64,000 nt of DNA from Ignavibacteriota bacterium. Its GTDB lineage: Bacteria > Bacteroidota > Ignavibacteria > UBA10030 > SZUA-254. Positions 1 to 64,000 of the stretch are shown here, one piece after another. The translations under genes and the position numbers were made by a program. A model generated the notes under the pieces. It saw only the letters and a list, made by a program, of their open reading frames with translations, searched no databases and was not told the origin of the DNA. How positions within the stretch are numbered: position 1 is the first letter of the stretch; the number at the start of each line of letters is the position of its first letter. Where the stretch lies: the NCBI GenBank assembly GCA_016212665.1, contig JACREZ010000032.1, forward strand, positions 1 through 64,000, in the 5' to 3' direction.

Positions 1-115
1 AACTGAAATAATATCGTTCTTTGATTTCATGTAAATATTCTTGTTTTGCTGCATGAGTCACTACCGAATTCCTTGAAATTGTTGGGTTACCTAACTTATG
101 AGGCAACGACTCCAT
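1..115 (-). CDS. Probable transposase/integrase, N-terminal part, cut by window edge
   Basis: An open reading frame of 38 codons begins with ATG at 115, is preceded by a GAAAGG-like ribosome site about 8 bases upstream, and runs off the left edge without a stop. The visible end reads AAKQEYLHEIKERYYFS, which resembles the start of DDE integrase-type transposases, where a helix of the form YLxxIxxRYxxA precedes the DNA-binding region. Only the N-terminus is visible, so the family is inferred from this short similarity. It would place a mobile element directly beside the accessory region to its right. Confidence 0.42.
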   Translation of the reverse strand, partial: MESLPHKLGNPTISRNSVVTHAAKQEYLHEIKERYYFS

Positions 116-304
116 TTTCAAACCCTTTCGGTTACATTTTTATGAGTCAACTCGACGCCCTCTAATGATTTTATTTTACGAACAATTATTCTATCTTCTC
201 CCGATGTTTTATTGAAGAGTTTATTGTTTATTCATTTATAAAGAAAAAGTGTAAGGCAATCTCTTATATTGTCATTGCTTGAAATACCCATTAAGGATTT
301 TCCT

Positions 305-2464
305 ATGAAATATGTTTTCATCAGTTACTCGCACAAAAACAAACAGCGGGTTTACCAAATCAAAGAATTTCTTGAATCGAACGGAATAAAAACATGGATT
401 GATGAAAAAGGAATTGGTGGGGGTGATTCCATCCCCGGTGAAATTGCTGAGGCTCTCAATAATGCAACGGCTTTTATTTGTTTGATTTCTTCTGCTTATA
501 TGAAATCAAAGTTTTGTCTGCGCGAATTGGAAATGGCAATGAATACTAATAAAACCATAATTCCACTTCGCTTAGACCGTACTCCTTTTATTCCTAACCT
601 TACCCTAATTATTGGAACCACCAAATACATTGACCTCACTTCATACAGAACTTATCAGCATAAATTAAAAGAAGTAATTAGTAGCATAGAAAATATTGGA
701 ATAACTTCAACACAAAATAATCTCAACCATCATTCTCTTCCCTTTCTGGAATATATTTTAATAGTCATACAGCATCACAAAAAAAACATTGCTTTATTAG
801 TATTACTTTTATTAACGATCTTTTTAATTTCAATATTCAACAAAAACAATATTACAAAAACGAATCAACAACATGAATTAAGTTACACAACAAAACGCAT
901 ACTCATTTTACCTTTTGAACAAATTGGCGATTCAACCGATCTAAATACTACATATGGTATTACGAAAGGGCTGAATGATTACTTAGCAGAACAATTGCCA
1001 AATGTAGGCATAAGTGTATTTACTTTACCAGAAAATGCTGATTATAAAACATTTTCAAACAAACAAAGTGAATTAGCAGAATTTGTGATTATCGGAGATG
1101 TTCAACGGCTAGAAGACCATCTTAATATTAAGATACTATTCGGAAATACAATGAACGATTCACTTCTTTGGAAAAAAGATTACTCACCAATTAAGATTGA
1201 AGATATTGAATATGCAATCTATTATGATTGTTACAAACAAATTTCTGAAAAATTGGGATTACCGATTGAAGCACGACTAATCGAAAAATATGAAACACGA
1301 GCTTGGGACGCTTTCAATGAAGGTTTGAATTACGGAAGAAAACCCAAATCAGCCCAAGAGAATAAACTTTCTATGAGAAATTATCAAAAGTCAGTTGAAA
1401 TTGACCCAGACTTTTATTTAGCATATTGTCATTTGGCAGGTAGTCAGTTATTTCAATATCAAAACTTTGATAATGATAGTGGTTGGATTAGTAAAGCAGA
1501 AAGGAATTTAAACAAAGCATTTCAACTTGATAGTTCACGAGCAGAAGTGTACTGGCATAGAGGAAGAATCCTAGAAATAAGAAATCAAAAAGATTCTGCT
1601 CTTAATTTATATAACCAGGCATTGAAACGAAATCCCAATCTTTATCAGGTATATTTATACATTGGCAATATCTACTTTCAGCAAAATAAGTATCAGGAAG
1701 CTTTTGAACAATTCAAGAAAGCCTATCAATTAAATCGGGTTGACCATCTTACCATAATGAATTTGGGTGCTACTTCTATTGAGTTAGAGCAATACTCAGA
1801 AGCCATTCATTATTTGAATAAAGCACTAACTTTAGACTCAACCGAAGAACTGATATTTTCCAATTTGGCTCTCTCTTATCAAAAAAATCATGATTTTAGA
1901 AACGCAGATGAAAATTATCGAAAAGCATATGCTCTTGATCCTGAAAATACATTAAATGACTATTCAGAATTTCTTTTGATTACAGAACAATTCACTGTTG
2001 CTGATTCTTTATTGTCGCTTCCACTTTCAACCACGAAAACAACAACAGTATTGAAAAATTATCACAGGGGATTTGTGAAATATTTCCTTCGACAAGAGAA
2101 TTTAGCAAAACAATTTTGGAAACATGCCCTAACAATTATTAATGAATTACTCAAGCAAAATATAAATGACCAGACAATTTTGAGGTTAAGGGCTCTGTGC
2201 TATTCTGCACTCAATAACAAAGAGAAATCACTTTATTTTGGAAAACAAATTTTGTTATCTGATTCCACAAACATAGAACACGTTCTCTTAATGGCAAAAA
2301 TTCATGCAAATTTATCTGAAAAAGAGAAAATGTTTGAATGGATCAAAAAAGCATACAATATTGAACCTTCGACCATAACACAAAATGGCTTCAATTCAGA
2401 AGTCGAATTCATACGGTATCAACATGACCCTTCGGTTGAAATATTTTTTAGTGTTCATCATTAA
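305..2464 (+). CDS. Membrane-anchored TIR - TolB-like - TPR protein
   Basis: Residues 1-130 form a TIR domain: FISYSHKN at the start, a GGGDSIPGEI loop, and LISSAYMKSKFCLREL containing the predicted NADase glutamate, E74. A single membrane helix lies near 161-179. A TolB N-terminal-like fold follows at about 195-330 (ILILPFEQIGD), then several TPR repeats up to about 700. I chose ATG at 305 over the TTG at 269 because AAGGA stands 7 bases before it and the TIR fold starts there. TIR domains of this type cleave NAD or make nucleotide signals; the TPR part is likely to bind a partner. The layout suggests an inner-membrane protein with a cytoplasmic TIR and a periplasmic sensor part, but topology is inferred. 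Confidence 0.8.
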   Translation: MKYVFISYSHKNKQRVYQIKEFLESNGIKTWIDEKGIGGGDSIPGEIAEALNNATAFICLISSAYMKSKFCLRELEMAMNTNKTIIPLRLDRTPFIPNLTLIIGTTKYIDLTSYRTYQHKLKEVISSIENIGITSTQNNLNHHSLPFLEYILIVIQHHKKNIALLVLLLLTIFLISIFNKNNITKTNQQHELSYTTKRILILPFEQIGDSTDLNTTYGITKGLNDYLAEQLPNVGISVFTLPENADYKTFSNKQSELAEFVIIGDVQRLEDHLNIKILFGNTMNDSLLWKKDYSPIKIEDIEYAIYYDCYKQISEKLGLPIEARLIEKYETRAWDAFNEGLNYGRKPKSAQENKLSMRNYQKSVEIDPDFYLAYCHLAGSQLFQYQNFDNDSGWISKAERNLNKAFQLDSSRAEVYWHRGRILEIRNQKDSALNLYNQALKRNPNLYQVYLYIGNIYFQQNKYQEAFEQFKKAYQLNRVDHLTIMNLGATSIELEQYSEAIHYLNKALTLDSTEELIFSNLALSYQKNHDFRNADENYRKAYALDPENTLNDYSEFLLITEQFTVADSLLSLPLSTTKTTTVLKNYHRGFVKYFLRQENLAKQFWKHALTIINELLKQNINDQTILRLRALCYSALNNKEKSLYFGKQILLSDSTNIEHVLLMAKIHANLSEKEKMFEWIKKAYNIEPSTITQNGFNSEVEFIRYQHDPSVEIFFSVHH

Positions 2465-2511
2465 TTGATTGCTTTCAAAATAATATCACGAAGTGTTCAA
2501 TATTCCAACTC

Positions 2512-4875
2512 TTATCGTATAAATATCATTTTTTTCACTTCGATAAAATTACCGGTCTTCAATTTGTAATAATAGACACCGCTCGCACTACCTGAACCAT
2601 TCCAAGAAACTGTCTTATATCCAACATCTTGAACTTCATCAACAAGAGTAACCACGTGTTGTCCAAGGAGATTGTAAACGTTCAGCGACACATGTGTGTG
2701 AACAGGTAACTGATAACGAATCACAGTTGACGAATTGAATGGATTCGGATAATTTTGATACAAAGCAAAAGTGCTGGGTATTCCTGCCGAGATGGATGAA
2801 GCAAGTAGTAATTTAATGCTCTCCTTCTCATCATTTAACATAATTGAAGATGTCCCGGACAATATAATTTGTTTTTCAGCAACACGCAGGGATGCCGCTC
2901 CACTATGTTGATGCACATCCCAAGATATTGTTATCGGATATTTTACAGAATGTAACTTTACACCTATTTCTCTACTCTCCGATGTTTCTGCGCACACTAA
3001 CCAAGTATTTGTGCTGTAGCGTATATCAAAAACTCCATTCGGCGGCAACGGTGGTAATTCGTAGTCTGTTTCTTTCACATTGTCATTGGGGAAACTGAAA
3101 AATAATTTTTTTGTTTTTCCGTCACTATCTGTCAAGGTTAGGTAATTGAAATTCAGAGCATCTTCACGTACCGTATTAGTTCGATGAGTCAATGGAGTAA
3201 TGGATTTTTTTAGGACTAATTTTCCACTAATGCTTGATTTAACCCAATACGCTTTCATTGGCTGCAATACTTCGGTTGGGAAATAGCCTTCATCATAACT
3301 GTAAAAAGGAGTTAAAACAATCGAACCCGGTAATTTTTCAATTGAATCAGTACTTATAGGAATACTTAATGTGCCTATCATATTCCAACCAGAGTGTAGC
3401 TTCATTGTATCTGAAATTCTCACATCACCCAACATTGATATATTTGTTGCATATGGAAATTTTAGCCAATAACCGACACCGACTTTCAAAGACTCTTTTG
3501 CAACATATCCAAAACCTGAGTCAAACGAATAAGCTAAAGAATTCGACGTCTTGAATAGCGAGTCTTTTAATGTTTTATCAACTTTTAAAGAAACTGATAT
3601 CATATTCCAACCTTTCTTAACATTTGATTCTGATATATATCCATCCAAGATCTCTAAACTATTTTCATCTGTCTGCGCTCGTACTTCATCCTGTTTATAT
3701 CGTAATTGTAAAGTTGCACGTGACATGTCATCCGTCGTCGCTCGTATCAAATACATTCTATTCACCCGCGCTTCACCCTTATCGCTTGGAACAGATTCCA
3801 CCCGCAGATTTTGCTTCGGTAACCCGATGCGAGCTTTGCGAGTTGACTTTATTTCTTTTTTGTTGTCGTCAGGCATCGCACTTAATCCCCAAGTACTTGT
3901 AGTATCGAATGTATAATATGAAGTTGTCCTTACCCAGTTCACTGAAGTATCACGTGTACTTGTTAGTCTGCGGAATACTTTTGTGGTATCTGCTAACGTA
4001 TCCGGAATTGTAGTTATTTCCGTCCACACCGGAGGAGTGCCTTCTGTATATTCTATATAGGTTAAAGGGCTTTCAAATCGGTACGTTACATATAAGCTTG
4101 ATGTCTTTCTTTTAATGGTTCCGGAAGGAATCATCCCGCCTCCTTGAATCGCTGTATCTGCGCTTTCTATTATGAGCGTATCCTGCAAACGTAAACCCAA
4201 AGAATCATTTAGTAACAGGGTATTCATAATGCCGATTGTTCCCGATGTAGTTGTATTCGCTCCATTTACAGTAAGATTATAAAATCTCGTCTGAGAGATA
4301 ATTTTAGAATCATCACCGGCAAATTCAATTGTTGAAATCGTCGTATCAAATGTGCCGTTGTTTATCCAACTTCCATATACTATAATCCCCGGTTGTCCGG
4401 CTTTAAGTATTCCACCGGAATCTATGTTCACGTCGTTCGCAATGCTCATATAATTGAAAGCGCTCGAAGGAAATATTAGGTTTCCTCCAGCTTTGATCAA
4501 CAAACCACAAATCGAATCTTGAGAAGGAAATAAGGAATCAATATTAATATTGACTGTCTTGGAATCAATAACAGCAACCTCGCTTGGGAGTGGAACATGA
4601 CCTAAAAACCAATTCGCGTCCACTTCCCAATCGCCACTGTCTGCACCAATATACTTGTTTTCTGTACATACATTAGAATAATTGTATATCAATTGAGAGT
4701 CATATATTGCTGGAGCAACGTTACCCTTACCCCCTTTTTGATAAATATTGATATTTGTATTGTCATCCAAGATGAACGGGAGAACATCACCTTTTGAGGT
4801 GACAACAATGCGTTGTTGTGCAACATTTGGCAACGATAAAATTATTGTTAAAAAAATAATAGTAAAGAACTTCAT
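2512..4875 (-). CDS. Exported protein with G8-like region and T9SS sorting domain
   Basis: A 787-residue exported protein. An N-terminal signal peptide (MKFFTIIFLTIILSLPNVAQ) is followed by a beta-rich region that starts like G8/beta-helix surface proteins (GDWEVDANWFLGHVPLPSE). Around residues 420-560 are two WNMIS/WNMIG repeats with GYWLKF/AYWVK signatures, shared with the exported nuclease at 21751-23727. The last 90 or so residues are a type A T9SS C-terminal sorting domain: NYPNPFNSSTVIRYQLP, then NLLGQHV and GVYYYKLKTG. The protein should therefore cross the outer membrane through the Por system and end up on the surface or released. The start has an AAAGGAAAA ribosome site. It ends tail to tail with the TIR-TPR gene. 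The ligand or role is unknown. Confidence 0.85.
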   Translation of the reverse strand: MKFFTIIFLTIILSLPNVAQQRIVVTSKGDVLPFILDDNTNINIYQKGGKGNVAPAIYDSQLIYNYSNVCTENKYIGADSGDWEVDANWFLGHVPLPSEVAVIDSKTVNINIDSLFPSQDSICGLLIKAGGNLIFPSSAFNYMSIANDVNIDSGGILKAGQPGIIVYGSWINNGTFDTTISTIEFAGDDSKIISQTRFYNLTVNGANTTTSGTIGIMNTLLLNDSLGLRLQDTLIIESADTAIQGGGMIPSGTIKRKTSSLYVTYRFESPLTYIEYTEGTPPVWTEITTIPDTLADTTKVFRRLTSTRDTSVNWVRTTSYYTFDTTSTWGLSAMPDDNKKEIKSTRKARIGLPKQNLRVESVPSDKGEARVNRMYLIRATTDDMSRATLQLRYKQDEVRAQTDENSLEILDGYISESNVKKGWNMISVSLKVDKTLKDSLFKTSNSLAYSFDSGFGYVAKESLKVGVGYWLKFPYATNISMLGDVRISDTMKLHSGWNMIGTLSIPISTDSIEKLPGSIVLTPFYSYDEGYFPTEVLQPMKAYWVKSSISGKLVLKKSITPLTHRTNTVREDALNFNYLTLTDSDGKTKKLFFSFPNDNVKETDYELPPLPPNGVFDIRYSTNTWLVCAETSESREIGVKLHSVKYPITISWDVHQHSGAASLRVAEKQIILSGTSSIMLNDEKESIKLLLASSISAGIPSTFALYQNYPNPFNSSTVIRYQLPVHTHVSLNVYNLLGQHVVTLVDEVQDVGYKTVSWNGSGSASGVYYYKLKTGNFIEVKKMIFIR

Positions 4876-4953
4876 GGGTTTTCCTTTTCTGATAGTGAAT
4901 TAGAACTATTGAATTAAACCATCCTCATTTTCCTAAATTCATGTTTCTGCAAA

Positions 4954-5400
4954 CTACATGGATTGAATAGAGGTGTTCTGCTTATCTTTAAAACTCTTTG
5001 CCCGCTCAGTAATCTCCCCCGCAATCTTGAAACACCCCTGAAGAATGTTATTTCTTTTTCTGATACTTCTCAGGAATAATCCCCCCGCTAAGAAGAACAA
5101 CGAAAGAAGAAACAGGAAAAATCGTACAAACGACTTGAGAGTGTTAAACGCCTCAATATTTATTTCTGTTGTCGCCGTTACTCCTTCTGCCACTTGTTCT
5201 GTGGCAACGAACGGATTGTATGACCACAACCAGAATAAGCAAATAATACAAAGCAAAAAGAAAAGGTAATTGAGCAATTCAAAAATTAGAATTACTCCTT
5301 TCTTTAACCAACGAACAAGTAACTTTTGTTTTGCTAAAGATTGGATTGCTATTGATTTTTGAAGAGTGAAGTCTGTAAAGTTTTGTATTGATTCGAGCAT
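4954..5400 (-). CDS. Small membrane protein, two helices
   Basis: A 148-residue protein not assigned to a known family. An amphipathic, Lys-rich N-terminal segment is followed by a hydrophobic helix at about 35-60 (VILIFELLNYLFFLLCIICLFWLW). A polar loop rich in Thr/Glu follows, then a second helix at about 88-110 and a basic cytoplasmic tail (RSIRKRNN). It lies between the T9SS protein and the PLP-enzyme gene on the same strand, about 80 and 120 bases from each. Reading-frame length, an ATG start and clear membrane helices support a real gene. No function can be given. Confidence 0.6.
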   Translation of the reverse strand: MLESIQNFTDFTLQKSIAIQSLAKQKLLVRWLKKGVILIFELLNYLFFLLCIICLFWLWSYNPFVATEQVAEGVTATTEINIEAFNTLKSFVRFFLFLLSLFFLAGGLFLRSIRKRNNILQGCFKIAGEITERAKSFKDKQNTSIQSM

Positions 5401-5516
5401 TTTAGTTATTTCAAATGAACAATGTAATTTTCGTTCGTGTAGATTTTTTTTCTGTAATAAATAGTAATGCCTTAGTTCTTGTTGTCTTGCTTAAACCATG
5501 CCAGTTTATTAAAAAA

Positions 5517-7265
5517 TTATCTTTCTGTTGAATTCATTAAGTAATATACCAACTGATTAATTTGTCTTTCACCGCAAAAATAATGAAACGAAAATCTCAA
5601 TATTTTTTCTTTTTCAAAACTTTGAGTTGTGACGTTAAATTTAGTGAGAAGATTAACTCTAATCTTTTCAGCATCCTCGGAATAAATGCTTACTATTCCA
5701 CCTTTATAATTTGTGTTAATAATCTTTATCCCATAAACTTCTGAAAGACATTCAGAAAAATATTTAGATAAATATGTATTGTGTTTTTCTATTTTATCTT
5801 GTCCTATTTTAATAAATTCATCCAGCATAATTGATAAGCTAATCAAGGGTTCTATATCAATTGTTTCTTTAAAATCTTCAATAGTATAGTTATAATGTGA
5901 AAATGAGCGATTAGTTTGAACAATTGTATCTGTATTAATTCCGGCTTTTATTAACAATTCTGGACAATGAAATAATATCCCACTCGTTGTTTTACCCAAT
6001 AACCATTTATGTCCACAACATGCGTAAAAGTGTACTAACGACATTATTTTTTCGTCAACAACAATATTACCAAATGCTTGCGCACCATCTAAAACAATTA
6101 TTATTCGATTATCACTTATCTCATTAATAGATCCTAGCAACGTACAAACATCTAACGAAGTACCAGATTTATAATAAATATGCGACAATAAAATTATCAA
6201 TTTCCCACTTAAATTCTTTCCCTTCCAATCAGAAATATTTTGCTTCAATTCTGCAATTAAGTAATCAGTACTAAATGTACCTTTTATAATTTCATTATGG
6301 AGTTTTATCTCATAACGAAAACATTTATTATAATCATTTTTAATAATTTTAATTATCGATTCATAATCTGCATCTGAGTGGATGATACAATTTGTTTGAT
6401 TGTTTTCGATAATTTTAGAGAAAGCGTATCTAATTGAATCTGTTGTACTATTATGTAGTGTAATTCTATTTTCTAGATTAATCTGTTGTGTTGGAGAGAT
6501 AAAATGTGATAGTTTGGTAAATATATTCCTATAACCATTAAATCTTGATTCATTATTTCCCCTCACAATATAATTAGTAACTATCTCGCTCGATGGAATA
6601 TTTCCTTTTTTTCTTCTGTAATATTGTAATTCAGTTGTGGTTTCAATCGCTTCACCTCCTATAGAAGCTGTATTAAATGAAATCTCCGTAAAGGTATAAT
6701 TATTTATCGCTGTAAGATGTTTTGACAGATGTAGAATATATCTAATAACATAAAACACTACTGGTAATATAAACGTAATTAAGCCAAAATAGCTAGTAAA
6801 AACGTTAGTACCACATAAATGTGCTAATGGAATTGTTACCGAAACAGTTACAATTACTAAAAATATTTCAATAATGTTATTAATAGGAAGAAATATTGTA
6901 TCTATTTTTGAATCTATTTTACTGGGTTTATACAAAAACTGAATGTAAGTTTGAAAACTAATTTTTAGAAATTTTGAATTGAAAAGGAATAGAATTCCAA
7001 CTAGAACTAATGTTGTAAAAGGATCTGAAAGCCAATAGTTTAGAATATATTCCCACCACATTTCTGTTTTTAGTACATCCCAACTAAAAATAGAATTTTC
7101 CATTCCGAACTTAATCAAACTCCATGACAGTGAGCAAATTATTAATAAAAAAATGAATTTAAATATAGAATATCTGCACAGTAATGATACCGTACTATAT
7201 TGTAACAACATTTGGTATAATGTTGAAAAGGAGGTTCTAACGGTTTTCCTAAGGTAATTTATCAT
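5517..7265 (-). CDS. Membrane-tethered class V aminotransferase-fold (PLP) enzyme
   Basis: 582 residues in two parts. The N-terminal 180 residues hold about four hydrophobic segments (roughly 33-53, 82-97, 130-152, 155-178). From about residue 190 the sequence follows the cysteine desulfurase/class V PLP fold: FNTASIGG near 198, LLSHIYYKSG near 359, VLDGAQAFGN with the predicted PLP-ring aspartate D393, and CCGHKWLLG with the predicted Schiff-base lysine K420. Family members act on amino acids, for example as cysteine desulfurases, kynureninases or transaminases; the substrate here cannot be told. A membrane-anchored form is unusual. Its start overlaps the binding-protein gene by 17 bases, which implies co-expression. 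Very AT-rich, unlike the housekeeping genes, suggesting acquisition. Confidence 0.75.
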   Translation of the reverse strand: MINYLRKTVRTSFSTLYQMLLQYSTVSLLCRYSIFKFIFLLIICSLSWSLIKFGMENSIFSWDVLKTEMWWEYILNYWLSDPFTTLVLVGILFLFNSKFLKISFQTYIQFLYKPSKIDSKIDTIFLPINNIIEIFLVIVTVSVTIPLAHLCGTNVFTSYFGLITFILPVVFYVIRYILHLSKHLTAINNYTFTEISFNTASIGGEAIETTTELQYYRRKKGNIPSSEIVTNYIVRGNNESRFNGYRNIFTKLSHFISPTQQINLENRITLHNSTTDSIRYAFSKIIENNQTNCIIHSDADYESIIKIIKNDYNKCFRYEIKLHNEIIKGTFSTDYLIAELKQNISDWKGKNLSGKLIILLSHIYYKSGTSLDVCTLLGSINEISDNRIIIVLDGAQAFGNIVVDEKIMSLVHFYACCGHKWLLGKTTSGILFHCPELLIKAGINTDTIVQTNRSFSHYNYTIEDFKETIDIEPLISLSIMLDEFIKIGQDKIEKHNTYLSKYFSECLSEVYGIKIINTNYKGGIVSIYSEDAEKIRVNLLTKFNVTTQSFEKEKILRFSFHYFCGERQINQLVYYLMNSTER

Positions 7266-8409
7266 TTAACATGTTATAAATTCTAAATTTTGCATACACA
7301 TTTTGACCATTAATAAATGAATATTTATTGATCAATTTTGCTTGTATTTTGTCATCATTTTTTAGGGTACTAATTGTTTCTACTAGGTCTTGCTTGGACC
7401 TTTTATGATTGAATATCAATTTTTCTATCGAATGTTTTAATATTCTAAATGCGTCATATCCAAATATAGAATACCCATGTAATTTTTTCTTACTCAACGT
7501 ATCTATTGTGTTGTTATCTGGAAAAGATAATAGGACATTTTTTTTATATTTTATTTCTTCTAACCATCTGCCATAAGCGCCGTCACTAAAGAGAATTGGC
7601 TCGGGCATTTTTAGTTTTGATTTTTTAATTAATATTTCTTTTGCGTCTTGTTGGTAGCTGAATGCTATCCAGCCATTTATCCCAATTTGTTTACCATAGT
7701 TTAATGTTCCAACCAGATCAGTAGTAGTGCTAATTGAAAAAGGAATGATATGATTAATTCCTATTTGAACTTGTAACTGTTGGAGTAAGTCAAATCCATA
7801 AGTCGTGGGAGAATATAGAATTCCCAATTGTAGATCTTTGTTATTTTTTAGATTAGAAGTTTTGCTCCATTTTACAATCTCCTCAATCTGTTTCTTATTA
7901 TTTGCTAATAATCTAAAGGCGATTTTTTCATATCCAATTAAAATATCATCTGCAGTTGCGATTGTAATCAACACAGGTATATTATATAATTTGCCTATTT
8001 CTAAACATCCAGTTATTGATTGCGAAGTATTTGCAGCTATAATTCCAACCACCTTGTCCGAAGCAATAACTTTAATAAGGTTGTCCTTTACGTTTTCAAT
8101 CAGTTCAGCTGTTTGAGATAACATCGAACTTGGTGAAACATCACTTACTAAATTTTCTGTTATATTCAAGAAAATAATTTTATAATTTTTATTATCTTCC
8201 TCATTAATTGCAATGTCTACTCCATTACGAATCATATTTCCAAATGATTCTTGCTTAGAAAAATCTCCAACAATTATTATTGTATTCCTTCCTTCAAAAA
8301 TTTCTACTTTACTACTTAAAATATTTGGTATGCTAAAATGAGCGTTTAGTACAATGAAAGAAAAAAAGAGAAACCAAAATAATAATTTCCATTTTGCTTG
8401 TATTAACAT
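7249..8409 (-). CDS. Periplasmic binding protein, type I fold (Peripla_BP_6-like)
   Basis: 386 residues with an N-terminal signal or membrane anchor (LLFWFLFFSFIVLNA). The body matches branched-chain-amino-acid-binding/receptor ligand-binding proteins: FGNMIRNGVDIAINE near residue 56, VVGIIAANTSQSITG near 115, NIPVLITIATADD, then FRLLANN and a Rossmann-like second lobe. Such proteins bind small ligands, usually amino acids, for ABC uptake or for a coupled receptor. No ABC permease or ATPase is nearby. Instead the gene overlaps by 17 bases with a membrane PLP enzyme, so it may sense or present a ligand to that enzyme. AT-rich like its partner. The fold is fairly sure; the ligand is unknown. 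Confidence 0.75.
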   Translation of the reverse strand: MLIQAKWKLLFWFLFFSFIVLNAHFSIPNILSSKVEIFEGRNTIIIVGDFSKQESFGNMIRNGVDIAINEEDNKNYKIIFLNITENLVSDVSPSSMLSQTAELIENVKDNLIKVIASDKVVGIIAANTSQSITGCLEIGKLYNIPVLITIATADDILIGYEKIAFRLLANNKKQIEEIVKWSKTSNLKNNKDLQLGILYSPTTYGFDLLQQLQVQIGINHIIPFSISTTTDLVGTLNYGKQIGINGWIAFSYQQDAKEILIKKSKLKMPEPILFSDGAYGRWLEEIKYKKNVLLSFPDNNTIDTLSKKKLHGYSIFGYDAFRILKHSIEKLIFNHKRSKQDLVETISTLKNDDKIQAKLINKYSFINGQNVYAKFRIYNMLNDKLP

Positions 8410-8452
8410 GATGGTAGATGTTCTAATTTATTCTTAATAGTTTTATGAAAAT

Positions 8453-8743
8453 TCATCTACCCCCCACCCACTCCACCACCCCGCGCATATCTACCGACTC
8501 CGCAAACGCAATCATCTCATCAATCTTATCAACGGCGTCCATGTCGTACTTGGAGCCTTCGGGGAATACGGGGGCGAGCCGGTGGTAGCGCTCGGACAGT
8601 ATTTGTTTGCATTGATAGTCGGCGATGCCGTTTATTCCATCAAGCATTAAACTTACCAACGGCTTTGCCCACTGTGCGTATCCCCAATTTCGTATCGTTT
8701 GAACAGTCAAACACACTGTTTGGTCATTTGCACATAAGTTCAT
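8453..8743 (-). CDS. Hypothetical protein downstream of TIR-like gene
   Basis: A 96-residue protein of unknown family. Its ATG overlaps the TGA of the TIR-like gene at 8740-9102 (ATGA overlap), so the two are translationally coupled. It contains a short hydrophobic-aromatic stretch (IRNWGYAQWAKPLVSLML) and an acidic C-terminal half ending in WVGGR. Its base composition is visibly richer in GC than the genes to its left. The coupling suggests it works with the TIR-like proteins, perhaps as a partner or regulator; this is inference only. Confidence 0.55.
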   Translation of the reverse strand: MNLCANDQTVCLTVQTIRNWGYAQWAKPLVSLMLDGINGIADYQCKQILSERYHRLAPVFPEGSKYDMDAVDKIDEMIAFAESVDMRGVVEWVGGR

Positions 8744-9102
8744 AAATATTGTTTCCTCTTAATACCGTTCCACAAATCCAACGAGGGTAATCTCCCCTTC
8801 CCATCGGTGTCTTCATCTTCTCGATAGAAGGTTAGCAATGTCATCGGGTTCGATTGTGCAAATCTTGCTTCTATCCACTCATGATTATGAGTATCATTCC
8901 CTATCAAGACTAAAATTATCGCCGCTCCTTCTATTTTACTTTTGATATGTTGACGAATTAATTCTTTCCCCTGTTGACGTTTATCTTCGGTTTCATGTGT
9001 AATTATTACGTCGCCAAGTTTTTTTTCTGAAACGCACTTTTGAATAGTATGTATTTTGTTGTTATCCTCGTGGACACAACTAATGAAGATTGACTTACTC
9101 AT
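8740..9102 (-). CDS. TIR-like protein (DUF1863/ThsB-type fold), possibly catalytically altered
   Basis: 120 residues. SIFISCVHEDNN at the N-terminus and KSKIEGAAIILVLIGNDT around residues 55-71 follow the MTH538/DUF1863 TIR-like family, to which the Thoeris signal-producing protein ThsB belongs. In its neighbour the family motif reads YVQYEL with Glu84; here the matching stretch is WIEARF, placing Arg80 where the catalytic Glu is expected. It may therefore be a non-catalytic partner. It is short for the family, the C-terminal region being truncated. It lies 15 bases after the larger TIR-like gene and overlaps the next gene by ATGA, so the three probably form one transcript. Confidence 0.65.
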   Translation of the reverse strand: MSKSIFISCVHEDNNKIHTIQKCVSEKKLGDVIITHETEDKRQQGKELIRQHIKSKIEGAAIILVLIGNDTHNHEWIEARFAQSNPMTLLTFYREDEDTDGKGRLPSLDLWNGIKRKQYL

Positions 9103-9117
9103 ATGTACTCCGTTCTG

Positions 9118-9609
9118 TTACCTTCCTGCTTTCTGAGCGGCTAACTCAATCCACTTTCCAATGTTGTCATATCCATTATTATCCACCCAATCATAGCACG
9201 GATAGTTAGTACTGAAATATATCGGGTTTCCTTTTTCATCATACCCGATAGCACCAAAGTGATTTGAACCCTTTACAGAGGTTTGTTCATTCCTATCTCG
9301 TAATTGATGAATGTAAATGCCAAGTAATCCATTTCCTTTTTGAAAACTTTGCTGAAGTTCATATTGTACGTAAGGACGATTGCTCGTGTCAGAACCAAGC
9401 AACACAACTGTTACCGAGGTTCCATCAAGTTGCTTATTAATCCAGCGTTTGACAGACTCCTCACCTTCTTTTTCAACCTTTTCAAATTCTGCCGCATCAA
9501 TAAACCCGGCAATTTCTCTATCTTCTTTGGTGATCCAACTATTTCTTACCTGATTGGCTCGCCAGACATCATTTTTATAATGGAAACTAAAAAATACTCT
9601 TCTTGCCAT
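9118..9609 (-). CDS. TIR-like (DUF1863/MTH538, ThsB-type) protein
   Basis: 163 residues, full family length. The start RRVFFSFHYKNDVWRANQVR is a typical opening of this family, followed by VTVVLLGSDTSNRPYVQYEL with predicted catalytic Glu84 and the C-terminal NGYDNIGKWIELAAQKAG. In Thoeris defence, ThsB proteins of this family use NAD to make cyclic or conjugated ADP-ribose signals after phage infection, and a second protein (ThsA) responds. No ThsA-like SIR2, SLOG or macro gene is visible here. The neighbours are a membrane protein 10 bases upstream and a second, altered TIR-like protein downstream, so the module may signal to a membrane effector. Family placement is strong; defence role is inferred. 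Confidence 0.82.
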   Translation of the reverse strand: MARRVFFSFHYKNDVWRANQVRNSWITKEDREIAGFIDAAEFEKVEKEGEESVKRWINKQLDGTSVTVVLLGSDTSNRPYVQYELQQSFQKGNGLLGIYIHQLRDRNEQTSVKGSNHFGAIGYDEKGNPIYFSTNYPCYDWVDNNGYDNIGKWIELAAQKAGR

Positions 9610-9619
9610 GCCTTCTCTT

Positions 9620-10018
9620 TTACAATGAATATTTTATTACAATAATTATTGAAAATATAATAATCCCATGAAACACCAGAATTGTTTGTGAGACTAATGC
9701 CCTTACCATCGAACCTGCATCTTCTTCTACACAAGATGTATTCATGGAAAAATCTATCTTTGCTTCAGTAAGTAATCTTACTCTCTCGTACAACTTTCTA
9801 AACAACCGCTCTTGCCAAAGATAATACCCATCTAACGCCCAAAATATTATCGCCGGGAAATATGCCAGATACATAAAAGATGTATTCGATTCTTTCTGTG
9901 CTAAGGCGAATAACGCTGCAACGAGTGTTATTATCCACCCCTTTAGTAAAAACGAATTACTCGCCATTCGATTAATGACGCCTTGAATCATCTCAAGATG
10001 CGCGCGTTTGTTTTCCAT
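9620..10018 (-). CDS. Small membrane protein beside TIR-like genes
   Basis: About 132 residues from ATG at 10018. I prefer this to the TTG at 10039 because MENKRAHLEMIQGVINRM is a natural start for the family and AAGGA precedes it. Two helices are paired at about 30-48 (GWIITLVAALFALA) and 56-72 (YLAYFPAIIFWALDGYYLW), with a third hydrophobic stretch at the C-terminus (VFHGIIIFSIIIVIKY). I recall similar small membrane proteins next to TIR genes in other bacteria, but cannot confirm this here. The spacing of 10 bases to the TIR-like gene suggests co-translation; a membrane effector or anchor role is possible. Confidence 0.7.
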   Translation of the reverse strand: MENKRAHLEMIQGVINRMASNSFLLKGWIITLVAALFALAQKESNTSFMYLAYFPAIIFWALDGYYLWQERLFRKLYERVRLLTEAKIDFSMNTSCVEEDAGSMVRALVSQTILVFHGIIIFSIIIVIKYSL

Positions 10019-10106
10019 ATTCGGACGTAGTTCCTTCAAATGTCCACGTTAGCGTTGAATCTTTTCGGACGTCATGCACCATTTCACGACTCTGTTCTTC
10101 TGTCAT
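9993..10106 (-). CDS. Possible small ORF within intergenic element, overlapping membrane-protein start
   Basis: An ATG at 10106 opens a frame of 37 codons, starting MTEEQSREMVHDV, that ends inside the start of the membrane-protein gene. Its ATG overlaps the TGA of an even shorter frame that begins near 10154. It spans intergenic element A. In the other three element copies the same frame is interrupted by stops, so coding is doubtful, and it may only reflect conserved nucleotides. It could act as a leader peptide for the TIR module. Confidence 0.22.
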   Translation of the reverse strand: MTEEQSREMVHDVRKDSTLTWTFEGTTSEYGKQTRAS

Positions 10107-10124
10107 GGCGTGACCGTGACAGCC
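10068..10124 (-). repeat. Intergenic element copy A
   Basis: One of four related elements of about 57 bp. On the minus strand it has a first block GGCTGTCACGGTC, 27 variable bases, then the hairpin block AAATGGTGCATGAC. It ends 50 bases upstream of ATG 10018. The hairpin is imperfect here compared with copy C. Found only beside this co-directional run of genes. Confidence 0.6.
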
Positions 10125-10204
10125 GAATCAATAATAGTTGCTATTTCTGGCATGTGTTGTTTTTTCTAATAATTTCAAAACAGCTTATTACCTGACGGTA
10201 ATTA

Positions 10205-10399
10205 TCATTTCAAATTTTCTACTTTATTACTTAATTCAACAATTGAAGCATCTGTTGATATCTTTACTAATAAAATAGCATTGATACAATCTTGTTTTGT
10301 GAGATAGTTTTCACTTGATTCCGCTATCTTCTTATTGTTTGTCGCGACTAAATTCCAACGCCACAAATCAAATTTATCTTTGTGCATATAGAAAATCAT
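10205..10399 (-). CDS. YegP-like (DUF1508) small protein
   Basis: 64 residues following the DUF1508/YegP single-repeat pattern: FYMHKDKFDLWRWNLVATNN, then IAESSENYLTKQDCINAILL, where Trp/Arg in the first strand, the SxxY turn and the Cys-containing helix are typical. These small proteins form a dimeric alpha-beta fold; their job is not well known, though they are common in bacteria and often near stress genes. It stands alone, with about 180 bases before the membrane protein and 85 bases after the preceding gene's end. Start at ATG 10399 with an AAGTAGG-like ribosome site. Confidence 0.65.
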   Translation of the reverse strand: MIFYMHKDKFDLWRWNLVATNNKKIAESSENYLTKQDCINAILLVKISTDASIVELSNKVENLK

Positions 10400-10483
10400 A
10401 TTGTTTATACCTACTTCTTGTTCGTATGAATCATTTCAAGATACTTTCCTTCTGACAGGATCAGATAATGAAAGCCATGCTCA

Positions 10484-11569
10484 TTAGAAATTCCATTCCG
10501 GTGTAGCAAATCGAACATTGAACGAAGTAGTAAGAACGTCTTCTTGTTGTTCTTCCTTCTGCCAATGAAGAGAGCCTTCTACCCAAACGCCGTTAAGGAC
10601 ATTAAGTTCGAATCCTGTTGCAATACCGAACGCTAGTTCATGCTGGTATTTACCGATGAAGTCGCCTTCAAGAAAACCTTTGGCTGAGTTACTACCGTAA
10701 TATCCTCGAAACACTCCGTTCATTTCCCACTCCGTCCATTGTTGTAATTGGTTTCTTTGAATATTTGTGTGAAGATTAATGAGCAACTGCACATCATCTC
10801 CGAAAAGAGGAAAACCACCAGTAACCCAAAGACCATGCTTAGCAAGCGAATAGTTCTTTAATACTGAATCTGTTGAGAATGCGGCGACTGCTATACCAAG
10901 TTCTATAATAGTCTTATTCCAATTATTCATCTTAACAGAATCTCTCATTTCTTCAATTTTCATATCCACTCTCTTAGATGCACATTCATCAATTACAATA
11001 TTATCTGTTTCGGTCATATTAAATTCATCAATTTTCAATTCAAGCGCGCATTGTTTAATTATTTCATTATATACATGCAACTTGTTTACAAGCAACTGTG
11101 TATAGGTATCATTGGTTCGCATATCTGTTTCATCATACAACGTAAATCGTAATCCCAATCCTAGTTCACGTTCTCCGGTAGTTGATTGTTTCGAGGCAAA
11201 AGAAATTCTCGCCCTGTTGACAAATCTATACCAACTGTCATTGATGTATTTATACAGATCTTGTTTTCCGAGCAACATTCCTGGTGCTATTTCCAGCGCA
11301 CCTCCTCCCTCCAATAAATTTTGTACACTTACAGCAATTTCCCTTATACTTCCCGGCTTTAAAATAATATCCTGTTCGAGTCCTAGAATTGTAGACGCTG
11401 GCGCAGAAGGAACGGCATAATCAATTCTCGCCTTTTCCGATGCTTTATCTATTTCAGGTATTTTAATTTCTTGACTGAATGTGCTAGCAGAGACGAATAA
11501 TAACGCAGACGAAATAACAAGAATGAACAATCCTGTTCGATATTTCTTTTCCAAAAAAGACACTTTCAT
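10484..11569 (-). CDS. Exported hypothetical protein, probable outer-membrane beta protein
   Basis: 361 residues. A clear signal peptide (GLFILVISSALLFVSASTFSQ) sits behind a basic N-terminus. The mature part has alternating amphipathic strands, including ARISFASKQ, LGLGLRFTLYDE, and a C-terminal run of GFELNVLNG, VWVEGSLHWQ and TSFNVRFATPEW that ends in a strand with terminal Phe, as in many beta-barrel outer-membrane proteins. A helical section rich in Asp/Glu/Asn (near 160-215) interrupts it. No family is recognised. It begins 3 bases after the end of the gene at 11573-11971, so the two form an operon. It may be the outer-membrane part of the surrounding locus. Confidence 0.65.
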   Translation of the reverse strand: MKVSFLEKKYRTGLFILVISSALLFVSASTFSQEIKIPEIDKASEKARIDYAVPSAPASTILGLEQDIILKPGSIREIAVSVQNLLEGGGALEIAPGMLLGKQDLYKYINDSWYRFVNRARISFASKQSTTGERELGLGLRFTLYDETDMRTNDTYTQLLVNKLHVYNEIIKQCALELKIDEFNMTETDNIVIDECASKRVDMKIEEMRDSVKMNNWNKTIIELGIAVAAFSTDSVLKNYSLAKHGLWVTGGFPLFGDDVQLLINLHTNIQRNQLQQWTEWEMNGVFRGYYGSNSAKGFLEGDFIGKYQHELAFGIATGFELNVLNGVWVEGSLHWQKEEQQEDVLTTSFNVRFATPEWNF

Positions 11570-11572
11570 AAA

Positions 11573-11971
11573 TTAATTTCCCTCCTTAATGAACTCAACA
11601 GCAAATAGTTCTCTTGCATAAGAACCGGAAATACTTTTCTCAGTTGTACTCAGCGTTAACTCATTATTCCCCTGCTTTAGTAATAATGTAATTTCGTACA
11701 TCCCTCCTTTACCATCTTGGTCACATATAGATATATAAATAAAAAGTCGTCTGCCAATATTCACATTTGAAGGTAAAGGAAGAGAAAACTTATCAAGTTC
11801 AGCCGTCGCGTTATCTCCTTTCACAGGAAATCCCTGAACAGTATTATTCGTTCCTTGCAAACGAAGGTCTGCATCATAAACGCAGAGCAAATGGGTATTG
11901 AATTGTAGCTCAAATGTAACAACTTCATCGGCCGATGAAATAGCAAATTTATTTTTTATTGGTATCGACAT
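11573..11971 (-). CDS. Hypothetical beta-rich protein
   Basis: 132 residues with no signal peptide and no recognised family. The pattern of alternating hydrophobic residues (VTFELQFNTHLLCVYD, RRLFIYISICDQ, MYEITLLLKQGNNELTL) indicates an all-beta, single-domain fold. An internal AISSADE opening suggests a cytoplasmic protein. It lies between the SH3-like gene and the probable outer-membrane protein and is 3 bases from the latter, so co-expression is likely. The role is unknown. Confidence 0.55.
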   Translation of the reverse strand: MSIPIKNKFAISSADEVVTFELQFNTHLLCVYDADLRLQGTNNTVQGFPVKGDNATAELDKFSLPLPSNVNIGRRLFIYISICDQDGKGGMYEITLLLKQGNNELTLSTTEKSISGSYARELFAVEFIKEGN

Positions 11972-12038
11972 AGAACAGTCCTTTAATTTTTTGATTGATA
12001 TTGAATTATATGATAATATTTTTTTTAAGTTTTCTTCT

Positions 12039-12353
12039 TCACATTGTTGCGCCGCTCCAAAAGCAATTTCCTTCCTGGTCTTTGTTCCAAACAGAATTGC
12101 CGTTTACACTCTCACCACTATCAATTATCTCAGTATATTGAAGCGTCGTACCCGGAGGTACTGTTCGAACTATTGGCGCACGAGTGGAGGGAACATTTTT
12201 TCTGATATTCACTCTTATCGTTGTTACAACAGAACCCGACTCTCTACGACTGTTGTATTCTGAAGAGCCAGTTCCCGTACATTCATTGTATTCCTGAACA
12301 ACATCACGTAGAAATTGGTCGTATGTTCTTCTGCTATGTGCTAGACCGCTCAC
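12039..12353 (-). CDS. SH3-like domain protein
   Basis: 104 residues. The C-terminal 60 residues match the bacterial SH3 pattern: VNIRKNVPSTRAPIVRTVPPGTTL, then NGNSVWNKDQEGNCFWSGA, equivalent to the usual VNVRxGPSTxxxVVxxLxxGT...W.KV..G..GWV. Such domains bind peptidoglycan or peptide ligands. There is no signal peptide, and the N-terminal 45 residues (EYNECTGTGSSEYNS) are polar. The short motif VPPGTT also occurs in the Thr-rich linker of the protein at 12801-13646, possibly a shared building block. It starts 16 bases after the membrane-protein gene ends, in the same run. Confidence 0.6.
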   Translation of the reverse strand: MSGLAHSRRTYDQFLRDVVQEYNECTGTGSSEYNSRRESGSVVTTIRVNIRKNVPSTRAPIVRTVPPGTTLQYTEIIDSGESVNGNSVWNKDQEGNCFWSGATM

Positions 12354-12368
12354 CGGGTCTGTCTTCCT

Positions 12369-12746
12369 TTATAAACCCAAATCATTTATTGACATGGTGA
12401 TTCCAAAAACAGGGATATAAATATTATAGATAGTCTGAAAACGAATCTGGTCCCAGATACGCAACAAATCCCTTGCATGATATAGTGAGTGTTTAGCTGT
12501 TTCTGCAATTTCCTTCCCCTGATGATAATGGAGATCATCCAATATCGCCGGGTCAGATTTCATACCATCAGGTAATTCTAACAACGAAACAGCAGAGTTA
12601 TAAGAATAGACCTGATAATCTATCCAACTGTTTGACCGAGCATTCCAAAATGTTATGAAAATAACTATGGCAGCAAACTGAAGCATAAAGAATACTGTCG
12701 CAGATTCCTTAATTTCTGTTAGACAGAGATTGTTATTCTCATGCAT
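12369..12746 (-). CDS. Hypothetical small protein with N-terminal membrane helix
   Basis: 125 residues, no family recognised. A hydrophobic helix lies at about 17-36 (ATVFFMLQFAAIVIFITFW); the rest is helical and polar, with a His/Asp-rich middle (AILDDLHYHQGKEIAETAKH) and an aromatic C-terminus (QTIYNIYIPVFGITM). It probably sits in the inner membrane with a larger domain on one side. It lies between the Thr-linker protein and the SH3-like protein, 15 and 54 bases from them, so a shared transcript is likely. Confidence 0.5.
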   Translation of the reverse strand: MHENNNLCLTEIKESATVFFMLQFAAIVIFITFWNARSNSWIDYQVYSYNSAVSLLELPDGMKSDPAILDDLHYHQGKEIAETAKHSLYHARDLLRIWDQIRFQTIYNIYIPVFGITMSINDLGL

Positions 12747-12800
12747 AAAAGAACACCTTGGGTAGTTTTGATAAACAAACAGTACATACTCGGAACATTC

Positions 12801-13646
12801 TTACGCCGGAACAATCTTCTCTCTTGTTTCTCCGTTGGGCATTTCCACTTTCGACCAAGTCTGATCTGCTTCCCGCAACGTAAGTTTTATTGATGTTATT
12901 TTCTCCGTCGCTATTGTTTGCAGTTCGCTTGCGGTCACTAATACGTCGAGTCGATCAGGTGAAACAGGCATTGCTTTGAGTACGGTTTCAACAATTTCCT
13001 GAATCTGCACAGCAACTTTGTCTTCAAAACCACCGGAGTTAATTAATTCATTTTCTGCCCACGTAGTACCGGGAGGAACAGTCGTTGTAGCAGTAGTCGT
13101 GGTTGTTGCTTTCTTCGTTGGTGTTGGTGTTTTAATCGGAAGGTCATCATCCACAGCTGTTTTTGCCGGACCGATTATGATTCCGAGAGGAAGCATGCTG
13201 ATGAAGAAGTTTCGTATTTTGCCAGCCGCAGAGTAGGAAAACTGCTTAATGTCGAACACAACACTAACTGGTAATAAATCGGATAGACTTTGCACTAAAT
13301 GGCTCTGATTATTTCTCCACGCTTTTGCTGCATCCGGATATTTTTTTGCCAATGCCGAAAGCGCGGTGTTGCTTTCTACAAGTGTTGTTATATACTTATC
13401 CAGTCGCGACACAACTTCTGCCTTAGATGTTTCATCGAGAACTTTTCCCGATACAGGTGTAGAGGTAAAAGCGACTTTCAAGTCAACTACTACTTCTTCA
13501 AGTGAGAACTTTGGAATAGGAAAATCTACTAGTAATGAATGACGTTTATACATTTCCGCAATTTCAAGAACTGCAAGGTCTGCTTGACTGCACCCTTTCA
13601 CCATCTGGCTAAGGAGAGCGCTTGTAACATTATTTAACGTTGCCAT
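12801..13646 (-). CDS. DUF2589-like protein with Thr-rich linker
   Basis: 281 residues. The N-terminal part contains LLVDFPIPKFSLEEVVVDLKVAFTS, which repeats the pattern of the DUF2589 proteins next door (LIQIPFLKIEEARFEFKTKI); I take it as a divergent member. A hydrophobic stretch near 148-160 (FFISMLPLGIIIG) is followed by a Lys/Thr/Pro linker of about 20 residues, and a C-terminal domain with VQIQEIVETVLKAMPVSPDRLDVLVTAS. It ends 6 bases after, and lies directly downstream of, a DUF2589 gene, so they are probably one operon. A DUF2589-related fold is inferred from one motif only. The function is unknown. Confidence 0.55.
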   Translation of the reverse strand: MATLNNVTSALLSQMVKGCSQADLAVLEIAEMYKRHSLLVDFPIPKFSLEEVVVDLKVAFTSTPVSGKVLDETSKAEVVSRLDKYITTLVESNTALSALAKKYPDAAKAWRNNQSHLVQSLSDLLPVSVVFDIKQFSYSAAGKIRNFFISMLPLGIIIGPAKTAVDDDLPIKTPTPTKKATTTTTATTTVPPGTTWAENELINSGGFEDKVAVQIQEIVETVLKAMPVSPDRLDVLVTASELQTIATEKITSIKLTLREADQTWSKVEMPNGETREKIVPA

Positions 13647-13652
13647 TGTATT

Positions 13653-14195
13653 TTATTTAGTTATTTGTGTTTCACGTGTACGAAGATTTCCGATGAGATT
13701 ACTATCAACTTCCTCAGCAACTACTTTCATTGTTACCTCAACTGTATTTTTTTCTTTTGATGGCATACCGGAATATTTAGTTTGCTTTTGAGTTGCATAT
13801 TTTACTTCAAGGTGAGTGCTGTTAATATTGCTACCGTAGTTTATCGAATGAATTTTTGTCTTGAATTCAAATCTTGCTTCCTCGATTTTCAGAAATGGAA
13901 TCTGTATTAAAGAAAGTAGCGGAAGCTTTATTGACTCCTCTTTTAATTCAAAACCACTCTTATCGGGTTTGGGAGCACTTTTTTTATATTGAACGATGTA
14001 CTCGGCTACCCTCACTGAATTAGGATTCAAAGTACCATCTTCATTTCTCTCGTGTGTCAATCCTACTTGTGTTATTACATTGACTGTCGCTAAAGCCGAC
14101 TGCACCTGAGCATTCATCAATGCAATAAGCGGAGCCCCAATCATGCTCTCAAACTCCCTTGTAGTTGATAATTGTGATTGATTTGTATCTGGCAT
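13653..14195 (-). CDS. DUF2589 family protein
   Basis: 180 residues. The core PLLSLIQIPFLKIEEARFEF, then KTKI, is the hallmark of DUF2589, whose function is unknown. The N-terminal helix IGAPLIALMNAQVQSALATV has an equivalent in the second copy at 15003-15689 (IGGPLQAAVQAQHAASMSQV). The C-terminal beta region ends in TMKVVAEEVDSNLIGNL, similar to the VHVKAINDEIPAGLDRIL of the second copy. There is no signal peptide, so it is likely cytoplasmic or exported by a route with no cleaved signal. It is 6 bases from the next gene, so it is in an operon. It is shorter than the other copy. Confidence 0.75.
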   Translation of the reverse strand: MPDTNQSQLSTTREFESMIGAPLIALMNAQVQSALATVNVITQVGLTHERNEDGTLNPNSVRVAEYIVQYKKSAPKPDKSGFELKEESIKLPLLSLIQIPFLKIEEARFEFKTKIHSINYGSNINSTHLEVKYATQKQTKYSGMPSKEKNTVEVTMKVVAEEVDSNLIGNLRTRETQITK

Positions 14196-14257
14196 AATTC
14201 TTTATCTGAAAACTTGACTGATAATCAATCTGGTATTCCCAGATAAAACGCTTAATA

Positions 14258-14836
14258 TCATCTCACCCCGTGTACTTCATTATTCACAAAATCTTCTACG
14301 TTTACTTCTTCTGCAATGAGTATCCGGATATCATCCATAATAAGAACTGTTCTCAATCTCACCGCTCCTGCCTTCAACTGCTCATTCGTGTTGATAAACT
14401 GCCATAGTTCATTAATAAACTGGTCGAAGGGCAAGTCACTGTTGTATTGTATCGTGTGTGTCTGGCTGACAATAAGAAGTAATTGCCGGACTAATTCCCT
14501 GCACTCTTCAAGTTTACCATCGTACCGATGTAATACATTCAGTACTGTATGTTGGAGTTCATAAAGACTTTGTGAAGCAATAGAGAGTTGTGATTTTTTT
14601 ACTGAAATGCTTCTCATGTCTGAATATTTTGGCGTAAGTATTTTACTCCGCACCCCGGCTAATTCCGAAACCTCACTAATATTGTACGTAGAGAATATCT
14701 CTTCAGTCTGTTTTATCCAGAAGAATACTTTTTCAATGAATGAAATATCTTTTTTCTCCAGACAGTTTACAATTTGTGGGAACTCCAACAATTTATTTTT
14801 CAAAGAATTAACAAGATTGATGGTTGAGAGTCTCAT
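14258..14836 (-). CDS. Hypothetical all-helical protein
   Basis: 192 residues without signal, membrane helix or known family. It is strongly helical, with heptad-like runs such as SLYELQHTVLNVLHRYDGKLEECRELV split by polar turns, and a leucine-rich C-terminus (RLRTVLIMDDIRILIAEEV). The DDIRILIAEE end suggests a compact helical bundle. It sits between the two DUF2589 genes on the same strand, 62 bases from one and 166 from the other; the latter gap holds a 104-bp inverted-repeat element. Its place between DUF2589 genes suggests a joint role, otherwise unknown. Confidence 0.55.
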   Translation of the reverse strand: MRLSTINLVNSLKNKLLEFPQIVNCLEKKDISFIEKVFFWIKQTEEIFSTYNISEVSELAGVRSKILTPKYSDMRSISVKKSQLSIASQSLYELQHTVLNVLHRYDGKLEECRELVRQLLLIVSQTHTIQYNSDLPFDQFINELWQFINTNEQLKAGAVRLRTVLIMDDIRILIAEEVNVEDFVNNEVHGVR

Positions 14837-14879
14837 TTCTGCTTACTTTTGCAATAGAAATATCTTGAAGTATGACTAT

Positions 14880-14983
14880 GGTTGTCTCTACGCCCCGGAT
14901 GCATCATGTTGGTAGTTTTGTTCACTTGATTTCGTTGTCTTGACGAAACGCAGGCTCACATACTCCAATAAGTAGAGACAACC
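14880..14983. repeat. 104-bp inverted-repeat element
   Basis: Ends are perfect 12-bp inverted repeats, GGTTGTCTCTAC and GTAGAGACAACC. A smaller nested pair (TTTCGT / ACGAAA) lies inside at about 14930-14948. It sits between the second DUF2589 gene and the helical 192-residue gene. It could be a small MITE-like insertion or a structured RNA leader. Confidence 0.5.
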
Positions 14984-15002
14984 AATTTGTCCTGAAATTA
15001 TT

Positions 15003-15689
15003 TTATGCATTGATACTTGCAATACTGTCTTCTAGCATGGTAAGAATTCTGTCAAGTCCTGCCGGTATTTCATCATTGATAGCCTTAACATGAACACCAA
15101 GATTATATGTTTTTTCTACTGTGGTACCGCTCGTTGAAGTTTTTTTATAGGAGGCAGTGGCTTTGAAATTTACAAACATATACTTAATCCCCAGTGTTGC
15201 ACTTCCTGCAAATTCACTTGAAACATTTGCAGTTTCTGTGGAAGTTAATTTTGCATTAAAGTCAATTGTCATCTCTTCAATTCTCAACGCGGGAATGGTA
15301 AGCATTGTTAAAAATGGTACTTTAATAGTAACATTATTAACTAAGAATTGTGTTGTTACATCAATACCTGCAGCAAGTATTGCAGCTGTTTTTTTCGCAT
15401 CAGTATCTGTAGCGGGATCGTGAGTAATTCTTCCCTCTCCCACGAGTTGATCGTATGTCTTATTATGGTCCGGATTGGCAACAGATTTTGCAAAGGCAAA
15501 ATCTACATACCTTAATTTCTGACCTTTCGGAGTTGTTGTAGACGCCGGATCCTCTTCAAAACCAACTGCCTGTATAAAACTGACCTGGGACATCGAAGCA
15601 GCATGTTGAGCTTGCACAGCCGCTTGCAATGGTCCCCCGATATAGACACTAAAGTCTAAACTGTTTAATTCTTGAACTAAATTTGGCAT
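15003..15689 (-). CDS. DUF2589 family protein, second copy
   Basis: 228 residues. Key match: VPFLTMLTIPALRIEEMTID, then FNAKLTST, the DUF2589 core. The N-terminal helix IGGPLQAAVQAQHAASMSQV is shared in form with the copy at 13653-14195. The stretch SEFAGSATLGIKYMFVNFKATASYKKTSTSG is beta and Ser/Thr-rich, and the C-terminus is a helix (DRILTMLEDSIASI). It carries a longer middle segment than the first copy. The ATG start at 15689 has a weak GGTGATA-type ribosome site. An intergenic element copy lies 241 bases upstream. Function is unknown; having two or three copies with similar layout suggests they assemble together. Confidence 0.78.
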   Translation of the reverse strand: MPNLVQELNSLDFSVYIGGPLQAAVQAQHAASMSQVSFIQAVGFEEDPASTTTPKGQKLRYVDFAFAKSVANPDHNKTYDQLVGEGRITHDPATDTDAKKTAAILAAGIDVTTQFLVNNVTIKVPFLTMLTIPALRIEEMTIDFNAKLTSTETANVSSEFAGSATLGIKYMFVNFKATASYKKTSTSGTTVEKTYNLGVHVKAINDEIPAGLDRILTMLEDSIASINA

Positions 15690-15929
15690 AGTATCACCTT
15701 TATTGTTATTTACCGGTGCTTAGTTATTAGGCAACAACCTCACCGGTGTACAGGTTGTTTGCCAGAGTATATTTCTTATTCCTTATCATTCAATATTGTT
15801 AACGTGATATTCACTCTTCAAAAACTTGCAAGTACAAACATTCACTACACTCGAATCAACATTATCACTTATCTTGAAGACGCGTAACATTTCTACTTCT
15901 TTAGCATCGTTTGACAAAATTTTACTTGC

Positions 15930-15986
15930 AAATCATAAACCATTTAATGACGTTCTTCTTTTATCCTAGTGTGGACCATGACAGCC
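15930..15986 (-). repeat. Intergenic element copy B
   Basis: Second copy: block GGCTGTCATGGTC, 28 bases, then AAATGGTTTATGAT. It precedes the DUF2589 gene at 15003-15689 by 241 bases. Apart from the hairpin region, the 28-base middle resembles copies C and D (CACAC.AGGATA, AAGAAGAACGTCAT). Confidence 0.6.
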
Positions 15987-16006
15987 TGAATTTGCCCCCG
16001 TGCAGA

Positions 16007-16042
16007 CAGACTGTGTGAAAGGTTTCTTTCTCACACAGTCTG
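16007..16042 (-). terminator. Hairpin after Trp-rich exported gene
   Basis: Perfect 12-bp arms CAGACTGTGTGA and TCACACAGTCTG with a 12-base loop, 25 bases downstream of the stop at 16067. No T-run follows on the minus strand, so it may slow or process the transcript rather than end it. Confidence 0.45.
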
Positions 16043-16066
16043 AATAGCAAGGGATTTGATGCAACC

Positions 16067-16825
16067 TTATTGTCCTACCAATGGCCACTGGGTTGACCAT
16101 CCATACCAACCCCAGTGGTAGTAATAACCCCACCACCAATTATTCCACCACCACCATGGACACCCATTCCATTGCCACCACCACCATGAATACCAGTAAT
16201 AACCATACCACCAATTCGTATGGCGATGAGAGTCATACCACCAATAGCGATACCAATGAATTTTCCATGGAGATCCAACGAGACAAGGTTGAATAATTCC
16301 TATCTGGACAGTGAACCAAGGCTCTTTGTTAAACGACAAACCCGTCCCTCGTGGTATTTCGTCCGGCTCAAATCCATAAACATTTCCTATGTCGGCTAAA
16401 TACATAGATTGAGCAGGATTACGTTTATCAATAACAATCGCAATGCGTCCTCTATCGTTTGTTTGCGTTTTTACTTTAGAAACAAAGCTGATAAATTGTA
16501 ATGTTGTTGAATCGCTCCCTTTTCTCAAGGAAATTTCATTGACTGATGCAACTTGCCAATTGAACGAATACCCTTTTACATCAACAAGTTCTTTCTGCAG
16601 CGCTTTGAATTTTTCGTGAGAAAGAATTTCTCTCCGGAATGAGTCTGCGCGAGTACCTGTGAGTTCTGTAGTTCTCGCCGCATATCCTTGAAACTTCAAT
16701 AGCGATTGAAGATCGGGTACCATTTCTTCACGTGTCTGACCATAGACACGCTGGCTCAATGGTGGAACAATAATTACAACCATGAGCAGATATAAGATAA
16801 AGATGTAAATCTTAGAGTTTTTCAT
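16067..16825 (-). CDS. Exported protein with Trp/Tyr-rich C-terminal tail
   Basis: 252 residues. A hydrophobic signal (IYIFILYLLMVVIIVPPLSQ) precedes a mature domain of about 150 residues with alternating strands (FISFVSKVKTQTNDRGRIAIVID). The last 65 residues are dominated by Trp, Tyr, Gly and His, for example HWYRYWWYDSHRH and WWWWNNWWWGYYYHWGWYG. Such aromatic tails are rare and could bind glycans or membranes, or be disordered. The same DNA read in the +1 frame is Gly-rich and also open, so a frame change near the tail cannot be excluded. The mature domain is unrecognised. A hairpin (16007-16042) lies just downstream and element C 129 bases upstream. Confidence 0.6.
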   Translation of the reverse strand: MKNSKIYIFILYLLMVVIIVPPLSQRVYGQTREEMVPDLQSLLKFQGYAARTTELTGTRADSFRREILSHEKFKALQKELVDVKGYSFNWQVASVNEISLRKGSDSTTLQFISFVSKVKTQTNDRGRIAIVIDKRNPAQSMYLADIGNVYGFEPDEIPRGTGLSFNKEPWFTVQIGIIQPCLVGSPWKIHWYRYWWYDSHRHTNWWYGYYWYSWWWWQWNGCPWWWWNNWWWGYYYHWGWYGWSTQWPLVGQ

Positions 16826-16953
16826 AACTACTCCATTGTTAATAGTGAATTGAAAATATTTATTACATTAATTTTAGATTTTCCATTACAAGGTTCTTCT
16901 TTATTCATTATAAATGAACGAGCGTTCAACTCTCGACTGCTTTAAATACTTGG

Positions 16954-17010
16954 GCGTCATGAACTATTTCATGACGCTTTTTCTATCCTATTGTGTGTCC
17001 CACGACAGCT
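16954..17010 (-). repeat. Intergenic element copy C, perfect hairpin
   Basis: Third copy, with the best hairpin: GCGTCATGAA / TTCATGACGC, perfect 10-bp arms and a 4-base loop. On the plus strand the hairpin is followed by TTTTTC. The minus strand starts AGCTGTCGTGGGA. It is 129 bases upstream of the Trp-rich exported protein gene. Confidence 0.65.
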
Positions 17011-17019
17011 AAGAAAATT

Positions 17020-17049
17020 CCTGTTGGTCTCATTAGCGAGATCAACAGG
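17020..17049 (-). terminator. Terminator-like hairpin after transthyretin-like gene
   Basis: Arms CCTGTTGGTCTC and GAGATCAACAGG, 12 bp with one G-T pair, loop of 6. On the minus strand it is followed by AATTTTC. It lies 16 bases after the stop at 17065. Confidence 0.5.
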
Positions 17050-17064
17050 AACGACTTCCGAACA

Positions 17065-18936
17065 TTATCTGCAGAAAGCAATTTGGTCCTCAACTTGATG
17101 TAAATTTGAATCACCAGTTGTTAATAAATATGTTGCCGTCAACGTAACTAAATAGGCACATAACGGATCAAGCGCAGTAAAATTATGAGTTATTGTTCCG
17201 AATGAATTTGGAATGGCTGGAATCGGACCAAGCGTAATTGTAGGCATCGGACCTTTTAGAGTTAAGCCAATACTTCCAATATTAGGATGAGCAACAGAAT
17301 AAAGAATATCAACTTTATTTGTAATCTTTTGACACCCTGCATTCATTAATTGTTGAATATCCACCATACAAACTCCATATTCCCCACCTGCAGGGCTGTT
17401 CCACGCACCCCATTCCGGATGATGATTGATATTTGTATACATGGTATTATCAACAGCGATCCTCCCACACATTCCGGCTTCCGTTATTGTTGCATCGTTT
17501 CCTTGCTGGCGAACAAGCATTCGCAGTGCAAATACTTTATCCTGAGCTAATGGTTTACCGGTAGATGTAGTATCCTGTCCTGCAACCAATCCATTAAGAT
17601 TAATCGGAGGAAAACCATCAAGCGATTTAGAATCAAGCATAATCTGGTTGCCGTTTGCGACAAACATACCATTACCGGCAGGATCCAACGGGTTGTCATT
17701 TTGCTGAGGAACCAGTATCCATCCATCAGCAGCTACGGGAGTGGTAATGGCTCCGGCAATTGGAACATTGCTTACTAAACAATCTTTGTTATTGTAAACA
17801 TAATGAGGAACCGGTAGATTTTCCAAGGTTGCTTTTTGTACAATGCCGATTTTCGTTGTACCGATTTGTGCCGGAGTAACGCGTTGCCAGTTAATAGGCG
17901 CTCCTCCCCCGTCGAAGTTTTTGGTAAATTCAAAACAATATTCCATCGGTTGGCCTCCAAAAGTTTGAGCCAAAATTCCATTTAATCGTAATGAACTGAA
18001 AAACGCGTAATTGGATGTTGTCAAACCATCACCGAAGGGGGCGCTATGCATTTGCGTAGAATAGTCAATACCACCGATTCTTAAGAATGCCGGTATGGGA
18101 ACAGGTAATGATGGCGGTATCTTCATATTCACGCATAGTTCCACACAAAAACAATTAGAAACATTTTCACGATCCTTCTGACGGCCGCGGCTGCGTGGTT
18201 CATTCATAATGACTATTCCAGCGCTACTCTCAATTGAAAAATACAGATCAGGTCCCGCAACCCATTCAACATTGATCCCGGAGAAAATAGTTTTAAGGAA
18301 ATCAGCTTCGGTGTAGTAGATTTTGAACAGCCCATAAGCATTGGTTGTTCCTTGCCCAAGATAATCATCCTGTATAAGATCAACATCAAAGGCTTTTACT
18401 GTTAACCCGCTAATTGGTATCTTTTTCTCACAATCTACAACACGTCCGCAAATAACATACAAGCCGAGCAATCGTAATAGCCAGCACCAGAATTTGTATG
18501 TAATCCCATATTCCCAATATGCAGTATAAGTTCCTTTCCTTTCCTGCACTTCTCTCCATAAGGGTTGCAGAGTAGTAATATGGAACTGAAAAGGCCCTCG
18601 TGGCTTTGGAGGATTTTTAAGTTTTACCTGGATGGGAACACTGCCACATTCAAAATCTATATCGAATGCGCTACCGTTGTATTTTTTTTCTGAGAGTTCA
18701 ATAGTGAAATTACCCATTTCATCAGTTTCGGTTTCGAACAATAGTCGTTTTGAAAGTGATTTTAATTCCTCTTCACTTCGCTGATGAAAGGTTTCTTTTT
18801 CGGGCGCAACTGCATATGCAATTGTGTTCTCGCCAGATTTGTCTACAGAATAAATTTTTACTTTGGCTTTGTAGAGGTAATCAAAACAATCTCCACAATA
18901 AAAAGCTCGTAGGTTTCCTTTTAAAATGTAATTCAT
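17065..18936 (-). CDS. Large protein with transthyretin/carboxypeptidase-regulatory-like domains
   Basis: About 623 residues from the ATG at 18936, preceded by AAGGA; the TTG at 18951 is a poor alternative. The N-terminal 30 residues contain CGDC and a first beta domain (YLYKAKVKIYSVDKSG). Around residues 135-215 is a carboxypeptidase-regulatory-like fold: CGRVVDCEKKIPISGLTVKA, then GLFKIYYTEADF, the shape of a prealbumin-like beta sandwich. The C-terminal 300 residues are mostly turns and strands with repeated Pro/Gly and no family. No signal peptide is seen. It is the largest protein of the locus and could be a structural or adhesive piece. Terminator hairpin 17020-17049 follows. Confidence 0.65.
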   Translation of the reverse strand: MNYILKGNLRAFYCGDCFDYLYKAKVKIYSVDKSGENTIAYAVAPEKETFHQRSEEELKSLSKRLLFETETDEMGNFTIELSEKKYNGSAFDIDFECGSVPIQVKLKNPPKPRGPFQFHITTLQPLWREVQERKGTYTAYWEYGITYKFWCWLLRLLGLYVICGRVVDCEKKIPISGLTVKAFDVDLIQDDYLGQGTTNAYGLFKIYYTEADFLKTIFSGINVEWVAGPDLYFSIESSAGIVIMNEPRSRGRQKDRENVSNCFCVELCVNMKIPPSLPVPIPAFLRIGGIDYSTQMHSAPFGDGLTTSNYAFFSSLRLNGILAQTFGGQPMEYCFEFTKNFDGGGAPINWQRVTPAQIGTTKIGIVQKATLENLPVPHYVYNNKDCLVSNVPIAGAITTPVAADGWILVPQQNDNPLDPAGNGMFVANGNQIMLDSKSLDGFPPINLNGLVAGQDTTSTGKPLAQDKVFALRMLVRQQGNDATITEAGMCGRIAVDNTMYTNINHHPEWGAWNSPAGGEYGVCMVDIQQLMNAGCQKITNKVDILYSVAHPNIGSIGLTLKGPMPTITLGPIPAIPNSFGTITHNFTALDPLCAYLVTLTATYLLTTGDSNLHQVEDQIAFCR

Positions 18937-19051
18937 ATAATATTCCTTCAATAATAAATAATAACGCTTACTCTTCTTCGGATTTTCGGCTTACTCCGTA
19001 TTTTGAAATAAATTTATTTTCTAACGTTTGATAAAATTATTTGCTTTGTTT

Positions 19052-19108
19052 GATGTCATGAACCATTTAATGGCGTTCTTCTTTTTCTTCGATGCGGACC
19101 ATGGCAAC
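19052..19108 (-). repeat. Intergenic element copy D
   Basis: Fourth copy: block GTTGCCATGGTC, 28 bases (CGCATCGAAG...), then AAATGGTTCATGAC. It precedes the transthyretin-like gene start (18936) by 116 bases. On the plus strand the hairpin has imperfect arms and is followed by TTCTTCTTTTTC. Confidence 0.6.
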
Positions 19109-19189
19109 AACATTAATAGTTGTTTTACATTCTTTTATTTTCAAAAAGCATTTCTTTAATCCTCAATTCTTTTTCCTATAAATATCCCG

Positions 19190-19360
19190 TCAAGGGAAAG
19201 TATATGCACTCGAATTCTTTTCCTTTCCATCTCCCAAAGCAACAACCCCTGCATTACTGGCAATGTTTATAATACCGTTGTTAGCATATTTACTCTTGTC
19301 TTCAACAATCCCATATATTGGATCGTCCTCAAAACTGTAATGTAGAACGCGTTCTCTCAC
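19190..19360 (-). CDS. Short LamG/lectin-like ORF, probable remnant
   Basis: A frame of 56 codons beginning with GTG at 19360 reads RERVLHYSFEDDPIYGIVED and then KSKYANNGIINIASNAG, the pattern of the first strands of a LamG/concanavalin-A-like domain (LxxSFEx...DxSxxxNNG). It stops at 19192 long before a full domain of about 150 residues could form, and the frame does not continue after the stop. It is most likely a truncated or decayed gene, or a very small secreted piece without a signal. Evidence is the similarity of one motif only. Confidence 0.35.
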   Translation of the reverse strand: MRERVLHYSFEDDPIYGIVEDKSKYANNGIINIASNAGVVALGDGKEKNSSAYTFP

Positions 19361-19481
19361 AACCTAATCGTATAATAATTGATGATGGTTTTTATTTTTT
19401 TAGTGATATTGATTTCGAAACATGCTGTTCCTCCGATGCAAAACTCATGATAGCTCTTTGAGAATAAAGATGTAAGTTTCA

Positions 19482-20102
19482 TCACTGCACCCTGCTCACG
19501 ACATTCGAGTACGGTCCTTTTCCTTTATTATTCGAGGCACGGACCCGATAGAAGTACCGCACACCGGGCTCTACATTATCATCTATTGTTGAGATGCGCG
19601 GAATTTCTGCTAAGGGTTGCCAGGAGGTTGGAGCTGTCGCCTTCGTATCGGCGGACATTCCTTTTTCAAACAAATAATATTCACCATTCTCATCTTTTCG
19701 CTCTAATGCTATGATGAAACCCTGTGCGTCTAAATCATCTTTAATGGTGAGCGTAAGAGGCATGGAAGGTTGAACACTCGCTTGACGTTCGGGAGATGTA
19801 AATTCGCTTCCGTATTCAATCCACTTTTCCCGTTCGTTCGCATGGATCCCCTTCATCCTCAACTCTGTCTCATCCGCCTTCGTCTCAATTTGCTGACATA
19901 ACTCCCGTGCCGCTATGCGTCGTTGCAACAATTGTTGTTCAAGGTTTGCAATTTCATTATCGGCGTTTTCTAATGCAGTCAAATCGGCTTTCACGGAGTC
20001 AACCGTATCGGGTTGCCCGTTCCAACGGTCAACATTTTTTTCAATTCCGTTCATTTGTTGAGAGCGTCGGTTATATGTTTTTTGGATATATTTTAATGTC
20101 AT
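19482..20102 (-). CDS. Coiled-coil protein with C-terminal fibronectin type III-like domain
   Basis: 206 residues. Residues 20-90 form a coiled coil (NADNEIANLEQQLLQRRIAAR). The C-terminal 90 residues look like an FN3 domain: a strand IIALERKDENGEYYLFEKG, then the diagnostic VEPGVRYFYRVRASNNKGKG, then PYSNVVSRV. In FN3 domains the YxYRVRAxNxxG strand is the most conserved feature. No signal peptide. This is the first gene, in transcription order, of the long minus-strand run and may build a scaffold or bind a partner. Confidence 0.65.
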   Translation of the reverse strand: MTLKYIQKTYNRRSQQMNGIEKNVDRWNGQPDTVDSVKADLTALENADNEIANLEQQLLQRRIAARELCQQIETKADETELRMKGIHANEREKWIEYGSEFTSPERQASVQPSMPLTLTIKDDLDAQGFIIALERKDENGEYYLFEKGMSADTKATAPTSWQPLAEIPRISTIDDNVEPGVRYFYRVRASNNKGKGPYSNVVSRVQ

Positions 20103-20262
20103 ATTTTTTACTTACATGTTTATTGATGAATTAACTATATGTAAAACTTTTTGTCAGACTCAGTTCTGCATGAAGCAAGTACTTATCAGTTAATATCATA
20201 CAAACCTTCAATTTTAAGTCAATTTCAAATATTTATTCCAAGAATTCGCGTATTTTTTCTCT

Positions 20263-20517
20263 TTACATGCAAATAAAAAGTATTATTTCGCGTATAAATC
20301 CTTTTTCTTTGGCTATAAATACCTTTTCTTCGGCTATAAATACCTTTTCTTCGGCTGTAAATACCTTTTCTTTGGCAATAAATACCTTTTCTTTGGCAAT
20401 AAATATCTTTTCTTTGGCTGTAAATACCTTTTTTTTCGGAAATAATCTCTTTATTTCAGGTGTAAATACCTTTTCTTTGAGAAGAAATCCTTTTTGTACA
20501 TCTCGTTCCATACTCAT
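20263..20517 (-). CDS. Heptapeptide-repeat ORF (KVFIAKE), doubtful gene
   Basis: From ATG at 20517, a frame of about 84 codons encodes MSMERDVQKGFLLKEKVF and then about nine imperfect repeats of seven residues, KEKVFIA/EEKVFTA, because the 21-bp DNA repeat is a multiple of three. The plus strand is open over the same stretch (SLAINTF repeats), so the long frame may be an accident of the tandem repeat. A hairpin (CACTCCG/CGGAGTG) precedes it at 20538-20555. No family is recognised. Confidence 0.25.
   Translation of the reverse strand: MSMERDVQKGFLLKEKVFTPEIKRLFPKKKVFTAKEKIFIAKEKVFIAKEKVFTAEEKVFIAEEKVFIAKEKGFIREIILFICM
20293..20500. repeat. 21-bp tandem repeat array, about 9-10 copies
   Basis: The unit is TATAAATACCTTTTCTTTGG plus C, repeated with small changes; copies 1-7 are most alike and copies 8-10 degrade. 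The unit is a multiple of three, so both strands stay open over the array. A minus-strand frame would give KVFIAKE repeats and a plus-strand frame SLAINTF repeats. It lies in the gap between the FN3 gene and the response regulator. Confidence 0.8.
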
Positions 20518-20787
20518 GCTTGAGAATGGGAGGTTTGACACTCCGCGTTCGGAGTGTGAGAACAAGTACTGAAAAAATTCCAAGGCACCATGCTACATTT
20601 TTTTGATAATTTGTCGGAAATCAGTCTGAATTTCAGAGAAAATTTGAAGAATCTCTCGGAACTATCATTACAAAATACTTGGAACGAAGTACAACATTTT
20701 ATTGACTTCGTGAAGGTAGGAAAAAAAATAATGCGGCGAATCACCCCTGAGGGTGATTTTTTAAAAAAAGTGAAAAAATATTTGTAA
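20518..20787. other. Gap between repeat ORF and response regulator
   Basis: Contains the small hairpin CACTCCG/CGGAGTG (20538-20555) and a bidirectional terminator at 20739. A plus-strand frame of 65 codons (20590-20787) runs through the terminator and lacks a ribosome site; I do not accept it as a gene. Confidence 0.4.
20739..20764 (-). terminator. Terminator after response regulator
   Basis: Arms AATCACCC and GGGTGATT with loop CTGA. On the minus strand, T-rich sequence (ATTATTTTTTT) follows 9 bases later; on the plus strand TTTT follows directly, so it may work in both directions. It lies about 25 bases after the stop at 20788. Confidence 0.65.
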
Positions 20788-21453
20788 CTATTTTTTCATC
20801 TTGAGGGCAACTACTATCGCTTCCGCCCTGTTATGAACCTGAAGTTTATCGTAGATATGTTGAATATGTTTTTTGAGGGTATTGTTAGAAATGAAAAGTT
20901 CATCCGCTATCATCGTACGTGTTTTTTTCGTGATGAGCATTTGCAATATTTCCGTCTCCCGGTCTGTTAATTGAAATTCTCTGTGTACGTCTGTTGACAT
21001 AGAAAGATATTTCAAAATATTCCCGGCAACATGCGGGTCTATCGGCACTAATCCTTCGAGCGCATCTTTGATAGTTTGAATAACCCTCACATTCGGAGAA
21101 GACTTTGCAAAATATCCTTTCGCTCCTCTTCTGATTGATTCCAGGACATTGAAATCATCTTCGTGAATCGTGAACATGATAATCTTCGTATCGGGAATTT
21201 TTTGTTTGTAGATTTCGAGCGCGTGAATACCGCTCATCTTTCCCGGGATACTTATGTCCTGAAGAATAATATCGGGAACAACGCCTTGTTGAAGATGCTT
21301 GATTGCATCTTCGCAAGAAGAAAATGATTGCAAACTGACGTTCCAGTTTGCATCTTCGATTGTATTTTTAATTGAAGTATGAACATCACGCTGGTCATCT
21401 ACAATCCAAATAGTTAATGTCCCATCCGTGAATTTCTCTGTTAACTCATCCAT
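20788..21453 (-). CDS. NarL/LuxR-family response regulator
   Basis: 221 residues. The receiver domain (12-130) starts LTIWIVDDQRDVH with acidic D19/D20; the phospho-acceptor is D66 in PDIILQDISIPG, and YFAKSS holds the conserved lysine. The C-terminal 65 residues are a LuxR helix-turn-helix: LTDRETEILQMLITKKTRT, IADELFISNNTLKKHIQHIY, DKLQVHNRAEAIVVAL. It should be phosphorylated by a sensor kinase and bind DNA as a dimer. No kinase is encoded in the window, so it is an orphan here. A 30-bp dyad lies upstream (21482-21511) and a terminator follows at 20739. Confidence 0.9.
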   Translation of the reverse strand: MDELTEKFTDGTLTIWIVDDQRDVHTSIKNTIEDANWNVSLQSFSSCEDAIKHLQQGVVPDIILQDISIPGKMSGIHALEIYKQKIPDTKIIMFTIHEDDFNVLESIRRGAKGYFAKSSPNVRVIQTIKDALEGLVPIDPHVAGNILKYLSMSTDVHREFQLTDRETEILQMLITKKTRTMIADELFISNNTLKKHIQHIYDKLQVHNRAEAIVVALKMKK

Positions 21454-21481
21454 AAAAAATTCTGCCTGTATTTATAATGAG

Positions 21482-21511
21482 CGTGTTGCCGAAATGTCAT
21501 TTGGCAACACG
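21482..21511. promoter_or_regulatory. 30-bp dyad upstream of response regulator
   Basis: CGTGTTGCC-G-AAATG-T-CATTT-GGCAACACG, a near-perfect 30-bp palindrome 29-58 bases upstream of the start at 21453. Its place suggests an operator, perhaps for autoregulation, or a leader hairpin. Confidence 0.5.
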
Positions 21512-21750
21512 ATTTAAGTATTAAATATTTTGAATAAACTCTATGAAAAACCGGAATAAAGATACAAAAACACCGAAAGAAATGCTATTATTTTTGTGAT
21601 AAAATCTTTTAGGCGTATATATCGCCGTATTATTCAGTCAACTATAGAGATATTCAATGGAAAGATATACGGAATTGTTGAACATTTCTATAAAACGAAG
21701 CAGAAGAATGCTTCAAATTCACTATTGCCTCCCTATTATTGTTGAAATTG
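21512..21750. other. Gap between response regulator and nuclease
   Basis: AT-rich stretch. A short GGCGTATATATCGCC hairpin lies near 21611-21625. No gene or clear promoter is visible. Confidence 0.4.
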
Positions 21751-23727
21751 TTACTCCTTTGCCGACACGGTAGAAAGTATGAGTTGTCCGCTTTGGCTTA
21801 CCTTTACCCAATATCCCTTCCCCGGCTCAATATGAGTTGCTGGGGTATATCCGTTATTATATCCGAAGATTGGGGATGAAATAATTCCTTCAGGGATTGA
21901 TGAAATCGTCGCAACATCAACCGGAGCGCTTAAGGAACCGAGCAGATTCCATCCTTCATGAACGGCAATTGTCTCCAACGTCCGTAGTTCCCCTTTGAGT
22001 TGAATGGATTGCTCGCTCTCGAATTTCAACCAATAGCCCTCTCCATATCGAAGCGTATCGCTCTGCGCATATCCGTTCGAGAATTTGAATGCGCTCGATG
22101 AGGCAGTCGGGAAAAGAACTGAGGTTGCGTAGTTCTCCATCTTCACAGGAACCGAAATAATGTTCCATTTTTCCTTCACGCTAAATGAAGTATAGTAGGC
22201 ATTAGAGAACTTTACTGTCAGTGTGTGGTGTGCCGTCACATTCGTAAACGTGTAACCTTCTGTTGAATCAATAGAGATTCCATCCACAAAGATACTATCA
22301 ACATAGTACCCGGAATCGGGAGTGAATGTAAACGAAATGCTCTCTCCGTAATTGAGAGGAAGAACTCCGGACGGGGTAATTGTTCCATGTGCATTGGAGT
22401 TAGTTGCAATCGTGTATGTATTGATTGCAAACATCGCATGGAGTGTATGATTGGACGATATGTTCGGAAATGAATATGAAGTATCAGTGGCTACTGAAGT
22501 ACCATCAACAAGCAAACTACTCACATGGTAACCTGTGTTCGGCGTAATGCTGAATGTTTGAGTGCTTCCGAAGGGAAGCGTCATCGTACCGGAGGGTGTT
22601 ATCGTCCCGTTTGAATCGGCGGTTGCAGTGATTGAATATATATTGATGGAAAAATAGGCAACAATTGTATGAGCATTCAGAACATTGGTGAACGAATATG
22701 TTAACACAACTCCCTGATTCACTCCATCCACCACAATACTATCAAGATGATAGCCGGTAGATGGTGAAACCGTGAACGTTGTATCTCTTCCTTCAATTAC
22801 TTGCACCGTTCCTGCCGGAACAATGCTTCCGTTCCCTGAAACAGATGCTTGTATTGCATGTTGAACCGGAGGCGGTTCGGGCTGTGCATTTACCCACGCA
22901 GTGTACCAGAGAGAAGAAAGCGCAACAGTGGCGCGTTGGAATTGGTCTTTCGTGTACGTTTGGGTTCTTGCCCACAAAGCAGTGTAATATGCAGTCGGAG
23001 GATTCCCGCTCCCGTTCCAACCTGAAACAGATTTTGCATAATTATCCGCCGCCATAATTGAATCGGTGTAGGAATTAGAATGATAGATATATTCAAAAAT
23101 ATAATCGAGCGGAGAACTGATGTATCGGGCAGAATCAAGGAGAATAACAAGAGATGATTGGTTTGAAGTTATCATGCTTGATTCATAACGAGAGTGAATT
23201 CCGTTGTTGCCAGTAAGTTGACCATCATAATTCTGTGTACAGTGAAGCGGCTGATGCGCATCGCCGACATAATGGCCGAGGTCAGACATTGTTTGTTTCG
23301 CACTTGTCATATCTCCGCGTGCAAATTGCGCAGTGAGAGAATCAAGGACAAGCACTGTTGCCCAAGGTAACGTTCCTATGTTACGCACTGTCGCCCTTCC
23401 ATAAAGCATAATGACAGAATCAAGATTGTGCGGAAGTTGTTGAAAGTTCGGATACTCATCAATATCAATGTAATGGCGTTGCGCTTCTGCAAAGAAAGAT
23501 GTGTCGGAATAATTTTTTCTTCCATCCGCATCCGAAGCATGTGAAGCATAAAACGAACTATCTGCTTTTAAGGTCGCCATGCTTGAAGGTAAATGTTTCG
23601 ACGCTTTTTGATTGATGATGCGATGACCTGTAGAGCCCCACGGATAGACCTTTGCCGTGAAGAAAAAGAAAAGTACAGGTAAAAGTATTGAATACAATGA
23701 AGAAGAACATTTTTGTCGGTGAATCAT
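21751..23727 (-). CDS. Exported S1/P1-type nuclease with InlB-like repeats
   Basis: 658 residues. After a signal peptide, the N-terminal 270 residues match S1/P1 zinc nucleases or the related phospholipase C fold: WGSTGHRI, HASDADGRK, HYIDIDEY, LGHYVGDAHQPLH and GIHSRYE supply the three-zinc ligands. Three divergent InlB B-type repeats follow (about 290-510), each with GSIVPAGTVQV, then GYHLDSIVVDG and a final AYFSI-like strand. The last 145 residues carry two WNIISVP/WNLLGS repeats, as in the T9SS protein at 2512-4875, but no T9SS sorting domain follows the stop. It probably degrades nucleic acid or phospholipids outside the cell. Confidence 0.8.
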   Translation of the reverse strand: MIHRQKCSSSLYSILLPVLFFFFTAKVYPWGSTGHRIINQKASKHLPSSMATLKADSSFYASHASDADGRKNYSDTSFFAEAQRHYIDIDEYPNFQQLPHNLDSVIMLYGRATVRNIGTLPWATVLVLDSLTAQFARGDMTSAKQTMSDLGHYVGDAHQPLHCTQNYDGQLTGNNGIHSRYESSMITSNQSSLVILLDSARYISSPLDYIFEYIYHSNSYTDSIMAADNYAKSVSGWNGSGNPPTAYYTALWARTQTYTKDQFQRATVALSSLWYTAWVNAQPEPPPVQHAIQASVSGNGSIVPAGTVQVIEGRDTTFTVSPSTGYHLDSIVVDGVNQGVVLTYSFTNVLNAHTIVAYFSINIYSITATADSNGTITPSGTMTLPFGSTQTFSITPNTGYHVSSLLVDGTSVATDTSYSFPNISSNHTLHAMFAINTYTIATNSNAHGTITPSGVLPLNYGESISFTFTPDSGYYVDSIFVDGISIDSTEGYTFTNVTAHHTLTVKFSNAYYTSFSVKEKWNIISVPVKMENYATSVLFPTASSSAFKFSNGYAQSDTLRYGEGYWLKFESEQSIQLKGELRTLETIAVHEGWNLLGSLSAPVDVATISSIPEGIISSPIFGYNNGYTPATHIEPGKGYWVKVSQSGQLILSTVSAKE

Positions 23728-23983
23728 GGAATAAAAATAGAATTATTAAGGAAAGAATCCAAAGGGAAGGAGCAACGAGTCCGTCCCTTCGCTGTGAATG
23801 AATGTGAATACATTTTGTTGTTTGATTTTTGAAACTCAGTTGAGTACATTAGCCGGTAAATTATATCAACCTGTTGGGGTTTGATATATATTTTTGATGT
23901 TTTCTATAATTATTTCATCCCTACGGGATTGGAATCAGATTTATCTTGTACCATTATTAATTACAACACAATAACTTTTGAAT

Positions 23984-24613
23984 ATGAAAAACCTCCACAT
24001 CATCAATCACCCGTTAGTAAAACGGGATTTAACAAAACTAAGGGATAAGAAAACCCCGAGCAATCAGTTCAGGTCAATCCTTCGAAGGATTGCGGCGCTG
24101 ATGGCGTATGAAGTCACGCGGGATATGCAACTGAAGGAAATTGAAGTCGCTACGCCATTGGAGAAAACTGCGGGACACATTGTTGAAAGTCCTGTGGTGC
24201 TTGTGCCGATTCTTCGTGCAGGGCTCGGACTTGTCGGCGGCTTTGTTGAAGTACTGCCGGATGCTCGTGTCGGTCATATCGGTTTGTTCCGCGATGAGGA
24301 AACATTGAAGCCGGTAGATTATTATCTGAAACTTCCGAAGAATCTTGAGAAAGCGCTCGTGCTAATTCTTGACCCGATGCTTGCAACCGGAGGAAGCGCG
24401 GCGGCGGCGGTAACATTCCTGAAAAATAAAGGGGCGAAGAAGATTAAATTCGTTTCTCTTGTTGCGGCTCCTGAAGGCGTAAAGAAACTTTCCAAAGCGC
24501 ATCCTGATGTTTTTATTTATGCTTGCTCGCTTGATAGGCAACTGAATGATAAGGGATATATTCTTCCCGGTCTTGGAGATGCGGGAGATAGGATTTTTGG
24601 GACAGGAGAATAG
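23984..24613 (+). CDS. upp: Uracil phosphoribosyltransferase
   Basis: 209 residues from ATG 23984 (the TTG at 23978 is less likely). It makes UMP from uracil and PRPP in the pyrimidine salvage pathway. The PRPP-binding loop is ALVLILDPMLATGGSAAAA; the uracil-site and hinge sequence is LVPILRAGLGLV, and the conserved C-terminal PGLGDAGDRIFGT closes the active site. Length is normal for the family. It stands as a single gene, followed by a Rho-independent terminator (24665-24692). Confidence 0.96.
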   Translation: MKNLHIINHPLVKRDLTKLRDKKTPSNQFRSILRRIAALMAYEVTRDMQLKEIEVATPLEKTAGHIVESPVVLVPILRAGLGLVGGFVEVLPDARVGHIGLFRDEETLKPVDYYLKLPKNLEKALVLILDPMLATGGSAAAAVTFLKNKGAKKIKFVSLVAAPEGVKKLSKAHPDVFIYACSLDRQLNDKGYILPGLGDAGDRIFGTGE

Positions 24614-24664
24614 TAGTTTCCTGTTTACTGTTTCCTGTTTACTGTTGGCGGCTGTCTGTTTTTT

Positions 24665-24692
24665 AACCCCGAATCTGGTTCGGGGTTTTTTG
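24665..24692 (+). terminator. Terminator of upp
   Basis: Arms AACCCCGAA and TTCGGGGTT, loop TCTGG, then TTTTTG. It lies about 50 bases after the upp stop. Between them is a repeated spacer (TTTCCTGTTTACTG, twice). Confidence 0.85.
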
Positions 24693-24699
24693 TTGAGAG

Positions 24700-24728
24700 T
24701 TGACATTCACCCTGCGCTGAGTTATATT
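24700..24728 (+). promoter_or_regulatory. Sigma-70-like promoter of spoT
   Basis: TTGACA, 17 bases, TATATT. The spacing is ideal and the start codon is 25 bases downstream. It lies just after the upp terminator. Confidence 0.65.
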
Positions 24729-24753
24729 CCAATAGAATGAAAAATATCAATCA

Positions 24754-26961
24754 ATGAAAAGCGGTGTTTATAAACGTCAGAAGTTGGATGAACTTCTCGA
24801 ATTGTGTAAAACAAATCTTCGCTCGGTGAACGAGGAATTAATCCGACACGCGTATGAGTTTAGTTATGTTGCACATGAGGGTATGGTGCGCGATTCGGGA
24901 GAACCGTTTTTCGAGCATCCGTATGCAGTTGCTAAAGTCGTTGCGCAGGAGTTTCCGCTTGATGATGTTTCAGTCGCGTGTGCTTTACTCCACGATGTTG
25001 TTGAAGATACAACACGCGAGATAAAAGATATTAAGGCAGAGTTCGGCGCCACTATTGCTAACATTGTTGATGGAACAACAAAGATTACCGATGTAACCCG
25101 CGACCATCAGGTAACTCAGGCAGAGAGTTACCGGAAGTTATTGCTTTCGATGGTGACAGATATTCGTGTCATGTTGATAAAGTTTGCCGACCGATTGCAC
25201 AACATGCGAACGTTGGAACATGTCAAACAGGAGAAACGCCCTCGCATCGCCAAAGAGACGCTTGATATTTACGCCCCGTTCGCTCATAGATTCGGCTTGG
25301 CAAAAGTAAAATGGGAGTTGGAAGATGCGGCTTTCAAATATTTACATCCTTCCGAGTACGAAGAGATTGTTCGGAAATTAAAGGCGACGAAAAAAGACCT
25401 CGATGGGTACATCAAAGAATTTATCAAACCATTACGAGTCCGGTTGGATGAAGCAGGATTCAAATACGAAATTGAAGGACGACCGAAACATCCGTACAGC
25501 ATTCATAATAAAATGCTTTCTCGCGGTAAACCGTTTGAGGAAATCTATGACTTGTTTGCTATCCGAATAATTATTGAATCGGAAAACGAAAACGATTGCT
25601 TCTTAGTGTATGGAATTGTCTCCTCGGCGTACACTCCCAATTCGGAGCGATTCAAAAATTATGTCTCTGTTCCGAAAAAGAATGGGTATCAGTCACTTCA
25701 TACAACTGTCGTCGGACCGGACGGGAGAATGATTGAAGTTCAAATCCGCACGCGGGAGATGCACGAGATCGCCGAGAAAGGCGTCGCCGCCCATTGGAAG
25801 TATAAAGAAAACATCGCGCAGGTTGATGAGGAATTAGAACATTGGGTACAGTGGGTTCGGGATTTGTTCGAGCATGGAGACCAAGTGAGCGTCGAACAAT
25901 TGATGGAGAGTTTCAAACTCACACTCTATCAGGATGAGATTTATGTTTTCACGCCGAAAGGAGATTTGAAAACACTTCCCGTGAATGCTACACCGATTGA
26001 CTTTGCGTTTGCAGTTCACTCGAATGTGGGGTTCCATTGCATCGGCGCAAAGGTGAACGGGAAAATTGTTACGCTTGATACAACGCTTCAAAGCGGCGAC
26101 CAGGTTGAAATTCTTACATCGAAGAAGCAAACGCCCAATATGGATTGGGAACAAATTGCAATCACTCATAAAGCGAAAACGCACATCCGACGTTGGTTCA
26201 AAGATGAAGAACGAAAAGCATTGAACGACGGACGTGAGCAATTAGAAAAACGATTGAAGAAACAGAAGGTGCATTTGAACGAGGAGGATATTGTGAAATA
26301 TCTTTCGTCGTTTGGCGTCACGACGTTGCGAGATTTCTATTTGAAAATTCACAAGGGAGAGATTGATGCCGACAGCGCAATCAATACAATAAATTTACAG
26401 GTCAAGCATATTCAGCCCGAAGAAAAGAAAGAAGAGGAAGCTCCGTCCGGATTTATTGACAGATTTATTCAAACCGCACGAAAAGTAACCGGCGGAATTT
26501 CCCTTCGCGGTTCACAGGATTCGTTCCTTCATAGTTATGCGAAATGCTGTAATCCGATTCCGGGCGACCCGATTATCGGATATGTATCTCAAGGGGATGG
26601 GATTAAAGTCCATCGGGCAACGTGCAGAAATATTCAGGAACTGATGCTGACGGACAAAAACAGAATCATCGAAGTTTCCTGGCCCCAAATTGAAGGAACA
26701 GAATTTTCTGCCGCGATACGAATTACCGGAGAGGACAGAACCGGAATGTTGAACGATATTACCCATTCTATTTCGACGTATCAAAACACAAATATCCGCG
26801 GGGTAAATATTGATACACAAGACAGACTGTTTGAAGGATACATTCTTGTCTATGTGAAAGACAAAGAACATCTCAATCGCCTGACAGAACGATTGAGAAA
26901 AATTAAAGGTGTTTCGACTGCGGAACGATATTCTGAATCACTGAAAAAACATGAAAAGTAA
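24754..26961 (+). CDS. spoT: Bifunctional (p)ppGpp synthetase/hydrolase
   Basis: 735 residues, the full Rel/SpoT layout. The HD hydrolase domain has HPYAVAKVVAQEF and ACALLHDVVEDT (HD at 80-81, ED at 84-85). The synthetase domain includes GRPKHPYSIHNKML, LFAIRIIIES and NGYQSLHTTVVGPDG. A TGS domain begins near 400 (IYVFTPKGDLKTLP), followed by the zinc-finger-like CCNPIPGDPIIG and a C-terminal ACT domain (AIRITGEDRTGMLNDI). The HD motif is intact, so hydrolysis is expected as well as synthesis. A sigma-70-like promoter lies just upstream (24700-24728). The next gene, HU, overlaps its end. Confidence 0.96.
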   Translation: MKSGVYKRQKLDELLELCKTNLRSVNEELIRHAYEFSYVAHEGMVRDSGEPFFEHPYAVAKVVAQEFPLDDVSVACALLHDVVEDTTREIKDIKAEFGATIANIVDGTTKITDVTRDHQVTQAESYRKLLLSMVTDIRVMLIKFADRLHNMRTLEHVKQEKRPRIAKETLDIYAPFAHRFGLAKVKWELEDAAFKYLHPSEYEEIVRKLKATKKDLDGYIKEFIKPLRVRLDEAGFKYEIEGRPKHPYSIHNKMLSRGKPFEEIYDLFAIRIIIESENENDCFLVYGIVSSAYTPNSERFKNYVSVPKKNGYQSLHTTVVGPDGRMIEVQIRTREMHEIAEKGVAAHWKYKENIAQVDEELEHWVQWVRDLFEHGDQVSVEQLMESFKLTLYQDEIYVFTPKGDLKTLPVNATPIDFAFAVHSNVGFHCIGAKVNGKIVTLDTTLQSGDQVEILTSKKQTPNMDWEQIAITHKAKTHIRRWFKDEERKALNDGREQLEKRLKKQKVHLNEEDIVKYLSSFGVTTLRDFYLKIHKGEIDADSAINTINLQVKHIQPEEKKEEEAPSGFIDRFIQTARKVTGGISLRGSQDSFLHSYAKCCNPIPGDPIIGYVSQGDGIKVHRATCRNIQELMLTDKNRIIEVSWPQIEGTEFSAAIRITGEDRTGMLNDITHSISTYQNTNIRGVNIDTQDRLFEGYILVYVKDKEHLNRLTERLRKIKGVSTAERYSESLKKHEK

Positions 26962-27286
26962 AAACCACATCTCCCCTACATTTACAAAACATGATGTTGT
27001 TCTTCGAGTTGCCCAAACGACGAACAAACGAGCGACCATCGCCGCACCATGGGTTGACCATGTTCTCAATGCTCTGCGTGATGTTATGATGCAAGCACAA
27101 CCCGAATGCCGGATTGAACTTCGGGACTTCGGAATTTTTGAAGTGAAAGTAACAAAGCCAAAACCAAAAGCGCGTAATCCGAAATCGGGTGAGATTGTGT
27201 TCGTCCCGAAACGAAGAAAGACGCATTTCAAACCGGGGAAACTTCTCAAAGAATTTATTTCTCAGCCGGTCGGAAATACTCCTTGA
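26951..27286 (+). CDS. HU-family DNA-binding protein
   Basis: 111 residues. The HU/IHF core shows FTKHDVVLRVAQTTN and DHVLNALRDVM, then the strand IELRDFGIFEVK, and the arm KPKARNPKSGEIVFVPKRRK with the conserved RNP tip. The C-terminus is longer than that of E. coli HU and basic. HU compacts DNA and helps form nucleoprotein complexes. The start overlaps the end of spoT by 11 bases, so translation is likely coupled, and the end overlaps the ruvX region. Confidence 0.88.
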   Translation: MKSKNHISPTFTKHDVVLRVAQTTNKRATIAAPWVDHVLNALRDVMMQAQPECRIELRDFGIFEVKVTKPKPKARNPKSGEIVFVPKRRKTHFKPGKLLKEFISQPVGNTP

Positions 27287-27288
27287 AC

Positions 27289-27696
27289 ATGCAAAGGTGT
27301 TTGGGAATTGATTACGGGAGCAAACGTATTGGTATCGCCATCAGCGACCCGTTGAATATTATTGCGCGACCATTGAAGTACATTCTTGCTTCGTCTGATG
27401 TGAAGAAAGAATTTGAAAAACTGTTGGAAGAATTTCAGGTAAAGACCATTGTTGTCGGTATGCCGTACAATCTGAAAGGAGAAAAAGGACAGAAAGCGGA
27501 AGAAGTGGAGAAGTTTATTGCTGATGTGTTGAGTCAATTTACCATTGAAATTGTCCGGTGGGACGAACGATTCTCGACGAAGCAGGTGCATCAGACGTTG
27601 CGTGAGATGAATGTGAAGAAAAAACAACGGCAATCAAAAGAGATGATTGATGCGATGGCGGCGGCAGTGATGTTGCAGAGTTATTTGAATAAGTGA
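27289..27696 (+). CDS. ruvX: Putative pre-16S rRNA nuclease / Holliday junction resolvase (YqgF)
   Basis: 135 residues from ATG 27289, three bases after the HU stop; the TTG at 27283 overlaps HU and is less likely. The RNase H-like fold shows GIDYGSKRIGIAISD (Asp8), TIVVGMPYNLKG, WDERFSTKQVHQTL and KEMIDAMAAAVMLQSYL with the final acidic pair. In E. coli the protein processes the 5' end of 16S rRNA. Tightly linked to HU and spoT, so probably one transcript. Confidence 0.93.
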   Translation: MQRCLGIDYGSKRIGIAISDPLNIIARPLKYILASSDVKKEFEKLLEEFQVKTIVVGMPYNLKGEKGQKAEEVEKFIADVLSQFTIEIVRWDERFSTKQVHQTLREMNVKKKQRQSKEMIDAMAAAVMLQSYLNK

Positions 27697-27724
27697 CTCA
27701 GTTTTTACCAAAGAACAACAATCA

Positions 27725-27798
27725 GTAGGGCAGACATTCTTGTCTGCCGATATATAATCAAAACAACTGATAGAGACAGACAGGAATGTCTGTCCTAC
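27725..27798. repeat. Inverted repeat in spacer between ruvX and AlbA_2 gene
   Basis: Arms GTAGGGCAGACATTCTTGTC (27725-27744) and GACAGGAATGTCTGTCCTAC (27779-27798), 20 bp with two mismatches, about 34 bases apart. Similar short inverted repeats fill many spacers of this group of bacteria. Confidence 0.7.
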
Positions 27799-27817
27799 CG
27801 ACTATTATAATTTTGTT

Positions 27818-28501
27818 GTGAACTATAAAACCGTACATGAACTTATTGAAGAAGGCGAAGGATTTCGGATTGAATTTAAGCGACGGATTTCTTCTCCGGA
27901 GAAAATAGCTCGGACGATAATTTCATTTGCCAATACTAAAGGCGGAACGATTCTCTTTGGTGTTGATGATAATGGCTCAATTGTCGGCGTGGAGAGTGAG
28001 AAATCGGAAATTGATTTGATTGAGATGGCGGGGCGTGATTTCTCCGACCCGGAGATTCATCCGAAGATTGAAATTATTTCGTTCGGGAGAAAAGATGTCA
28101 TTGTTTGTCAGATTGAAGAGAGCAAAACCAAACCTCACTTCTTTCTTGGTGAGAGTCATAATAATGATGACTCATTGAAAAAGAACGGTGAAAACACTCG
28201 TGTTTATATTCGTGTGAACGATAACACGATGATGGCAAGCAGGGAAACGGTGAAGATTCTTCAGGCAGAACAACCCGACGCGCCACCATTAAAACTTGGC
28301 ATCGGGGAAAATGAACGTCGTTTGTTCAAATATCTTGAAGAACATCAACGAATCACAGTGCGTGAATATGGCAGACTCATCAATGTAAGCGACAGGCGTG
28401 CATCACGCTTGCTTGTTCGTCTCGTTCGTGCGGGTGTTGTTAGAATTCATACGCATGAAGACCGGGAGTTTTTTACGTTCGCGTACGATGTGAAGTATTG
28501 A
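27818..28501 (+). CDS. AlbA_2 (Schlafen-like) DNA-binding domain protein
   Basis: 227 residues starting with GTG. The AlbA_2 domain covers about residues 1-150: EGFRIEFKRRISSPEKIART, then IISFANTKGGTILFGVDDNG and the strand CQIEESKTKPHF, the usual FANxxGGxxxxGVxDxG pattern. The C-terminal 70 residues look like a winged helix (LFKYLEEHQRITVREYGRLI, then NVSDRRASRLLVRLV). The pairing suggests a transcription regulator. No good ribosome site is visible. An inverted repeat (27725-27798) fills the gap before it. Confidence 0.8.
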   Translation: MNYKTVHELIEEGEGFRIEFKRRISSPEKIARTIISFANTKGGTILFGVDDNGSIVGVESEKSEIDLIEMAGRDFSDPEIHPKIEIISFGRKDVIVCQIEESKTKPHFFLGESHNNDDSLKKNGENTRVYIRVNDNTMMASRETVKILQAEQPDAPPLKLGIGENERRLFKYLEEHQRITVREYGRLINVSDRRASRLLVRLVRAGVVRIHTHEDREFFTFAYDVKY

Positions 28502-28608
28502 ACTATCGTTTTGAGTTTTGGGTTTTAAGGTTTGAAACGATGGAACAAGTTTCAGGAACAGAAGAAATATTGCTATCCGAAATCAGCAATCCCCAATCCG
28601 AAATCGTT

Positions 28609-28641
28609 TTTGTTTCCCACCCTCGTTTTTGATATATTTTG
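28609..28641 (+). promoter_or_regulatory. Bacteroidota-type promoter of M16 peptidase
   Basis: TTTG (28609-28612), 20 bases, TATATTTT followed by G (28633-28641). Fits TTTG-N20-TAnnTTTG with one change; the start codon is 48 bases on. Confidence 0.55.
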
Positions 28642-28688
28642 CCGCAAATCAAAACAAACATCATTAAAAACGAAGCATATCAATCTCA

Positions 28689-29978
28689 ATGAATAAACTT
28701 CCTATTACGGAAGGACTCACAACCGTTGTTCCTCAAAATCCCATGTACAAGAAAACTATTTTACCGAACGGAATCAGAGTTGTAACCGAGAAGATTCCGC
28801 ACGTTCGCTCGGTTTCGATAGGCGTTTGGGTTGATGTAGGTTCGCGCAACGAGAACACGGTGAACAACGGCATCTCCCATTTCGTTGAACACATGGTGTT
28901 CAAGGGAACAAAGCGGTACAAAGTTCATGAGATTGCACAAAGTTTGGAAAAAGTCGGCGGGTATCTCAACGCCTTCACAACGAAAGAGCACACCTGCTAC
29001 TACGCCCGAATCCTTGACGAACATCTTCCGTTAGCGATAGATGTTCTCGCCGACATGTCTCAATTTCCTATCTTCAATAAAAAAGAAATGGAGAAGGAAA
29101 AACTTGTTGTACTGGAAGAAATCAAGAATCTTGAGGACAGTCCCGACGAATTGATATATGATTACTTCGACCAAAGTCTTTACGGAAAACATCCGCTTGG
29201 AATGCCCATCATCGGTACGCCGGAAAACATCATGAACTTTTCCCCCGATACATTATTCGGCTACCTGCACTCGCATTATGTTCCATCGAAGATGGTCGTT
29301 GCGGCGGCAGGTAACTTTGAGCATGAAACGTTGTTAAAAATGGTAGAAGCGCTCTTTCAACATCAACCCAACAAAAAAGAAAAACCAAGTTCCAACCGGC
29401 TATCAAAACAGAAGAGCGAAACACGTACATACGAAAAACCGATTACACAGGCGCATGTTTGTTTGGGAACGCAAGGTTTCAGCATGAAGCATAAACAACG
29501 GTACCCCCTTCTTGTGCTGAACACATTGCTCGGTGAAGGAATGAGTTCGAGATTGTTTCAAACATTGCGCGAGAAACATGGAATGGCTTACACGGTCTAT
29601 TCGTTTGCAAATTTCCTGAGCGATGCCGGAAACTTCGGCGTGTACATCGGAACGGATGCTGAGAAAGTTGACAAAGCAATTGACCTCATCAAAAGAGAAT
29701 TGGACAAACTTGCAACGAAGACTGTAACGAGCGCTGAGTTGAAACGAACAAAAGCACAACTGAAGGGCTCAATGATGTTGAGTCTTGAAAACACATCGAA
29801 CAGAATGATGCGGCTCGGAAGCGGCGAATTATACGTCGGCGAGTATATACCACTCGATGAGATTGTCAGAAGAATTGATTCGGTAACTCAAGAACAGATA
29901 TTAGAAGTTGCTCAACAGTTATTCCGTCTCGATACGTTTTCAACCATAACTTTGAAACCGAAAAACGGTACTGCCTGA
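28689..29978 (+). CDS. M16-family zinc peptidase
   Basis: 429 residues. The zinc motif HxxEH is seen in ISHFVEHMVFKGTKRY and the third ligand region in EEIKNLEDSPDE. The second half has the typical M16 domain with GEGMSSRLFQTLREK and the AYTVYSF loop. M16 enzymes are mitochondrial-processing-peptidase relatives that degrade small peptides. There is no signal peptide, so it is cytoplasmic, unless the N-terminus is longer. A TTTG-N20-TATATTTT promoter (28609-28641) lies just upstream. The aminotransferase gene follows 14 bases later. Confidence 0.92.
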   Translation: MNKLPITEGLTTVVPQNPMYKKTILPNGIRVVTEKIPHVRSVSIGVWVDVGSRNENTVNNGISHFVEHMVFKGTKRYKVHEIAQSLEKVGGYLNAFTTKEHTCYYARILDEHLPLAIDVLADMSQFPIFNKKEMEKEKLVVLEEIKNLEDSPDELIYDYFDQSLYGKHPLGMPIIGTPENIMNFSPDTLFGYLHSHYVPSKMVVAAAGNFEHETLLKMVEALFQHQPNKKEKPSSNRLSKQKSETRTYEKPITQAHVCLGTQGFSMKHKQRYPLLVLNTLLGEGMSSRLFQTLREKHGMAYTVYSFANFLSDAGNFGVYIGTDAEKVDKAIDLIKRELDKLATKTVTSAELKRTKAQLKGSMMLSLENTSNRMMRLGSGELYVGEYIPLDEIVRRIDSVTQEQILEVAQQLFRLDTFSTITLKPKNGTA

Positions 29979-29992
29979 CGGTTACCCATTGT

Positions 29993-31441
29993 ATGATTAC
30001 AAAACAGTCATTAAATCCGAACTTGTTAAGTGCCGAGTATGCTGTTCGCGGACCGATTGTTATTCGCGCACAGCAACTTGAAGAACAAGGACGAAAGATA
30101 ATTTACTGTAACATCGGGAACCCGCAAGCGCTGAAACAGAAACCTCTCTCCTACATCCGGCAAATGCTGAGTTTACTTGAGTATCCTCGTTTGATGGAAA
30201 GTCCTGAAACGCTTCAACTCTATCCGAAAGATATAGTCGAGCGGGCAAAACAATTTCTCAACAAATATCCGCACGGAACGGGAGCTTATACTCAAAGTGC
30301 AGGCATTCCGTTCATCAAACAAGCTGTAGCAGATTTTATCAACAAACGGGATGGAATTCCGACAAACAAAGACAACATTATTCTCACCGACGGTGCAAGC
30401 AAGGGTGTGCAGGCGGCGTTGATGTCGTTGCTGAAATCACCGAACGACGGGTTTATGATTCCTGTCCCGCAATATCCGCTTTACAGTGCGAGTATTACTC
30501 TCTACGGCGGCAAGCAAATCCCATATTTTCTTGATGAAGAGAACAACTGGCAACTGAACGAATCTGAATTGAATAAAAGTATTGCTAAGGCGCATTCAGA
30601 AGGAATCAATCCAGTTGCAATTGCTGTCATCAATCCGGGAAATCCGACGGGCGCGATTCTTTCAAAAGAGAATATTCAAATGGTAATTTCATTTGCGAAG
30701 CGAAACAACCTTTCGATTCTTGCCGATGAAGTCTATCAGGAGAATGTGTACGATACAAAAGCGAAATTCCATTCGTTTGCAAAAGTGATGTATGAAATGA
30801 AGGAGACGGAAGTATCGCTCTTCAGTTTCCATTCCATCTCGAAAGGATTTCTTGGCGAGTGCGGTCACCGCGGCGGCTATACGGAATTCCGGAATATTCC
30901 GTCTGATGTCATGGCTGAGTTGGTGAAGTTTCAATCTATCAGTTTATGCGCGAACGCAGTCGGACAGATTGCAACATTTATGATGGTCTCTCCCCCGCAA
31001 CCCGACGACGAAAGTTATGAAACATACATTTGTGAACGTGACGGCATCCTTAACGAATTGAAAACAAAGGCGGAAATTCTCGGAGTAAAAATCAATCAGA
31101 TTCCGGGAATGAAACTCGACACGCCTCAAGGTGCGATGTACGCGTTTGTGAAGTTTGAATTACCGGAAGACCCGAGTGTTGACCTTCAAACACTTTCGAA
31201 AGAAGAACGATTGTCGTACGAAGCAAGTCGTGATTCCGATTATTGCATGACGCTGTTGGAGGAAACCGGAATATGTGTTGTGCCGGGCTCCGGCTTCGGA
31301 CAACTCCCCGGAACGCTTCATTTCCGAACTACTTTTCTTCCACCGAAAGATGAGATTAAGGAATTTGTTGAGAAGTTGAAAAACTTTCATCTCAACTATG
31401 GTAAAAAATTGGAACACTCGTTTCAACTTGCACAGGTTTGA
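29993..31441 (+). CDS. Aminotransferase class I/II, alanine aminotransferase-like
   Basis: 482 residues. It follows the alanine-aminotransferase/glutamate-glyoxylate type: YCNIGNPQALKQKP near the N-terminus, GAYTQSAGIPFIKQAV, ILTDGASKGVQAAL, VINPGNPTGAILS (Asn pair at the PLP site), LADEVYQENVY with the PLP-ring Asp, and SFHSISKGFLGECGHRGGY with the Schiff-base lysine. The enzyme moves amino groups between alanine and 2-oxoglutarate. It lies between the M16 peptidase and nuoG, 21 bases before the latter. Confidence 0.9.
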   Translation: MITKQSLNPNLLSAEYAVRGPIVIRAQQLEEQGRKIIYCNIGNPQALKQKPLSYIRQMLSLLEYPRLMESPETLQLYPKDIVERAKQFLNKYPHGTGAYTQSAGIPFIKQAVADFINKRDGIPTNKDNIILTDGASKGVQAALMSLLKSPNDGFMIPVPQYPLYSASITLYGGKQIPYFLDEENNWQLNESELNKSIAKAHSEGINPVAIAVINPGNPTGAILSKENIQMVISFAKRNNLSILADEVYQENVYDTKAKFHSFAKVMYEMKETEVSLFSFHSISKGFLGECGHRGGYTEFRNIPSDVMAELVKFQSISLCANAVGQIATFMMVSPPQPDDESYETYICERDGILNELKTKAEILGVKINQIPGMKLDTPQGAMYAFVKFELPEDPSVDLQTLSKEERLSYEASRDSDYCMTLLEETGICVVPGSGFGQLPGTLHFRTTFLPPKDEIKEFVEKLKNFHLNYGKKLEHSFQLAQV

Positions 31442-31462
31442 TTTTATTATTGACAAAGAAAC

Positions 31463-33223
31463 ATGGCTCTCATTACAATTGATGGAACTCAATACGAAGT
31501 TGACCCGAAATTAACAATCATTCAGGCGGCGAAGGAGAACGGAATTACGATTCCGCATTTCTGCTGGCATCCGAAATTATCTGTGGCAGGAAATTGCCGT
31601 ATGTGTTTGGTTGATGTCGGAAACCCGCGCCGCAACAAAGACGGTACGTTTGTGCAGAATGAAAAGAACGAACGTGTCATTGACTTCATGCCGAAACTTG
31701 CAATTGCATGTTCAACACCGGTTGCAGACGGAATGGTCGTCAACACGAAATCTCCAAAAGTTGTGAACGCGCAGGAAGCAGTGATGGAATTCCTCCTCAT
31801 CAACCATCCGCTTGATTGCCCAATTTGCGATGAAGCAGGAGAATGTAAACTTCAAGACTACGCGTATAAATACAGCGTTGGCGAAAGCCGTTTCGAGTTT
31901 AACAAAGTCAGAAAACCGAAACGAGTTGAACTCGGACCAAATGTTATGCTTGATACAGAACGTTGTATCATGTGTTCACGGTGCATTCGTTTCTGCGATG
32001 AAATTGTGAAGACACCGCAACTCACCTTCACACAGCGCGGCGACCATGTTGAACTCACAACTTTTCCTGATGTGAAACTCGATAATGCCTATTCGATGAA
32101 TGTGATTGATTTGTGTCCGGTTGGTGCCCTCACGAGCAGAGATTTTCGTTTCAAAGCGCGTGTGTGGGAATTATCTTCGACCGATTCAGTTTGTGTCGGA
32201 TGTTCACGCGGTTGTAACACGAAAGTGTGGGTTCGCAACAACGAAATCCTCCGTCTCACGCCCCGCTTCAATCCCGAGGTGAATGATTACTGGATGTGCG
32301 ACAACGGACGACTCAACACGTTCAAATGGGTGAACTCGGAAAAGCGAATCAGCGCTCCGATGATTCGGAAAGACGGACAACTTGTTGATGTCGGCTGGGA
32401 TGAAGCGGTTGCAAAAGTTGTTTCAGAACTCCGGCATTACAAGAAAAATGAAATTGCCGCGCTCGGTTCTCCGTTCGCCACGAACGAAGATAATTATGCG
32501 TTTGTCAAATTGATGAAACACCTCGGCATTACAAACATTGATTTCATGCCTCATGTGATTGAAGGAGATGAAGATGATTTGCTTGTACGTTCTGATAAAA
32601 CACCGAACAGTCTCGGAGCGAAAACTGTCGGAGTTCATCCTGAGAATAATTCTTTGAATTTAGAAAATATTATTCGAGGCATCAACGACGGTACAATCAA
32701 AGCGCTCTATTCACTTGATGAACACATTGCGTATGAACCGAGAATGTCGGCTGTCCTTTCTAAGTTAGATTTGTTTATCGTTCATGCCTCAATTGAAAAT
32801 GAGACTGTGAAATTTGCCGATATTATATTTTCTAATGCAACGTATGCCGAGAAAAACGGAACGTACATTAATTTTCAAGGTCATATTCAACGTATCCGCC
32901 CGGCAGTTTCCGTGCTTGAACAAGAACGCTCGCTCGATGGATTTGCGATGAGCCGACTTGATAAATTCGGCGCGCAAAATGACCGATGGACACAAGGTTC
33001 GAAACGGGATGCACGAGCTGTCTGGAGAGTTTGTTCGCGGATTGCAGGCGCGCTCGGCGCAAAATGGAAATACAACTCTGCAGAAGAAGTGTTCAATGAA
33101 ATGGCAAACACCCTCGAAGTATTCAAAGGAATGTCGTACCTTAAACTCGGCACACGCGGGATGAAAATAAACTCTACGAGCCATAAGCAAACAATTAATA
33201 GCACAGCAAAGGTGACTGCATAA
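31463..33223 (+). CDS. nuoG: NADH-quinone oxidoreductase subunit G
   Basis: 586 residues. The N-terminal [2Fe-2S] ligands are in HFCWHPKLSVAGNCRMC and in AIACST, then the His-ligated cluster HPLDCPICDEAGECKLQD, and the tetranuclear clusters RCIMCSRCIRFC and NVIDLCPVGAL; the extra cluster is CVGCSRGCNTKVW. The molybdopterin-oxidoreductase-like part follows but is short, so the protein is about 300 residues smaller than E. coli NuoG. It belongs to the peripheral arm of complex I and passes electrons on. The next gene, nuoH, follows two bases later; other nuo genes are absent from the window. Confidence 0.94.
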   Translation: MALITIDGTQYEVDPKLTIIQAAKENGITIPHFCWHPKLSVAGNCRMCLVDVGNPRRNKDGTFVQNEKNERVIDFMPKLAIACSTPVADGMVVNTKSPKVVNAQEAVMEFLLINHPLDCPICDEAGECKLQDYAYKYSVGESRFEFNKVRKPKRVELGPNVMLDTERCIMCSRCIRFCDEIVKTPQLTFTQRGDHVELTTFPDVKLDNAYSMNVIDLCPVGALTSRDFRFKARVWELSSTDSVCVGCSRGCNTKVWVRNNEILRLTPRFNPEVNDYWMCDNGRLNTFKWVNSEKRISAPMIRKDGQLVDVGWDEAVAKVVSELRHYKKNEIAALGSPFATNEDNYAFVKLMKHLGITNIDFMPHVIEGDEDDLLVRSDKTPNSLGAKTVGVHPENNSLNLENIIRGINDGTIKALYSLDEHIAYEPRMSAVLSKLDLFIVHASIENETVKFADIIFSNATYAEKNGTYINFQGHIQRIRPAVSVLEQERSLDGFAMSRLDKFGAQNDRWTQGSKRDARAVWRVCSRIAGALGAKWKYNSAEEVFNEMANTLEVFKGMSYLKLGTRGMKINSTSHKQTINSTAKVTA

Positions 33224-33224
33224 C

Positions 33225-34241
33225 ATGGATATCCTTATCGTTCTCATCAAAATTGCAGTTGTTCTTGTTACTTTCTTAACAACGGTAGCGTATGTCGTTC
33301 TTCTCGAACGAAGATTAGCCGCCGGAATTCAAAATCGTATCGGTCCGAATCGAGTCGGCTGGCAAGGTGTTCTTCAACCGCTTGCCGATGTTGTAAAACT
33401 TGTGATGAAAGAAGACATCGTCCCCGCGCAGGCAAATCGCTTCATTCACGACCTTGCCCCGATGATTTCCATCTTTGCTGCGCTTGTCACGTTCGCTGTC
33501 GTTCCTTTCGGAAATACGATTGAACTATTTGGTCAGCAAATCAAATTGCAGATTGCAAGTGTGAATATCGGAGTTTTGTACATCCTTGCGTTTGCCTCGC
33601 TCGGAGTATATGGACTGACATTAAGCGGTTGGTCATCAAACAATAAATATTCGTTGCTGGGTGGCTTACGTTCATCGGCACAAATGATTAGTTATGAACT
33701 TTCGATGGGACTCTCAATCATCGGCGTGGTGATGATTGCCGGAAGCGTTGAACTTGATAAAATTGTTCTTGCTCAATCGGGATGGAAATGGAATCTCATT
33801 CTTCAACCGATAGGATTCATTACGTTCGTTGTTGCGGCATTTGCCGAGACAAACAGAACACCTTTCGATTTACCGGAAGCGGAGCAAGAACTCGTCGCGG
33901 GCTATCACACAGAATACACAGGCTTAAAGTTCGGATTGTTTTATCTTTCAGAATATGCAAACATGCTAACCTCAAGCGCGTTAACTACAACTCTCTTCCT
34001 TGGCGGTTGGCAAATTCCTTACGCCGAGAACTTTGGTCTACCTGCGTTTTGGTTGAGCGTATTTCAGGTGCTATCATTCTGCATGAAGACCTTGTTGGTT
34101 ATTGTTTTCTTTATCATTATTCGATGGACAATCCCACGATTCCGTTACGACCAATTGATGAATCTCGGTTGGAAAGTTATGCTGCCGCTCTCTGTTCTCA
34201 ATATTTTGTTGACCGGCTTAGTTATGTTGCTCATCAATTAA
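33225..34241 (+). CDS. nuoH: NADH-quinone oxidoreductase subunit H
   Basis: 338 residues, eight or so membrane helices. The family signatures are [19 protein letters not shown] and [12 protein letters not shown] near residues 35-70, then [19 protein letters not shown] near 210. It forms the quinone site at the junction of the membrane arm of complex I. ATG lies two bases after the nuoG stop, so the genes are coupled. It is followed by nuoI after 28 bases. Confidence 0.96.
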
Positions 34242-34269
34242 TGCTCTTTGGATTGAAAGTGAACTCGAT

Positions 34270-34776
34270 ATGAAATCAAACGGACAATTAAAAATCATCC
34301 ACAAAAAAGATTTAAACTTCTGGCAGAAGATTTACCTGACAGAAATTCTGAAGGGAATCAAACTTACGCTCGCACAGGTTTTCCGACCAAAATTTACGCG
34401 GCAATATCCTGAAGAGCGATGGAATCCGCCTGCTTCCTTCCGTGGTCGCCCCGTACTTGTCGAACAAAATGATGTAGAGCGATGTGTCGCGTGTGGATTA
34501 TGCGCACGCGTTTGCCCTGCTCTGGCAATCGAAGTTCAGGCATCCGAATCTGAATACTGGAAAGAGCGTTATCCTGTTAAGTTTGAAATCAACATGCTTC
34601 GTTGCATCTTCTGCGGCTTCTGTGAAGAAGTTTGTCCTGAAGAAGCAATCGTCATGAGTCAGGAATATGAACTAACATTTCACAGTCAGGAAGAAGCAAT
34701 TTTCGGAAAAGACAAGTTGTTGGTGCCTGTGGAAAAGTTGAAAGACCGATTGGAATTTTTGAGGAAGTACAGATAA
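34270..34776 (+). CDS. nuoI: NADH-quinone oxidoreductase subunit I
   Basis: 168 residues. Two [4Fe-4S] motifs are plain: [16 protein letters not shown] and [17 protein letters not shown], each CxxCxxCxxxCP. The N-terminal helix ([20 protein letters not shown]) contacts the membrane. In complex I it carries clusters N6a and N6b that feed the quinone. It ends the short nuoGHI group; the tiny membrane genes follow from 8 bases later. Confidence 0.96.
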
Positions 34777-34784
34777 GAAATGCC

Positions 34785-34976
34785 ATGAAATTTTCAAAAG
34801 GACAGTTTGAGGCATTTTATGAAATTACCAAAGAGGCAAGCGTTGTCGTTCTTGGAGGTCTCGTAGTCGGTGGCGTGCTTACCGATAAAGTAAATTATAG
34901 AATTGTATTTTATGGAATTATCATTTACCTTGTACTTGTTATTGGTGCAATTTATTTTAAAAAGAAAGGAGAATAA
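34785..34976 (+). CDS. Tiny two-helix membrane protein, copy 1
   Basis: 63 residues: a short polar start, a helix with EASVVVLGGLVVGGVLTDKV, then FYGIIIYLVLVIGAIYF and a basic end. It resembles DUF6722-type small membrane proteins, but this is from memory only. A clear paralogue lies at 44855-45043 (shared EAS-VVLGGLV-G and IIIYxxLV-xxxIYFK). Each is followed directly by a second tiny ORF. The role is unknown; it could be part of a small membrane complex. Confidence 0.7.
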   Translation: MKFSKGQFEAFYEITKEASVVVLGGLVVGGVLTDKVNYRIVFYGIIIYLVLVIGAIYFKKKGE

Positions 34977-34981
34977 CACTC

Positions 34982-35068
34982 TTGGAAACTGTTGTAATTA
35001 TTGGTAGTCTATTAGCCATTTTTTTCTGGACAATTATTTTTCTCACACGCGAGAAAAAAGCCAAGTAA
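34982..35068 (+). CDS. Tiny single-helix membrane peptide, copy 1
   Basis: 28 residues from TTG at 34982: METVVIIGSLLAIFFWTIIF then LTREKKAK, that is one membrane helix with a basic tail. A ribosome site (AAAGGAG, 34964-34970) precedes it by 11 bases. Its counterpart after the second copy, at 45045-45140, starts MEGVILIGSLVVIAG. Conservation of order, topology and start (MExVxIIGSL) in both loci supports a real gene, although it is only 28 residues. A terminator follows at 35077. Confidence 0.6.
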   Translation: METVVIIGSLLAIFFWTIIFLTREKKAK

Positions 35069-35076
35069 TTTTTATG

Positions 35077-35100
35077 GGTCGAGTTTTCACTCGACCTTTT
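35077..35100 (+). terminator. Terminator after tiny membrane genes (copy 1)
   Basis: Arms GGTCGAGT and ACTCGACC, loop TTTC, then TTTT. It lies 8 bases after the 28-residue ORF and ends the nuoGHI transcript group. Confidence 0.85.
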
Positions 35101-35122
35101 CATTTCTATCTGTTGATAAATT

Positions 35123-36121
35123 ATGCCAACGTATAAACAAGCCGGAGTCAACATCGAAGCCGGTGATGCTTTCGTCAAACGAATTAAATCTAATGTTCGT
35201 TCAACTTTTTCCAAGTCTGTTCTGACAGACATCGGCGCATTCGGGGCTTTTTATGATGCAAGTTTCAAGCAATACAAATCGCCTGTTTTAGTATCCAGCA
35301 CAGACGGAGTCGGTACGAAACTGAAAATCGCTGTCATGATGAACAAGCACGATACCATCGGTCGGGATTTAGTGAATCATTGTGTAAACGACATTGCCGT
35401 GTGCGGCGCAACTCCCCTTTTCTTTCTTGATTATTTTGCAGTAGGAAAACTAAAACTTGACGTAGCAGAGAAAGTTGTCAGCGGTTTGGTGAAGGCATGT
35501 AAAGAAAACAAATGTTCACTCGTTGGCGGAGAAACGGCGGAGATGCCGGGAATCTACAGGAAGGATGATTATGACCTTGCCGGTACAATCGTCGGAGTTG
35601 TGGAACGGAAAAAAATATTGTACGGAAAAAGAGTGAAATCGGGAGATATTCTTATCGGTTTGCCTTCGACCGGGCTACATACGAACGGATACTCACTGGC
35701 AAGAAAAATTCTGTTGAGTAAATTTTCTGTTGATAAGTATTTTCCTGAATTGAAGAAAACCATAGGTGAAGCATTACTTGCAGTTCATCGCTCATATTTG
35801 AAGCCAATTCAGAGTCTCCTTCAAATTGATGGCGTTCATGCTCTGGCACATATCACCGGTGGTGGCATTGTTGGAAATACGAGTCGCGTGGTTCCATCTA
35901 CCCTCGCTTTACACGTTGATTGGTATTCATGGAAACGACCAAACATATTTTCCTTGATTCAAACAGTCGGAAATGTTCCCGAATCGGATATGCGACAAAC
36001 ATTTAACTTGGGCATCGGGCTTGTTATCATAGCATCGAAATCTTCTGCCGATTCAATTCTCACCACATTGACGAAGAAAAAAGAAAAGCCGTTTGTCATT
36101 GGTGAGGTGATAAAAAAATAA
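35123..36121 (+). CDS. purM: Phosphoribosylformylglycinamidine cyclo-ligase
   Basis: 332 residues. It makes AIR from FGAM with ATP in the purine pathway. Family motifs: STDGVGTKLKIAVMM near 54, DLVNHCVNDIAVCGATPLFF near 78, ETAEMPGIY near 135 and HITGGGIVGNTSRVVP near 243, all in place. Single gene with its own terminator, which also serves the convergent PDZ gene (36121-36147). Confidence 0.96.
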   Translation: MPTYKQAGVNIEAGDAFVKRIKSNVRSTFSKSVLTDIGAFGAFYDASFKQYKSPVLVSSTDGVGTKLKIAVMMNKHDTIGRDLVNHCVNDIAVCGATPLFFLDYFAVGKLKLDVAEKVVSGLVKACKENKCSLVGGETAEMPGIYRKDDYDLAGTIVGVVERKKILYGKRVKSGDILIGLPSTGLHTNGYSLARKILLSKFSVDKYFPELKKTIGEALLAVHRSYLKPIQSLLQIDGVHALAHITGGGIVGNTSRVVPSTLALHVDWYSWKRPNIFSLIQTVGNVPESDMRQTFNLGIGLVIIASKSSADSILTTLTKKKEKPFVIGEVIKK

Positions 36122-36147
36122 ATCCCTTCGGTTCATAGAAGGGATTT
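36121..36147. terminator. Bidirectional terminator between purM and PDZ gene
   Basis: Arms AATCCCTTC and GAAGGGATT with loop of 8 bases, overlapping the purM stop. On the minus strand T-rich TTTATTTTTTT follows, so it should end the PDZ transcript; for purM it is the plus-side hairpin. Confidence 0.7.
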
Positions 36148-36168
36148 ATCAAACTTCTCAACATCAGG

Positions 36169-37173
36169 TTACAACCTGTACAGTTCTTTCCGAATTGTCT
36201 CTTTCGCTTTTTTGACTTCGCGTTCAGCATCCTTTAAACTTTCGTGAAGTTCTTTTCCAACCTCTTTCATAACTCGTTTATGTTCATTCTTGAAGTTATC
36301 ATTATTGTAATAGTAATGATAACCTTTTGCATCCGGTGCTACATGAAACGACCAATCATCTTCATCTTCTGTTTCAGAAATTTTCATTTTCATGGTTGAA
36401 AGTTTCCCTTTACGAATTACTTCAAGACTCAACTCATCTCCTTCGTCAGCATCATTGAGTTCTTCCATCAAATCATCAGCATCCCACACATTTACTGAAC
36501 CGACCTTTGTAACGACATCGCCGGCTTTCAAACCCGCCTTTTCTGCATCACTGCTTTTCTTTACTTCAGTAACAAGCGCTCCTTTCTTTCCGGGAACTTC
36601 AAAATACTCTGCCAGTTGTTTACTGATACTTTGTACAACTAAACCGTGCATTTGAGATTGATTGCCGAAAACCTGAATACGTGGTCGTACGTTCACTCGT
36701 GGCGGGTCGGGTACACGAACATGAAAATCTTCATCATCAAAATTAAAGAATGAAAAATCGGAATCCTTGAGACGGTCAATTTCTGCTTTCAAGGTTTTAT
36801 TCTCTCCGTCCCGTTCGACAAGAATATCTACACTTGTTCCGGGCTTAGTTTTCCGAACCAATGAAGTCAATTCATCACTGTCCTCAACTTCCTTCCCGTT
36901 GTACTTTACAATGACATCACCTTTTTCGATTCCCGCGTCCTCAGCCGCGCTATTATCCACTACACTTGAAACGTACGCTCCTGATGTAGTTTTCAGATTT
37001 TTCCGTTCTGCCAAACGTCGGGTAACATCTTCAATATTTACTCCAAGATATCCCTGTTTGCTTTTCTTATCCTTAATGAAATGAAATCCGTTTTCCCCAG
37101 GCAAACATCCATAGGAAGTAACAACCCCGATGGAGAGGAGTAAAGTGAGTAATAAAATCAATCGTACTTTCAT
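36169..37173 (-). CDS. Exported protein with two PDZ domains
   Basis: 334 residues with an N-terminal signal (LILLLTLLLSIGVVTSYG). PDZ 1 is near residues 40-135 (GYLGVNIEDV, then AEDAGIEKGDVIVKYNGKEV) and PDZ 2 near 185-270 (ALVTEVKKSSDAEKAGLKAG, then DVVTKVG). No trypsin-like serine protease domain is present, unlike HtrA/DegP. The C-terminus is a long acidic-basic helix (VMKEVGKELHESLKDAEREV). It probably binds peptide tails in the periplasm or works with a partner protease. The convergent purM gene shares the terminator. Confidence 0.8.
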   Translation of the reverse strand: MKVRLILLLTLLLSIGVVTSYGCLPGENGFHFIKDKKSKQGYLGVNIEDVTRRLAERKNLKTTSGAYVSSVVDNSAAEDAGIEKGDVIVKYNGKEVEDSDELTSLVRKTKPGTSVDILVERDGENKTLKAEIDRLKDSDFSFFNFDDEDFHVRVPDPPRVNVRPRIQVFGNQSQMHGLVVQSISKQLAEYFEVPGKKGALVTEVKKSSDAEKAGLKAGDVVTKVGSVNVWDADDLMEELNDADEGDELSLEVIRKGKLSTMKMKISETEDEDDWSFHVAPDAKGYHYYYNNDNFKNEHKRVMKEVGKELHESLKDAEREVKKAKETIRKELYRL

Positions 37174-37312
37174 AGAAATAATCCTTGTTGATATAAAAAA
37201 TTGGAACTTCTTAATTCTACGCGTTAGACAAGAGATTGTTTCATCAGGTTGACAATAACTTAAACAAATTTATTCACAGGTTGGGCTGAAGGGAGGGACA
37301 AGATTATTTTAA

Positions 37313-37777
37313 TTATTGAATTCTGTTAAGATTCATCGCTTCTTTCCCTGCGACGATGTATTCATGGACAATTCGAACCGCCTGCTGTTGCCCGTGCCAA
37401 ACGGGAAGTTTCACCGCCTCCTCATAATTGAGCCATCGAAACTCATTATGCTCATCTGATAATTTTGGCTGAGAACCTTCAGAAACCTGTGCGGCAAACA
37501 CGGGACATAAATGCACCCAATCGTTCGTTGCATCATAGAACATAGTTATGTCAGGAACTATCCAAAATGCTATTGGTTTCAGTTGGGTCTCTTCATGTAA
37601 TTCGCGCAATGCCGCATCAACCGACTTTTCATTTTTTTCTATCGAACCGCTGATGATTTGCCAGATATTCGGATACAATCGCTCGTTTTCCTGACGATGA
37701 AGCAACAAGTATTTCGGTTTGTCCTGTTCAATCTTGAATACGACTATTTCAATTATTTTACTTACGATGTTTGGCAT
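37313..37777 (-). CDS. Nudix hydrolase
   Basis: 154 residues from ATG 37777 (MPNIVSKIIEIVVFKI); an upstream in-frame start at 37840 would overlap rluB further. The Nudix box is in GSIEKNEKSVDAALRELHEE, then TQL, fitting GX5EX7REUXEEXGU. It hydrolyses nucleoside-diphosphate-linked compounds; which one is not clear. The start overlaps the end of rluB by 20 bases, so the two are translated together. Confidence 0.88.
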   Translation of the reverse strand: MPNIVSKIIEIVVFKIEQDKPKYLLLHRQENERLYPNIWQIISGSIEKNEKSVDAALRELHEETQLKPIAFWIVPDITMFYDATNDWVHLCPVFAAQVSEGSQPKLSDEHNEFRWLNYEEAVKLPVWHGQQQAVRIVHEYIVAGKEAMNLNRIQ

Positions 37778-38612
37778 AATTATTCGATGTCTGTTTCTTT
37801 CGAGTAATTGAGGAGTAATCGTTCCGTGGCTTCGTAACATTGTAGTTTGTTCTTACCTCTCTGCTTTGTTGTTTCTTACTCACCAAGAATTCAATTTCTT
37901 CGCTGAGAAGGTATTTCCATGTTTTATTGTTTAACATGGAAATATCATAAAGACCAATTTTCGTGCGCGTAAGTTCAACAACGGTGTAACCGAGTTCTTC
38001 ACACATTCTCCGGATTTGTCTGTTCTTTCCCTCAACGATTGTCATCTCAATCAGGAACTCGCCGTGCTTCTCCGAAATCGTTTTGATTTCGGCAGGAAGT
38101 AACTGCTCATCATCAAGTATCATTCCCTTTCGGATTACCTGTTGATGTTTCTCTGTCATGGCTTTATCAAGTTTTATTTGATAGGTCTTTCGTATTTTTG
38201 ATTCGGGACTTGTCAATCGTTCTCCGAGTTGATTATCATTCGTCAACAAAAGCAGACCTGAACTTTCTTTATCGAGCCGACCCACCGGAAAAACCCATTC
38301 ATGAACATCTTCGAGTAATTCATAGACTGTCGTTCGCGAAAGTTCATCGGACCGGGTTGTAACAACACCTTTCGGTTTGTTCATCATAACATAAACAAAT
38401 TGTTTTAGTGGTATTTGTGTTCCTTTGAGTTCAATTTTATCCAAATTCATATCGCACCAAAAACTTGGATTCTTTTCAACCCTACCATTTACCTGAACAT
38501 CACCACGTTGAATATGTTCAACGGCTTGACTGCGAGAACAATATCCAAGTTTTGAAAGTGCGCGAGCGAGTGTAACGCTCGGGTTTCGTTTTTGCAAAAG
38601 AGTAGTTTTCAT
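37758..38612 (-). CDS. rluB: Pseudouridine synthase, RluB/RsuA family
   Basis: 284 residues from ATG 38612; the TTG at 38630 is a weaker start. An S4 domain (ARALSKLGYCSRSQAVEHIQ, then RGDVQVNG) precedes the catalytic domain, whose Asp lies in VGRLDKESSGLLLLTND. FLIEMTIVEGKNRQIRRMCE matches the RsuA/RluB C-terminal motif. These enzymes change uridine to pseudouridine in rRNA, in RluB at position 2605 of 23S. The Lys/Asn-rich tail is not conserved in the family. The symbol is by family only, since RluE/RluF relatives look alike. Confidence 0.85.
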   Translation of the reverse strand: MKTTLLQKRNPSVTLARALSKLGYCSRSQAVEHIQRGDVQVNGRVEKNPSFWCDMNLDKIELKGTQIPLKQFVYVMMNKPKGVVTTRSDELSRTTVYELLEDVHEWVFPVGRLDKESSGLLLLTNDNQLGERLTSPESKIRKTYQIKLDKAMTEKHQQVIRKGMILDDEQLLPAEIKTISEKHGEFLIEMTIVEGKNRQIRRMCEELGYTVVELTRTKIGLYDISMLNNKTWKYLLSEEIEFLVSKKQQSREVRTNYNVTKPRNDYSSITRKKQTSNNYAKHRK

Positions 38613-38632
38613 ACCCAATACTAAAAACAAAA

Positions 38633-38661
38633 CAGCCCAATTCCAAAAAGGAATCGGGCTG
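38633..38661 (-). terminator. Terminator after His-rich membrane protein gene
   Basis: Arms CAGCCCAATTCC and GGAATCGGGCTG (one wobble), loop AAAAA; on the minus strand TTTTGTTTTTAG follows. It lies 20 bases after the stop at 38680 and directly before the rluB start. Confidence 0.8.
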
Positions 38662-38679
38662 CTGAAAAGCCGTCTTTTC

Positions 38680-39801
38680 TTATCGTTTCAACAAAATCGC
38701 CTCAGGGTCTTTGAATAACATATGGTCGTGCAGATAATGCATCAACAAAAACGAAAGAACGACGATGTAATAACATTGGTCGAACGACAAACCGAGGAGA
38801 GGTTTTAAGTAAATCAATATTGAAATCGTTACAACAGCCATCGCAGTCAATCCGACATTGAAGAAATAAAACTTCCACGGCTTCCCTGCTTTCGACATAT
38901 TATCTATCATCTTCGTACCGATTTCCCCTTTTTCGTGTCGAATACGGTTGATGAAATATGTTAGACCCAAATATTGGAACGAATGCCACGCGTTGAATCC
39001 TTGAAACGCAACATCCAAATTTGGAAATGCGGGAATAAAGAAAGCAATCACAACGGTTAAGGACATCAGAAGAAATTTTGGATAATGCACAACGCCCGAA
39101 CGAATTTCTTTTACGGATTTCCAGATGAAAAGTGCAACCGAGATTCCAAAGTATCCCCCGACCAACCACACCAACGCTTCATGTTTCAAAAATTCCGGAA
39201 AGAGTATGATGTTCGAGCCAATGCGAAATTCCCCGGTGACAAATTTATATGTTGCAATCGGATACAAACTTGAAAAGACTACGCTGTAATCAATAAACTT
39301 CGAGAGTTTGGATGGAGGGAGTTTTGCTTTTCTATCATAACATTGCATAAGAAATGCAAGTTGTTCCATAACATGAAGAGACGCCCAAAAGAAAAAGAAC
39401 GTGATGAGGAATTGAAAATTTGTGACCCCGAAAAAGATAACTCCAATCGGTATGATGAGTGAAGCAACCATAAACATTTTATGTTTGCTAGTGAATTTCT
39501 TTTCGAGTGCGGTGCGCGTGTAAGTTGCATACATGTGCGGACCACCGATGAATAACGCTATCAATACATTAACAAGATTTCTACTTGCGTCATCGTCCCA
39601 CACCAAATCAATTCCCAAGGAATGTAAAAGTCCGTTGATTGAATCCGTTGCCTGATTTGCAAAAAGATATGTGAGAATCGGAACGGCAACGAGAATTGCA
39701 CTTAAACTGATAAATGTCAAGTCCCACGTTTTATTTCTAAGCCAGTAACCTTCCGATGTTAACGACGATTCTGATTGTAGAGGAACTGAATATGTACTCA
39801 T
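38680..39801 (-). CDS. Multi-pass membrane protein with histidine motifs
   Basis: About 373 residues from ATG 39801, eight or nine hydrophobic helices, no family recognised. Conserved-looking histidines occur in clusters: GGPHMYATYTR, WASLHVMEQL, FNAWHSFQYLG and a C-terminal MHYLHDHMLF. Such spaced histidines within a membrane protein recall di-iron membrane oxygenases or desaturases, but the exact HxxxH/HxxHH boxes of that family are not matched. It is one of the longer unassigned genes here. A terminator (38633-38661) follows its stop. Confidence 0.65.
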   Translation of the reverse strand: MSTYSVPLQSESSLTSEGYWLRNKTWDLTFISLSAILVAVPILTYLFANQATDSINGLLHSLGIDLVWDDDASRNLVNVLIALFIGGPHMYATYTRTALEKKFTSKHKMFMVASLIIPIGVIFFGVTNFQFLITFFFFWASLHVMEQLAFLMQCYDRKAKLPPSKLSKFIDYSVVFSSLYPIATYKFVTGEFRIGSNIILFPEFLKHEALVWLVGGYFGISVALFIWKSVKEIRSGVVHYPKFLLMSLTVVIAFFIPAFPNLDVAFQGFNAWHSFQYLGLTYFINRIRHEKGEIGTKMIDNMSKAGKPWKFYFFNVGLTAMAVVTISILIYLKPLLGLSFDQCYYIVVLSFLLMHYLHDHMLFKDPEAILLKR

Positions 39802-39880
39802 AGAACAAATGTGATTGATTTCCCTTGTCAAAATTTACAGCACAAAAATAATTCTTTAAGAAATATTTTCAAAAATAGTA

Positions 39881-41698
39881 TTACGTCAAACCTTCATACA
39901 TTTTCTCGATAAGATGTTTATATCGTTCTTCCACTACTTTGCGTCGAATCTTTAATGTAGGTGTTAGTTCTCCACTCTCAATTGTGAGCGGCTGAATGAG
40001 TAGTGTAAACTTTCTTACGCGCTCATACAAAGCAAAATCCTTCTGTAATTTAGTTACTTCTTCTTCGAAATGCTTTTTGATTTGCGGATGATTAACCAAT
40101 TCATCAACAGATGTGTAACTAATTGCTTCCCGTTTTGCAAAATCTTTCACAGCATCAAAATCAGGAACGATAAGCGCACTGCAAAACATTTTTTTGTCTC
40201 CAATCAAAACAAATTGGTCAATAAACGGGCTTTGGAGAAACGAATTTTCTATCGGCTGTGGTGCGATATTTTTTCCGCCGGAACTAACAAAAAGATGTTT
40301 TTTTCTATCAGTGATATGAAGAAATCCATCTTCATCAAACGTGCCGATATCTCCCGTGTGTAACCATCCATCGCTATCAAGCGACTCTTCCGTTTCTTTT
40401 TGATTATTCCAATACCCCTTCATAATGTTCGGACCCCGTGCAAGAATTTCTCCGTCACTCGCAATCCTAACTTCAACTCCCGGAATAGGAAGTCCGACGG
40501 AGCCAAACTTATAATTATCCAAACGATTCACACTGATGACCGGAGAAGATTCTGATAGACCGTATCCTTCGATAATGGTAATTCCGATTGCCTCAAAAAA
40601 TTCGCCGAGTTCTTTTCCAAGCGCCGCTCCGCCCGAAACAAAAAACCGTACTCGTCCTCCGGTTCTCGCTTTGATTTTTTGAAACACTAATTTATCCCCG
40701 AACCATCTTTGAACAGAAAGCAGCGGAGTGAACTTCTTTAATCTTTTCGCTTTGGCGTATTTTTTTCCAATATCAATTGCCCAATGAAATATTTTTTGTT
40801 TGACGGGAGGTTGGTCGGCAATTTGTTTTAAGATTCTGTTTTGAATCTTTTCAAACAATCGAGGCACCGAAGCCATTATTGTAGGGCGAACTTCAAGCAA
40901 ATTTTCCCGAACTGTTTCAACGCTTTCGGCATATGCGATTGTTGCACCGCAACCGAGTGAGGTATAATATCCTGCCATTCGTTCAAACGAATGACAAAGT
41001 GGTAAATACGACAACAAAACATCATCAGTAGAAATTTTTATACACGGCGCGGATGCCTGAATATTACTCACCATGTTTCCATGAGTGAGCATCACTCCTT
41101 TCGGATTTCCCGTCGTTCCGGAAGTATAAATTAATGTCAGCAAATCTTCCGGCTTCGATTTATCGATTTCCTGTCCCAGAAAATTTTTTCTTGATGAATA
41201 CTCTTGTTTCCCTTTTTGTAATATTTCCCGAAAAGAAAGCACTGTGTCATTAAATTCGATTCCACTCTTGTTCATCACAATTATTTTCTGAAGTGATGGA
41301 ACATCGGAAATTATTTTTAGAACCTTGTTGAGTTGAAATTGATTTGAGACAATAACAAACTTTACCTTTGCATCATTCAAAATAAATTCGATTTGCTTCG
41401 GTGTAAGAGTTGTGTAAAGCGGGACATTAATAGCGCCCAGATATAACATCCCCATATCTGCAATAACCCACTCGCTTCGGTTTTCTGAAATGAGCGCCAC
41501 GCAATCTCCTCTCGAAATTCCGAGCGAAGATAAACCAATTGCAAAATGTTCTACATCGCTACGAAGTTGCGCGTATGAAATCCCTTGGTATTTCCCATCA
41601 ATTTTTTGTTTGATAACCGGTCGTGTTTCATGTTGGAACTTCAATGTGACGGCATCAAACAATTGAGTTATGGTAGAAAATTCGACAACGAGACTCAT
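39881..41698 (-). CDS. Long-chain acyl-CoA synthetase (AMP-forming)
   Basis: 605 residues from ATG 41698. The ANL motif is LLTLIYTSGTTGNPKGVMLT, then HGN; the adenylate-site motif EGYGLSESSPVIS and the hinge ELLHTGDIG-type GWLHTGDIGTFDEDG follow, and the C-terminal DRKKHLFVSSGGKNIAPQPI carries the usual lysine region. It activates fatty acids to acyl-CoA using ATP. It is like mycobacterial FadD15 and eukaryotic ACSL proteins. A TTTG-N20-TAATTTAG promoter (41741-41772) precedes it. Confidence 0.92.
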   Translation of the reverse strand: MSLVVEFSTITQLFDAVTLKFQHETRPVIKQKIDGKYQGISYAQLRSDVEHFAIGLSSLGISRGDCVALISENRSEWVIADMGMLYLGAINVPLYTTLTPKQIEFILNDAKVKFVIVSNQFQLNKVLKIISDVPSLQKIIVMNKSGIEFNDTVLSFREILQKGKQEYSSRKNFLGQEIDKSKPEDLLTLIYTSGTTGNPKGVMLTHGNMVSNIQASAPCIKISTDDVLLSYLPLCHSFERMAGYYTSLGCGATIAYAESVETVRENLLEVRPTIMASVPRLFEKIQNRILKQIADQPPVKQKIFHWAIDIGKKYAKAKRLKKFTPLLSVQRWFGDKLVFQKIKARTGGRVRFFVSGGAALGKELGEFFEAIGITIIEGYGLSESSPVISVNRLDNYKFGSVGLPIPGVEVRIASDGEILARGPNIMKGYWNNQKETEESLDSDGWLHTGDIGTFDEDGFLHITDRKKHLFVSSGGKNIAPQPIENSFLQSPFIDQFVLIGDKKMFCSALIVPDFDAVKDFAKREAISYTSVDELVNHPQIKKHFEEEVTKLQKDFALYERVRKFTLLIQPLTIESGELTPTLKIRRKVVEERYKHLIEKMYEGLT

Positions 41699-41740
41699 GA
41701 ACAATATCCTGATTTTGAAATATTCATCAATTAAACGTGC

Positions 41741-41772
41741 CTAAATTAACCTTCCTTTGCTTGAAAACCAAA
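41741..41772 (-). promoter_or_regulatory. Bacteroidota-type promoter of acyl-CoA synthetase
   Basis: On the minus strand: TTTG (41772-41769), 20 bases, TAATTTAG (41748-41741); one mismatch to TAnnTTTG. The start codon lies about 43 bases downstream. Confidence 0.5.
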
Positions 41773-41903
41773 GATGAAGAATTCCTCCAAAATTGTTTTC
41801 TTCAAAATCAATGGAAAATTGCACCCTTTCAAAGCGATTTACAAAGTCCCTTATTGTAGAATCTTTCATTTCACCATGTCATAAAATTTTCATAATATAA
41901 TGC

Positions 41904-41934
41904 TTGACTTCCTTCCATTAAGTCTATATATTTG
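41904..41934 (+). promoter_or_regulatory. Bacteroidota-type promoter of nrdJ
   Basis: TTG (41904-41906), 20 bases, TATATTTG (41927-41934), an exact match to TAnnTTTG. The leader to the ATG is about 115 bases. Confidence 0.6.
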
Positions 41935-42055
41935 GCGCATTGATTTCCTAATATTCCTTCAAGTTGAATGCTTGTTCAGCATTGAACTTGGCAGAATAGG
42001 GAAATTAACCTAATTCACAAGCAATGTTTAACATTTGATAATAAAGGATAATTAC

Positions 42056-44839
42056 ATGGTACAATACGGGACCACGCAGTCTGAAGAAAACGAAATTGGT
42101 TCCACACAAATTTTCGAAACAAAGGAATTCCCCACACCGCTCAACTTAGAAATGAACGAGCAAAAACATGGGTTGACATTCAAACGATTTTTTACAAAAA
42201 AAGGTGTGCATCCTTTTTCGGAAATTGAATGGGAGAAACGAACGGCATCAATCACTAATGAAAAAGGAGAGACAATCTTTGAACAAAAAGATGTCGAAGT
42301 TCCCAAGTCGTGGTCAATGACCGCGACGAATATTGTTGCCTCAAAATATTTTCATGGAAAACTTGGGACTGTAGAACGTGAAACGAGCGTCAAGCAAATT
42401 ATTGACCGCGTTGCTCGCACAATGACTGAGTGGGGATGGAAAGGAAAATATTTTTCAAGCGAAGAAGACGCTGAAATATTTTACAACGAATTGACATTTC
42501 TTCTTGTCAATCAATACATGGCGTTCAATAGTCCGGTCTGGTTTAACGTCGGGATTGAAGCGAAGCCACAATGTTCTGCCTGTTTCATCAACTCAGTGAA
42601 GGACACGATGGATTCCATTCTTGAACTTGCAAAAACTGAAGGACGATTATTCAAATGGGGTTCGGGAACCGGCTCAAATCTTTCAACACTTCGCTCTTCG
42701 AGAGAAAGTCTTTCCGGCGGAGGAACTGCTTCTGGTCCGGTTTCTTTTATGAAGGGATATGATGCTTTTGCCGGTGTGATTAAATCCGGGGGCAAAACCC
42801 GTCGCGCCGCAAAGATGGTAATTCTTAATGCAGACCACCCCGACATTCGTGAGTTCATACATTGTAAAGCCGATGAAGAGAAAAAAGCATGGGCACTAAT
42901 TGAAGCCGGCTACGACGGCGGTTTCAACGTTGTTGGTGGCGCATACGATTCTATCGCATATCAAAATGCCAATCACTCCGTTCGCGCAACGGACGAGTTC
43001 ATGCGCGCCGTTGTAGATGATAAGCCATGGAAAACAAAATCAGTTCATGAAGGCAAAGTGTTAGATACATATCGCGCTCGTGATTTGATGAAAGAAATTG
43101 CTGAAGCCGCGTGGATATGCGGTGACCCCGGGGTTCAGTTCAATTCAACTATCAACGCATGGCACACATGTTCGAACACAGCGCCAATCAACGCGTCAAA
43201 TCCTTGCAGTGAATATATGTTCCTCGATGACACTGCATGTAATCTTGCATCACTCAACCTGATGAAGTTCCGTACAAGAGATGGTGAGTTCGATGTCGAA
43301 TCGTTCTGCCATGCAGTAAACATTACAATTACGGCACAGGAATTTGAAGTTGATAACGCAAGTTACCCGACTCCCTCCATCACACAAAACAGTTTTGATT
43401 ATCGTCCGTTAGGTTTGGGATATGCAAACTTAGGTGCGCTTCTCATGTCACGCGGGCTTCCATACGATAGCATCGAAGGACGAGCGTATGCCGCCGCAAT
43501 TACAGCGTTGATGTGTGGTCAGGCGTATAAACAATCATCCCTGATTGCAAAAGAAGTTGGTACGTTTAACGGTTTTGCAAAGAATAAAGAACCAATGTTG
43601 CGTGTGATGAAGATGCACGGGCTTGCGGCAGACAAAATTGAAGACCGCCATGTCCCGACCAATTTGCTCACATCTGCAAGAAAAGTTTGGGATGATGCGT
43701 ACGCTCTTGGTCGTCAATTTGGGTTCAGAAATTCTCAGACAACCGTTCTCGCTCCAACCGGGACAATCGGTTTTATGATGGATTGCGACACAACCGGTGT
43801 TGAGCCGGATATAGCAATCATCAAATATAAAAAATTAGTTGGCGGCGGCTTGATGAAGATTGTCAACAATTCGGTTGAGCAGACGCTGAAAAAACTCGGA
43901 TACATTGACGAGCAAATCGAACACATCATGGCGTTCCTCAATAAGAACGATACGATTGAAGGCGCGCCACACTTGAAGGAAGAACATCTGCCCGTCTTTG
44001 ATTGTGCGTTCAAACCAGCGAAAGGTGAACGAACAATTCATTACATGGGACATGTGCAGATGATGGCGGCGGTTCAACCATTTCTTTCCGGTGCAATTTC
44101 CAAAACAGTCAACATGCCGCACGATGCAACGCCGGAAGATATTGCCAACACGTACATCGAAGCATGGCGATTGGGTTTGAAGGCAATTGCAATTTATCGC
44201 GACGGATGCAAACGAACACAACCGCTCAGCACAAGTCTTGATTCTGTTTCTACAGAAATTAAGAAACGTGCAATACGTCGCAGACTTCCCGATGAACGCC
44301 AGGCAGTGACACACAAATTTTCTGTCGCAGGACATGAAGGGTACATCACGGTCGGATTGTATGAAGACGGCACTCCCGGTGAAATTTTCATCACGATGTC
44401 AAAAGAAGGTTCAACGATTTCCGGATTGATGGATGCGTTTGCTACATCCGTTTCGATGGCGTTTCAATACGGCGTTCCGCTTCGCGTTCTCGTCGAGAAA
44501 TTTTCACACATGCGATTTGAACCGAGCGGATTCACAAACAATCGTGACATTCCGATTGCCAAATCCGTGCTTGATTATATTTTCCGATGGCTTGGAAAGA
44601 AGTTCTTGCCTCCGGATGAACAGCCACCTGCAAACATCGAAGAACATGTCGAGTTGGCAGTTGCCGGTGCGTTATCGAACAAAGAAATTCCCAGACTTGC
44701 CGCATTGGAAAGGACCGAGCAACAAGTCTTTCGTACACAATCCGATGCACCTCCTTGTAGCGATTGTGGTAGCATCATGGTACGAAACGGCGCTTGCTAC
44801 AAATGTTTGAATTGCGGCGCAACAAGCGGGTGTTCTTGA
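42056..44839 (+). CDS. nrdJ: Adenosylcobalamin-dependent ribonucleoside-diphosphate reductase (class II)
   Basis: 927 residues from ATG 42056 with AAAGGA upstream. Class II signs: NPCSEYMFLDDTACNLASLN near 391, the central PTGTIGFMMDCDTTGVEPD and the glycine-rich active-site loop. The C-terminus has a zinc-ribbon-like CSDCGSIMVRNGACYKCLNC for recycling. Adenosylcobalamin starts the radical, and ribonucleotides are reduced without oxygen dependence. There is no class I gene in this window. A strong Bacteroidota promoter (41904-41934) precedes it; I see no cobalamin riboswitch. The tiny membrane genes follow. Confidence 0.95.
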   Translation: MVQYGTTQSEENEIGSTQIFETKEFPTPLNLEMNEQKHGLTFKRFFTKKGVHPFSEIEWEKRTASITNEKGETIFEQKDVEVPKSWSMTATNIVASKYFHGKLGTVERETSVKQIIDRVARTMTEWGWKGKYFSSEEDAEIFYNELTFLLVNQYMAFNSPVWFNVGIEAKPQCSACFINSVKDTMDSILELAKTEGRLFKWGSGTGSNLSTLRSSRESLSGGGTASGPVSFMKGYDAFAGVIKSGGKTRRAAKMVILNADHPDIREFIHCKADEEKKAWALIEAGYDGGFNVVGGAYDSIAYQNANHSVRATDEFMRAVVDDKPWKTKSVHEGKVLDTYRARDLMKEIAEAAWICGDPGVQFNSTINAWHTCSNTAPINASNPCSEYMFLDDTACNLASLNLMKFRTRDGEFDVESFCHAVNITITAQEFEVDNASYPTPSITQNSFDYRPLGLGYANLGALLMSRGLPYDSIEGRAYAAAITALMCGQAYKQSSLIAKEVGTFNGFAKNKEPMLRVMKMHGLAADKIEDRHVPTNLLTSARKVWDDAYALGRQFGFRNSQTTVLAPTGTIGFMMDCDTTGVEPDIAIIKYKKLVGGGLMKIVNNSVEQTLKKLGYIDEQIEHIMAFLNKNDTIEGAPHLKEEHLPVFDCAFKPAKGERTIHYMGHVQMMAAVQPFLSGAISKTVNMPHDATPEDIANTYIEAWRLGLKAIAIYRDGCKRTQPLSTSLDSVSTEIKKRAIRRRLPDERQAVTHKFSVAGHEGYITVGLYEDGTPGEIFITMSKEGSTISGLMDAFATSVSMAFQYGVPLRVLVEKFSHMRFEPSGFTNNRDIPIAKSVLDYIFRWLGKKFLPPDEQPPANIEEHVELAVAGALSNKEIPRLAALERTEQQVFRTQSDAPPCSDCGSIMVRNGACYKCLNCGATSGCS

Positions 44840-44854
44840 TAATTGACTTGTTCC

Positions 44855-45043
44855 ATGTTACTTCCTAAACAATACGACCAACTTTCAGAAGTTTTCAAAG
44901 AAGCAAGTGCAGTTGTACTTGGAGGTTTGGTTATTGGCACTATACTATCAGAGAAACCTAACTCAATTCTTGTTTTTGTTGGTGTCATTATCTACATTTT
45001 GTTAGTGATGATCTCAATTTATTTTAAACGTTATGGAGAATAA
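44855..45043 (+). CDS. Tiny two-helix membrane protein, copy 2
   Basis: 62 residues from ATG 44855 (an in-frame TTG at 44843 is possible). Layout equals copy 1 at 34785: a polar start, EASAVVLGGLVIGTILSEK and then VFVGVIIYILLVMISIYF and KRYGE. It lies 15 bases after nrdJ, just as copy 1 lies 8 bases after nuoI. Unknown role. Confidence 0.7.
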   Translation: MLLPKQYDQLSEVFKEASAVVLGGLVIGTILSEKPNSILVFVGVIIYILLVMISIYFKRYGE

Positions 45044-45044
45044 G

Positions 45045-45140
45045 ATGGAAGGTGTAATTTTAATTGGCAGTTTAGTTGTCATAGCCGGATTGATAATGAT
45101 GGCAATAACAAATCGAATGGCTCGCAAAAGTCAGAAATGA
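45045..45140 (+). CDS. Tiny single-helix membrane peptide, copy 2
   Basis: 31 residues starting at ATG one base after the stop of the upstream gene: MEGVILIGSLVVIAGLIMMA, then ITNRMARKSQK. It is the counterpart of the 28-residue ORF at 34982-35068, with the same helix and basic tail. The tight spacing to the upstream gene (a stop directly followed by the start) suggests coupled translation. A terminator follows at 45164. Confidence 0.62.
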   Translation: MEGVILIGSLVVIAGLIMMAITNRMARKSQK

Positions 45141-45163
45141 TTCTTAAATCATGGCTCATTGAA

Positions 45164-45194
45164 CGGCACGTTGTTTCTTACAGCGTGCCGTTTT
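45164..45194 (+). terminator. Terminator after nrdJ and tiny membrane genes (copy 2)
   Basis: Arms CGGCACG and CGTGCCG, 13-base loop, then TTTTA. It lies 24 bases after the 31-residue ORF. Confidence 0.75.
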
Positions 45195-45201
45195 ATATTT
45201 G
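45171..45201 (+). promoter_or_regulatory. Bacteroidota-type promoter of phzF-like gene
   Basis: TTG (45171-45173), 20 bases, TATATTTG (45194-45201), exact match to TAnnTTTG. It shares its bases with the upstream terminator. ATG follows 33 bases later. Confidence 0.6.
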
Positions 45202-45234
45202 TGCTACCGTTTTCAAATCAAAGAAACAAATATT

Positions 45235-46020
45235 ATGAAAATCTATACCGTTGATGCCTTCATCAACAAAAACAAATACACCGGTAACCCTGCCGCTGTC
45301 TGTCTGCTTACCGAACCGGCAGACGAACAATGGATGCAACACATCGCCGCAGAAATGAATCTTTCAGAAACTGCATTTCTTGTCCCGCATCGAAACGGAT
45401 ACAACATCCGATGGTTCACACCAAAAACAGAAGTAGATTTGTGTGGACATGCAACACTTGCGAGCGCACATATTTTGTTTGAAACAGGAAACGTTTCTCC
45501 AAACGAAACAATTCGGTTTCATTCAAAGAGCGGCTATCTTCAAGCGAAAAGAAACAATGAATGGATTGAACTCGATTTTCCCGCAACACCGGAAGAACCT
45601 GCAACTCTGCTTCCTCCGTTTTTATTTTCGCTTGGAATTACCGCCCGATATATCGGACAAAGTAAATTCGACTACCTTGTTGAAGTGGAATCCGAGAACA
45701 TCGTTCGGGAGATGAAACCGGATTTCAACATCCTCCGTACAATTCCCTGTCGCGGTGTGATTGTGACAGCAAAATCTGACTCGAAAGAATTTGATTTTAT
45801 CTCCCGTTACTTCGCTCCCGCATACGGCATTGACGAAGACCCTGTCACCGGCTCAACTCATTGCTGTCTCGCTCCGTATTGGAGTAAGCAACTCGGCAAA
45901 ACTGAATTCATCGCGTATCAGGCATCGAGCCGAGGTGGAATTCTTCATGTCAAGTTGCAGGGCGACAGAGTAACTCTTGGCGGACAAGCAGTAACTGTTC
46001 TCAAAGGAGAACTCGTTTAA
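45235..46020 (+). CDS. PhzF-family isomerase/epimerase-like protein
   Basis: 261 residues from ATG 45235. The N-terminus KIYTVDAFINKNKYTGNPAA and the catalytic Glu45 in NLSETAFLVP are diagnostic; the second half has GIDEDPVTGSTHCCLAPYW and RGGILHVKLQGDRVTLGGQA. PhzF isomerises an intermediate in phenazine biosynthesis; most members act on unknown substrates. Its own Bacteroidota-type promoter (45171-45201) lies 33 bases before it. Confidence 0.9.
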   Translation: MKIYTVDAFINKNKYTGNPAAVCLLTEPADEQWMQHIAAEMNLSETAFLVPHRNGYNIRWFTPKTEVDLCGHATLASAHILFETGNVSPNETIRFHSKSGYLQAKRNNEWIELDFPATPEEPATLLPPFLFSLGITARYIGQSKFDYLVEVESENIVREMKPDFNILRTIPCRGVIVTAKSDSKEFDFISRYFAPAYGIDEDPVTGSTHCCLAPYWSKQLGKTEFIAYQASSRGGILHVKLQGDRVTLGGQAVTVLKGELV

Positions 46021-46115
46021 ACTTTCATTTGTCAATCGTCATTGGTCATTTGTCATTCGTACTATGTGCTTGGTTCTTTGTGCATTCGTCATTGACTACT
46101 CGATTAACTGATAAC
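46021..46115. repeat. Spacer repeat (GTCATTGGTCATTTGTCATTC type)
   Basis: Contains TCATTGGTCATTTGTCATTC, a short unit that recurs near 56540 and inside tsaD (58430). No gene is visible in the stretch. Confidence 0.7.
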
Positions 46116-46151
46116 ATATAATTTTTCACTTTTAATTTTTAACTAATAATT

Positions 46152-46466
46152 ATGCTCATACTCACAACACCCAACATCGAAGGAAAACAAATCAAACGTT
46201 ACTACGGCATCGTCAGCGGAGAAGCAATTCTCGGCGCGAATGTATTCAAAGATTTCTTTGCAGGCATTCGTGATATCGTCGGCGGACGCTCCGCCGCGTA
46301 TGAAAACGAACTCCGCGAAGCGAAGAACATCGCTCTGCAAGAAATGACCATGCAAGCACAACAGATGGGTGCAAATGCTATCCTCGCTGTTGACCTTGAT
46401 TATGAAACTGTTGGACAATCAATGCTAATGGTAAGCGCAAGCGGAACTGCGGTGTTTTACGAATGA
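46152..46466 (+). CDS. YbjQ/UPF0145 family protein
   Basis: 104 residues, the usual length. The pattern [20 protein letters not shown] and ARE-like [20 protein letters not shown], then [16 protein letters not shown], is typical of UPF0145. The trimeric or pentameric fold is known for the family; its role is not, though the name heavy-metal-binding is sometimes used. It sits alone between phzF and the hydrogenase operon, on the opposite strand to the latter. Confidence 0.85.
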
Positions 46467-46589
46467 GTCAAATTTAAAAAGTATTCTGAGTATATTCGGC
46501 TTCGCAATCCATCTGTTTTCAGTATGATTTTGTCGCGTAGTACACTTATTAGAACAGACTCACGAGTAACACACCCAATTACTTCTTAT

Positions 46590-47060
46590 TCATGAAGTGA
46601 CACCGATTTCATCGTTAATGAGTTCAGTCAAAATTAATTCAATCAATAAAGGAAACGCGTTTTTTACACATTCTGAGAGAGAAAGTGAAGCGTACGAAGT
46701 TGTTTCAGGGACAACCCCGATAATTGTTACCTGTTCAAGTGAAATAACCGAACTTGTGAAATAGAGAATATCGGTTAGTGTGCTATCATGTGCTGAGGCA
46801 GGTACAAAACCCTTTGGTTGAATATCAACGCCATTAACGCGAACTATGGTACCGGGTGGTGCATCCACTTGTAAAGCATCAAGTATTATGAGTCGTTCAT
46901 AGCCGATGTAATAATTGATGAGTTCAATCCCCAACGTGCCGCCATCAATAACTGTTACATGTTTGGGGAGTTGATATTTCATCAACTCCCTTGCCGCATG
47001 AATTCCGACACCGTCATCACCAAGGAGAATATTGCCAACGCCGATTATCAGCGTATTCAT
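46590..47060 (-). CDS. NiFe hydrogenase maturation protease
   Basis: 156 residues of the HyaD/HybD/HycI family. The start IIGVGNILLGDDGVGIHAAR has the metal-site region; the family's usual Glu16 is Asp16 here. YERLIILDALQVDAPPGT supplies the Asp61 ligand and FVPASAHDSTLTDIL the His ligand. The enzyme cuts the C-terminal tail of the large subunit once nickel is inserted. It is the last gene of the hydrogenase operon, 8 bases after the large-subunit stop. The C-terminus is a little longer than average. Confidence 0.9.
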   Translation of the reverse strand: MNTLIIGVGNILLGDDGVGIHAARELMKYQLPKHVTVIDGGTLGIELINYYIGYERLIILDALQVDAPPGTIVRVNGVDIQPKGFVPASAHDSTLTDILYFTSSVISLEQVTIIGVVPETTSYASLSLSECVKNAFPLLIELILTELINDEIGVTS

Positions 47061-47068
47061 ATCTCACT

Positions 47069-48556
47069 CTAAAGAATTTTGAACTGCTTGACCTGCTTTC
47101 CATCCAACACGTGGACAGCACAAGCAATGCACGGGTCGAACGAGCGAACAATACGTGCAAGCGCAAACGGATTGTCTGTATCTTCAATTTCGGTTCCAAT
47201 CATGGCGTGTTCAATTGGTCCCGGATTTCCTTTGTCATCTTTCGGTGAAGCATTCCACGTCGTCGGAACAACTGCTTGATAACGAGCAATTTTACCGTTC
47301 CTGATTTCAATCCAATGTCCAAGGGCGCCGCGAGCCGCACACCACAATCCCATGCCTTGCGCTTCTTCCGGAATTGTGTGGTCAGTACAAACCGGCTGCT
47401 CTAACTTTACCTGCATAATCATCTCCTGAATTTCATCAGCGACAACTTTACATTCTATTGCACGTGCAACATGTCTTCCCATGACTGAATACAAATCATC
47501 CTTGTTGATACTCAATGCCGCTAGCATTTCATCAATAAGTTTTGTTACCTTTTGATTTGATTTGGAATCATACGCCAAAGCAATTCTTGCAAGCGGACCT
47601 ACTTCATACGGAACGCCGCCGTATCGTGGCGCTTTCAACCAGGAATAGGAATCTTTCTTCTCTGGTTTTGGAAATGTTTCTCCTTCGATAGGTTTTTTTC
47701 CTGAAGCAGAATTGTACCACGACCATCGGACATCCTCAGTTATTTTCTTTGGGTCAATATTTTCTATCGTTCCGTTTGTCATCCTTCCCATAGGAAAATA
47801 TCGTTTTCGCTTTGTTACATCAGGCTCTGCATCAAGGTCGAACAAACCGAATGAAAGAAGGTTTTTCACACCGGTTCCAATACTAAAATAATCACGATAG
47901 ACACTTGCGACTGTAATAACATCAGGCAAATACACATTGTCAATAAACTCAGTCAGTTCTTTCAGTCGCCATAACGATGTAGTAATATTATCAATGCGCG
48001 GAATAATGCTAACACCACCCGGCGCCATCGAAGCGACGTGAGGCATTTTTCCCGCCCAGATTGCACACAATTCATGCGCTTTCAAACGGATTTGATATGC
48101 GCGAATGTAATGCTCGATAAGTGCATCATTCACGGCTTTCGGCAAGCGATAATCTGCTTCATACCGCGGAACAAATGGCGAAACATCAGGACCTTTGAAA
48201 AAATCCAACGCGGCTAAATGATAAAAATGAAGTATATGCGATTGAATGTAATTCGCTCCTTGCATGATATTACGAATTGTTCGACCGTTAGGAGGCGGCA
48301 TAATTCCAAACGCATTTTCGAGCGCCTGTGCTGAAGCAATTGCATGTGGTGTCGGGCAAACGCCACAAAATCGTTGAGTGATTTGTATTGCATCTAATGG
48401 ATTTCTCCCGACAAGTATTTGCTCGAAGCCGCGGTATAACGTTCCGCCGACTTTGGCATCTACAACTTTCCTGTTCTCAACAGTGGCTTCGATTTTTAAG
48501 TGACCTTCGATTCTTGTCATCGGGTCAATAACGATGTTTGTTCTTACTGTACTCAT
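47069..48556 (-). CDS. NiFe hydrogenase large subunit (group 1)
   Basis: About 495 residues from ATG 48556; a longer in-frame start at 48637 would overlap the small subunit. The L1 motif RFCGVCPTPHA and the L2 motif DPCIACAVH bind Ni and Fe with four cysteines. L2 is followed by about 14 residues (VLDGKQVKQFKIL) that the downstream protease should remove. NIVIDPMTRIEGHLKIE near the start is typical. Together with the Tat-targeted small subunit it forms a periplasmic uptake-type enzyme. Only 4 bases separate it from the small subunit gene. Confidence 0.93.
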   Translation of the reverse strand: MSTVRTNIVIDPMTRIEGHLKIEATVENRKVVDAKVGGTLYRGFEQILVGRNPLDAIQITQRFCGVCPTPHAIASAQALENAFGIMPPPNGRTIRNIMQGANYIQSHILHFYHLAALDFFKGPDVSPFVPRYEADYRLPKAVNDALIEHYIRAYQIRLKAHELCAIWAGKMPHVASMAPGGVSIIPRIDNITTSLWRLKELTEFIDNVYLPDVITVASVYRDYFSIGTGVKNLLSFGLFDLDAEPDVTKRKRYFPMGRMTNGTIENIDPKKITEDVRWSWYNSASGKKPIEGETFPKPEKKDSYSWLKAPRYGGVPYEVGPLARIALAYDSKSNQKVTKLIDEMLAALSINKDDLYSVMGRHVARAIECKVVADEIQEMIMQVKLEQPVCTDHTIPEEAQGMGLWCAARGALGHWIEIRNGKIARYQAVVPTTWNASPKDDKGNPGPIEHAMIGTEIEDTDNPFALARIVRSFDPCIACAVHVLDGKQVKQFKIL

Positions 48557-48560
48557 TGCA

Positions 48561-49511
48561 TTATCTCCGTTGGTAAATTGGTGAGTGAGCATCAGGAAAT
48601 CCGCTCTCTGTGCAACCGATACAGGGCGCACCTGCACCTACGCACCAGTTCACGCTTCCATTCCATAATCGAATCGGACAATCCGCATTGGTGAAAGGAC
48701 CTTTGCAACCAAGTTCCAATAAACATCCTTCCTCACCAAACTTCGTAGCAAAGATTCCTTCATCAAGGTAATCCCTGTTGATGCAACGATTGTGAACTGA
48801 ATGTCCGTAAAAAAGTTTAAGTCTTCCCTGTTCATCCAACTCTTTTTCTTGTGGCATGCCGTACAGTAATATTTTTGCTACTGTTCCGATGAACCAATCG
48901 GGATGGCATGGACAGCCTGGAATATTGATAACAGGCGTTGTAATATTCAGCATCTTAAAGACATCTGTTACTCCTTTGCTTCCGGTTGGATTTGGTTCGG
49001 CAGCCGGTAAGCCACCGTACGCAGCACACGTTCCAACAGTCAGCACTGCCATCGCATTCCTTCCGAGTAAATCAATCCATTGAAGCATCGTCGTTGGCTT
49101 ACCTTGTTCTTCACCGACAGAACCGTACACTCCATTCGAGTTTGTTGGAATCGCGCCTTCAACAACTAAGACAAATTTTCCTTGAAAATTTTTTGCCGAC
49201 TCACGAGCAGTATCAGTTGAAAGTGAACCGGTTGCCGCCATCAAAGTTCCATGATACGTCATGATTAATTTATGTCCCGGCAGAACCTGTTCAAGAATTA
49301 CATTCTTGATGCTTGGATGAATTGTATTTATCACCGAGACAGAACAGCCGCTGCATGTAGAAGCTTGCAGCCAGATGATTGGATATTCCTTCACTGCTTC
49401 CTGCATGGCAACGGCAAGACGGGGAAGAAATTCATTGAGACTTGCAACCGCAAGAGGAGTTGCTGAAGTCCACCGGAGAAATTCTCTTCTTGAAATACTA
49501 TTTCTATTCAT
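48561..49511 (-). CDS. NiFe hydrogenase small subunit, Tat-exported
   Basis: 316 residues. The twin-arginine signal is SRREFLRW, after which the mature part has three Fe-S clusters: proximal CSGCSVSV with later CAAYGG and CPCHPDWF, then the medial/distal CINRD, CLLELGCKGP, DCPIRLWN, and CVGAGAPCIGCTE. There is no C-terminal membrane helix, and no cytochrome b gene is in the window, so the electron acceptor is not clear. First gene of the operon. A 21-bp dyad lies 27-47 bases upstream. Confidence 0.93.
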   Translation of the reverse strand: MNRNSISRREFLRWTSATPLAVASLNEFLPRLAVAMQEAVKEYPIIWLQASTCSGCSVSVINTIHPSIKNVILEQVLPGHKLIMTYHGTLMAATGSLSTDTARESAKNFQGKFVLVVEGAIPTNSNGVYGSVGEEQGKPTTMLQWIDLLGRNAMAVLTVGTCAAYGGLPAAEPNPTGSKGVTDVFKMLNITTPVINIPGCPCHPDWFIGTVAKILLYGMPQEKELDEQGRLKLFYGHSVHNRCINRDYLDEGIFATKFGEEGCLLELGCKGPFTNADCPIRLWNGSVNWCVGAGAPCIGCTESGFPDAHSPIYQRR

Positions 49512-49834
49512 AACAATGTTTGAAGATTATTGAGAAAACGTGAATTTGACTTTCACGTGTGGAATAATTAAACAACAGTTGAATAATTCAATACAAATGA
49601 AAGAACACACCAATCTCATCTTCATTATCTTTGAGTATTTCAGGATGATTTGTATGATTTTTTTGATTGGCATCCTGTAAGTAATATATAACGTTCAATT
49701 CGTGTGCCATTCAAAGATTTTCATTACACAATTTTGTTACTCCGCTTTAAGAAAAACGAATATCTCACTTGCTTTTGCAACTTTCTCAGAAAATCCTATA
49801 TTGCTCCTGCATTTTGAACATTGTTTACTCGTAG
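49512..49834. other. Divergent gap between hydrogenase and deoC
   Basis: About 323 bases with no gene. It carries the hydrogenase dyad (49538-49558). No clear promoter for deoC could be fixed. Confidence 0.45.
49538..49558. promoter_or_regulatory. 21-bp dyad upstream of hydrogenase operon
   Basis: ACGTGAA-TTTGACT-TTCACGT, perfect 7-bp arms and a 7-base spacer, 27-47 bases upstream of the small-subunit start. It could be an operator for a dimeric regulator. Confidence 0.5.
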
Positions 49835-50728
49835 ATGCATCAAAAAGAAATAGACCGTCTTGTACAATCCATATTGAACCAATCTTCTTCAAAGCAGATG
49901 TGCTGTAAAGATGGTATTTGTCACGATGGCTTGTGCGTTGTTCACAACAAGGAAGGCGTTCGCAATATTGTCCAAAACGGTGCTTCACGAATCAGCGCAG
50001 GAGTCGGTATTGAAGCGGCAGGCGGCATCGAATTTGACCTCGCTCGAATGATTGACCACACTCTCCTGAAACCGGAATCTACCAAAGAACAGGTCATCGC
50101 ATTGTGCAACGAAGCAAAAAAATATAACTTTGCCAGCGTGTGCATCAATCCAAGTTATGTTTCGCTCTGCGCGAAATTGCTTCGTGATACTGCTGTAAAA
50201 GTTTGCACTGTCATCGGATTTCCACTCGGCGCAACATCAACCGCCTCGAAAGCATTTGAATCGGAGCAAGCGTTGAGAGATGGTGCTACTGAACTTGATA
50301 TGGTCATCAATGTGGGAATGTTGAAATCGGGCGAGTACGATTATGTTGAAAATGATATGTTCGCTGTTGCCTCCACTGCACGACGGTACGGCGCGCTAAC
50401 AAAAGTGATTCTCGAAACCGGCTTGCTGACCGATGAAGAAAAAATTAAAGCCTGTGTGTTGGCAAAACGTGCCGGAATGGATTTTGTCAAAACCTCCACG
50501 GGATTTGCCAAAGGCGGCGCGACTGCGGGCGATATTGCGTTGATGAGAAAAGTAGTCGGCAGTGCGATGGGTGTAAAAGCATCCGGCGGCGTACGAACCC
50601 GCGAAGAAGCGCTTGCCATGGTCGCAAGCGGCGCGGATAGAATCGGTGCGAGCGCGAGTGTAAAAATTGTTCTTGGTTCTGAAAGTCAACCACAAACTGA
50701 AACTGCGAAAGCGGCAGACCGTTATTAA
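49835..50728 (+). CDS. deoC: Deoxyribose-phosphate aldolase with Cys-rich N-terminal extension
   Basis: 297 residues. The DeoC core starts near residue 66 ([20 protein letters not shown]); Schiff-base lysine lies in [13 protein letters not shown] and the reactive lysine at [14 protein letters not shown]. It splits deoxyribose-5-phosphate in nucleoside breakdown. Residues 1-65 precede the usual start and contain [15 protein letters not shown], a Cys/His group that may bind metal. Some FCB-group DeoC proteins have such an extension in my memory. It lies 12 bases before the SPOR lipoprotein gene. Confidence 0.92.
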
Positions 50729-50740
50729 TCTTCACTTACT

Positions 50741-51238
50741 ATGAGAAGTTTTATGAATCGTTTCCTTGTTGCCATTATCGGATTACTTATCATTGCGTTA
50801 TCGTTCATCGGTTGCTCTTCATCCGAAGAAACACAATCGGAAAAAGAAGCGACGGACAAACAAGTTCAGCAGGAGCAAGCGCAAGAACTTCCTCCTCCTC
50901 CCCCTTCAGATACAATCGAAGCGGTCGCAAATGAAGTTCAGCAGGAAACTCAGCAACTCAATCAAACTCAAACAACAACACAAGAAGTAACAGGAACGTA
51001 CGCTGTTCAAGTCGGAGCGTTTAAAGTCACGGAAACTGCTGACCAGATTGCGTCGCTTGCCCGCTCACGCTTTTCGATGCAAGTGAAATCTATCTTTGAT
51101 AAAGAGACAGGATTAACAAAAGTGTTAGTTGGTGGCTTTGCAACGAAAGATGAGGCACGTGCTTTTCGGGACCAACTTGCCCGCCAATTTCCTGAAGACT
51201 ACAAGGATGCGTGGGTAACAGAACTTCCGCGTGAGTAA
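50741..51238 (+). CDS. SPOR-domain lipoprotein
   Basis: 165 residues. The lipobox is in LIIALSFIGCSSS, with lipidated Cys about residue 25, followed by a Gln/Glu/Pro-rich linker (QQEQAQELPPPPPSDT). The C-terminal 75 residues are a SPOR domain: GTYAVQVGAFKVTETADQIA, then VLVGGFATKDEARAFRDQLA, which binds denuded peptidoglycan at the division site. It is probably anchored to the outer membrane. It follows deoC closely. Confidence 0.88.
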   Translation: MRSFMNRFLVAIIGLLIIALSFIGCSSSEETQSEKEATDKQVQQEQAQELPPPPPSDTIEAVANEVQQETQQLNQTQTTTQEVTGTYAVQVGAFKVTETADQIASLARSRFSMQVKSIFDKETGLTKVLVGGFATKDEARAFRDQLARQFPEDYKDAWVTELPRE

Positions 51239-51300
51239 AAAATTATCATTTCGTCATTCCGACGAATGTCGGAAACCGTTTCTCCGGGGAGGTAATAGAT

Positions 51301-51337
51301 GCCGAAATACCATGCCTGCGGCAGGCAGGAGTTCGGC
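51301..51337. repeat. Palindromic repeat at start of second SPOR gene
   Basis: GCCGAA (51301-51306) and TTCGGC (51332-51337) frame a CTGCCTGC-type core, CCTGCGGCAGG. It covers the longer in-frame start of the SPOR gene, so that start is likely an artefact of the repeat. Confidence 0.65.
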
Positions 51338-51865
51338 ATGACGTTGTTGGGAATTTTATTTTTGTTGTTGGTTACTGTTTCAACAAGTTTCTCCGCTCCA
51401 TCTTTACCTCAACAAGAAAAGAACGACACTACCCAAACACTGAAACAGTTCATCAACCAATACGAGAAAACGTTCGACCCGTCCGTCTATCAAATTCCAA
51501 TTTCCATCTCGCCCACAAGCAACAGTAGTCAACATCCGGTTGCTGATACAATGTCAATGGAGAATGTCGAACTGACTTCCGGATTTCGTGTTCAGGTTCT
51601 TACAACTCAGGAAATTGATGAAGCAAATCTTCTTCAAGATTCTTTATCCACAATCTTCCCGACAGAATGGACATATATCATCTATCATACTCCCTATTAC
51701 AAAGTGCGTGTCGGCAACTACAGTGAACGTCACTCCGCAAACAGAATGATGCGGCAATTGTTAGAACATGGATTTGAAAATGCGTGGGTTGTGCCGGACC
51801 AAGTTGTGAAATATCCTCCGGTCCGTGTGCCTCCGGTCGTGATGCCGCTCGATACGCTTCGTTGA
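51338..51865 (+). CDS. Exported SPOR-domain protein
   Basis: About 175 residues if started at ATG 51338 (MTLLGILFLLLVTVSTSFSA is a signal peptide). The upstream in-frame ATG at 51299 adds 13 residues encoded by a palindromic repeat, GCCGAA...TTCGGC, so I prefer the later start. The SPOR domain lies at the C-terminus: FRVQVLTTQEIDEANLLQDS and PYYKVRVGNYSERHSANRMM. A proline-rich tail follows (RVPPVVMPLDTLR). It likely binds septal peptidoglycan, alongside the lipoprotein just upstream. Confidence 0.82.
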   Translation: MTLLGILFLLLVTVSTSFSAPSLPQQEKNDTTQTLKQFINQYEKTFDPSVYQIPISISPTSNSSQHPVADTMSMENVELTSGFRVQVLTTQEIDEANLLQDSLSTIFPTEWTYIIYHTPYYKVRVGNYSERHSANRMMRQLLEHGFENAWVVPDQVVKYPPVRVPPVVMPLDTLR

Positions 51866-51958
51866 TTGGTGAGTAGTGATTCGTGATTCGTGAGTGGTTA
51901 ATGATTTAGGTAATTCGAATTTTCAACTGAAATTTAAAATCATTAATCCGCAATCGCA

Positions 51959-52002
51959 CCCGCCTTAGGCGGGCAAGTCAATCCCTGCCTGCGGCAGGCA
52001 GG
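51959..52002. repeat. Two GC-rich palindromes after the SPOR gene
   Basis: CCCGCCTTAGGCGGG (51959-51973) and CCTGCCTGCGGCAGGCAGG (51984-52002). The first type recurs at 56406 and 58329. Confidence 0.75.
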
Positions 52003-52014
52003 CGAAATCCGAAA

Positions 52015-53802
52015 TCATCGCTTCAGTCGCACGTTCATTCCCTCCACGCTCCATCTCGCCCGAACTTTCAGCGTGTCACTGTAGAACGTAAAGCGTTCGG
52101 AAGGTTTGAAGGGAATCAGCGTTCCGTAAGAATATGCCTTGTTGCTGTCCGAATCAACAAATGCAGTGAGAACGTATTTTCCCTCCTCTAAATTATCAAA
52201 CAGAAAACTTCCGGACTTGCCAAGAACAAGTTGCCTCTTTCGTACACCCGATGAAAGCGGAATGGCAGAAAGAAATATCTTGGCGGAATCATTCGCATTC
52301 TCATTTTGCACAGTTCCTGAAATTGTTCCCAATTTATCTTTGTCAACAACCTGAAACTTGAAGACTTGAACGCTGTCAGCAAAAAGGTTGCCGGCAACAT
52401 CAACGACTGAGTCGAGAATGATGTTAAATGTGTAAGGCATTCCGTACGTTAATGGAGATTTCGGGGTGAACGTTCCGTGGGTTGTATTCCACCAATGATA
52501 GTTTCCGTCAATCTTTTTCTTCGAACTATCGAACAGCGAGAAACTTTGCTCGAACTTTTGTTTGAGAACCCATTCACTGATGGCGATGTGAATTGAATCT
52601 TCCGGGAAAACATCTTTGTTGTCGTTAGGGATATTGAGTAACGTTATCTTTGCTTTTGTTGTATCGGGTGAACCGCTTCCGTCAAAGTCCACCGGCTTGC
52701 TTGTTGAAAGCATGATGTTCCCAAGTATATCACGACTTTGAGAAATTGCTACACGATATGTCTTTGAACTATCTTGGGGAGTCGTCAGGATGACGGCTTC
52801 CGAAAGGGATGTATCGGATGGTGATACGTCAATAACAGAAAGACGTGTGTTCGTAAGCGTATCAACGATAGAAAGATTCTCAGCACGCAACGAAGATGAA
52901 TCAATCTGCTCGCTGAATCGAAGAAGAACATGTTGCTGGTCGAGTGCCCGTGCGCTGGAAAGAAACGGCGCGGATGTATCTTCAATCGTCAACTGTAGTT
53001 GAACATGTTGAAGGACGTTCCGTTCTGCCGTCAAAGAAAATTCCGACTGAGGAACGCCGAACTGGTCTGTCTGCTGGTCGTAGAAAAGATTTTTGTACTC
53101 ATCACGCACGGCAATGAGACGATAGTTTCCCAATCGAAGATACGGAAGAAGAAAGGTTCCATCTTTTCCTGTTTGAGTGAGGTAATCCGGTTTGGTATGA
53201 TTCGGATTTAACGTGTCACCGTTTTTGTTATCAAGCAAGTACGCAAAGAGCATGACTCCTTCCGGTTTCTCATCAAATATTTTTCCTGCAATCACCCCGG
53301 AATCAATATGGTCTCCAGTCGAAAAAGCGAGCGAGAACGATTCTGCCAACCTGTTTCCGTTCCGTAAATCTTTCACATCGGTCCCGAGTGTGAGAACATA
53401 CGTCGTGTTTGCGCGAAGTGAATCTGTGAATTTGATTTCGACATCGGTTCCGCTCCAATCGAGTTCCAACTCTCCTAAATCAGGCGAGAGAAAAATAGAT
53501 TCATCCACCGAGCGTTTGTCCACATACTCGCTGAACGATATTCTGAACACGTCATCGTGAAAGTTCGTCGTTCCACTCGACGGATATGTTTCAAGAATTG
53601 TCGGTGGAGTTGTATCTGCCGGACCGCCAGTGGGAGCCATTTGCCCGGCACAGGAGAGAAACAACAACGAGCAAAGTAATAAAACGATTAACAGTAAATG
53701 GGAATTCAACTGAATACTCTTAACTGGGAGGGAGTTGCACTCCCGAAATCCTAAGTTCAACTCATGCCCTGAAAAAAAACTAACCTGCTGTAACAAATTC
53801 AT
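52015..53802 (-). CDS. Lipoprotein with Ig-like domains (SbsA/Big_5 type)
   Basis: 595 residues. The N-terminus shows a lipobox, LLFLSCAGQMAPTGGP, about 45 residues in; this leader is long and starts inside the hicB region, so a downstream non-ATG start is possible. PPTILETYPSSGTTN and ISFSEYVDKRSVDESIFLSP follow the SbsA Ig-like pattern; a second unit is SAPFLSSARALDQQHVLLRF. A carboxypeptidase-regulatory-like domain is near 170-240 and again near 490-560. It is likely a surface protein of the cell envelope. Such gene arrays are frequent in this group. Function is unknown. Confidence 0.78.
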   Translation of the reverse strand: MNLLQQVSFFSGHELNLGFRECNSLPVKSIQLNSHLLLIVLLLCSLLFLSCAGQMAPTGGPADTTPPTILETYPSSGTTNFHDDVFRISFSEYVDKRSVDESIFLSPDLGELELDWSGTDVEIKFTDSLRANTTYVLTLGTDVKDLRNGNRLAESFSLAFSTGDHIDSGVIAGKIFDEKPEGVMLFAYLLDNKNGDTLNPNHTKPDYLTQTGKDGTFLLPYLRLGNYRLIAVRDEYKNLFYDQQTDQFGVPQSEFSLTAERNVLQHVQLQLTIEDTSAPFLSSARALDQQHVLLRFSEQIDSSSLRAENLSIVDTLTNTRLSVIDVSPSDTSLSEAVILTTPQDSSKTYRVAISQSRDILGNIMLSTSKPVDFDGSGSPDTTKAKITLLNIPNDNKDVFPEDSIHIAISEWVLKQKFEQSFSLFDSSKKKIDGNYHWWNTTHGTFTPKSPLTYGMPYTFNIILDSVVDVAGNLFADSVQVFKFQVVDKDKLGTISGTVQNENANDSAKIFLSAIPLSSGVRKRQLVLGKSGSFLFDNLEEGKYVLTAFVDSDSNKAYSYGTLIPFKPSERFTFYSDTLKVRARWSVEGMNVRLKR

Positions 53803-54073
53803 CTAACCGTTTTCGAGAAGATAACCTCTGAAATTTTGTCACAGGTATTTCCAAACGAACAACAGGTTCGGGAATAGTTTTCTTTTGTTCGAGCATCAAC
53901 TCAAGAAGCGTTTCTTTTACTCCTTGTAGTTCTTCTATTGCTTCAACAATTGTTTTTGCATATCCCTTACAACCCTTTAACAAAGGTATCGAAGCACAAT
54001 ACAATCCATCACTCATACGTTCAATCTGGATTGGATAATCTAACGAAAGATAATAGTGAATATCGTTTTTCAT
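53780..54073 (-). CDS. hicB: HicB-family antitoxin
   Basis: 97 residues. The HicB fold shows YPIQIERMSDGLYCASIPLL, then KGCKGYAKTIVEAIEELQGV, where a strand pair precedes the GxG-helix segment. The C-terminal end (KFQRLSSRKRLDEFVTAG) may be the DNA-binding arm. It should bind and neutralise HicA. Its ATG overlaps the stop of hicA (ATGA) and its end overlaps the lipoprotein start by 23 bases. Confidence 0.75.
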   Translation of the reverse strand: MKNDIHYYLSLDYPIQIERMSDGLYCASIPLLKGCKGYAKTIVEAIEELQGVKETLLELMLEQKKTIPEPVVRLEIPVTKFQRLSSRKRLDEFVTAG

Positions 54074-54333
54074 TGTTGTAATTCTTCTAATTCTTGGAGC
54101 GCTTTAATAAGATCTTGAACTTGGTATGTCGGTAATATATCATTTCTGCCGTGAGTTACAAGAGTAATGTTCCAATTCAAATCTGGATGGCTAAACACAC
54201 GGTGGCTCGTACCATGTTTTGAATGACGCTCTACAAAATTCAAGTTGAGAAGTAGTTTTCTCGCATCACGAAAACGAGTGTTATGTTTTCGCGAACGAAG
54301 TTTATTGATAATTGTATGAATTGATTCATCCAC
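54070..54333 (-). CDS. hicA: HicA-family mRNA interferase toxin
   Basis: 87 residues. The double-stranded-RNA-binding-like HicA fold has ARKLLLNLNFVERHSKHGTS then HRVFSHPD; the catalytic His is in the GTSHRVF segment, and VTHGRNDILPTYQVQDLIKA completes the fold. It is long by about 25 residues at the N-terminus. HicA cleaves mRNA unless bound by HicB. Together they form a small type II toxin-antitoxin module. Confidence 0.75.
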   Translation of the reverse strand: MDESIHTIINKLRSRKHNTRFRDARKLLLNLNFVERHSKHGTSHRVFSHPDLNWNITLVTHGRNDILPTYQVQDLIKALQELEELQQ

Positions 54334-54475
54334 ATTGCAATAATACCAAAATCAAAGAACCTTTCAAAAGATTTTATGATGGACTCCACTTGACGATTGA
54401 AGAGTTAATCAGAAATCAATGAAACAATGAATCTCTATGAGCCGTTGGCAATCGTAAATTGTAAATCAACAACTC

Positions 54476-56368
54476 TCACTCCTCCAACGTCGAAATATCC
54501 CCTTCGGCTAAACCCATCGCACGTGCTTTTAACACACGCCGCATAATTTTTCCTGAGCGGGTTTTCGGGAGTTTGTCAACGACGGTTACTTGTTCCGGTT
54601 TTCCAATCGGTCCCAACGTTTTGCCGACGTGTTGTTTGATTTCTTCGAGCAACTCATTCGATGATTGAAAGCCGGAGCGAAGCAGGCAATATGCATGAAT
54701 CACACTCCCCTTCACTTCGTGAGGAATCCCAATCACCGCCGCTTCTGCAACAGCGGGATGGCTCACCAATGCGCTTTCGACTTCCGCAGTTCCAAGCCGG
54801 TAGCCGGAAATTTTTATTACATCATCCACCCTGCCGATAATCCAGAAGTATCCATCCTTATCCCGCTTCGCGGAATCACCTGTTGTATATTTTCCCGGAT
54901 ACTTACTCCAATATTGTTGAACATATCTGTCAGGGTCATTGTAAACAGTTCGTAGCATTGCGGGCCATGGACGGTTTAGAACAAGATACCCTTCCTCTCC
55001 ATCTGCAACAGGCTTTCCTGTCTCATCAACAATTTCTGCCAGCTGACCAAAAAAGGGACGCGTCCCGGAGCCGGGTTTGAGAGGAACAGTAGGAGTCGGT
55101 GTAATCATGAACATCCCGGTTTCCGTTTGCCACCATGTATCCATAATCGGACAACGCCCGCCGCCGATAACTTTGTGATACCACTTCCATGCCTCCGGGT
55201 TGATTGGCTCACCGACACTACCGAGTAATCGCAATGATGAGAGGTCATGTTTTCGGGGCCAGGACTCACCGAAACGCATCAGTCCCCGAATTGCAGTCGG
55301 CGCTGTGTACAATACTGTAATTCCATATTTCGCAATCAACGACCACCATCGGTCGGGATACGGATATGTCGGTGCGCCTTCATACATGAACGAAGTTGCA
55401 CCAAGCAAAAGCGGACCATAGACAATGTACGAGTGTCCCGTTACCCAACCAGGGTCTGCGGCGCACCACCAACGGTCTGTGTCATTCAAATCAAAAACAT
55501 ATTTGAGAGTTGAATAGACGCCAACCATGTATCCACCATGAGTATGCAATATTGCTTTTGGCTTTCCTGTCGTGCCTGAAGTGTATAAAATGTAGAGCGG
55601 GTCTTCTGCATCCATGACTTCCGTTTGGCATTTGCCGTTAGCGATTGGCAACTTGATTAGTTCATGATAGAAGTAATCTCTTCCCGGTTCCATCCGCACC
55701 TGATGTTTCGTTCGCTGAACCACCACAACGGTCTCGACAGAAGGACAGCGCTTCAACGCTTCATCAACGGTTTTCTTCAACTCGACAATTTTCCCGTTCA
55801 TCCATCCGCCATCCGCCGTAATCACCATGCGAGATTGTGAGTCATCAATTCTTCCCTGCAACGAATCAACACTGAATCCGCCATAGACAACAGAATGAAT
55901 CGCACCAATCTTTGCACACGCGAGCATCGCAATAACAATTTCAGGAATACGAGGCATGTAAATCGTAACCCGGTCTCCCTTTTTCAATCCCATCGCACGT
56001 AGAACATTTGCAAACTGAGAGACTTCCCGATTGAGTGCATAGTACGAATACGTTCTTACCTGAGCATCTTCACCAACCCAAATGAGAGCAAGTTTGTTCT
56101 TATGCGATGTTTGTTGATGCCGGTCTAATGCGTTATGCACAATGTTGACCTGCGCTCCGACAAACCATTTGTAGAACGGCTTGCCGCTTTCATCCAACAC
56201 CTTGTCCCATTTCTTGTACCACTCTAATTCGTTTGCTTCGTTCGACCAAAACTCTTCAAGGTTTTCGTCTGCAAACTTTGCAAGTGCATCCCAATCCTTC
56301 ACACGCGCCTGTTCGATGACTTCCTGAGATGGATAAAATACTTCGCCTTCTAACTTGCTCTGATTCAT
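54476..56368 (-). CDS. acs: Acetyl-CoA synthetase
   Basis: 630 residues, slightly short of the E. coli enzyme. Motifs: LYILYTSGTTGKPKAILHTH, then WWCAADPGWVTGHSYIVYGP, TWWQTETGMFMITP, and the C-terminal LPKTRSGKIMRRVLKA whose lysine is acetylated in relatives. It makes acetyl-CoA from acetate and ATP, so the host can use acetate. Single gene; the spacer downstream of it and upstream holds repeats. Confidence 0.96.
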   Translation of the reverse strand: MNQSKLEGEVFYPSQEVIEQARVKDWDALAKFADENLEEFWSNEANELEWYKKWDKVLDESGKPFYKWFVGAQVNIVHNALDRHQQTSHKNKLALIWVGEDAQVRTYSYYALNREVSQFANVLRAMGLKKGDRVTIYMPRIPEIVIAMLACAKIGAIHSVVYGGFSVDSLQGRIDDSQSRMVITADGGWMNGKIVELKKTVDEALKRCPSVETVVVVQRTKHQVRMEPGRDYFYHELIKLPIANGKCQTEVMDAEDPLYILYTSGTTGKPKAILHTHGGYMVGVYSTLKYVFDLNDTDRWWCAADPGWVTGHSYIVYGPLLLGATSFMYEGAPTYPYPDRWWSLIAKYGITVLYTAPTAIRGLMRFGESWPRKHDLSSLRLLGSVGEPINPEAWKWYHKVIGGGRCPIMDTWWQTETGMFMITPTPTVPLKPGSGTRPFFGQLAEIVDETGKPVADGEEGYLVLNRPWPAMLRTVYNDPDRYVQQYWSKYPGKYTTGDSAKRDKDGYFWIIGRVDDVIKISGYRLGTAEVESALVSHPAVAEAAVIGIPHEVKGSVIHAYCLLRSGFQSSNELLEEIKQHVGKTLGPIGKPEQVTVVDKLPKTRSGKIMRRVLKARAMGLAEGDISTLEE

Positions 56369-56384
56369 TATACTACCTGTGATA

Positions 56385-56574
56385 ATTTCTGATTGCTGAA
56401 TTACTTGCCCGCCGACGGCGGGTGAAATTGCTGATTATTCTTTTTCGGCATGAGATTATAGTTTTTGCTTCACTGACATTTCTATCAACACAAAGTACAA
56501 AGCACCAAGTACGAAGAACAAAGGGCAATGAGCAAGAACTACCAATGACAAATGACGAATGACTATTGACATAA
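56385..56574. repeat. Spacer repeats between acs and mltG
   Basis: Contains CCCGCCGACGGCGGG (56406-56420) inside GATTGCTGA copies and a CAATGACAAATGACGAATGAC stretch near 56540, matching the repeats at 46021 and within tsaD. Confidence 0.75.
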
Positions 56575-57591
56575 TTAGAAATTTTCTTGCATCGCTTTCT
56601 TCTCTTCCCTAATTCTTTTATACTCACTCACCGCCTTCTTGTGTTCTTTGTACGTTTTTGTAAACGTGTGTCCCCCCTCTCCATTTGCAACGAAGAAAAG
56701 ATATTTGTGCTTTTGCGGGAATAGTGCGGCGCGAATTGAAGCGATTCCGGGATTGTTCACGGGTCCCGGCGGCAATCCCGAATTTAAATATGTGTTGTAC
56801 GGTGACTGCCGTTTCAAATCGCTGTACTTTAACGGGCGAGGACCGTTTGGAAGAATAAACTGAATCGTCGGGTCTGCCTGCAAACGTATTCCTTTCTTCA
56901 AACGATTGTAATACACACCCGAAACTATCGCCCTTTCAGAATCAACTCTCGTCTCCCCTTCGATGATTGATGCCATCGTGAGAACATCATGCATCGGTAA
57001 TTCAAGTGAGTCGGCTCGGGCTAACAATGTGCTATCAAATTCCTTTCTGAATTCTTTCACAAATTCTTCGATGATTGACTTCTCATCATCCTGCCAATAG
57101 AACCGATAGGTTTTTGGAAACAGATACCCTTCAAAAGAATGAGATTCAAAACCGAAATCTTCGACAAAATCCTCATCATACACAAGCGACATAAATCGGA
57201 CTGAATCAATTCCCGCCTCACGGGCAAGAACCGATGCGATTCTCTTCGATGTCCATCCTTCTGGAATACTGACGATGATTGCTTCGATGGAAGTTCCCGT
57301 TGCCAAGTCATTCAGAATGTCAACGTTCGACATTCCGCTTCTGAAACGATATTTCCCGATTTGAATTTTCGTCGTTGTGCCGTGAATCTTTCCGGCAAGT
57401 TTGAAGAGAAATTTGTTCCTGATGACGTTCGCCTCCGCAAGCCGGTCCATTACTTTTGCAAATGTCTCTCCTTTCGAAACAATGAATACTTTATCGTTCT
57501 CAAAGTTGTTCGGCGCCCAAAGAATTTGATAAAGGAAAAATACTCCACCAAAAATTAACAAGAGAAATGATATGAGGAAGAATTTCTTCAT
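56575..57591 (-). CDS. mltG: Endolytic murein transglycosylase
   Basis: 338 residues. An N-terminal membrane helix (LISFLLLIFGGVFFLYQIL) is followed by a LysM-like region and the YceG domain. The catalytic Glu211 is in LTMASIIEGETRVDSERAIV; QADPTIQFILPNGP and NTYLNSGLPPGPVNNPGIAS are family signatures. It cuts nascent glycan strands at the inner membrane and sets their length. Promoter not evident. Confidence 0.94.
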   Translation of the reverse strand: MKKFFLISFLLLIFGGVFFLYQILWAPNNFENDKVFIVSKGETFAKVMDRLAEANVIRNKFLFKLAGKIHGTTTKIQIGKYRFRSGMSNVDILNDLATGTSIEAIIVSIPEGWTSKRIASVLAREAGIDSVRFMSLVYDEDFVEDFGFESHSFEGYLFPKTYRFYWQDDEKSIIEEFVKEFRKEFDSTLLARADSLELPMHDVLTMASIIEGETRVDSERAIVSGVYYNRLKKGIRLQADPTIQFILPNGPRPLKYSDLKRQSPYNTYLNSGLPPGPVNNPGIASIRAALFPQKHKYLFFVANGEGGHTFTKTYKEHKKAVSEYKRIREEKKAMQENF

Positions 57592-57627
57592 GATTCCAAA
57601 ACAGTTGAGACCAAAGTAATTCTAAGA

Positions 57628-57752
57628 GGCTGTCTCATAAGTGCAATCGCCTTGGGTGTCATTCCTGCGAAAGCAGGAATCCATTTCATTTTCGACGATT
57701 CTGGATTCCCGTTGGCACGGGAATGACAAGTGTAAAGACTTTTGAGACAGCC
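57628..57752. repeat. 125-bp MITE-like repeat
   Basis: Ends are GGCTGTCTCA (57628-57637) and TGAGACAGCC (57743-57752), perfect 10-bp inverted repeats. Inside are the small palindromes ATTCCTGCGAAAGCAGGAAT and CCCGTTGGCACGGG. No transposase is encoded. Confidence 0.7.
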
Positions 57753-57774
57753 CCATGAATGTATTAAAGAATAC

Positions 57775-57884
57775 GGCTTTAGCCATAAAGTTCTAATGAT
57801 ATGAGAAATACGCTTTTGCGTTGACGACATCATGGCTAAAGCCAGGTTGTATCTTTGCTTCGACCCCATGCTGAAGCATGGGGT
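57775..57884. repeat. Second inverted-repeat block in mltG/tsaD gap
   Basis: GGCTTTAGCCAT (57775-57786) and ATGGCTAAAGCC (57832-57843) form a 12-bp inverted repeat; ACCCCATGCT/AGCATGGGGT (57863-57884) is a second hairpin. Typical intergenic repeats, no gene. The whole gap 57592-57937 is repeats. Confidence 0.7.
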
Positions 57885-57937
57885 TAATTGTTGGGCGTTT
57901 TGATGAGGGATGATAACTGCCATTAACTACATGTAAC

Positions 57938-59119
57938 TCATAGTTGAAGATATGGAACCGCGGTTAATTCCGACGAGGAAGTTATTCCCTGTTGAAGTTT
58001 CATCCAACCGAGCATGGCAATCATCGCTCCGTTATCTGTGCAATAATCAAACTTGGGAAAGAATACTCTCAGGTTTCTCGTAGATGCTTCACGCGTTAGT
58101 CGTCTCCGTAATTCCGAGTTAGCAGAGACTCCGCCTGCAACTGCAATATCCCGAATTGAAAACTTCTCACTTGCCCTCAATAACTTCCCGACGAGAACAT
58201 CTACAACAGCGGCTTGGAAACTTGCACACAAGTCGGTTAACAGTTTCCTGTTTTCTGTTTCCGATTTTTTATTAACAATTGACAATTCACTATTCACCAT
58301 TGACAATTTCTGATTGCTGATTGCCTTGCCCGCCTGAGGCGGGTGATATTGCTGATTATTATTTTTTAATTGCAAGTTATCGGTATCACTTTTTCCGCTA
58401 TCAGTACCCGAATGACTAATGACTAATGACAAATGACCATTGACCAAGTGGTTTTTCCTCAACCAATAAAGCACAGCGGTTTTAATTCCGCTGAAACTGA
58501 ATTCAAAGTTGTCTTCATCGAGATACGAACGGGGGAATTTTACAAACTCCGGATTTCCTTCCTGTGCGAGTTTATCAATAACAGGTCCTCCGGGAAAACC
58601 GAGACCGAGCATCTTGCCGACTTTATCGTACGCTTCGCCCGCCGCATCATCGAGTGTTTCACCAAGCAATGTATGCTTCAGTGGTTCATCAACACGAACG
58701 AGTTGTGTATGTCCGCCGGAGACAATCAAACAAAGGAACGGATAGTTTGGCTTTGGTTCATCAATGAAGTTTGCATACATGTGCGCTTCCATATGGTTGA
58801 TGCCGACGTAAGGGATTTTCAAACCAAACGAAAGTGATTTTGCAAAGTTCAAACCAACGAGTAACGCACCAATCAATCCGGGACCATACGTTACTGCAAT
58901 TCCATCGAGATGGTGTTTGTCAATTTCTGCTACACGTAATGCCTCATCCACAATAGGTATTATCAATTGTTGATGGGCGCGTGAAGCAAGTTCCGGGACT
59001 ATGCCACCGTACTGCCGATGTACAAGTTGAGAAGAAATGATATTCGATTTGATTTCTCCGTCAACCAGCACAGCCGCAGATGTTTCGTCGCATGATGTTT
59101 CAATTCCGAGTATGTTCAT
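57938..59119 (-). CDS. tsaD: tRNA t6A threonylcarbamoyltransferase with repeat-derived insertion
   Basis: 393 residues from ATG 59119; an in-frame start at 59155 is less likely. The ASKHA domain has ILGIETSCDETSAAV, the metal site GINHMEAHMYAN, SGGHTQL and the C-terminal VAGGVSANSELRRRL. It places t6A on tRNA position 37 with TsaB/E/C partners. The usual length is about 340; here residues 224-291, about 68 in all, are an insertion that matches the non-coding spacer repeats of this genome. The flanking parts are intact, so the protein may still work. Confidence 0.93.
   Translation of the reverse strand: MNILGIETSCDETSAAVLVDGEIKSNIISSQLVHRQYGGIVPELASRAHQQLIIPIVDEALRVAEIDKHHLDGIAVTYGPGLIGALLVGLNFAKSLSFGLKIPYVGINHMEAHMYANFIDEPKPNYPFLCLIVSGGHTQLVRVDEPLKHTLLGETLDDAAGEAYDKVGKMLGLGFPGGPVIDKLAQEGNPEFVKFPRSYLDEDNFEFSFSGIKTAVLYWLRKNHLVNGHLSLVISHSGTDSGKSDTDNLQLKNNNQQYHPPQAGKAISNQKLSMVNSELSIVNKKSETENRKLLTDLCASFQAAVVDVLVGKLLRASEKFSIRDIAVAGGVSANSELRRRLTREASTRNLRVFFPKFDYCTDNGAMIAMLGWMKLQQGITSSSELTAVPYLQL
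58247..58450. repeat. Spacer-type repeat inserted within tsaD
   Basis: About 204 bases inside tsaD, 68 codons long, in frame with no stop. It carries GGTCATTTGTCATT-like units, the palindrome CCCGCCTGAGGCGGG (58329-58343) and TTCCTGTTTTCTGTTTCC, all of which occur in non-coding gaps nearby. Confidence 0.85.
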
Positions 59120-59236
59120 TGCGGATAAAATAAGGAAAACTGCACTGCTTTTCAAAGCGAGACTGATGAATGCATAGGTAAAATATTTCGGTACGACTCA
59201 CTCACTTAACAATAAGACTTTGATTCAAATCTGAGA

Positions 59237-59268
59237 TTTGCACAGATACTCATAATTTTCTACCTTGC
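59237..59268 (+). promoter_or_regulatory. Bacteroidota-type promoter of efflux operon
   Basis: TTTG (59237-59240), 20 bases, TACCTTGC (59261-59268), one mismatch to TAnnTTTG; the start codon lies about 31 bases further. Confidence 0.45.
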
Positions 59269-59299
59269 AACCCAAGTTTTGTCTTACCGTACAACCTCC

Positions 59300-60487
59300 A
59301 TGACTGAAACAGAAAAAGCAGATCTATCGAAACTCAGAATATCTCGAGACGATGATAGTGTAGAAAAATCCCCTACCTCGAAAACAAAATATATTGTACT
59401 CGGAGTTATTGTTCTGATTGCAATAGTGAGTTACTTTGTTTTTCCAAACCTCACGAAACCGACCGAAGAAGTACAAATAACTTCCGTCTCAATGATTACA
59501 GCATCGCAAGCGAACGCGGCATTAACTGCGAGCGGTTACGTCGTCGCTCAACGGAAAGCGGCAATCGCATCCAAAGCAACCGGCAGACTTGTCTTTCTCG
59601 GTTTTGAAGAAGGGGACCAAGTAAAGAAGAATGAAGTCATTGCCCGAATTGAAAGCGCAGATATGTTAGCGGCATTGGAACAAGCGCAAGCAAACCTTTC
59701 CGTCAGCAAAGCAGATTTAAACGATGCGAAACAAACATTGGAACGAATGAATAAATTGTTTGAACGACAACTTGTATCGCAATCAGAAGTTGATGCGGCA
59801 CAAGCACGCTATGCCCGTGTTCTTGCTTCTATTTCATTGGCTGAAGCAACAGTAAAAGCGGCTGAAGTTCAGGTAGAGAACACGTTTATCCGCGCGCCGT
59901 TTGAAGGAACAGTCCTTTCCAAAAATGCTGATGTTGGTGAAGTTGTCGCTCCGTTCGGGGCAGGTGCAAGTTCCAAAGTTGCAGTCGTTACTATTGCCGA
60001 TATGAACTCGCTTGAAGTTGAAGCCGACGTTTCTGAATCAAACATTGAACGAATCAAACATAATCAACCATGCGAAATCTCGCTCGATGCATATCCTGAA
60101 AAACGATATGCAGGTTTCGTCAGCAAAATCGTACCGACCGCAGACCGCGCAAAAGCAACAGTTCTAACGAAAATAAAATTCAAAGAGCGTGATGAACGCG
60201 TACTTCCTGAGATGAGCGCGAAGGTTTTCTTCTTATCGAAAGAAGTCGAGCCAACATCCGATAACAAACCAAAAATTGTCGTCAGTCAGGATGCAATTGT
60301 GAATCGAAACGGAAACACGGTTGCGTTCCTTCTTCGGGAAAAAACCGTGAAAGAAGTGAATGTCGAAGTCGGTGCAATTCTTGGCACTAACTTCGAAGTA
60401 CTTCGCGGCTTGGCTCCTGGTGATAAAGTTATTCTCCGTCCGTCGGAGAATTTGCAGAACGGTTCTTCTGTGAAAATACGTGAGTAG
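59300..60487 (+). CDS. Membrane fusion protein (MacA/HlyD type) of an efflux system
   Basis: 395 residues from ATG 59300; a TTG at 59279 is weaker. A membrane anchor near residue 25-45 (YIVLGVIVLIAIVSYFVF) is followed by a lipoyl half, SGYVVAQRKAAIASKATGRL, an alpha-hairpin (LEQAQANLSVSKADLNDAKQ) and the second lipoyl half AEVQVENTFIRAPFEGTVLS, then a beta-barrel domain. It links the inner-membrane exporter to the outer membrane. A TTTG-N20-TACCTTGC promoter (59237-59268) lies just upstream. ATPase and two permeases follow. Confidence 0.9.
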   Translation: MTETEKADLSKLRISRDDDSVEKSPTSKTKYIVLGVIVLIAIVSYFVFPNLTKPTEEVQITSVSMITASQANAALTASGYVVAQRKAAIASKATGRLVFLGFEEGDQVKKNEVIARIESADMLAALEQAQANLSVSKADLNDAKQTLERMNKLFERQLVSQSEVDAAQARYARVLASISLAEATVKAAEVQVENTFIRAPFEGTVLSKNADVGEVVAPFGAGASSKVAVVTIADMNSLEVEADVSESNIERIKHNQPCEISLDAYPEKRYAGFVSKIVPTADRAKATVLTKIKFKERDERVLPEMSAKVFFLSKEVEPTSDNKPKIVVSQDAIVNRNGNTVAFLLREKTVKEVNVEVGAILGTNFEVLRGLAPGDKVILRPSENLQNGSSVKIRE

Positions 60488-60594
60488 TTATCCGTTATCA
60501 GTTACTCGTTATATGTTTTCAACAAGAGTATAATTAGAAATAGAAATCAACAATCATAAATCCGTAATCAAAAATCCTCAATCCGAAATCAACT
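60488..60594. repeat. Spacer with repeats between efflux adaptor and ATPase
   Basis: Contains ATCCGTAATCAAAAATCCTC and AATCCGAAATC, similar to 28585-28605 and 52000. No gene. Confidence 0.5.
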
Positions 60595-61263
60595 ATGTCT
60601 TTAATTTCAATTCAAAACATTTCAAAATCGTATTGGAGAGATTCGCTCGAAGTTCCTGTTCTGAGGAACATTTCGTTTGATATTCCTGAAGGGGAATTTC
60701 TTGCATTGATGGGACCATCAGGTTCCGGCAAAACAACCTTGCTGAATCTTATTGCAGGTATTGATAAGCCATCGAAAGGAACTATCACAATTCAGGAGAC
60801 CGACATCGCGAAGTTAAGTGAATCTGAATTAGCAAAGTGGCGCTCTCGTCATGTCGGATTTGTCTTTCAATTTTACAACCTCCTCCCTGTTTTGACTGCT
60901 TTCGAAAATGTCGAATTGCCTTTGCTTCTTTCAAAATTATCAAAGAAAGAAAGGAAAGAACACGTTGAATTGGCGCTTAATGTTGTCGGACTTGGTGACA
61001 GAATGAAGCATTACCCGAAACAACTTTCCGGAGGACAGGAACAGCGTGTCGCAATCGCACGGGCGATTGTCACTGACCCGACATTCCTTGTCGCAGACGA
61101 ACCAACCGGCGACCTTGATAAAGTCTCGGCAGAAGAAATTTTGAAATTGCTTGACCGGTTGAATTCAGAATTCAAGAAAACAATTATCATGGTAACGCAC
61201 GACCCGCGTGCTGCAGAACGTGCGCATAAATCGCTTCATCTCGACAAAGGCGAACTTTCCTGA
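60595..61263 (+). CDS. ABC transporter ATPase (MacB/LolD type)
   Basis: 222 residues, one domain. Walker [10 protein letters not shown] at about 40, signature [20 protein letters not shown] and Walker [14 protein letters not shown] are all complete; the D-loop and switch histidine (MVTHDPRAA) are present. It powers the export complex with the two FtsX-like permeases directly downstream, 9 bases after it. It belongs with the MacB/LolD class that is used for lipoproteins, peptides or drugs. Confidence 0.94.
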
Positions 61264-61272
61264 GGTGATGCA

Positions 61273-62439
61273 ATGAAAGTTCTTAAACTTGTATTCAAAA
61301 ACGCTATGCGGCATAAACTCCGCACGATGCTGACAATCCTCGGCATCGCGATTGCCGTAATGTCGTTCGGGTTCATGCGAACGATTGTCAGTGCATGGAA
61401 TGCGGGAGTTACCGCTTCTGCGGCAAACCGGATGATAGTCCGACATTCTGTTTCATTCATTTTTCCCTTGCCGATTTCTTACAAAGAACAAATTTTGAAA
61501 GTCCCGGGAATTACTCAGGTAACATGGGCAAACTGGTTTCAAGGGATTTACAAAGACGCGGCAGATTGGAAAAATTTTTTCCCTCGTATGGCTGTAGACC
61601 CCGAAACTTGGTTCGACTTGTATCCAGAATTTATCATCACAAAGGATGAATTAGAAGCGTTCAAAAAAGAACGGAACGCATGCATCGTCGGACAAAAAGT
61701 TGCAAAAGAACACGGTTTCAAAGTCGGAGATATTATTGATATCGAGGGGGACATTTATCCCGGTAAGTGGAGTTTTGTTGTACGCGGCTTCTACAAAGGT
61801 AAAGACGCAACCACTGATGAAACACAAATGTTCTTCCAATGGAAATATCTTGAACAGCAAATGGCACAAACTCAAGCCGGACGGGAAATCGGGGCTGGTT
61901 GGTACATCTTAAATGTAAAAACTGCATCAGATATTCCCATCGTAACAAAAGCGATTGACGATATGTATTTGAATTCTCGTGCAAGTACGAAGACAGAGAC
62001 GGAACGGGAATTCCAACAAAGTTTCGTTTCAATGTCGAGTGCGATTTTGACTTCTTTGAAAGTAATTTCGTTCGTGATTATCGGAATTATTTTGCTCGTA
62101 CTTGCCAACACGATTGTCATGTCGGCTCGTGAACGGACGAGAGAATATGCTGTGTTGAAAACGCTTGGCTTTTCTGCAAAACATCTCGTTGGTCTCATCG
62201 GCGGCGAATCCATGATTCTTGCATGTCTCGGCGGCGCATTGGGGTTACTCTTAACGTTTCCCATAACGAAAGGATTTGCAACCGCGTTTCCAACATTCTT
62301 CCCGGTATTTAATGTTGAAATACTAACCATAGTTCTTGCCGTTGGCTCTGCATTGTTAGCCGGTGTAGTCGCCGCGATATTTCCAACCATGAGAATACTT
62401 CGGCAAAAAATTGTTGACGGATTGCGAATGTTAGGATGA
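61273..62439 (+). CDS. ABC transporter permease, FtsX/MacB fold (first)
   Basis: 388 residues. An N-terminal helix (KNAMRHKLRTMLTILGIAIA) leads into a large periplasmic domain, then three helices at the C-terminus (AILTSLKVISFVIIGIILLV, LVGLIGGESMILACLGGALG, ILTIVLAVGSALLAGVVAAI). This is the MacB/LolCDE permease layout. The conserved PTMRILRQKIVDGLRML end is normal. It lies 9 bases after the ATPase and 1 base before the second permease, so it is in one operon. Confidence 0.92.
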   Translation: MKVLKLVFKNAMRHKLRTMLTILGIAIAVMSFGFMRTIVSAWNAGVTASAANRMIVRHSVSFIFPLPISYKEQILKVPGITQVTWANWFQGIYKDAADWKNFFPRMAVDPETWFDLYPEFIITKDELEAFKKERNACIVGQKVAKEHGFKVGDIIDIEGDIYPGKWSFVVRGFYKGKDATTDETQMFFQWKYLEQQMAQTQAGREIGAGWYILNVKTASDIPIVTKAIDDMYLNSRASTKTETEREFQQSFVSMSSAILTSLKVISFVIIGIILLVLANTIVMSARERTREYAVLKTLGFSAKHLVGLIGGESMILACLGGALGLLLTFPITKGFATAFPTFFPVFNVEILTIVLAVGSALLAGVVAAIFPTMRILRQKIVDGLRMLG

Positions 62440-62440
62440 G

Positions 62441-63616
62441 GTGATGATGAAAATTCCTATTTCATATACATGGCGAAGTTTATGGACTCGCCGAATAACA
62501 ACCATACTCACTCTCACAGGTATCGCCCTTGTCGTATTTGTGTTCGCGGCAGTGTTGATGCTTGCACAGGGAGTCGAAGATACATTAGTTGAAACGGGCT
62601 CTGAAGACAACATCATCATCCTAAGAAAAGCCGCAAACTCCGAGTTAGTCAGTCAGATTGACAGAGACGCGGCAAACATTCTCAAAACACTTCCTGAGAT
62701 TGCACTTTCGAGCAACGGTAAACCGCTACTGACAACCGACATCAGCGTCATCATCAATCTTTCAAAAAAAGAAACAATGTCCATGGGAAATATTTCCGTT
62801 CGGGGAATTTCTCCTGAGGCGATGCAACTTCGTGAAAGTGTGAAGTTATCATCCGGAAGGATGTTAGAGTTCGGAACTCATGAAATTATTATTGGTGATA
62901 ACATCACTGAACGATTTATTGGCGCGGAAGTCGGCAAGGAGATTAAGTTTGGCGGCGAGACATGGATGATTGTCGGAACGTTCTCATCGGAAGGAAACGC
63001 GTTTGAATCTGAAATCTGGGCTGACGTTGAACAAATGATGCAGGCATTCGGGCGTCCGGTGTTTTCTTCGGTTACATTTAAAATGAATAATCCTGAACAA
63101 TTAGAATCGCTCAAATCAAAAATTCAGCAAGACCCGCGCACAAGTTATGTTGATGTAAAACGTGAACAGGATTTCTACAGGGAACAATCTAAATTGATGG
63201 CTGATTTTATTAAGTTACTCGGACTTGTCGTAACGATTATCTTCAGCGTTGGTGCAATGATTGGAGCGATGATTACTATGTACGCCGCAGTTGCCAACCG
63301 TACCGTGGAAGTTGGAACACTTCGAGCGTTGGGTTTCAAGAGAAGAAGCGTACTGAGTGCGTTTCTTATTGAGTCCATCGTTCTTTCGCTTATCGGCGGA
63401 GGAGCAGGAATTGCACTTGCATCTGTCATGTCATTTATACAAATCTCCACAACCAACTTCGGCACGTTTTCAGAGTTAGCATTCGGTTTCAATATGTCTG
63501 TGTCAGTCATTACTTCCTCAATGGTATTTTCTGTCATTATGGGAATTGTCGGTGGATTTTTACCATCCGTGCGTGCTTCCCGTTTAAATATCGTTAACGC
63601 ACTTCGCTCATCTTAA
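62441..63616 (+). CDS. ABC transporter permease, FtsX/MacB fold (second)
   Basis: 391 residues from an ATG cluster at 62441-62449. An N-terminal helix (TTILTLTGIALVVFVFAAVL) and a periplasmic domain precede three helices; TMYAAVANRTVEVGTLRALG, then FKRRSV is the coupling segment of FtsX-like permeases. Paired with the first permease, it would form a heterodimer, in place of the single MacB homodimer. Starts one base after the first permease ends. Confidence 0.92.
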   Translation: MMMKIPISYTWRSLWTRRITTILTLTGIALVVFVFAAVLMLAQGVEDTLVETGSEDNIIILRKAANSELVSQIDRDAANILKTLPEIALSSNGKPLLTTDISVIINLSKKETMSMGNISVRGISPEAMQLRESVKLSSGRMLEFGTHEIIIGDNITERFIGAEVGKEIKFGGETWMIVGTFSSEGNAFESEIWADVEQMMQAFGRPVFSSVTFKMNNPEQLESLKSKIQQDPRTSYVDVKREQDFYREQSKLMADFIKLLGLVVTIIFSVGAMIGAMITMYAAVANRTVEVGTLRALGFKRRSVLSAFLIESIVLSLIGGGAGIALASVMSFIQISTTNFGTFSELAFGFNMSVSVITSSMVFSVIMGIVGGFLPSVRASRLNIVNALRSS

Positions 63617-63633
63617 CATTTCAAAGGATTCAT

Positions 63634-64000
63634 ATGAAGCAGTTACAATTTTTATTTCTGTTATTTATTTTAATTATTACCTCTAACTTTTCCAGTTTCA
63701 GCCAAGACAAGGGATTCGGGCTTGGAATCATCCTCGGCGAACCGACAGGGATTAGTGGTAAGTATTGGCTTGACGAACGTTCAGCGATTGATGGAGCAGT
63801 AGCATGGTCATTTTATCGTGGTTCATCAATTCATATTCATGGAGATTATCTCTTTCATAACCGCTCTGCATTCGAAACGGAAGAACCATTAGCATTATAC
63901 TACGGAGTTGGCGGACGATTGAAATCAGGTGATAAGATTCAAACGCAACTTGGATTGCGGGGCGTGGTGGGGATAGATTATCTGGCTCGTACGGTACCTA
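63634..64000 (+). CDS. Probable outer-membrane beta-barrel protein, cut by window edge
   Basis: An ATG at 63634, with AAAGGA 9 bases upstream, opens a frame that runs off the right edge after 122 codons. It begins with a signal peptide (LFLLFILIITSNFSSFSQ) and continues with GFGLGIILGEPTGISGKYWL, the opening of a beta-barrel type found in FCB outer-membrane proteins. The visible strands are aromatic and alternating. Too little is present to assign a family. Confidence 0.65.
   Translation, partial: MKQLQFLFLLFILIITSNFSSFSQDKGFGLGIILGEPTGISGKYWLDERSAIDGAVAWSFYRGSSIHIHGDYLFHNRSAFETEEPLALYYGVGGRLKSGDKIQTQLGLRGVVGIDYLARTVP

Follow-up and report, generated by a model that had tools for sequence, protein, structure and literature searches.

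A recurrent DUF2589 operon found beside unrelated peptidoglycan hydrolases and a tentative role for it in programmed lysis or release

Proteins of the DUF2589 family (Pfam PF11655) have, to our knowledge, no described function, and a run of genes at positions 10205-20102 of the stretch analysed here (the window; 64,000 nucleotides from an Ignavibacteriota bacterium) raises the question of what such proteins do and which of their neighbours work with them. A preliminary description took the run for a conserved system of 11-13 genes forming an envelope or surface structure. When the open reading frames of the window were checked, all genes of the run lay on the minus strand at the coordinates assigned to them in that description, and the two DUF2589 proteins, the divergent third and the SH3, FN3, transthyretin (TTR)-like, Trp-rich and membrane proteins that it had named were all found as genes. 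The features of the region are as follows.

19482-20102, minus strand: 206-aa coiled-coil/FN3-like protein, outside the core (weak fn3 match, below cut-off)
19043-19112, minus strand: repeat copy 4 (80.1 bits)
17065-18951, minus strand: 628-aa protein with a transthyretin-like domain, repeat-bounded, outside the core (TTR-52, PF01060, E 1.6e-5)
16944-17013, minus strand: repeat copy 3 (76.6 bits)
16067-16825, minus strand: Trp-rich protein, exported by hydropathy, with repeat copies on either side, outside the core (no match elsewhere)
15920-15989, minus strand: repeat copy 2, upstream of DUF2589 protein A (79.3 bits)
15003-15689, minus strand: DUF2589 protein A (F0), 228 aa, core (PF11655, E 3.4e-26, 92.9 bits)
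14258-14836, minus strand: 192-aa core partner, F2 (its homologues immediately follow F1 in 105 loci)
13653-14195, minus strand: DUF2589 protein B (second F0), 180 aa, core (PF11655, E 1.9e-14, 54.8 bits)
12801-13646, minus strand: F1, 281 aa, core partner and probable divergent DUF2589 protein (conserved neighbour; hhalign)
12369-12746, minus strand: 125-aa protein, hydrophobic over a single stretch close to its N terminus (hydropathy), a local passenger
12039-12353, minus strand: 104-aa SH3 protein with a GTG start, a possible cell-wall-binding module (SH3_5, E 1.1e-4)
11573-11971, minus strand: 132-aa protein without a Pfam family (open reading frame within the tight run)
10484-11569, minus strand: 361-aa exported protein, outer-membrane-like (hydrophobic N terminus)
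10205-10399, minus strand: 64-aa DUF1508 protein, closing the tight run (PF07411, E 2.5e-9)
10059-10127, minus strand: repeat copy 1, between the run and PDC-M50 (cmsearch, 78.9 bits)
9118-10039, minus strand: PDC-M50 A and B (PADLOC), a membrane protein (9620-10039) and a TIR protein (9118-9609)

The run did not hold together as a single unit. Only the part from 15689 to 10205 was tightly packed, with gaps of 3-166 bp, while wider gaps of 165-530 bp carrying copies of a double-hairpin, REP-like repeat of about 70 bp lay ahead of 18951, 16825, 15689 and 10039. An integron-cassette reading of these repeats was rejected as first choice because the element recurs at other places in the genome, and also in relatives, with no cassette structure around it. 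The TIR genes that had been placed next to the run do adjoin it, but they belong to PDC-M50, a phage defence candidate already listed in PADLOC, both halves of which are present and adjacent; this candidate neighbours the DUF2589 module but is separate from it, with a repeat copy between the two. PADLOC scores at 9118-10039 were 6.4e-54 for PDC-M50A, 4.6e-62 for PDC-M50B and 6.2e-68 for ThsB, and ThsB_TIR Pfam matches were obtained at 9118-9609 and 8740-9102, which places a ThsB-like TIR protein in the window; Thoeris would require ThsA as well.

Four genes at 12801-15689, in the order DUF2589-F2-DUF2589-F1, formed the core in the window, which is a rearranged and rare version of the module in which DUF2589, F1 and F2 are all present; judged by its sequence, the window belongs to this module. 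Both proteins A and B exceeded the curated PF11655 cut-off of 23 bits, which bears out the pair of clear DUF2589 proteins in the preliminary description, whereas the third, divergent member (F1) lies below the reach of Pfam and is a probable one. F2 matched no Pfam family, and F1 had no match in Pfam and was also absent from NCBIfam; these constant partners of DUF2589 are thus undescribed in Pfam and lie outside its account of the family. DUF2589 occurred at a single place in this genome, and neither a signal peptide nor a transmembrane stretch was visible by hydropathy in any of the four core proteins.

Comparison of gene order across other DUF2589 loci revealed shared neighbours and not a scatter of unrelated genes. 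The core genes were co-directional in all 158 loci scanned and followed the order DUF2589-F1-F2 in 105 of them, with a median gap of 15 bp, an order that recurs far beyond chance. The module usually consists of DUF2589, F1 and the helical F2, or of two or three DUF2589 paralogues. Searched by the same phmmer procedure, the core was found in 82-185 of about 195 other fetched loci, and the FN3, TTR-like, Trp-rich, single-transmembrane (TM), SH3, 132-aa, outer-membrane-like, DUF1508 and TIR proteins of the window had no match in any of them. What is conserved of the supposed 11-13 gene system is therefore a set of two or three genes, and on this comparison the non-core genes of the run are local neighbours, outside any conserved machine. 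DUF2589, F1 and F2 make up an undescribed three-family set, carried together as a single operon by many bacteria. Its distribution is sporadic, as DUF2589 was found in 27/396, 11/294, 9/399, 17/392 and 22/395 genomes of the samples searched. A phage or plasmid origin of DUF2589 was rejected, since the family is nearly absent from both; only two viral contigs among 2.9 million carried DUF2589 loci, plus one unverified phage record.

The kinship of F1 was examined by comparison of profiles and predicted structures. Aligned directly, F1 and DUF2589 gave a weak hhalign match, and the signal came only through a shorter DUF2589 subfamily, with which the N-terminal ~57 columns of F1 aligned (probability 52%, p = 1.5e-4). 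In the AlphaFold models (pLDDT 73 for DUF2589 protein A and 72.5 for F1) the predicted layouts were alike, with a helix at the N terminus (long in protein A, residues 13-43) followed by beta strands. The profile alignment together with this like layout suggests that F1 is a probable, though not proven, divergent relative of DUF2589. These models, which are of moderate confidence, gave no fold match below E 0.09 against PDB and viral structures, and the core proteins had no viral fold match at E ≤ 0.001, no PHROG match at E ≤ 0.01 (DUF2589 included) and nothing credible in a PDB sequence search with core profiles. A phage-tail origin is not claimed, because the baseplate and tail-tube entries were weak, with TM-scores near 0.1.

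Across other genomes the core repeatedly adjoined endolysin-type enzymes. These fell into at least eight kinds that are unrelated to one another, namely GH24 (two cases), GH19 (two cases), pesticin, M15 (M15_4, in Chryseobacterium), CHAP (in Tenacibaculum), amidase_3, a muramidase (PF11860) and PG_binding_1. In four cases the enzyme beside DUF2589 was the sole copy of its family in the genome or replicon searched (GH19 in G756 and G763, pesticin in G937 and GH24 on a 3.17-Mb Burkholderia replicon). The GH24 and M15 neighbours matched phage endolysin families and had no N-terminal signal by hydropathy. Other neighbours that would fit an attack on the envelope were a patatin, a Tle1-like phospholipase, a PI-PLC (in a same-family genome) and a subtilase (S8). 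In a fresh set of 37 loci, wall enzymes accounted for 6 of 73 immediate neighbours but only 3 of the 390 remaining genes (Fisher p = 0.0007). The test sought only enzyme families for which the first set had supplied seeds, some of its loci were related, and three of the six hits were pesticin; no such enzyme lay next door in 31 of these 37 loci, nor in the F0-F1-F2 loci of Flavobacterium in the first set. A strict count of immediate neighbours in the first set (phmmer seeds) gave 7/242 versus 28/1692 (p = 0.14). It fell short of significance because the M15 gene of Chryseobacterium, a large clade, lies second from the core, behind a patatin, and because two loci had their second DUF2589 gene overlooked and entered as a neighbour. 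All hits of the first set except one were within 2.3 kb of the core, and the enzymes were often only 0-300 bp from it.

An operon that adjoins unrelated wall-cutting enzymes suggests that it aids their release or activation. We therefore tentatively propose, as a reading still short of probable, that the cytoplasmic DUF2589 module aids an exchangeable envelope enzyme as part of a programmed-lysis or release cassette. A few DUF2589-fold proteins in the cytoplasm would make up the core and assemble into a complex, and this complex would let one exchangeable envelope-degrading enzyme, itself without a visible signal peptide, reach the envelope of its own cell; cutting of that envelope would result in programmed lysis or release, as in type 10 secretion, here with no recognisable holin or spanin genes. 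What has been observed is an operon that recurs and that time and again has unrelated peptidoglycan hydrolases next to it; from this we infer the complex, its help to the enzyme and self-lysis as the outcome. Against this reading stand the majority of loci, which have no wall enzyme next door, the core proteins with no transmembrane segment visible by hydropathy that might help to move an enzyme, and the models that match no known fold. The release of cargo through lysis driven by holin, endolysin and spanin is established outside phages (PMC10847048), and the cassettes known from type 10 secretion and phage lysis (for example YenLC and SmaLC; PMC10847048) likewise combine an endolysin-type enzyme with a small non-phage cassette, nearby regulators (also frequent near DUF2589 loci) and sometimes toxin-like genes. 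They differ in that the DUF2589 core proteins are unrelated to theirs and soluble, and in that the endolysin expected of a lysis cassette occurs in other DUF2589 loci but not in the window, where Pfam identified no catalytic wall enzyme in the run. The enzyme partner of the window is missing or unrecognised, and there is only the SH3 protein resembling cell-wall-binding modules, whose best solved relatives were an SH3-like cell wall binding domain (8b2f, 5.8e-5) and a GH24 family muramidase (8b2s, 5.5e-4). The 125-aa single-TM protein matched no family and no holin was recognised in the other DUF2589 loci read; no window protein fell into a spanin family of Pfam, and no spanin was recognised in the loci read. 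A bolder version is doubtful: DUF2589, F1 and F2 would be an undescribed cytoplasmic machine of Bacteroidota and Pseudomonadota that takes the place of phage-type holins. For programmed lysis or cargo release it would deliver or activate peptidoglycan hydrolases that can stand in for one another and, in certain lineages, also lipases or proteases.

Wall hydrolases and lipases are also classic effectors, and the module might instead be a carrier or adaptor of antibacterial or anti-host effectors, to be loaded into a separate delivery machine (a type VI or extracellular contractile injection system, or Tc-type particles). Consistent with this are G633, where the core has a Tle1-like phospholipase and an amidase beside it, an eCIS_core-Fic protein in G763 and a neighbour in G091 whose N terminus matches the SpvB model, but the 25 neighbour families that occurred most often included none for tube, sheath, VgrG or baseplate, no obvious periplasmic immunity gene lay next to the enzymes read, and DUF2589 is without a PHROG match, so we consider it unlikely. 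Abortive infection, with the core as the sensor and a killing enzyme set free in response, would accord with the sporadic distribution of DUF2589, with the position of the window core beside PDC-M50 and with the patatin and subtilase linked to DUF2589 in other loci, which, like effectors of CBASS and other abortive-infection systems, scored against PADLOC models (the patatin against phospholipase effectors, 1.6e-59; the subtilase against subtilase and IetS). It is nonetheless improbable, as none of the four core proteins matched a PADLOC 2.0.0 model, the core held no cyclase or sensor and had no nucleotide-binding or nuclease partner, and a listed defence candidate stood beside only one of the loci examined.

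Prophages commonly carry lysis genes, and phage-like genes in some loci, together with the many DUF2589 loci that have no enzyme, could mean that wall enzymes lie near DUF2589 only because both sit on the same genomic islands or in prophage remnants, with DUF2589 serving an unrelated role such as lipid or cargo binding; the near absence of DUF2589 from viral contigs and the short distances and single-copy status of the enzymes make this quite unlikely. Least plausible, and very improbable, is a DUF2589-based structure of the envelope or surface, for which there are exported, outer-membrane-like (the 361-aa protein, without a match in Pfam or PDB), SH3 and beta-domain proteins in or beside the tight run (the TTR-like one with no visible signal peptide), but whose accessory genes do not recur, whose run is broken by repeats and PDC-M50, and whose core lacks an export signal and elsewhere neighbours envelope-degrading enzymes.

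The pairing of one module with unrelated wall-cutting enzymes is what would be expected if wall cutting is its purpose. If the proposed lysis or release role is true, bacteria would possess a lysis or release machine not descended from phage holins, and DUF2589, barely mentioned in the literature searched, would gain a role. Should the mechanism prove wrong, the conserved operon with its enzyme partners still offers firm ground to start from. Overall, DUF2589, F1 and F2, as the constant parts, now give a name to a gene set of sporadic occurrence in two or more phyla, and its function has become testable.

Every gene named in the preliminary description was found on the minus strand of the window, part of a 258-kb contig in a 3.9-Mb genome. 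That description had read the genes as an 11-13 gene co-directional locus on DUF2589-type proteins, forming an envelope or surface structure. Gene calls were our own ORF selections, of poor quality in GC-rich loci.

Features of the window (domains from Pfam; the remaining named genes had no Pfam family)
8740-9102, ThsB-type TIR domain
9118-9609, ThsB-type TIR domain
10059-10127, minus, ~70-bp element
10205-10399, minus, DUF1508
12039-12353, minus, SH3_5
13653-14195, minus, DUF2589
15003-15689, minus, DUF2589
15920-15989, minus, ~70-bp element
16944-17013, minus, ~70-bp element
17065-18951, minus, transthyretin-like domain
19043-19112, minus, ~70-bp element
19482-20102, minus, FN3 (weak match)

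Pfam DUF2589 had no second site in the whole genome. The three-gene run of DUF2589 (F0) with the families F1 (12801-13646 in the window) and F2 (14258-14836 in the window) was seen in the neighbourhoods of the first 20 loci. These core genes lay on one strand in 158/158 loci (some related and thus not independent), with a median gap of 15 bp and the orders F0-F1-F2 (105), F0-F0 (30), F0-F1-F0 (7) and F0-F0-F0 (7); the window's order, F0-F2-F0-F1, had no other instance among the 158. The window's accessory proteins had zero phmmer matches in ~195 loci, while the same procedure recovered the core in 82-185 loci. The long locus therefore does not hold as one unit: only a core of two to three families is conserved, and the run's other genes are local.

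The span 9118-10039 matched both parts of PDC-M50, a PADLOC phage defence candidate comprising a TIR and a membrane protein. Since one ~70-bp copy separates this match from the DUF2589 run, the tight run spans 15689-10205. The four window copies are closely alike and clustered in the run; because the element is an intergenic tandem pair of hairpins, with seven weaker copies elsewhere in the genome and others in some same-genus and same-family genomes, it reads as REP-like and not part of the DUF2589 system. Separately, 16067-16825 (minus) encodes an exported protein with a densely tryptophan-rich C-terminal tail (runs such as WWWWQWNGCPWWWWNNWWW), and 20230-20502 holds about nine overlapping units of a 21-nt tandem repeat within a 106-aa ORF that would give repeats of roughly KVFIAKE. 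Two overlapping genes lie immediately downstream of the TIR genes: 7249-8409 (minus), for an ANF_receptor-like periplasmic binding protein, and 5517-7265 (minus), whose product has hydrophobic N-terminal segments and a class-V aminotransferase domain.

DUF2589 was found in 27/396 sampled genomes of the source phylum, 11/294 of the source class, 9/399 from the phylum of G592 (carrier of the Lysobacterales locus L061), and 17/392 and 22/395 in the orders of two genomes from that last set; its distribution is sporadic and accessory. Scanning named genomes brought in 80 loci beyond the first 20; these came from Chryseobacterium, Flavobacterium, Tenacibaculum, Nonlabens, Lysobacteraceae, rumen Bacteroidales, one Balneolia and one Ignavibacteria genome. 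The literature searched, which excluded preprints and most subscription journals, held a single passing mention of DUF2589, and within it the module is undescribed.

By a hydropathy heuristic (not SignalP), the window's F0, F1 and F2 proteins have no signal peptide or transmembrane stretch. In the F0 model (pLDDT 73), beta strands lie between a long N-terminal helix and a helix at the C terminus; the F1 model (pLDDT 72.5) opens with a helix and a strand, continues with a helical insert and ends in strands. Neither matched solved structures, nor F0 viral models. A shorter DUF2589 subfamily aligned to the first ~57 columns of F1 (probability 52%, p 1.5e-4), and on this N-terminal alignment F1 is plausibly the third, divergent DUF2589 protein proposed earlier. 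No core protein matched in PADLOC or PHROG; that the core is a defence module has some support.

Peptidoglycan-active proteins from unrelated families adjoin the core in several loci.

Peptidoglycan-active proteins beside the core, first set
Chryseobacterium clade, M15_4, behind a patatin gene
Tenacibaculum, CHAP/TIGR02594
G378, PG_binding_1
Burkholderia stagnalis, phage-type GH24 lysozyme
G927, phage-type GH24 lysozyme
G756, GH19
G763, GH19
G937, pesticin-type lysozyme
G633, amidase_3 and Tle1-like phospholipase
Unverified phage record from gut, one PG_binding_1 + N-acetylmuramidase protein

By eye or hydropathy, none has a clear signal peptide; the linked GH24 and M15 proteins match phage endolysin families. 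Chance adjacency is unlikely, because the enzyme beside DUF2589 is the family's sole representative in the genome searched (GH19 in G756 and G763, pesticin in G937) or on the 3.17-Mb Burkholderia replicon (GH24). First-set matches lay ≤2.3 kb from the core, with one exception; a count restricted to immediate neighbours did not reach significance (p 0.14), because the Chryseobacterium M15 gene is second from the core, behind patatin, and because a second DUF2589 gene, missed in two loci, was scored as a neighbour. As the enzyme idea arose from these loci, 37 new ones were drawn. Seeded with the first set's enzymes, and so blind to other families, the fresh set had wall enzymes at 6/73 immediate neighbours versus 3/390 other genes of the same stretches (Fisher p 0.0007): pesticin in L169, L184 and L185, GH24 in L176 and L193, and PG-binding in L179. 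That the linkage has no function retains some support. Directly after the L193 GH24 gene, 5340-5822 (minus) encodes an exported protein, barnase-type ribonuclease-like by eye.

Bacteroidota neighbours attacking membranes or proteins include patatin and subtilase S8 with a 67-aa gene; G475, of the source genome's family, has a PI-PLC neighbour. An effector-carrier role for the core likewise has some support. The 67-aa protein (L053:12640-12843 and relatives; no Pfam match) usually follows subtilase in a DUF2589-F1-F2-subtilase operon and may act as an inhibitor resembling a free propeptide. A conserved ~90-120-aa protein (IxRIVVGxxxP...NRCLxxxPKGxIxGxExxF; L162:6715-7071, L169:8176-8538, L158:8997-9263, L156:10317-10583) is encoded next to DUF2589 gene pairs in Pseudomonadota; its L158 copy has no Pfam family and its L169 copy no PHROG. 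In many loci of the F0-F1-F0 and F0-F0(-F0) types, a small zinc-ribbon-like protein adjoins the DUF2589 genes (L038:11501-11818, L146:8324-8626, L164:8452-8670, L168:6175-6465, L172:8458-8676, L175:6812-7075).

Since the enzymes beside the core share an activity without sharing a fold, it is probably this activity that counts. To get to the wall, cytoplasmic wall enzymes require help. The case for a lysis-helper role is stronger for the DUF2589 family than for the window, because no wall enzyme was recognised in the latter and its one pertinent component is the SH3 protein (12039-12353). Among solved structures, the best relatives of this protein are an SH3-like cell-wall-binding domain and a GH24 family muramidase. 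In phages and type 10 secretion, holins bring enzymes to the wall and lysis frees the cargo (PMC10847048); by analogy, the DUF2589 core would fill a holin-comparable role for wall enzymes.
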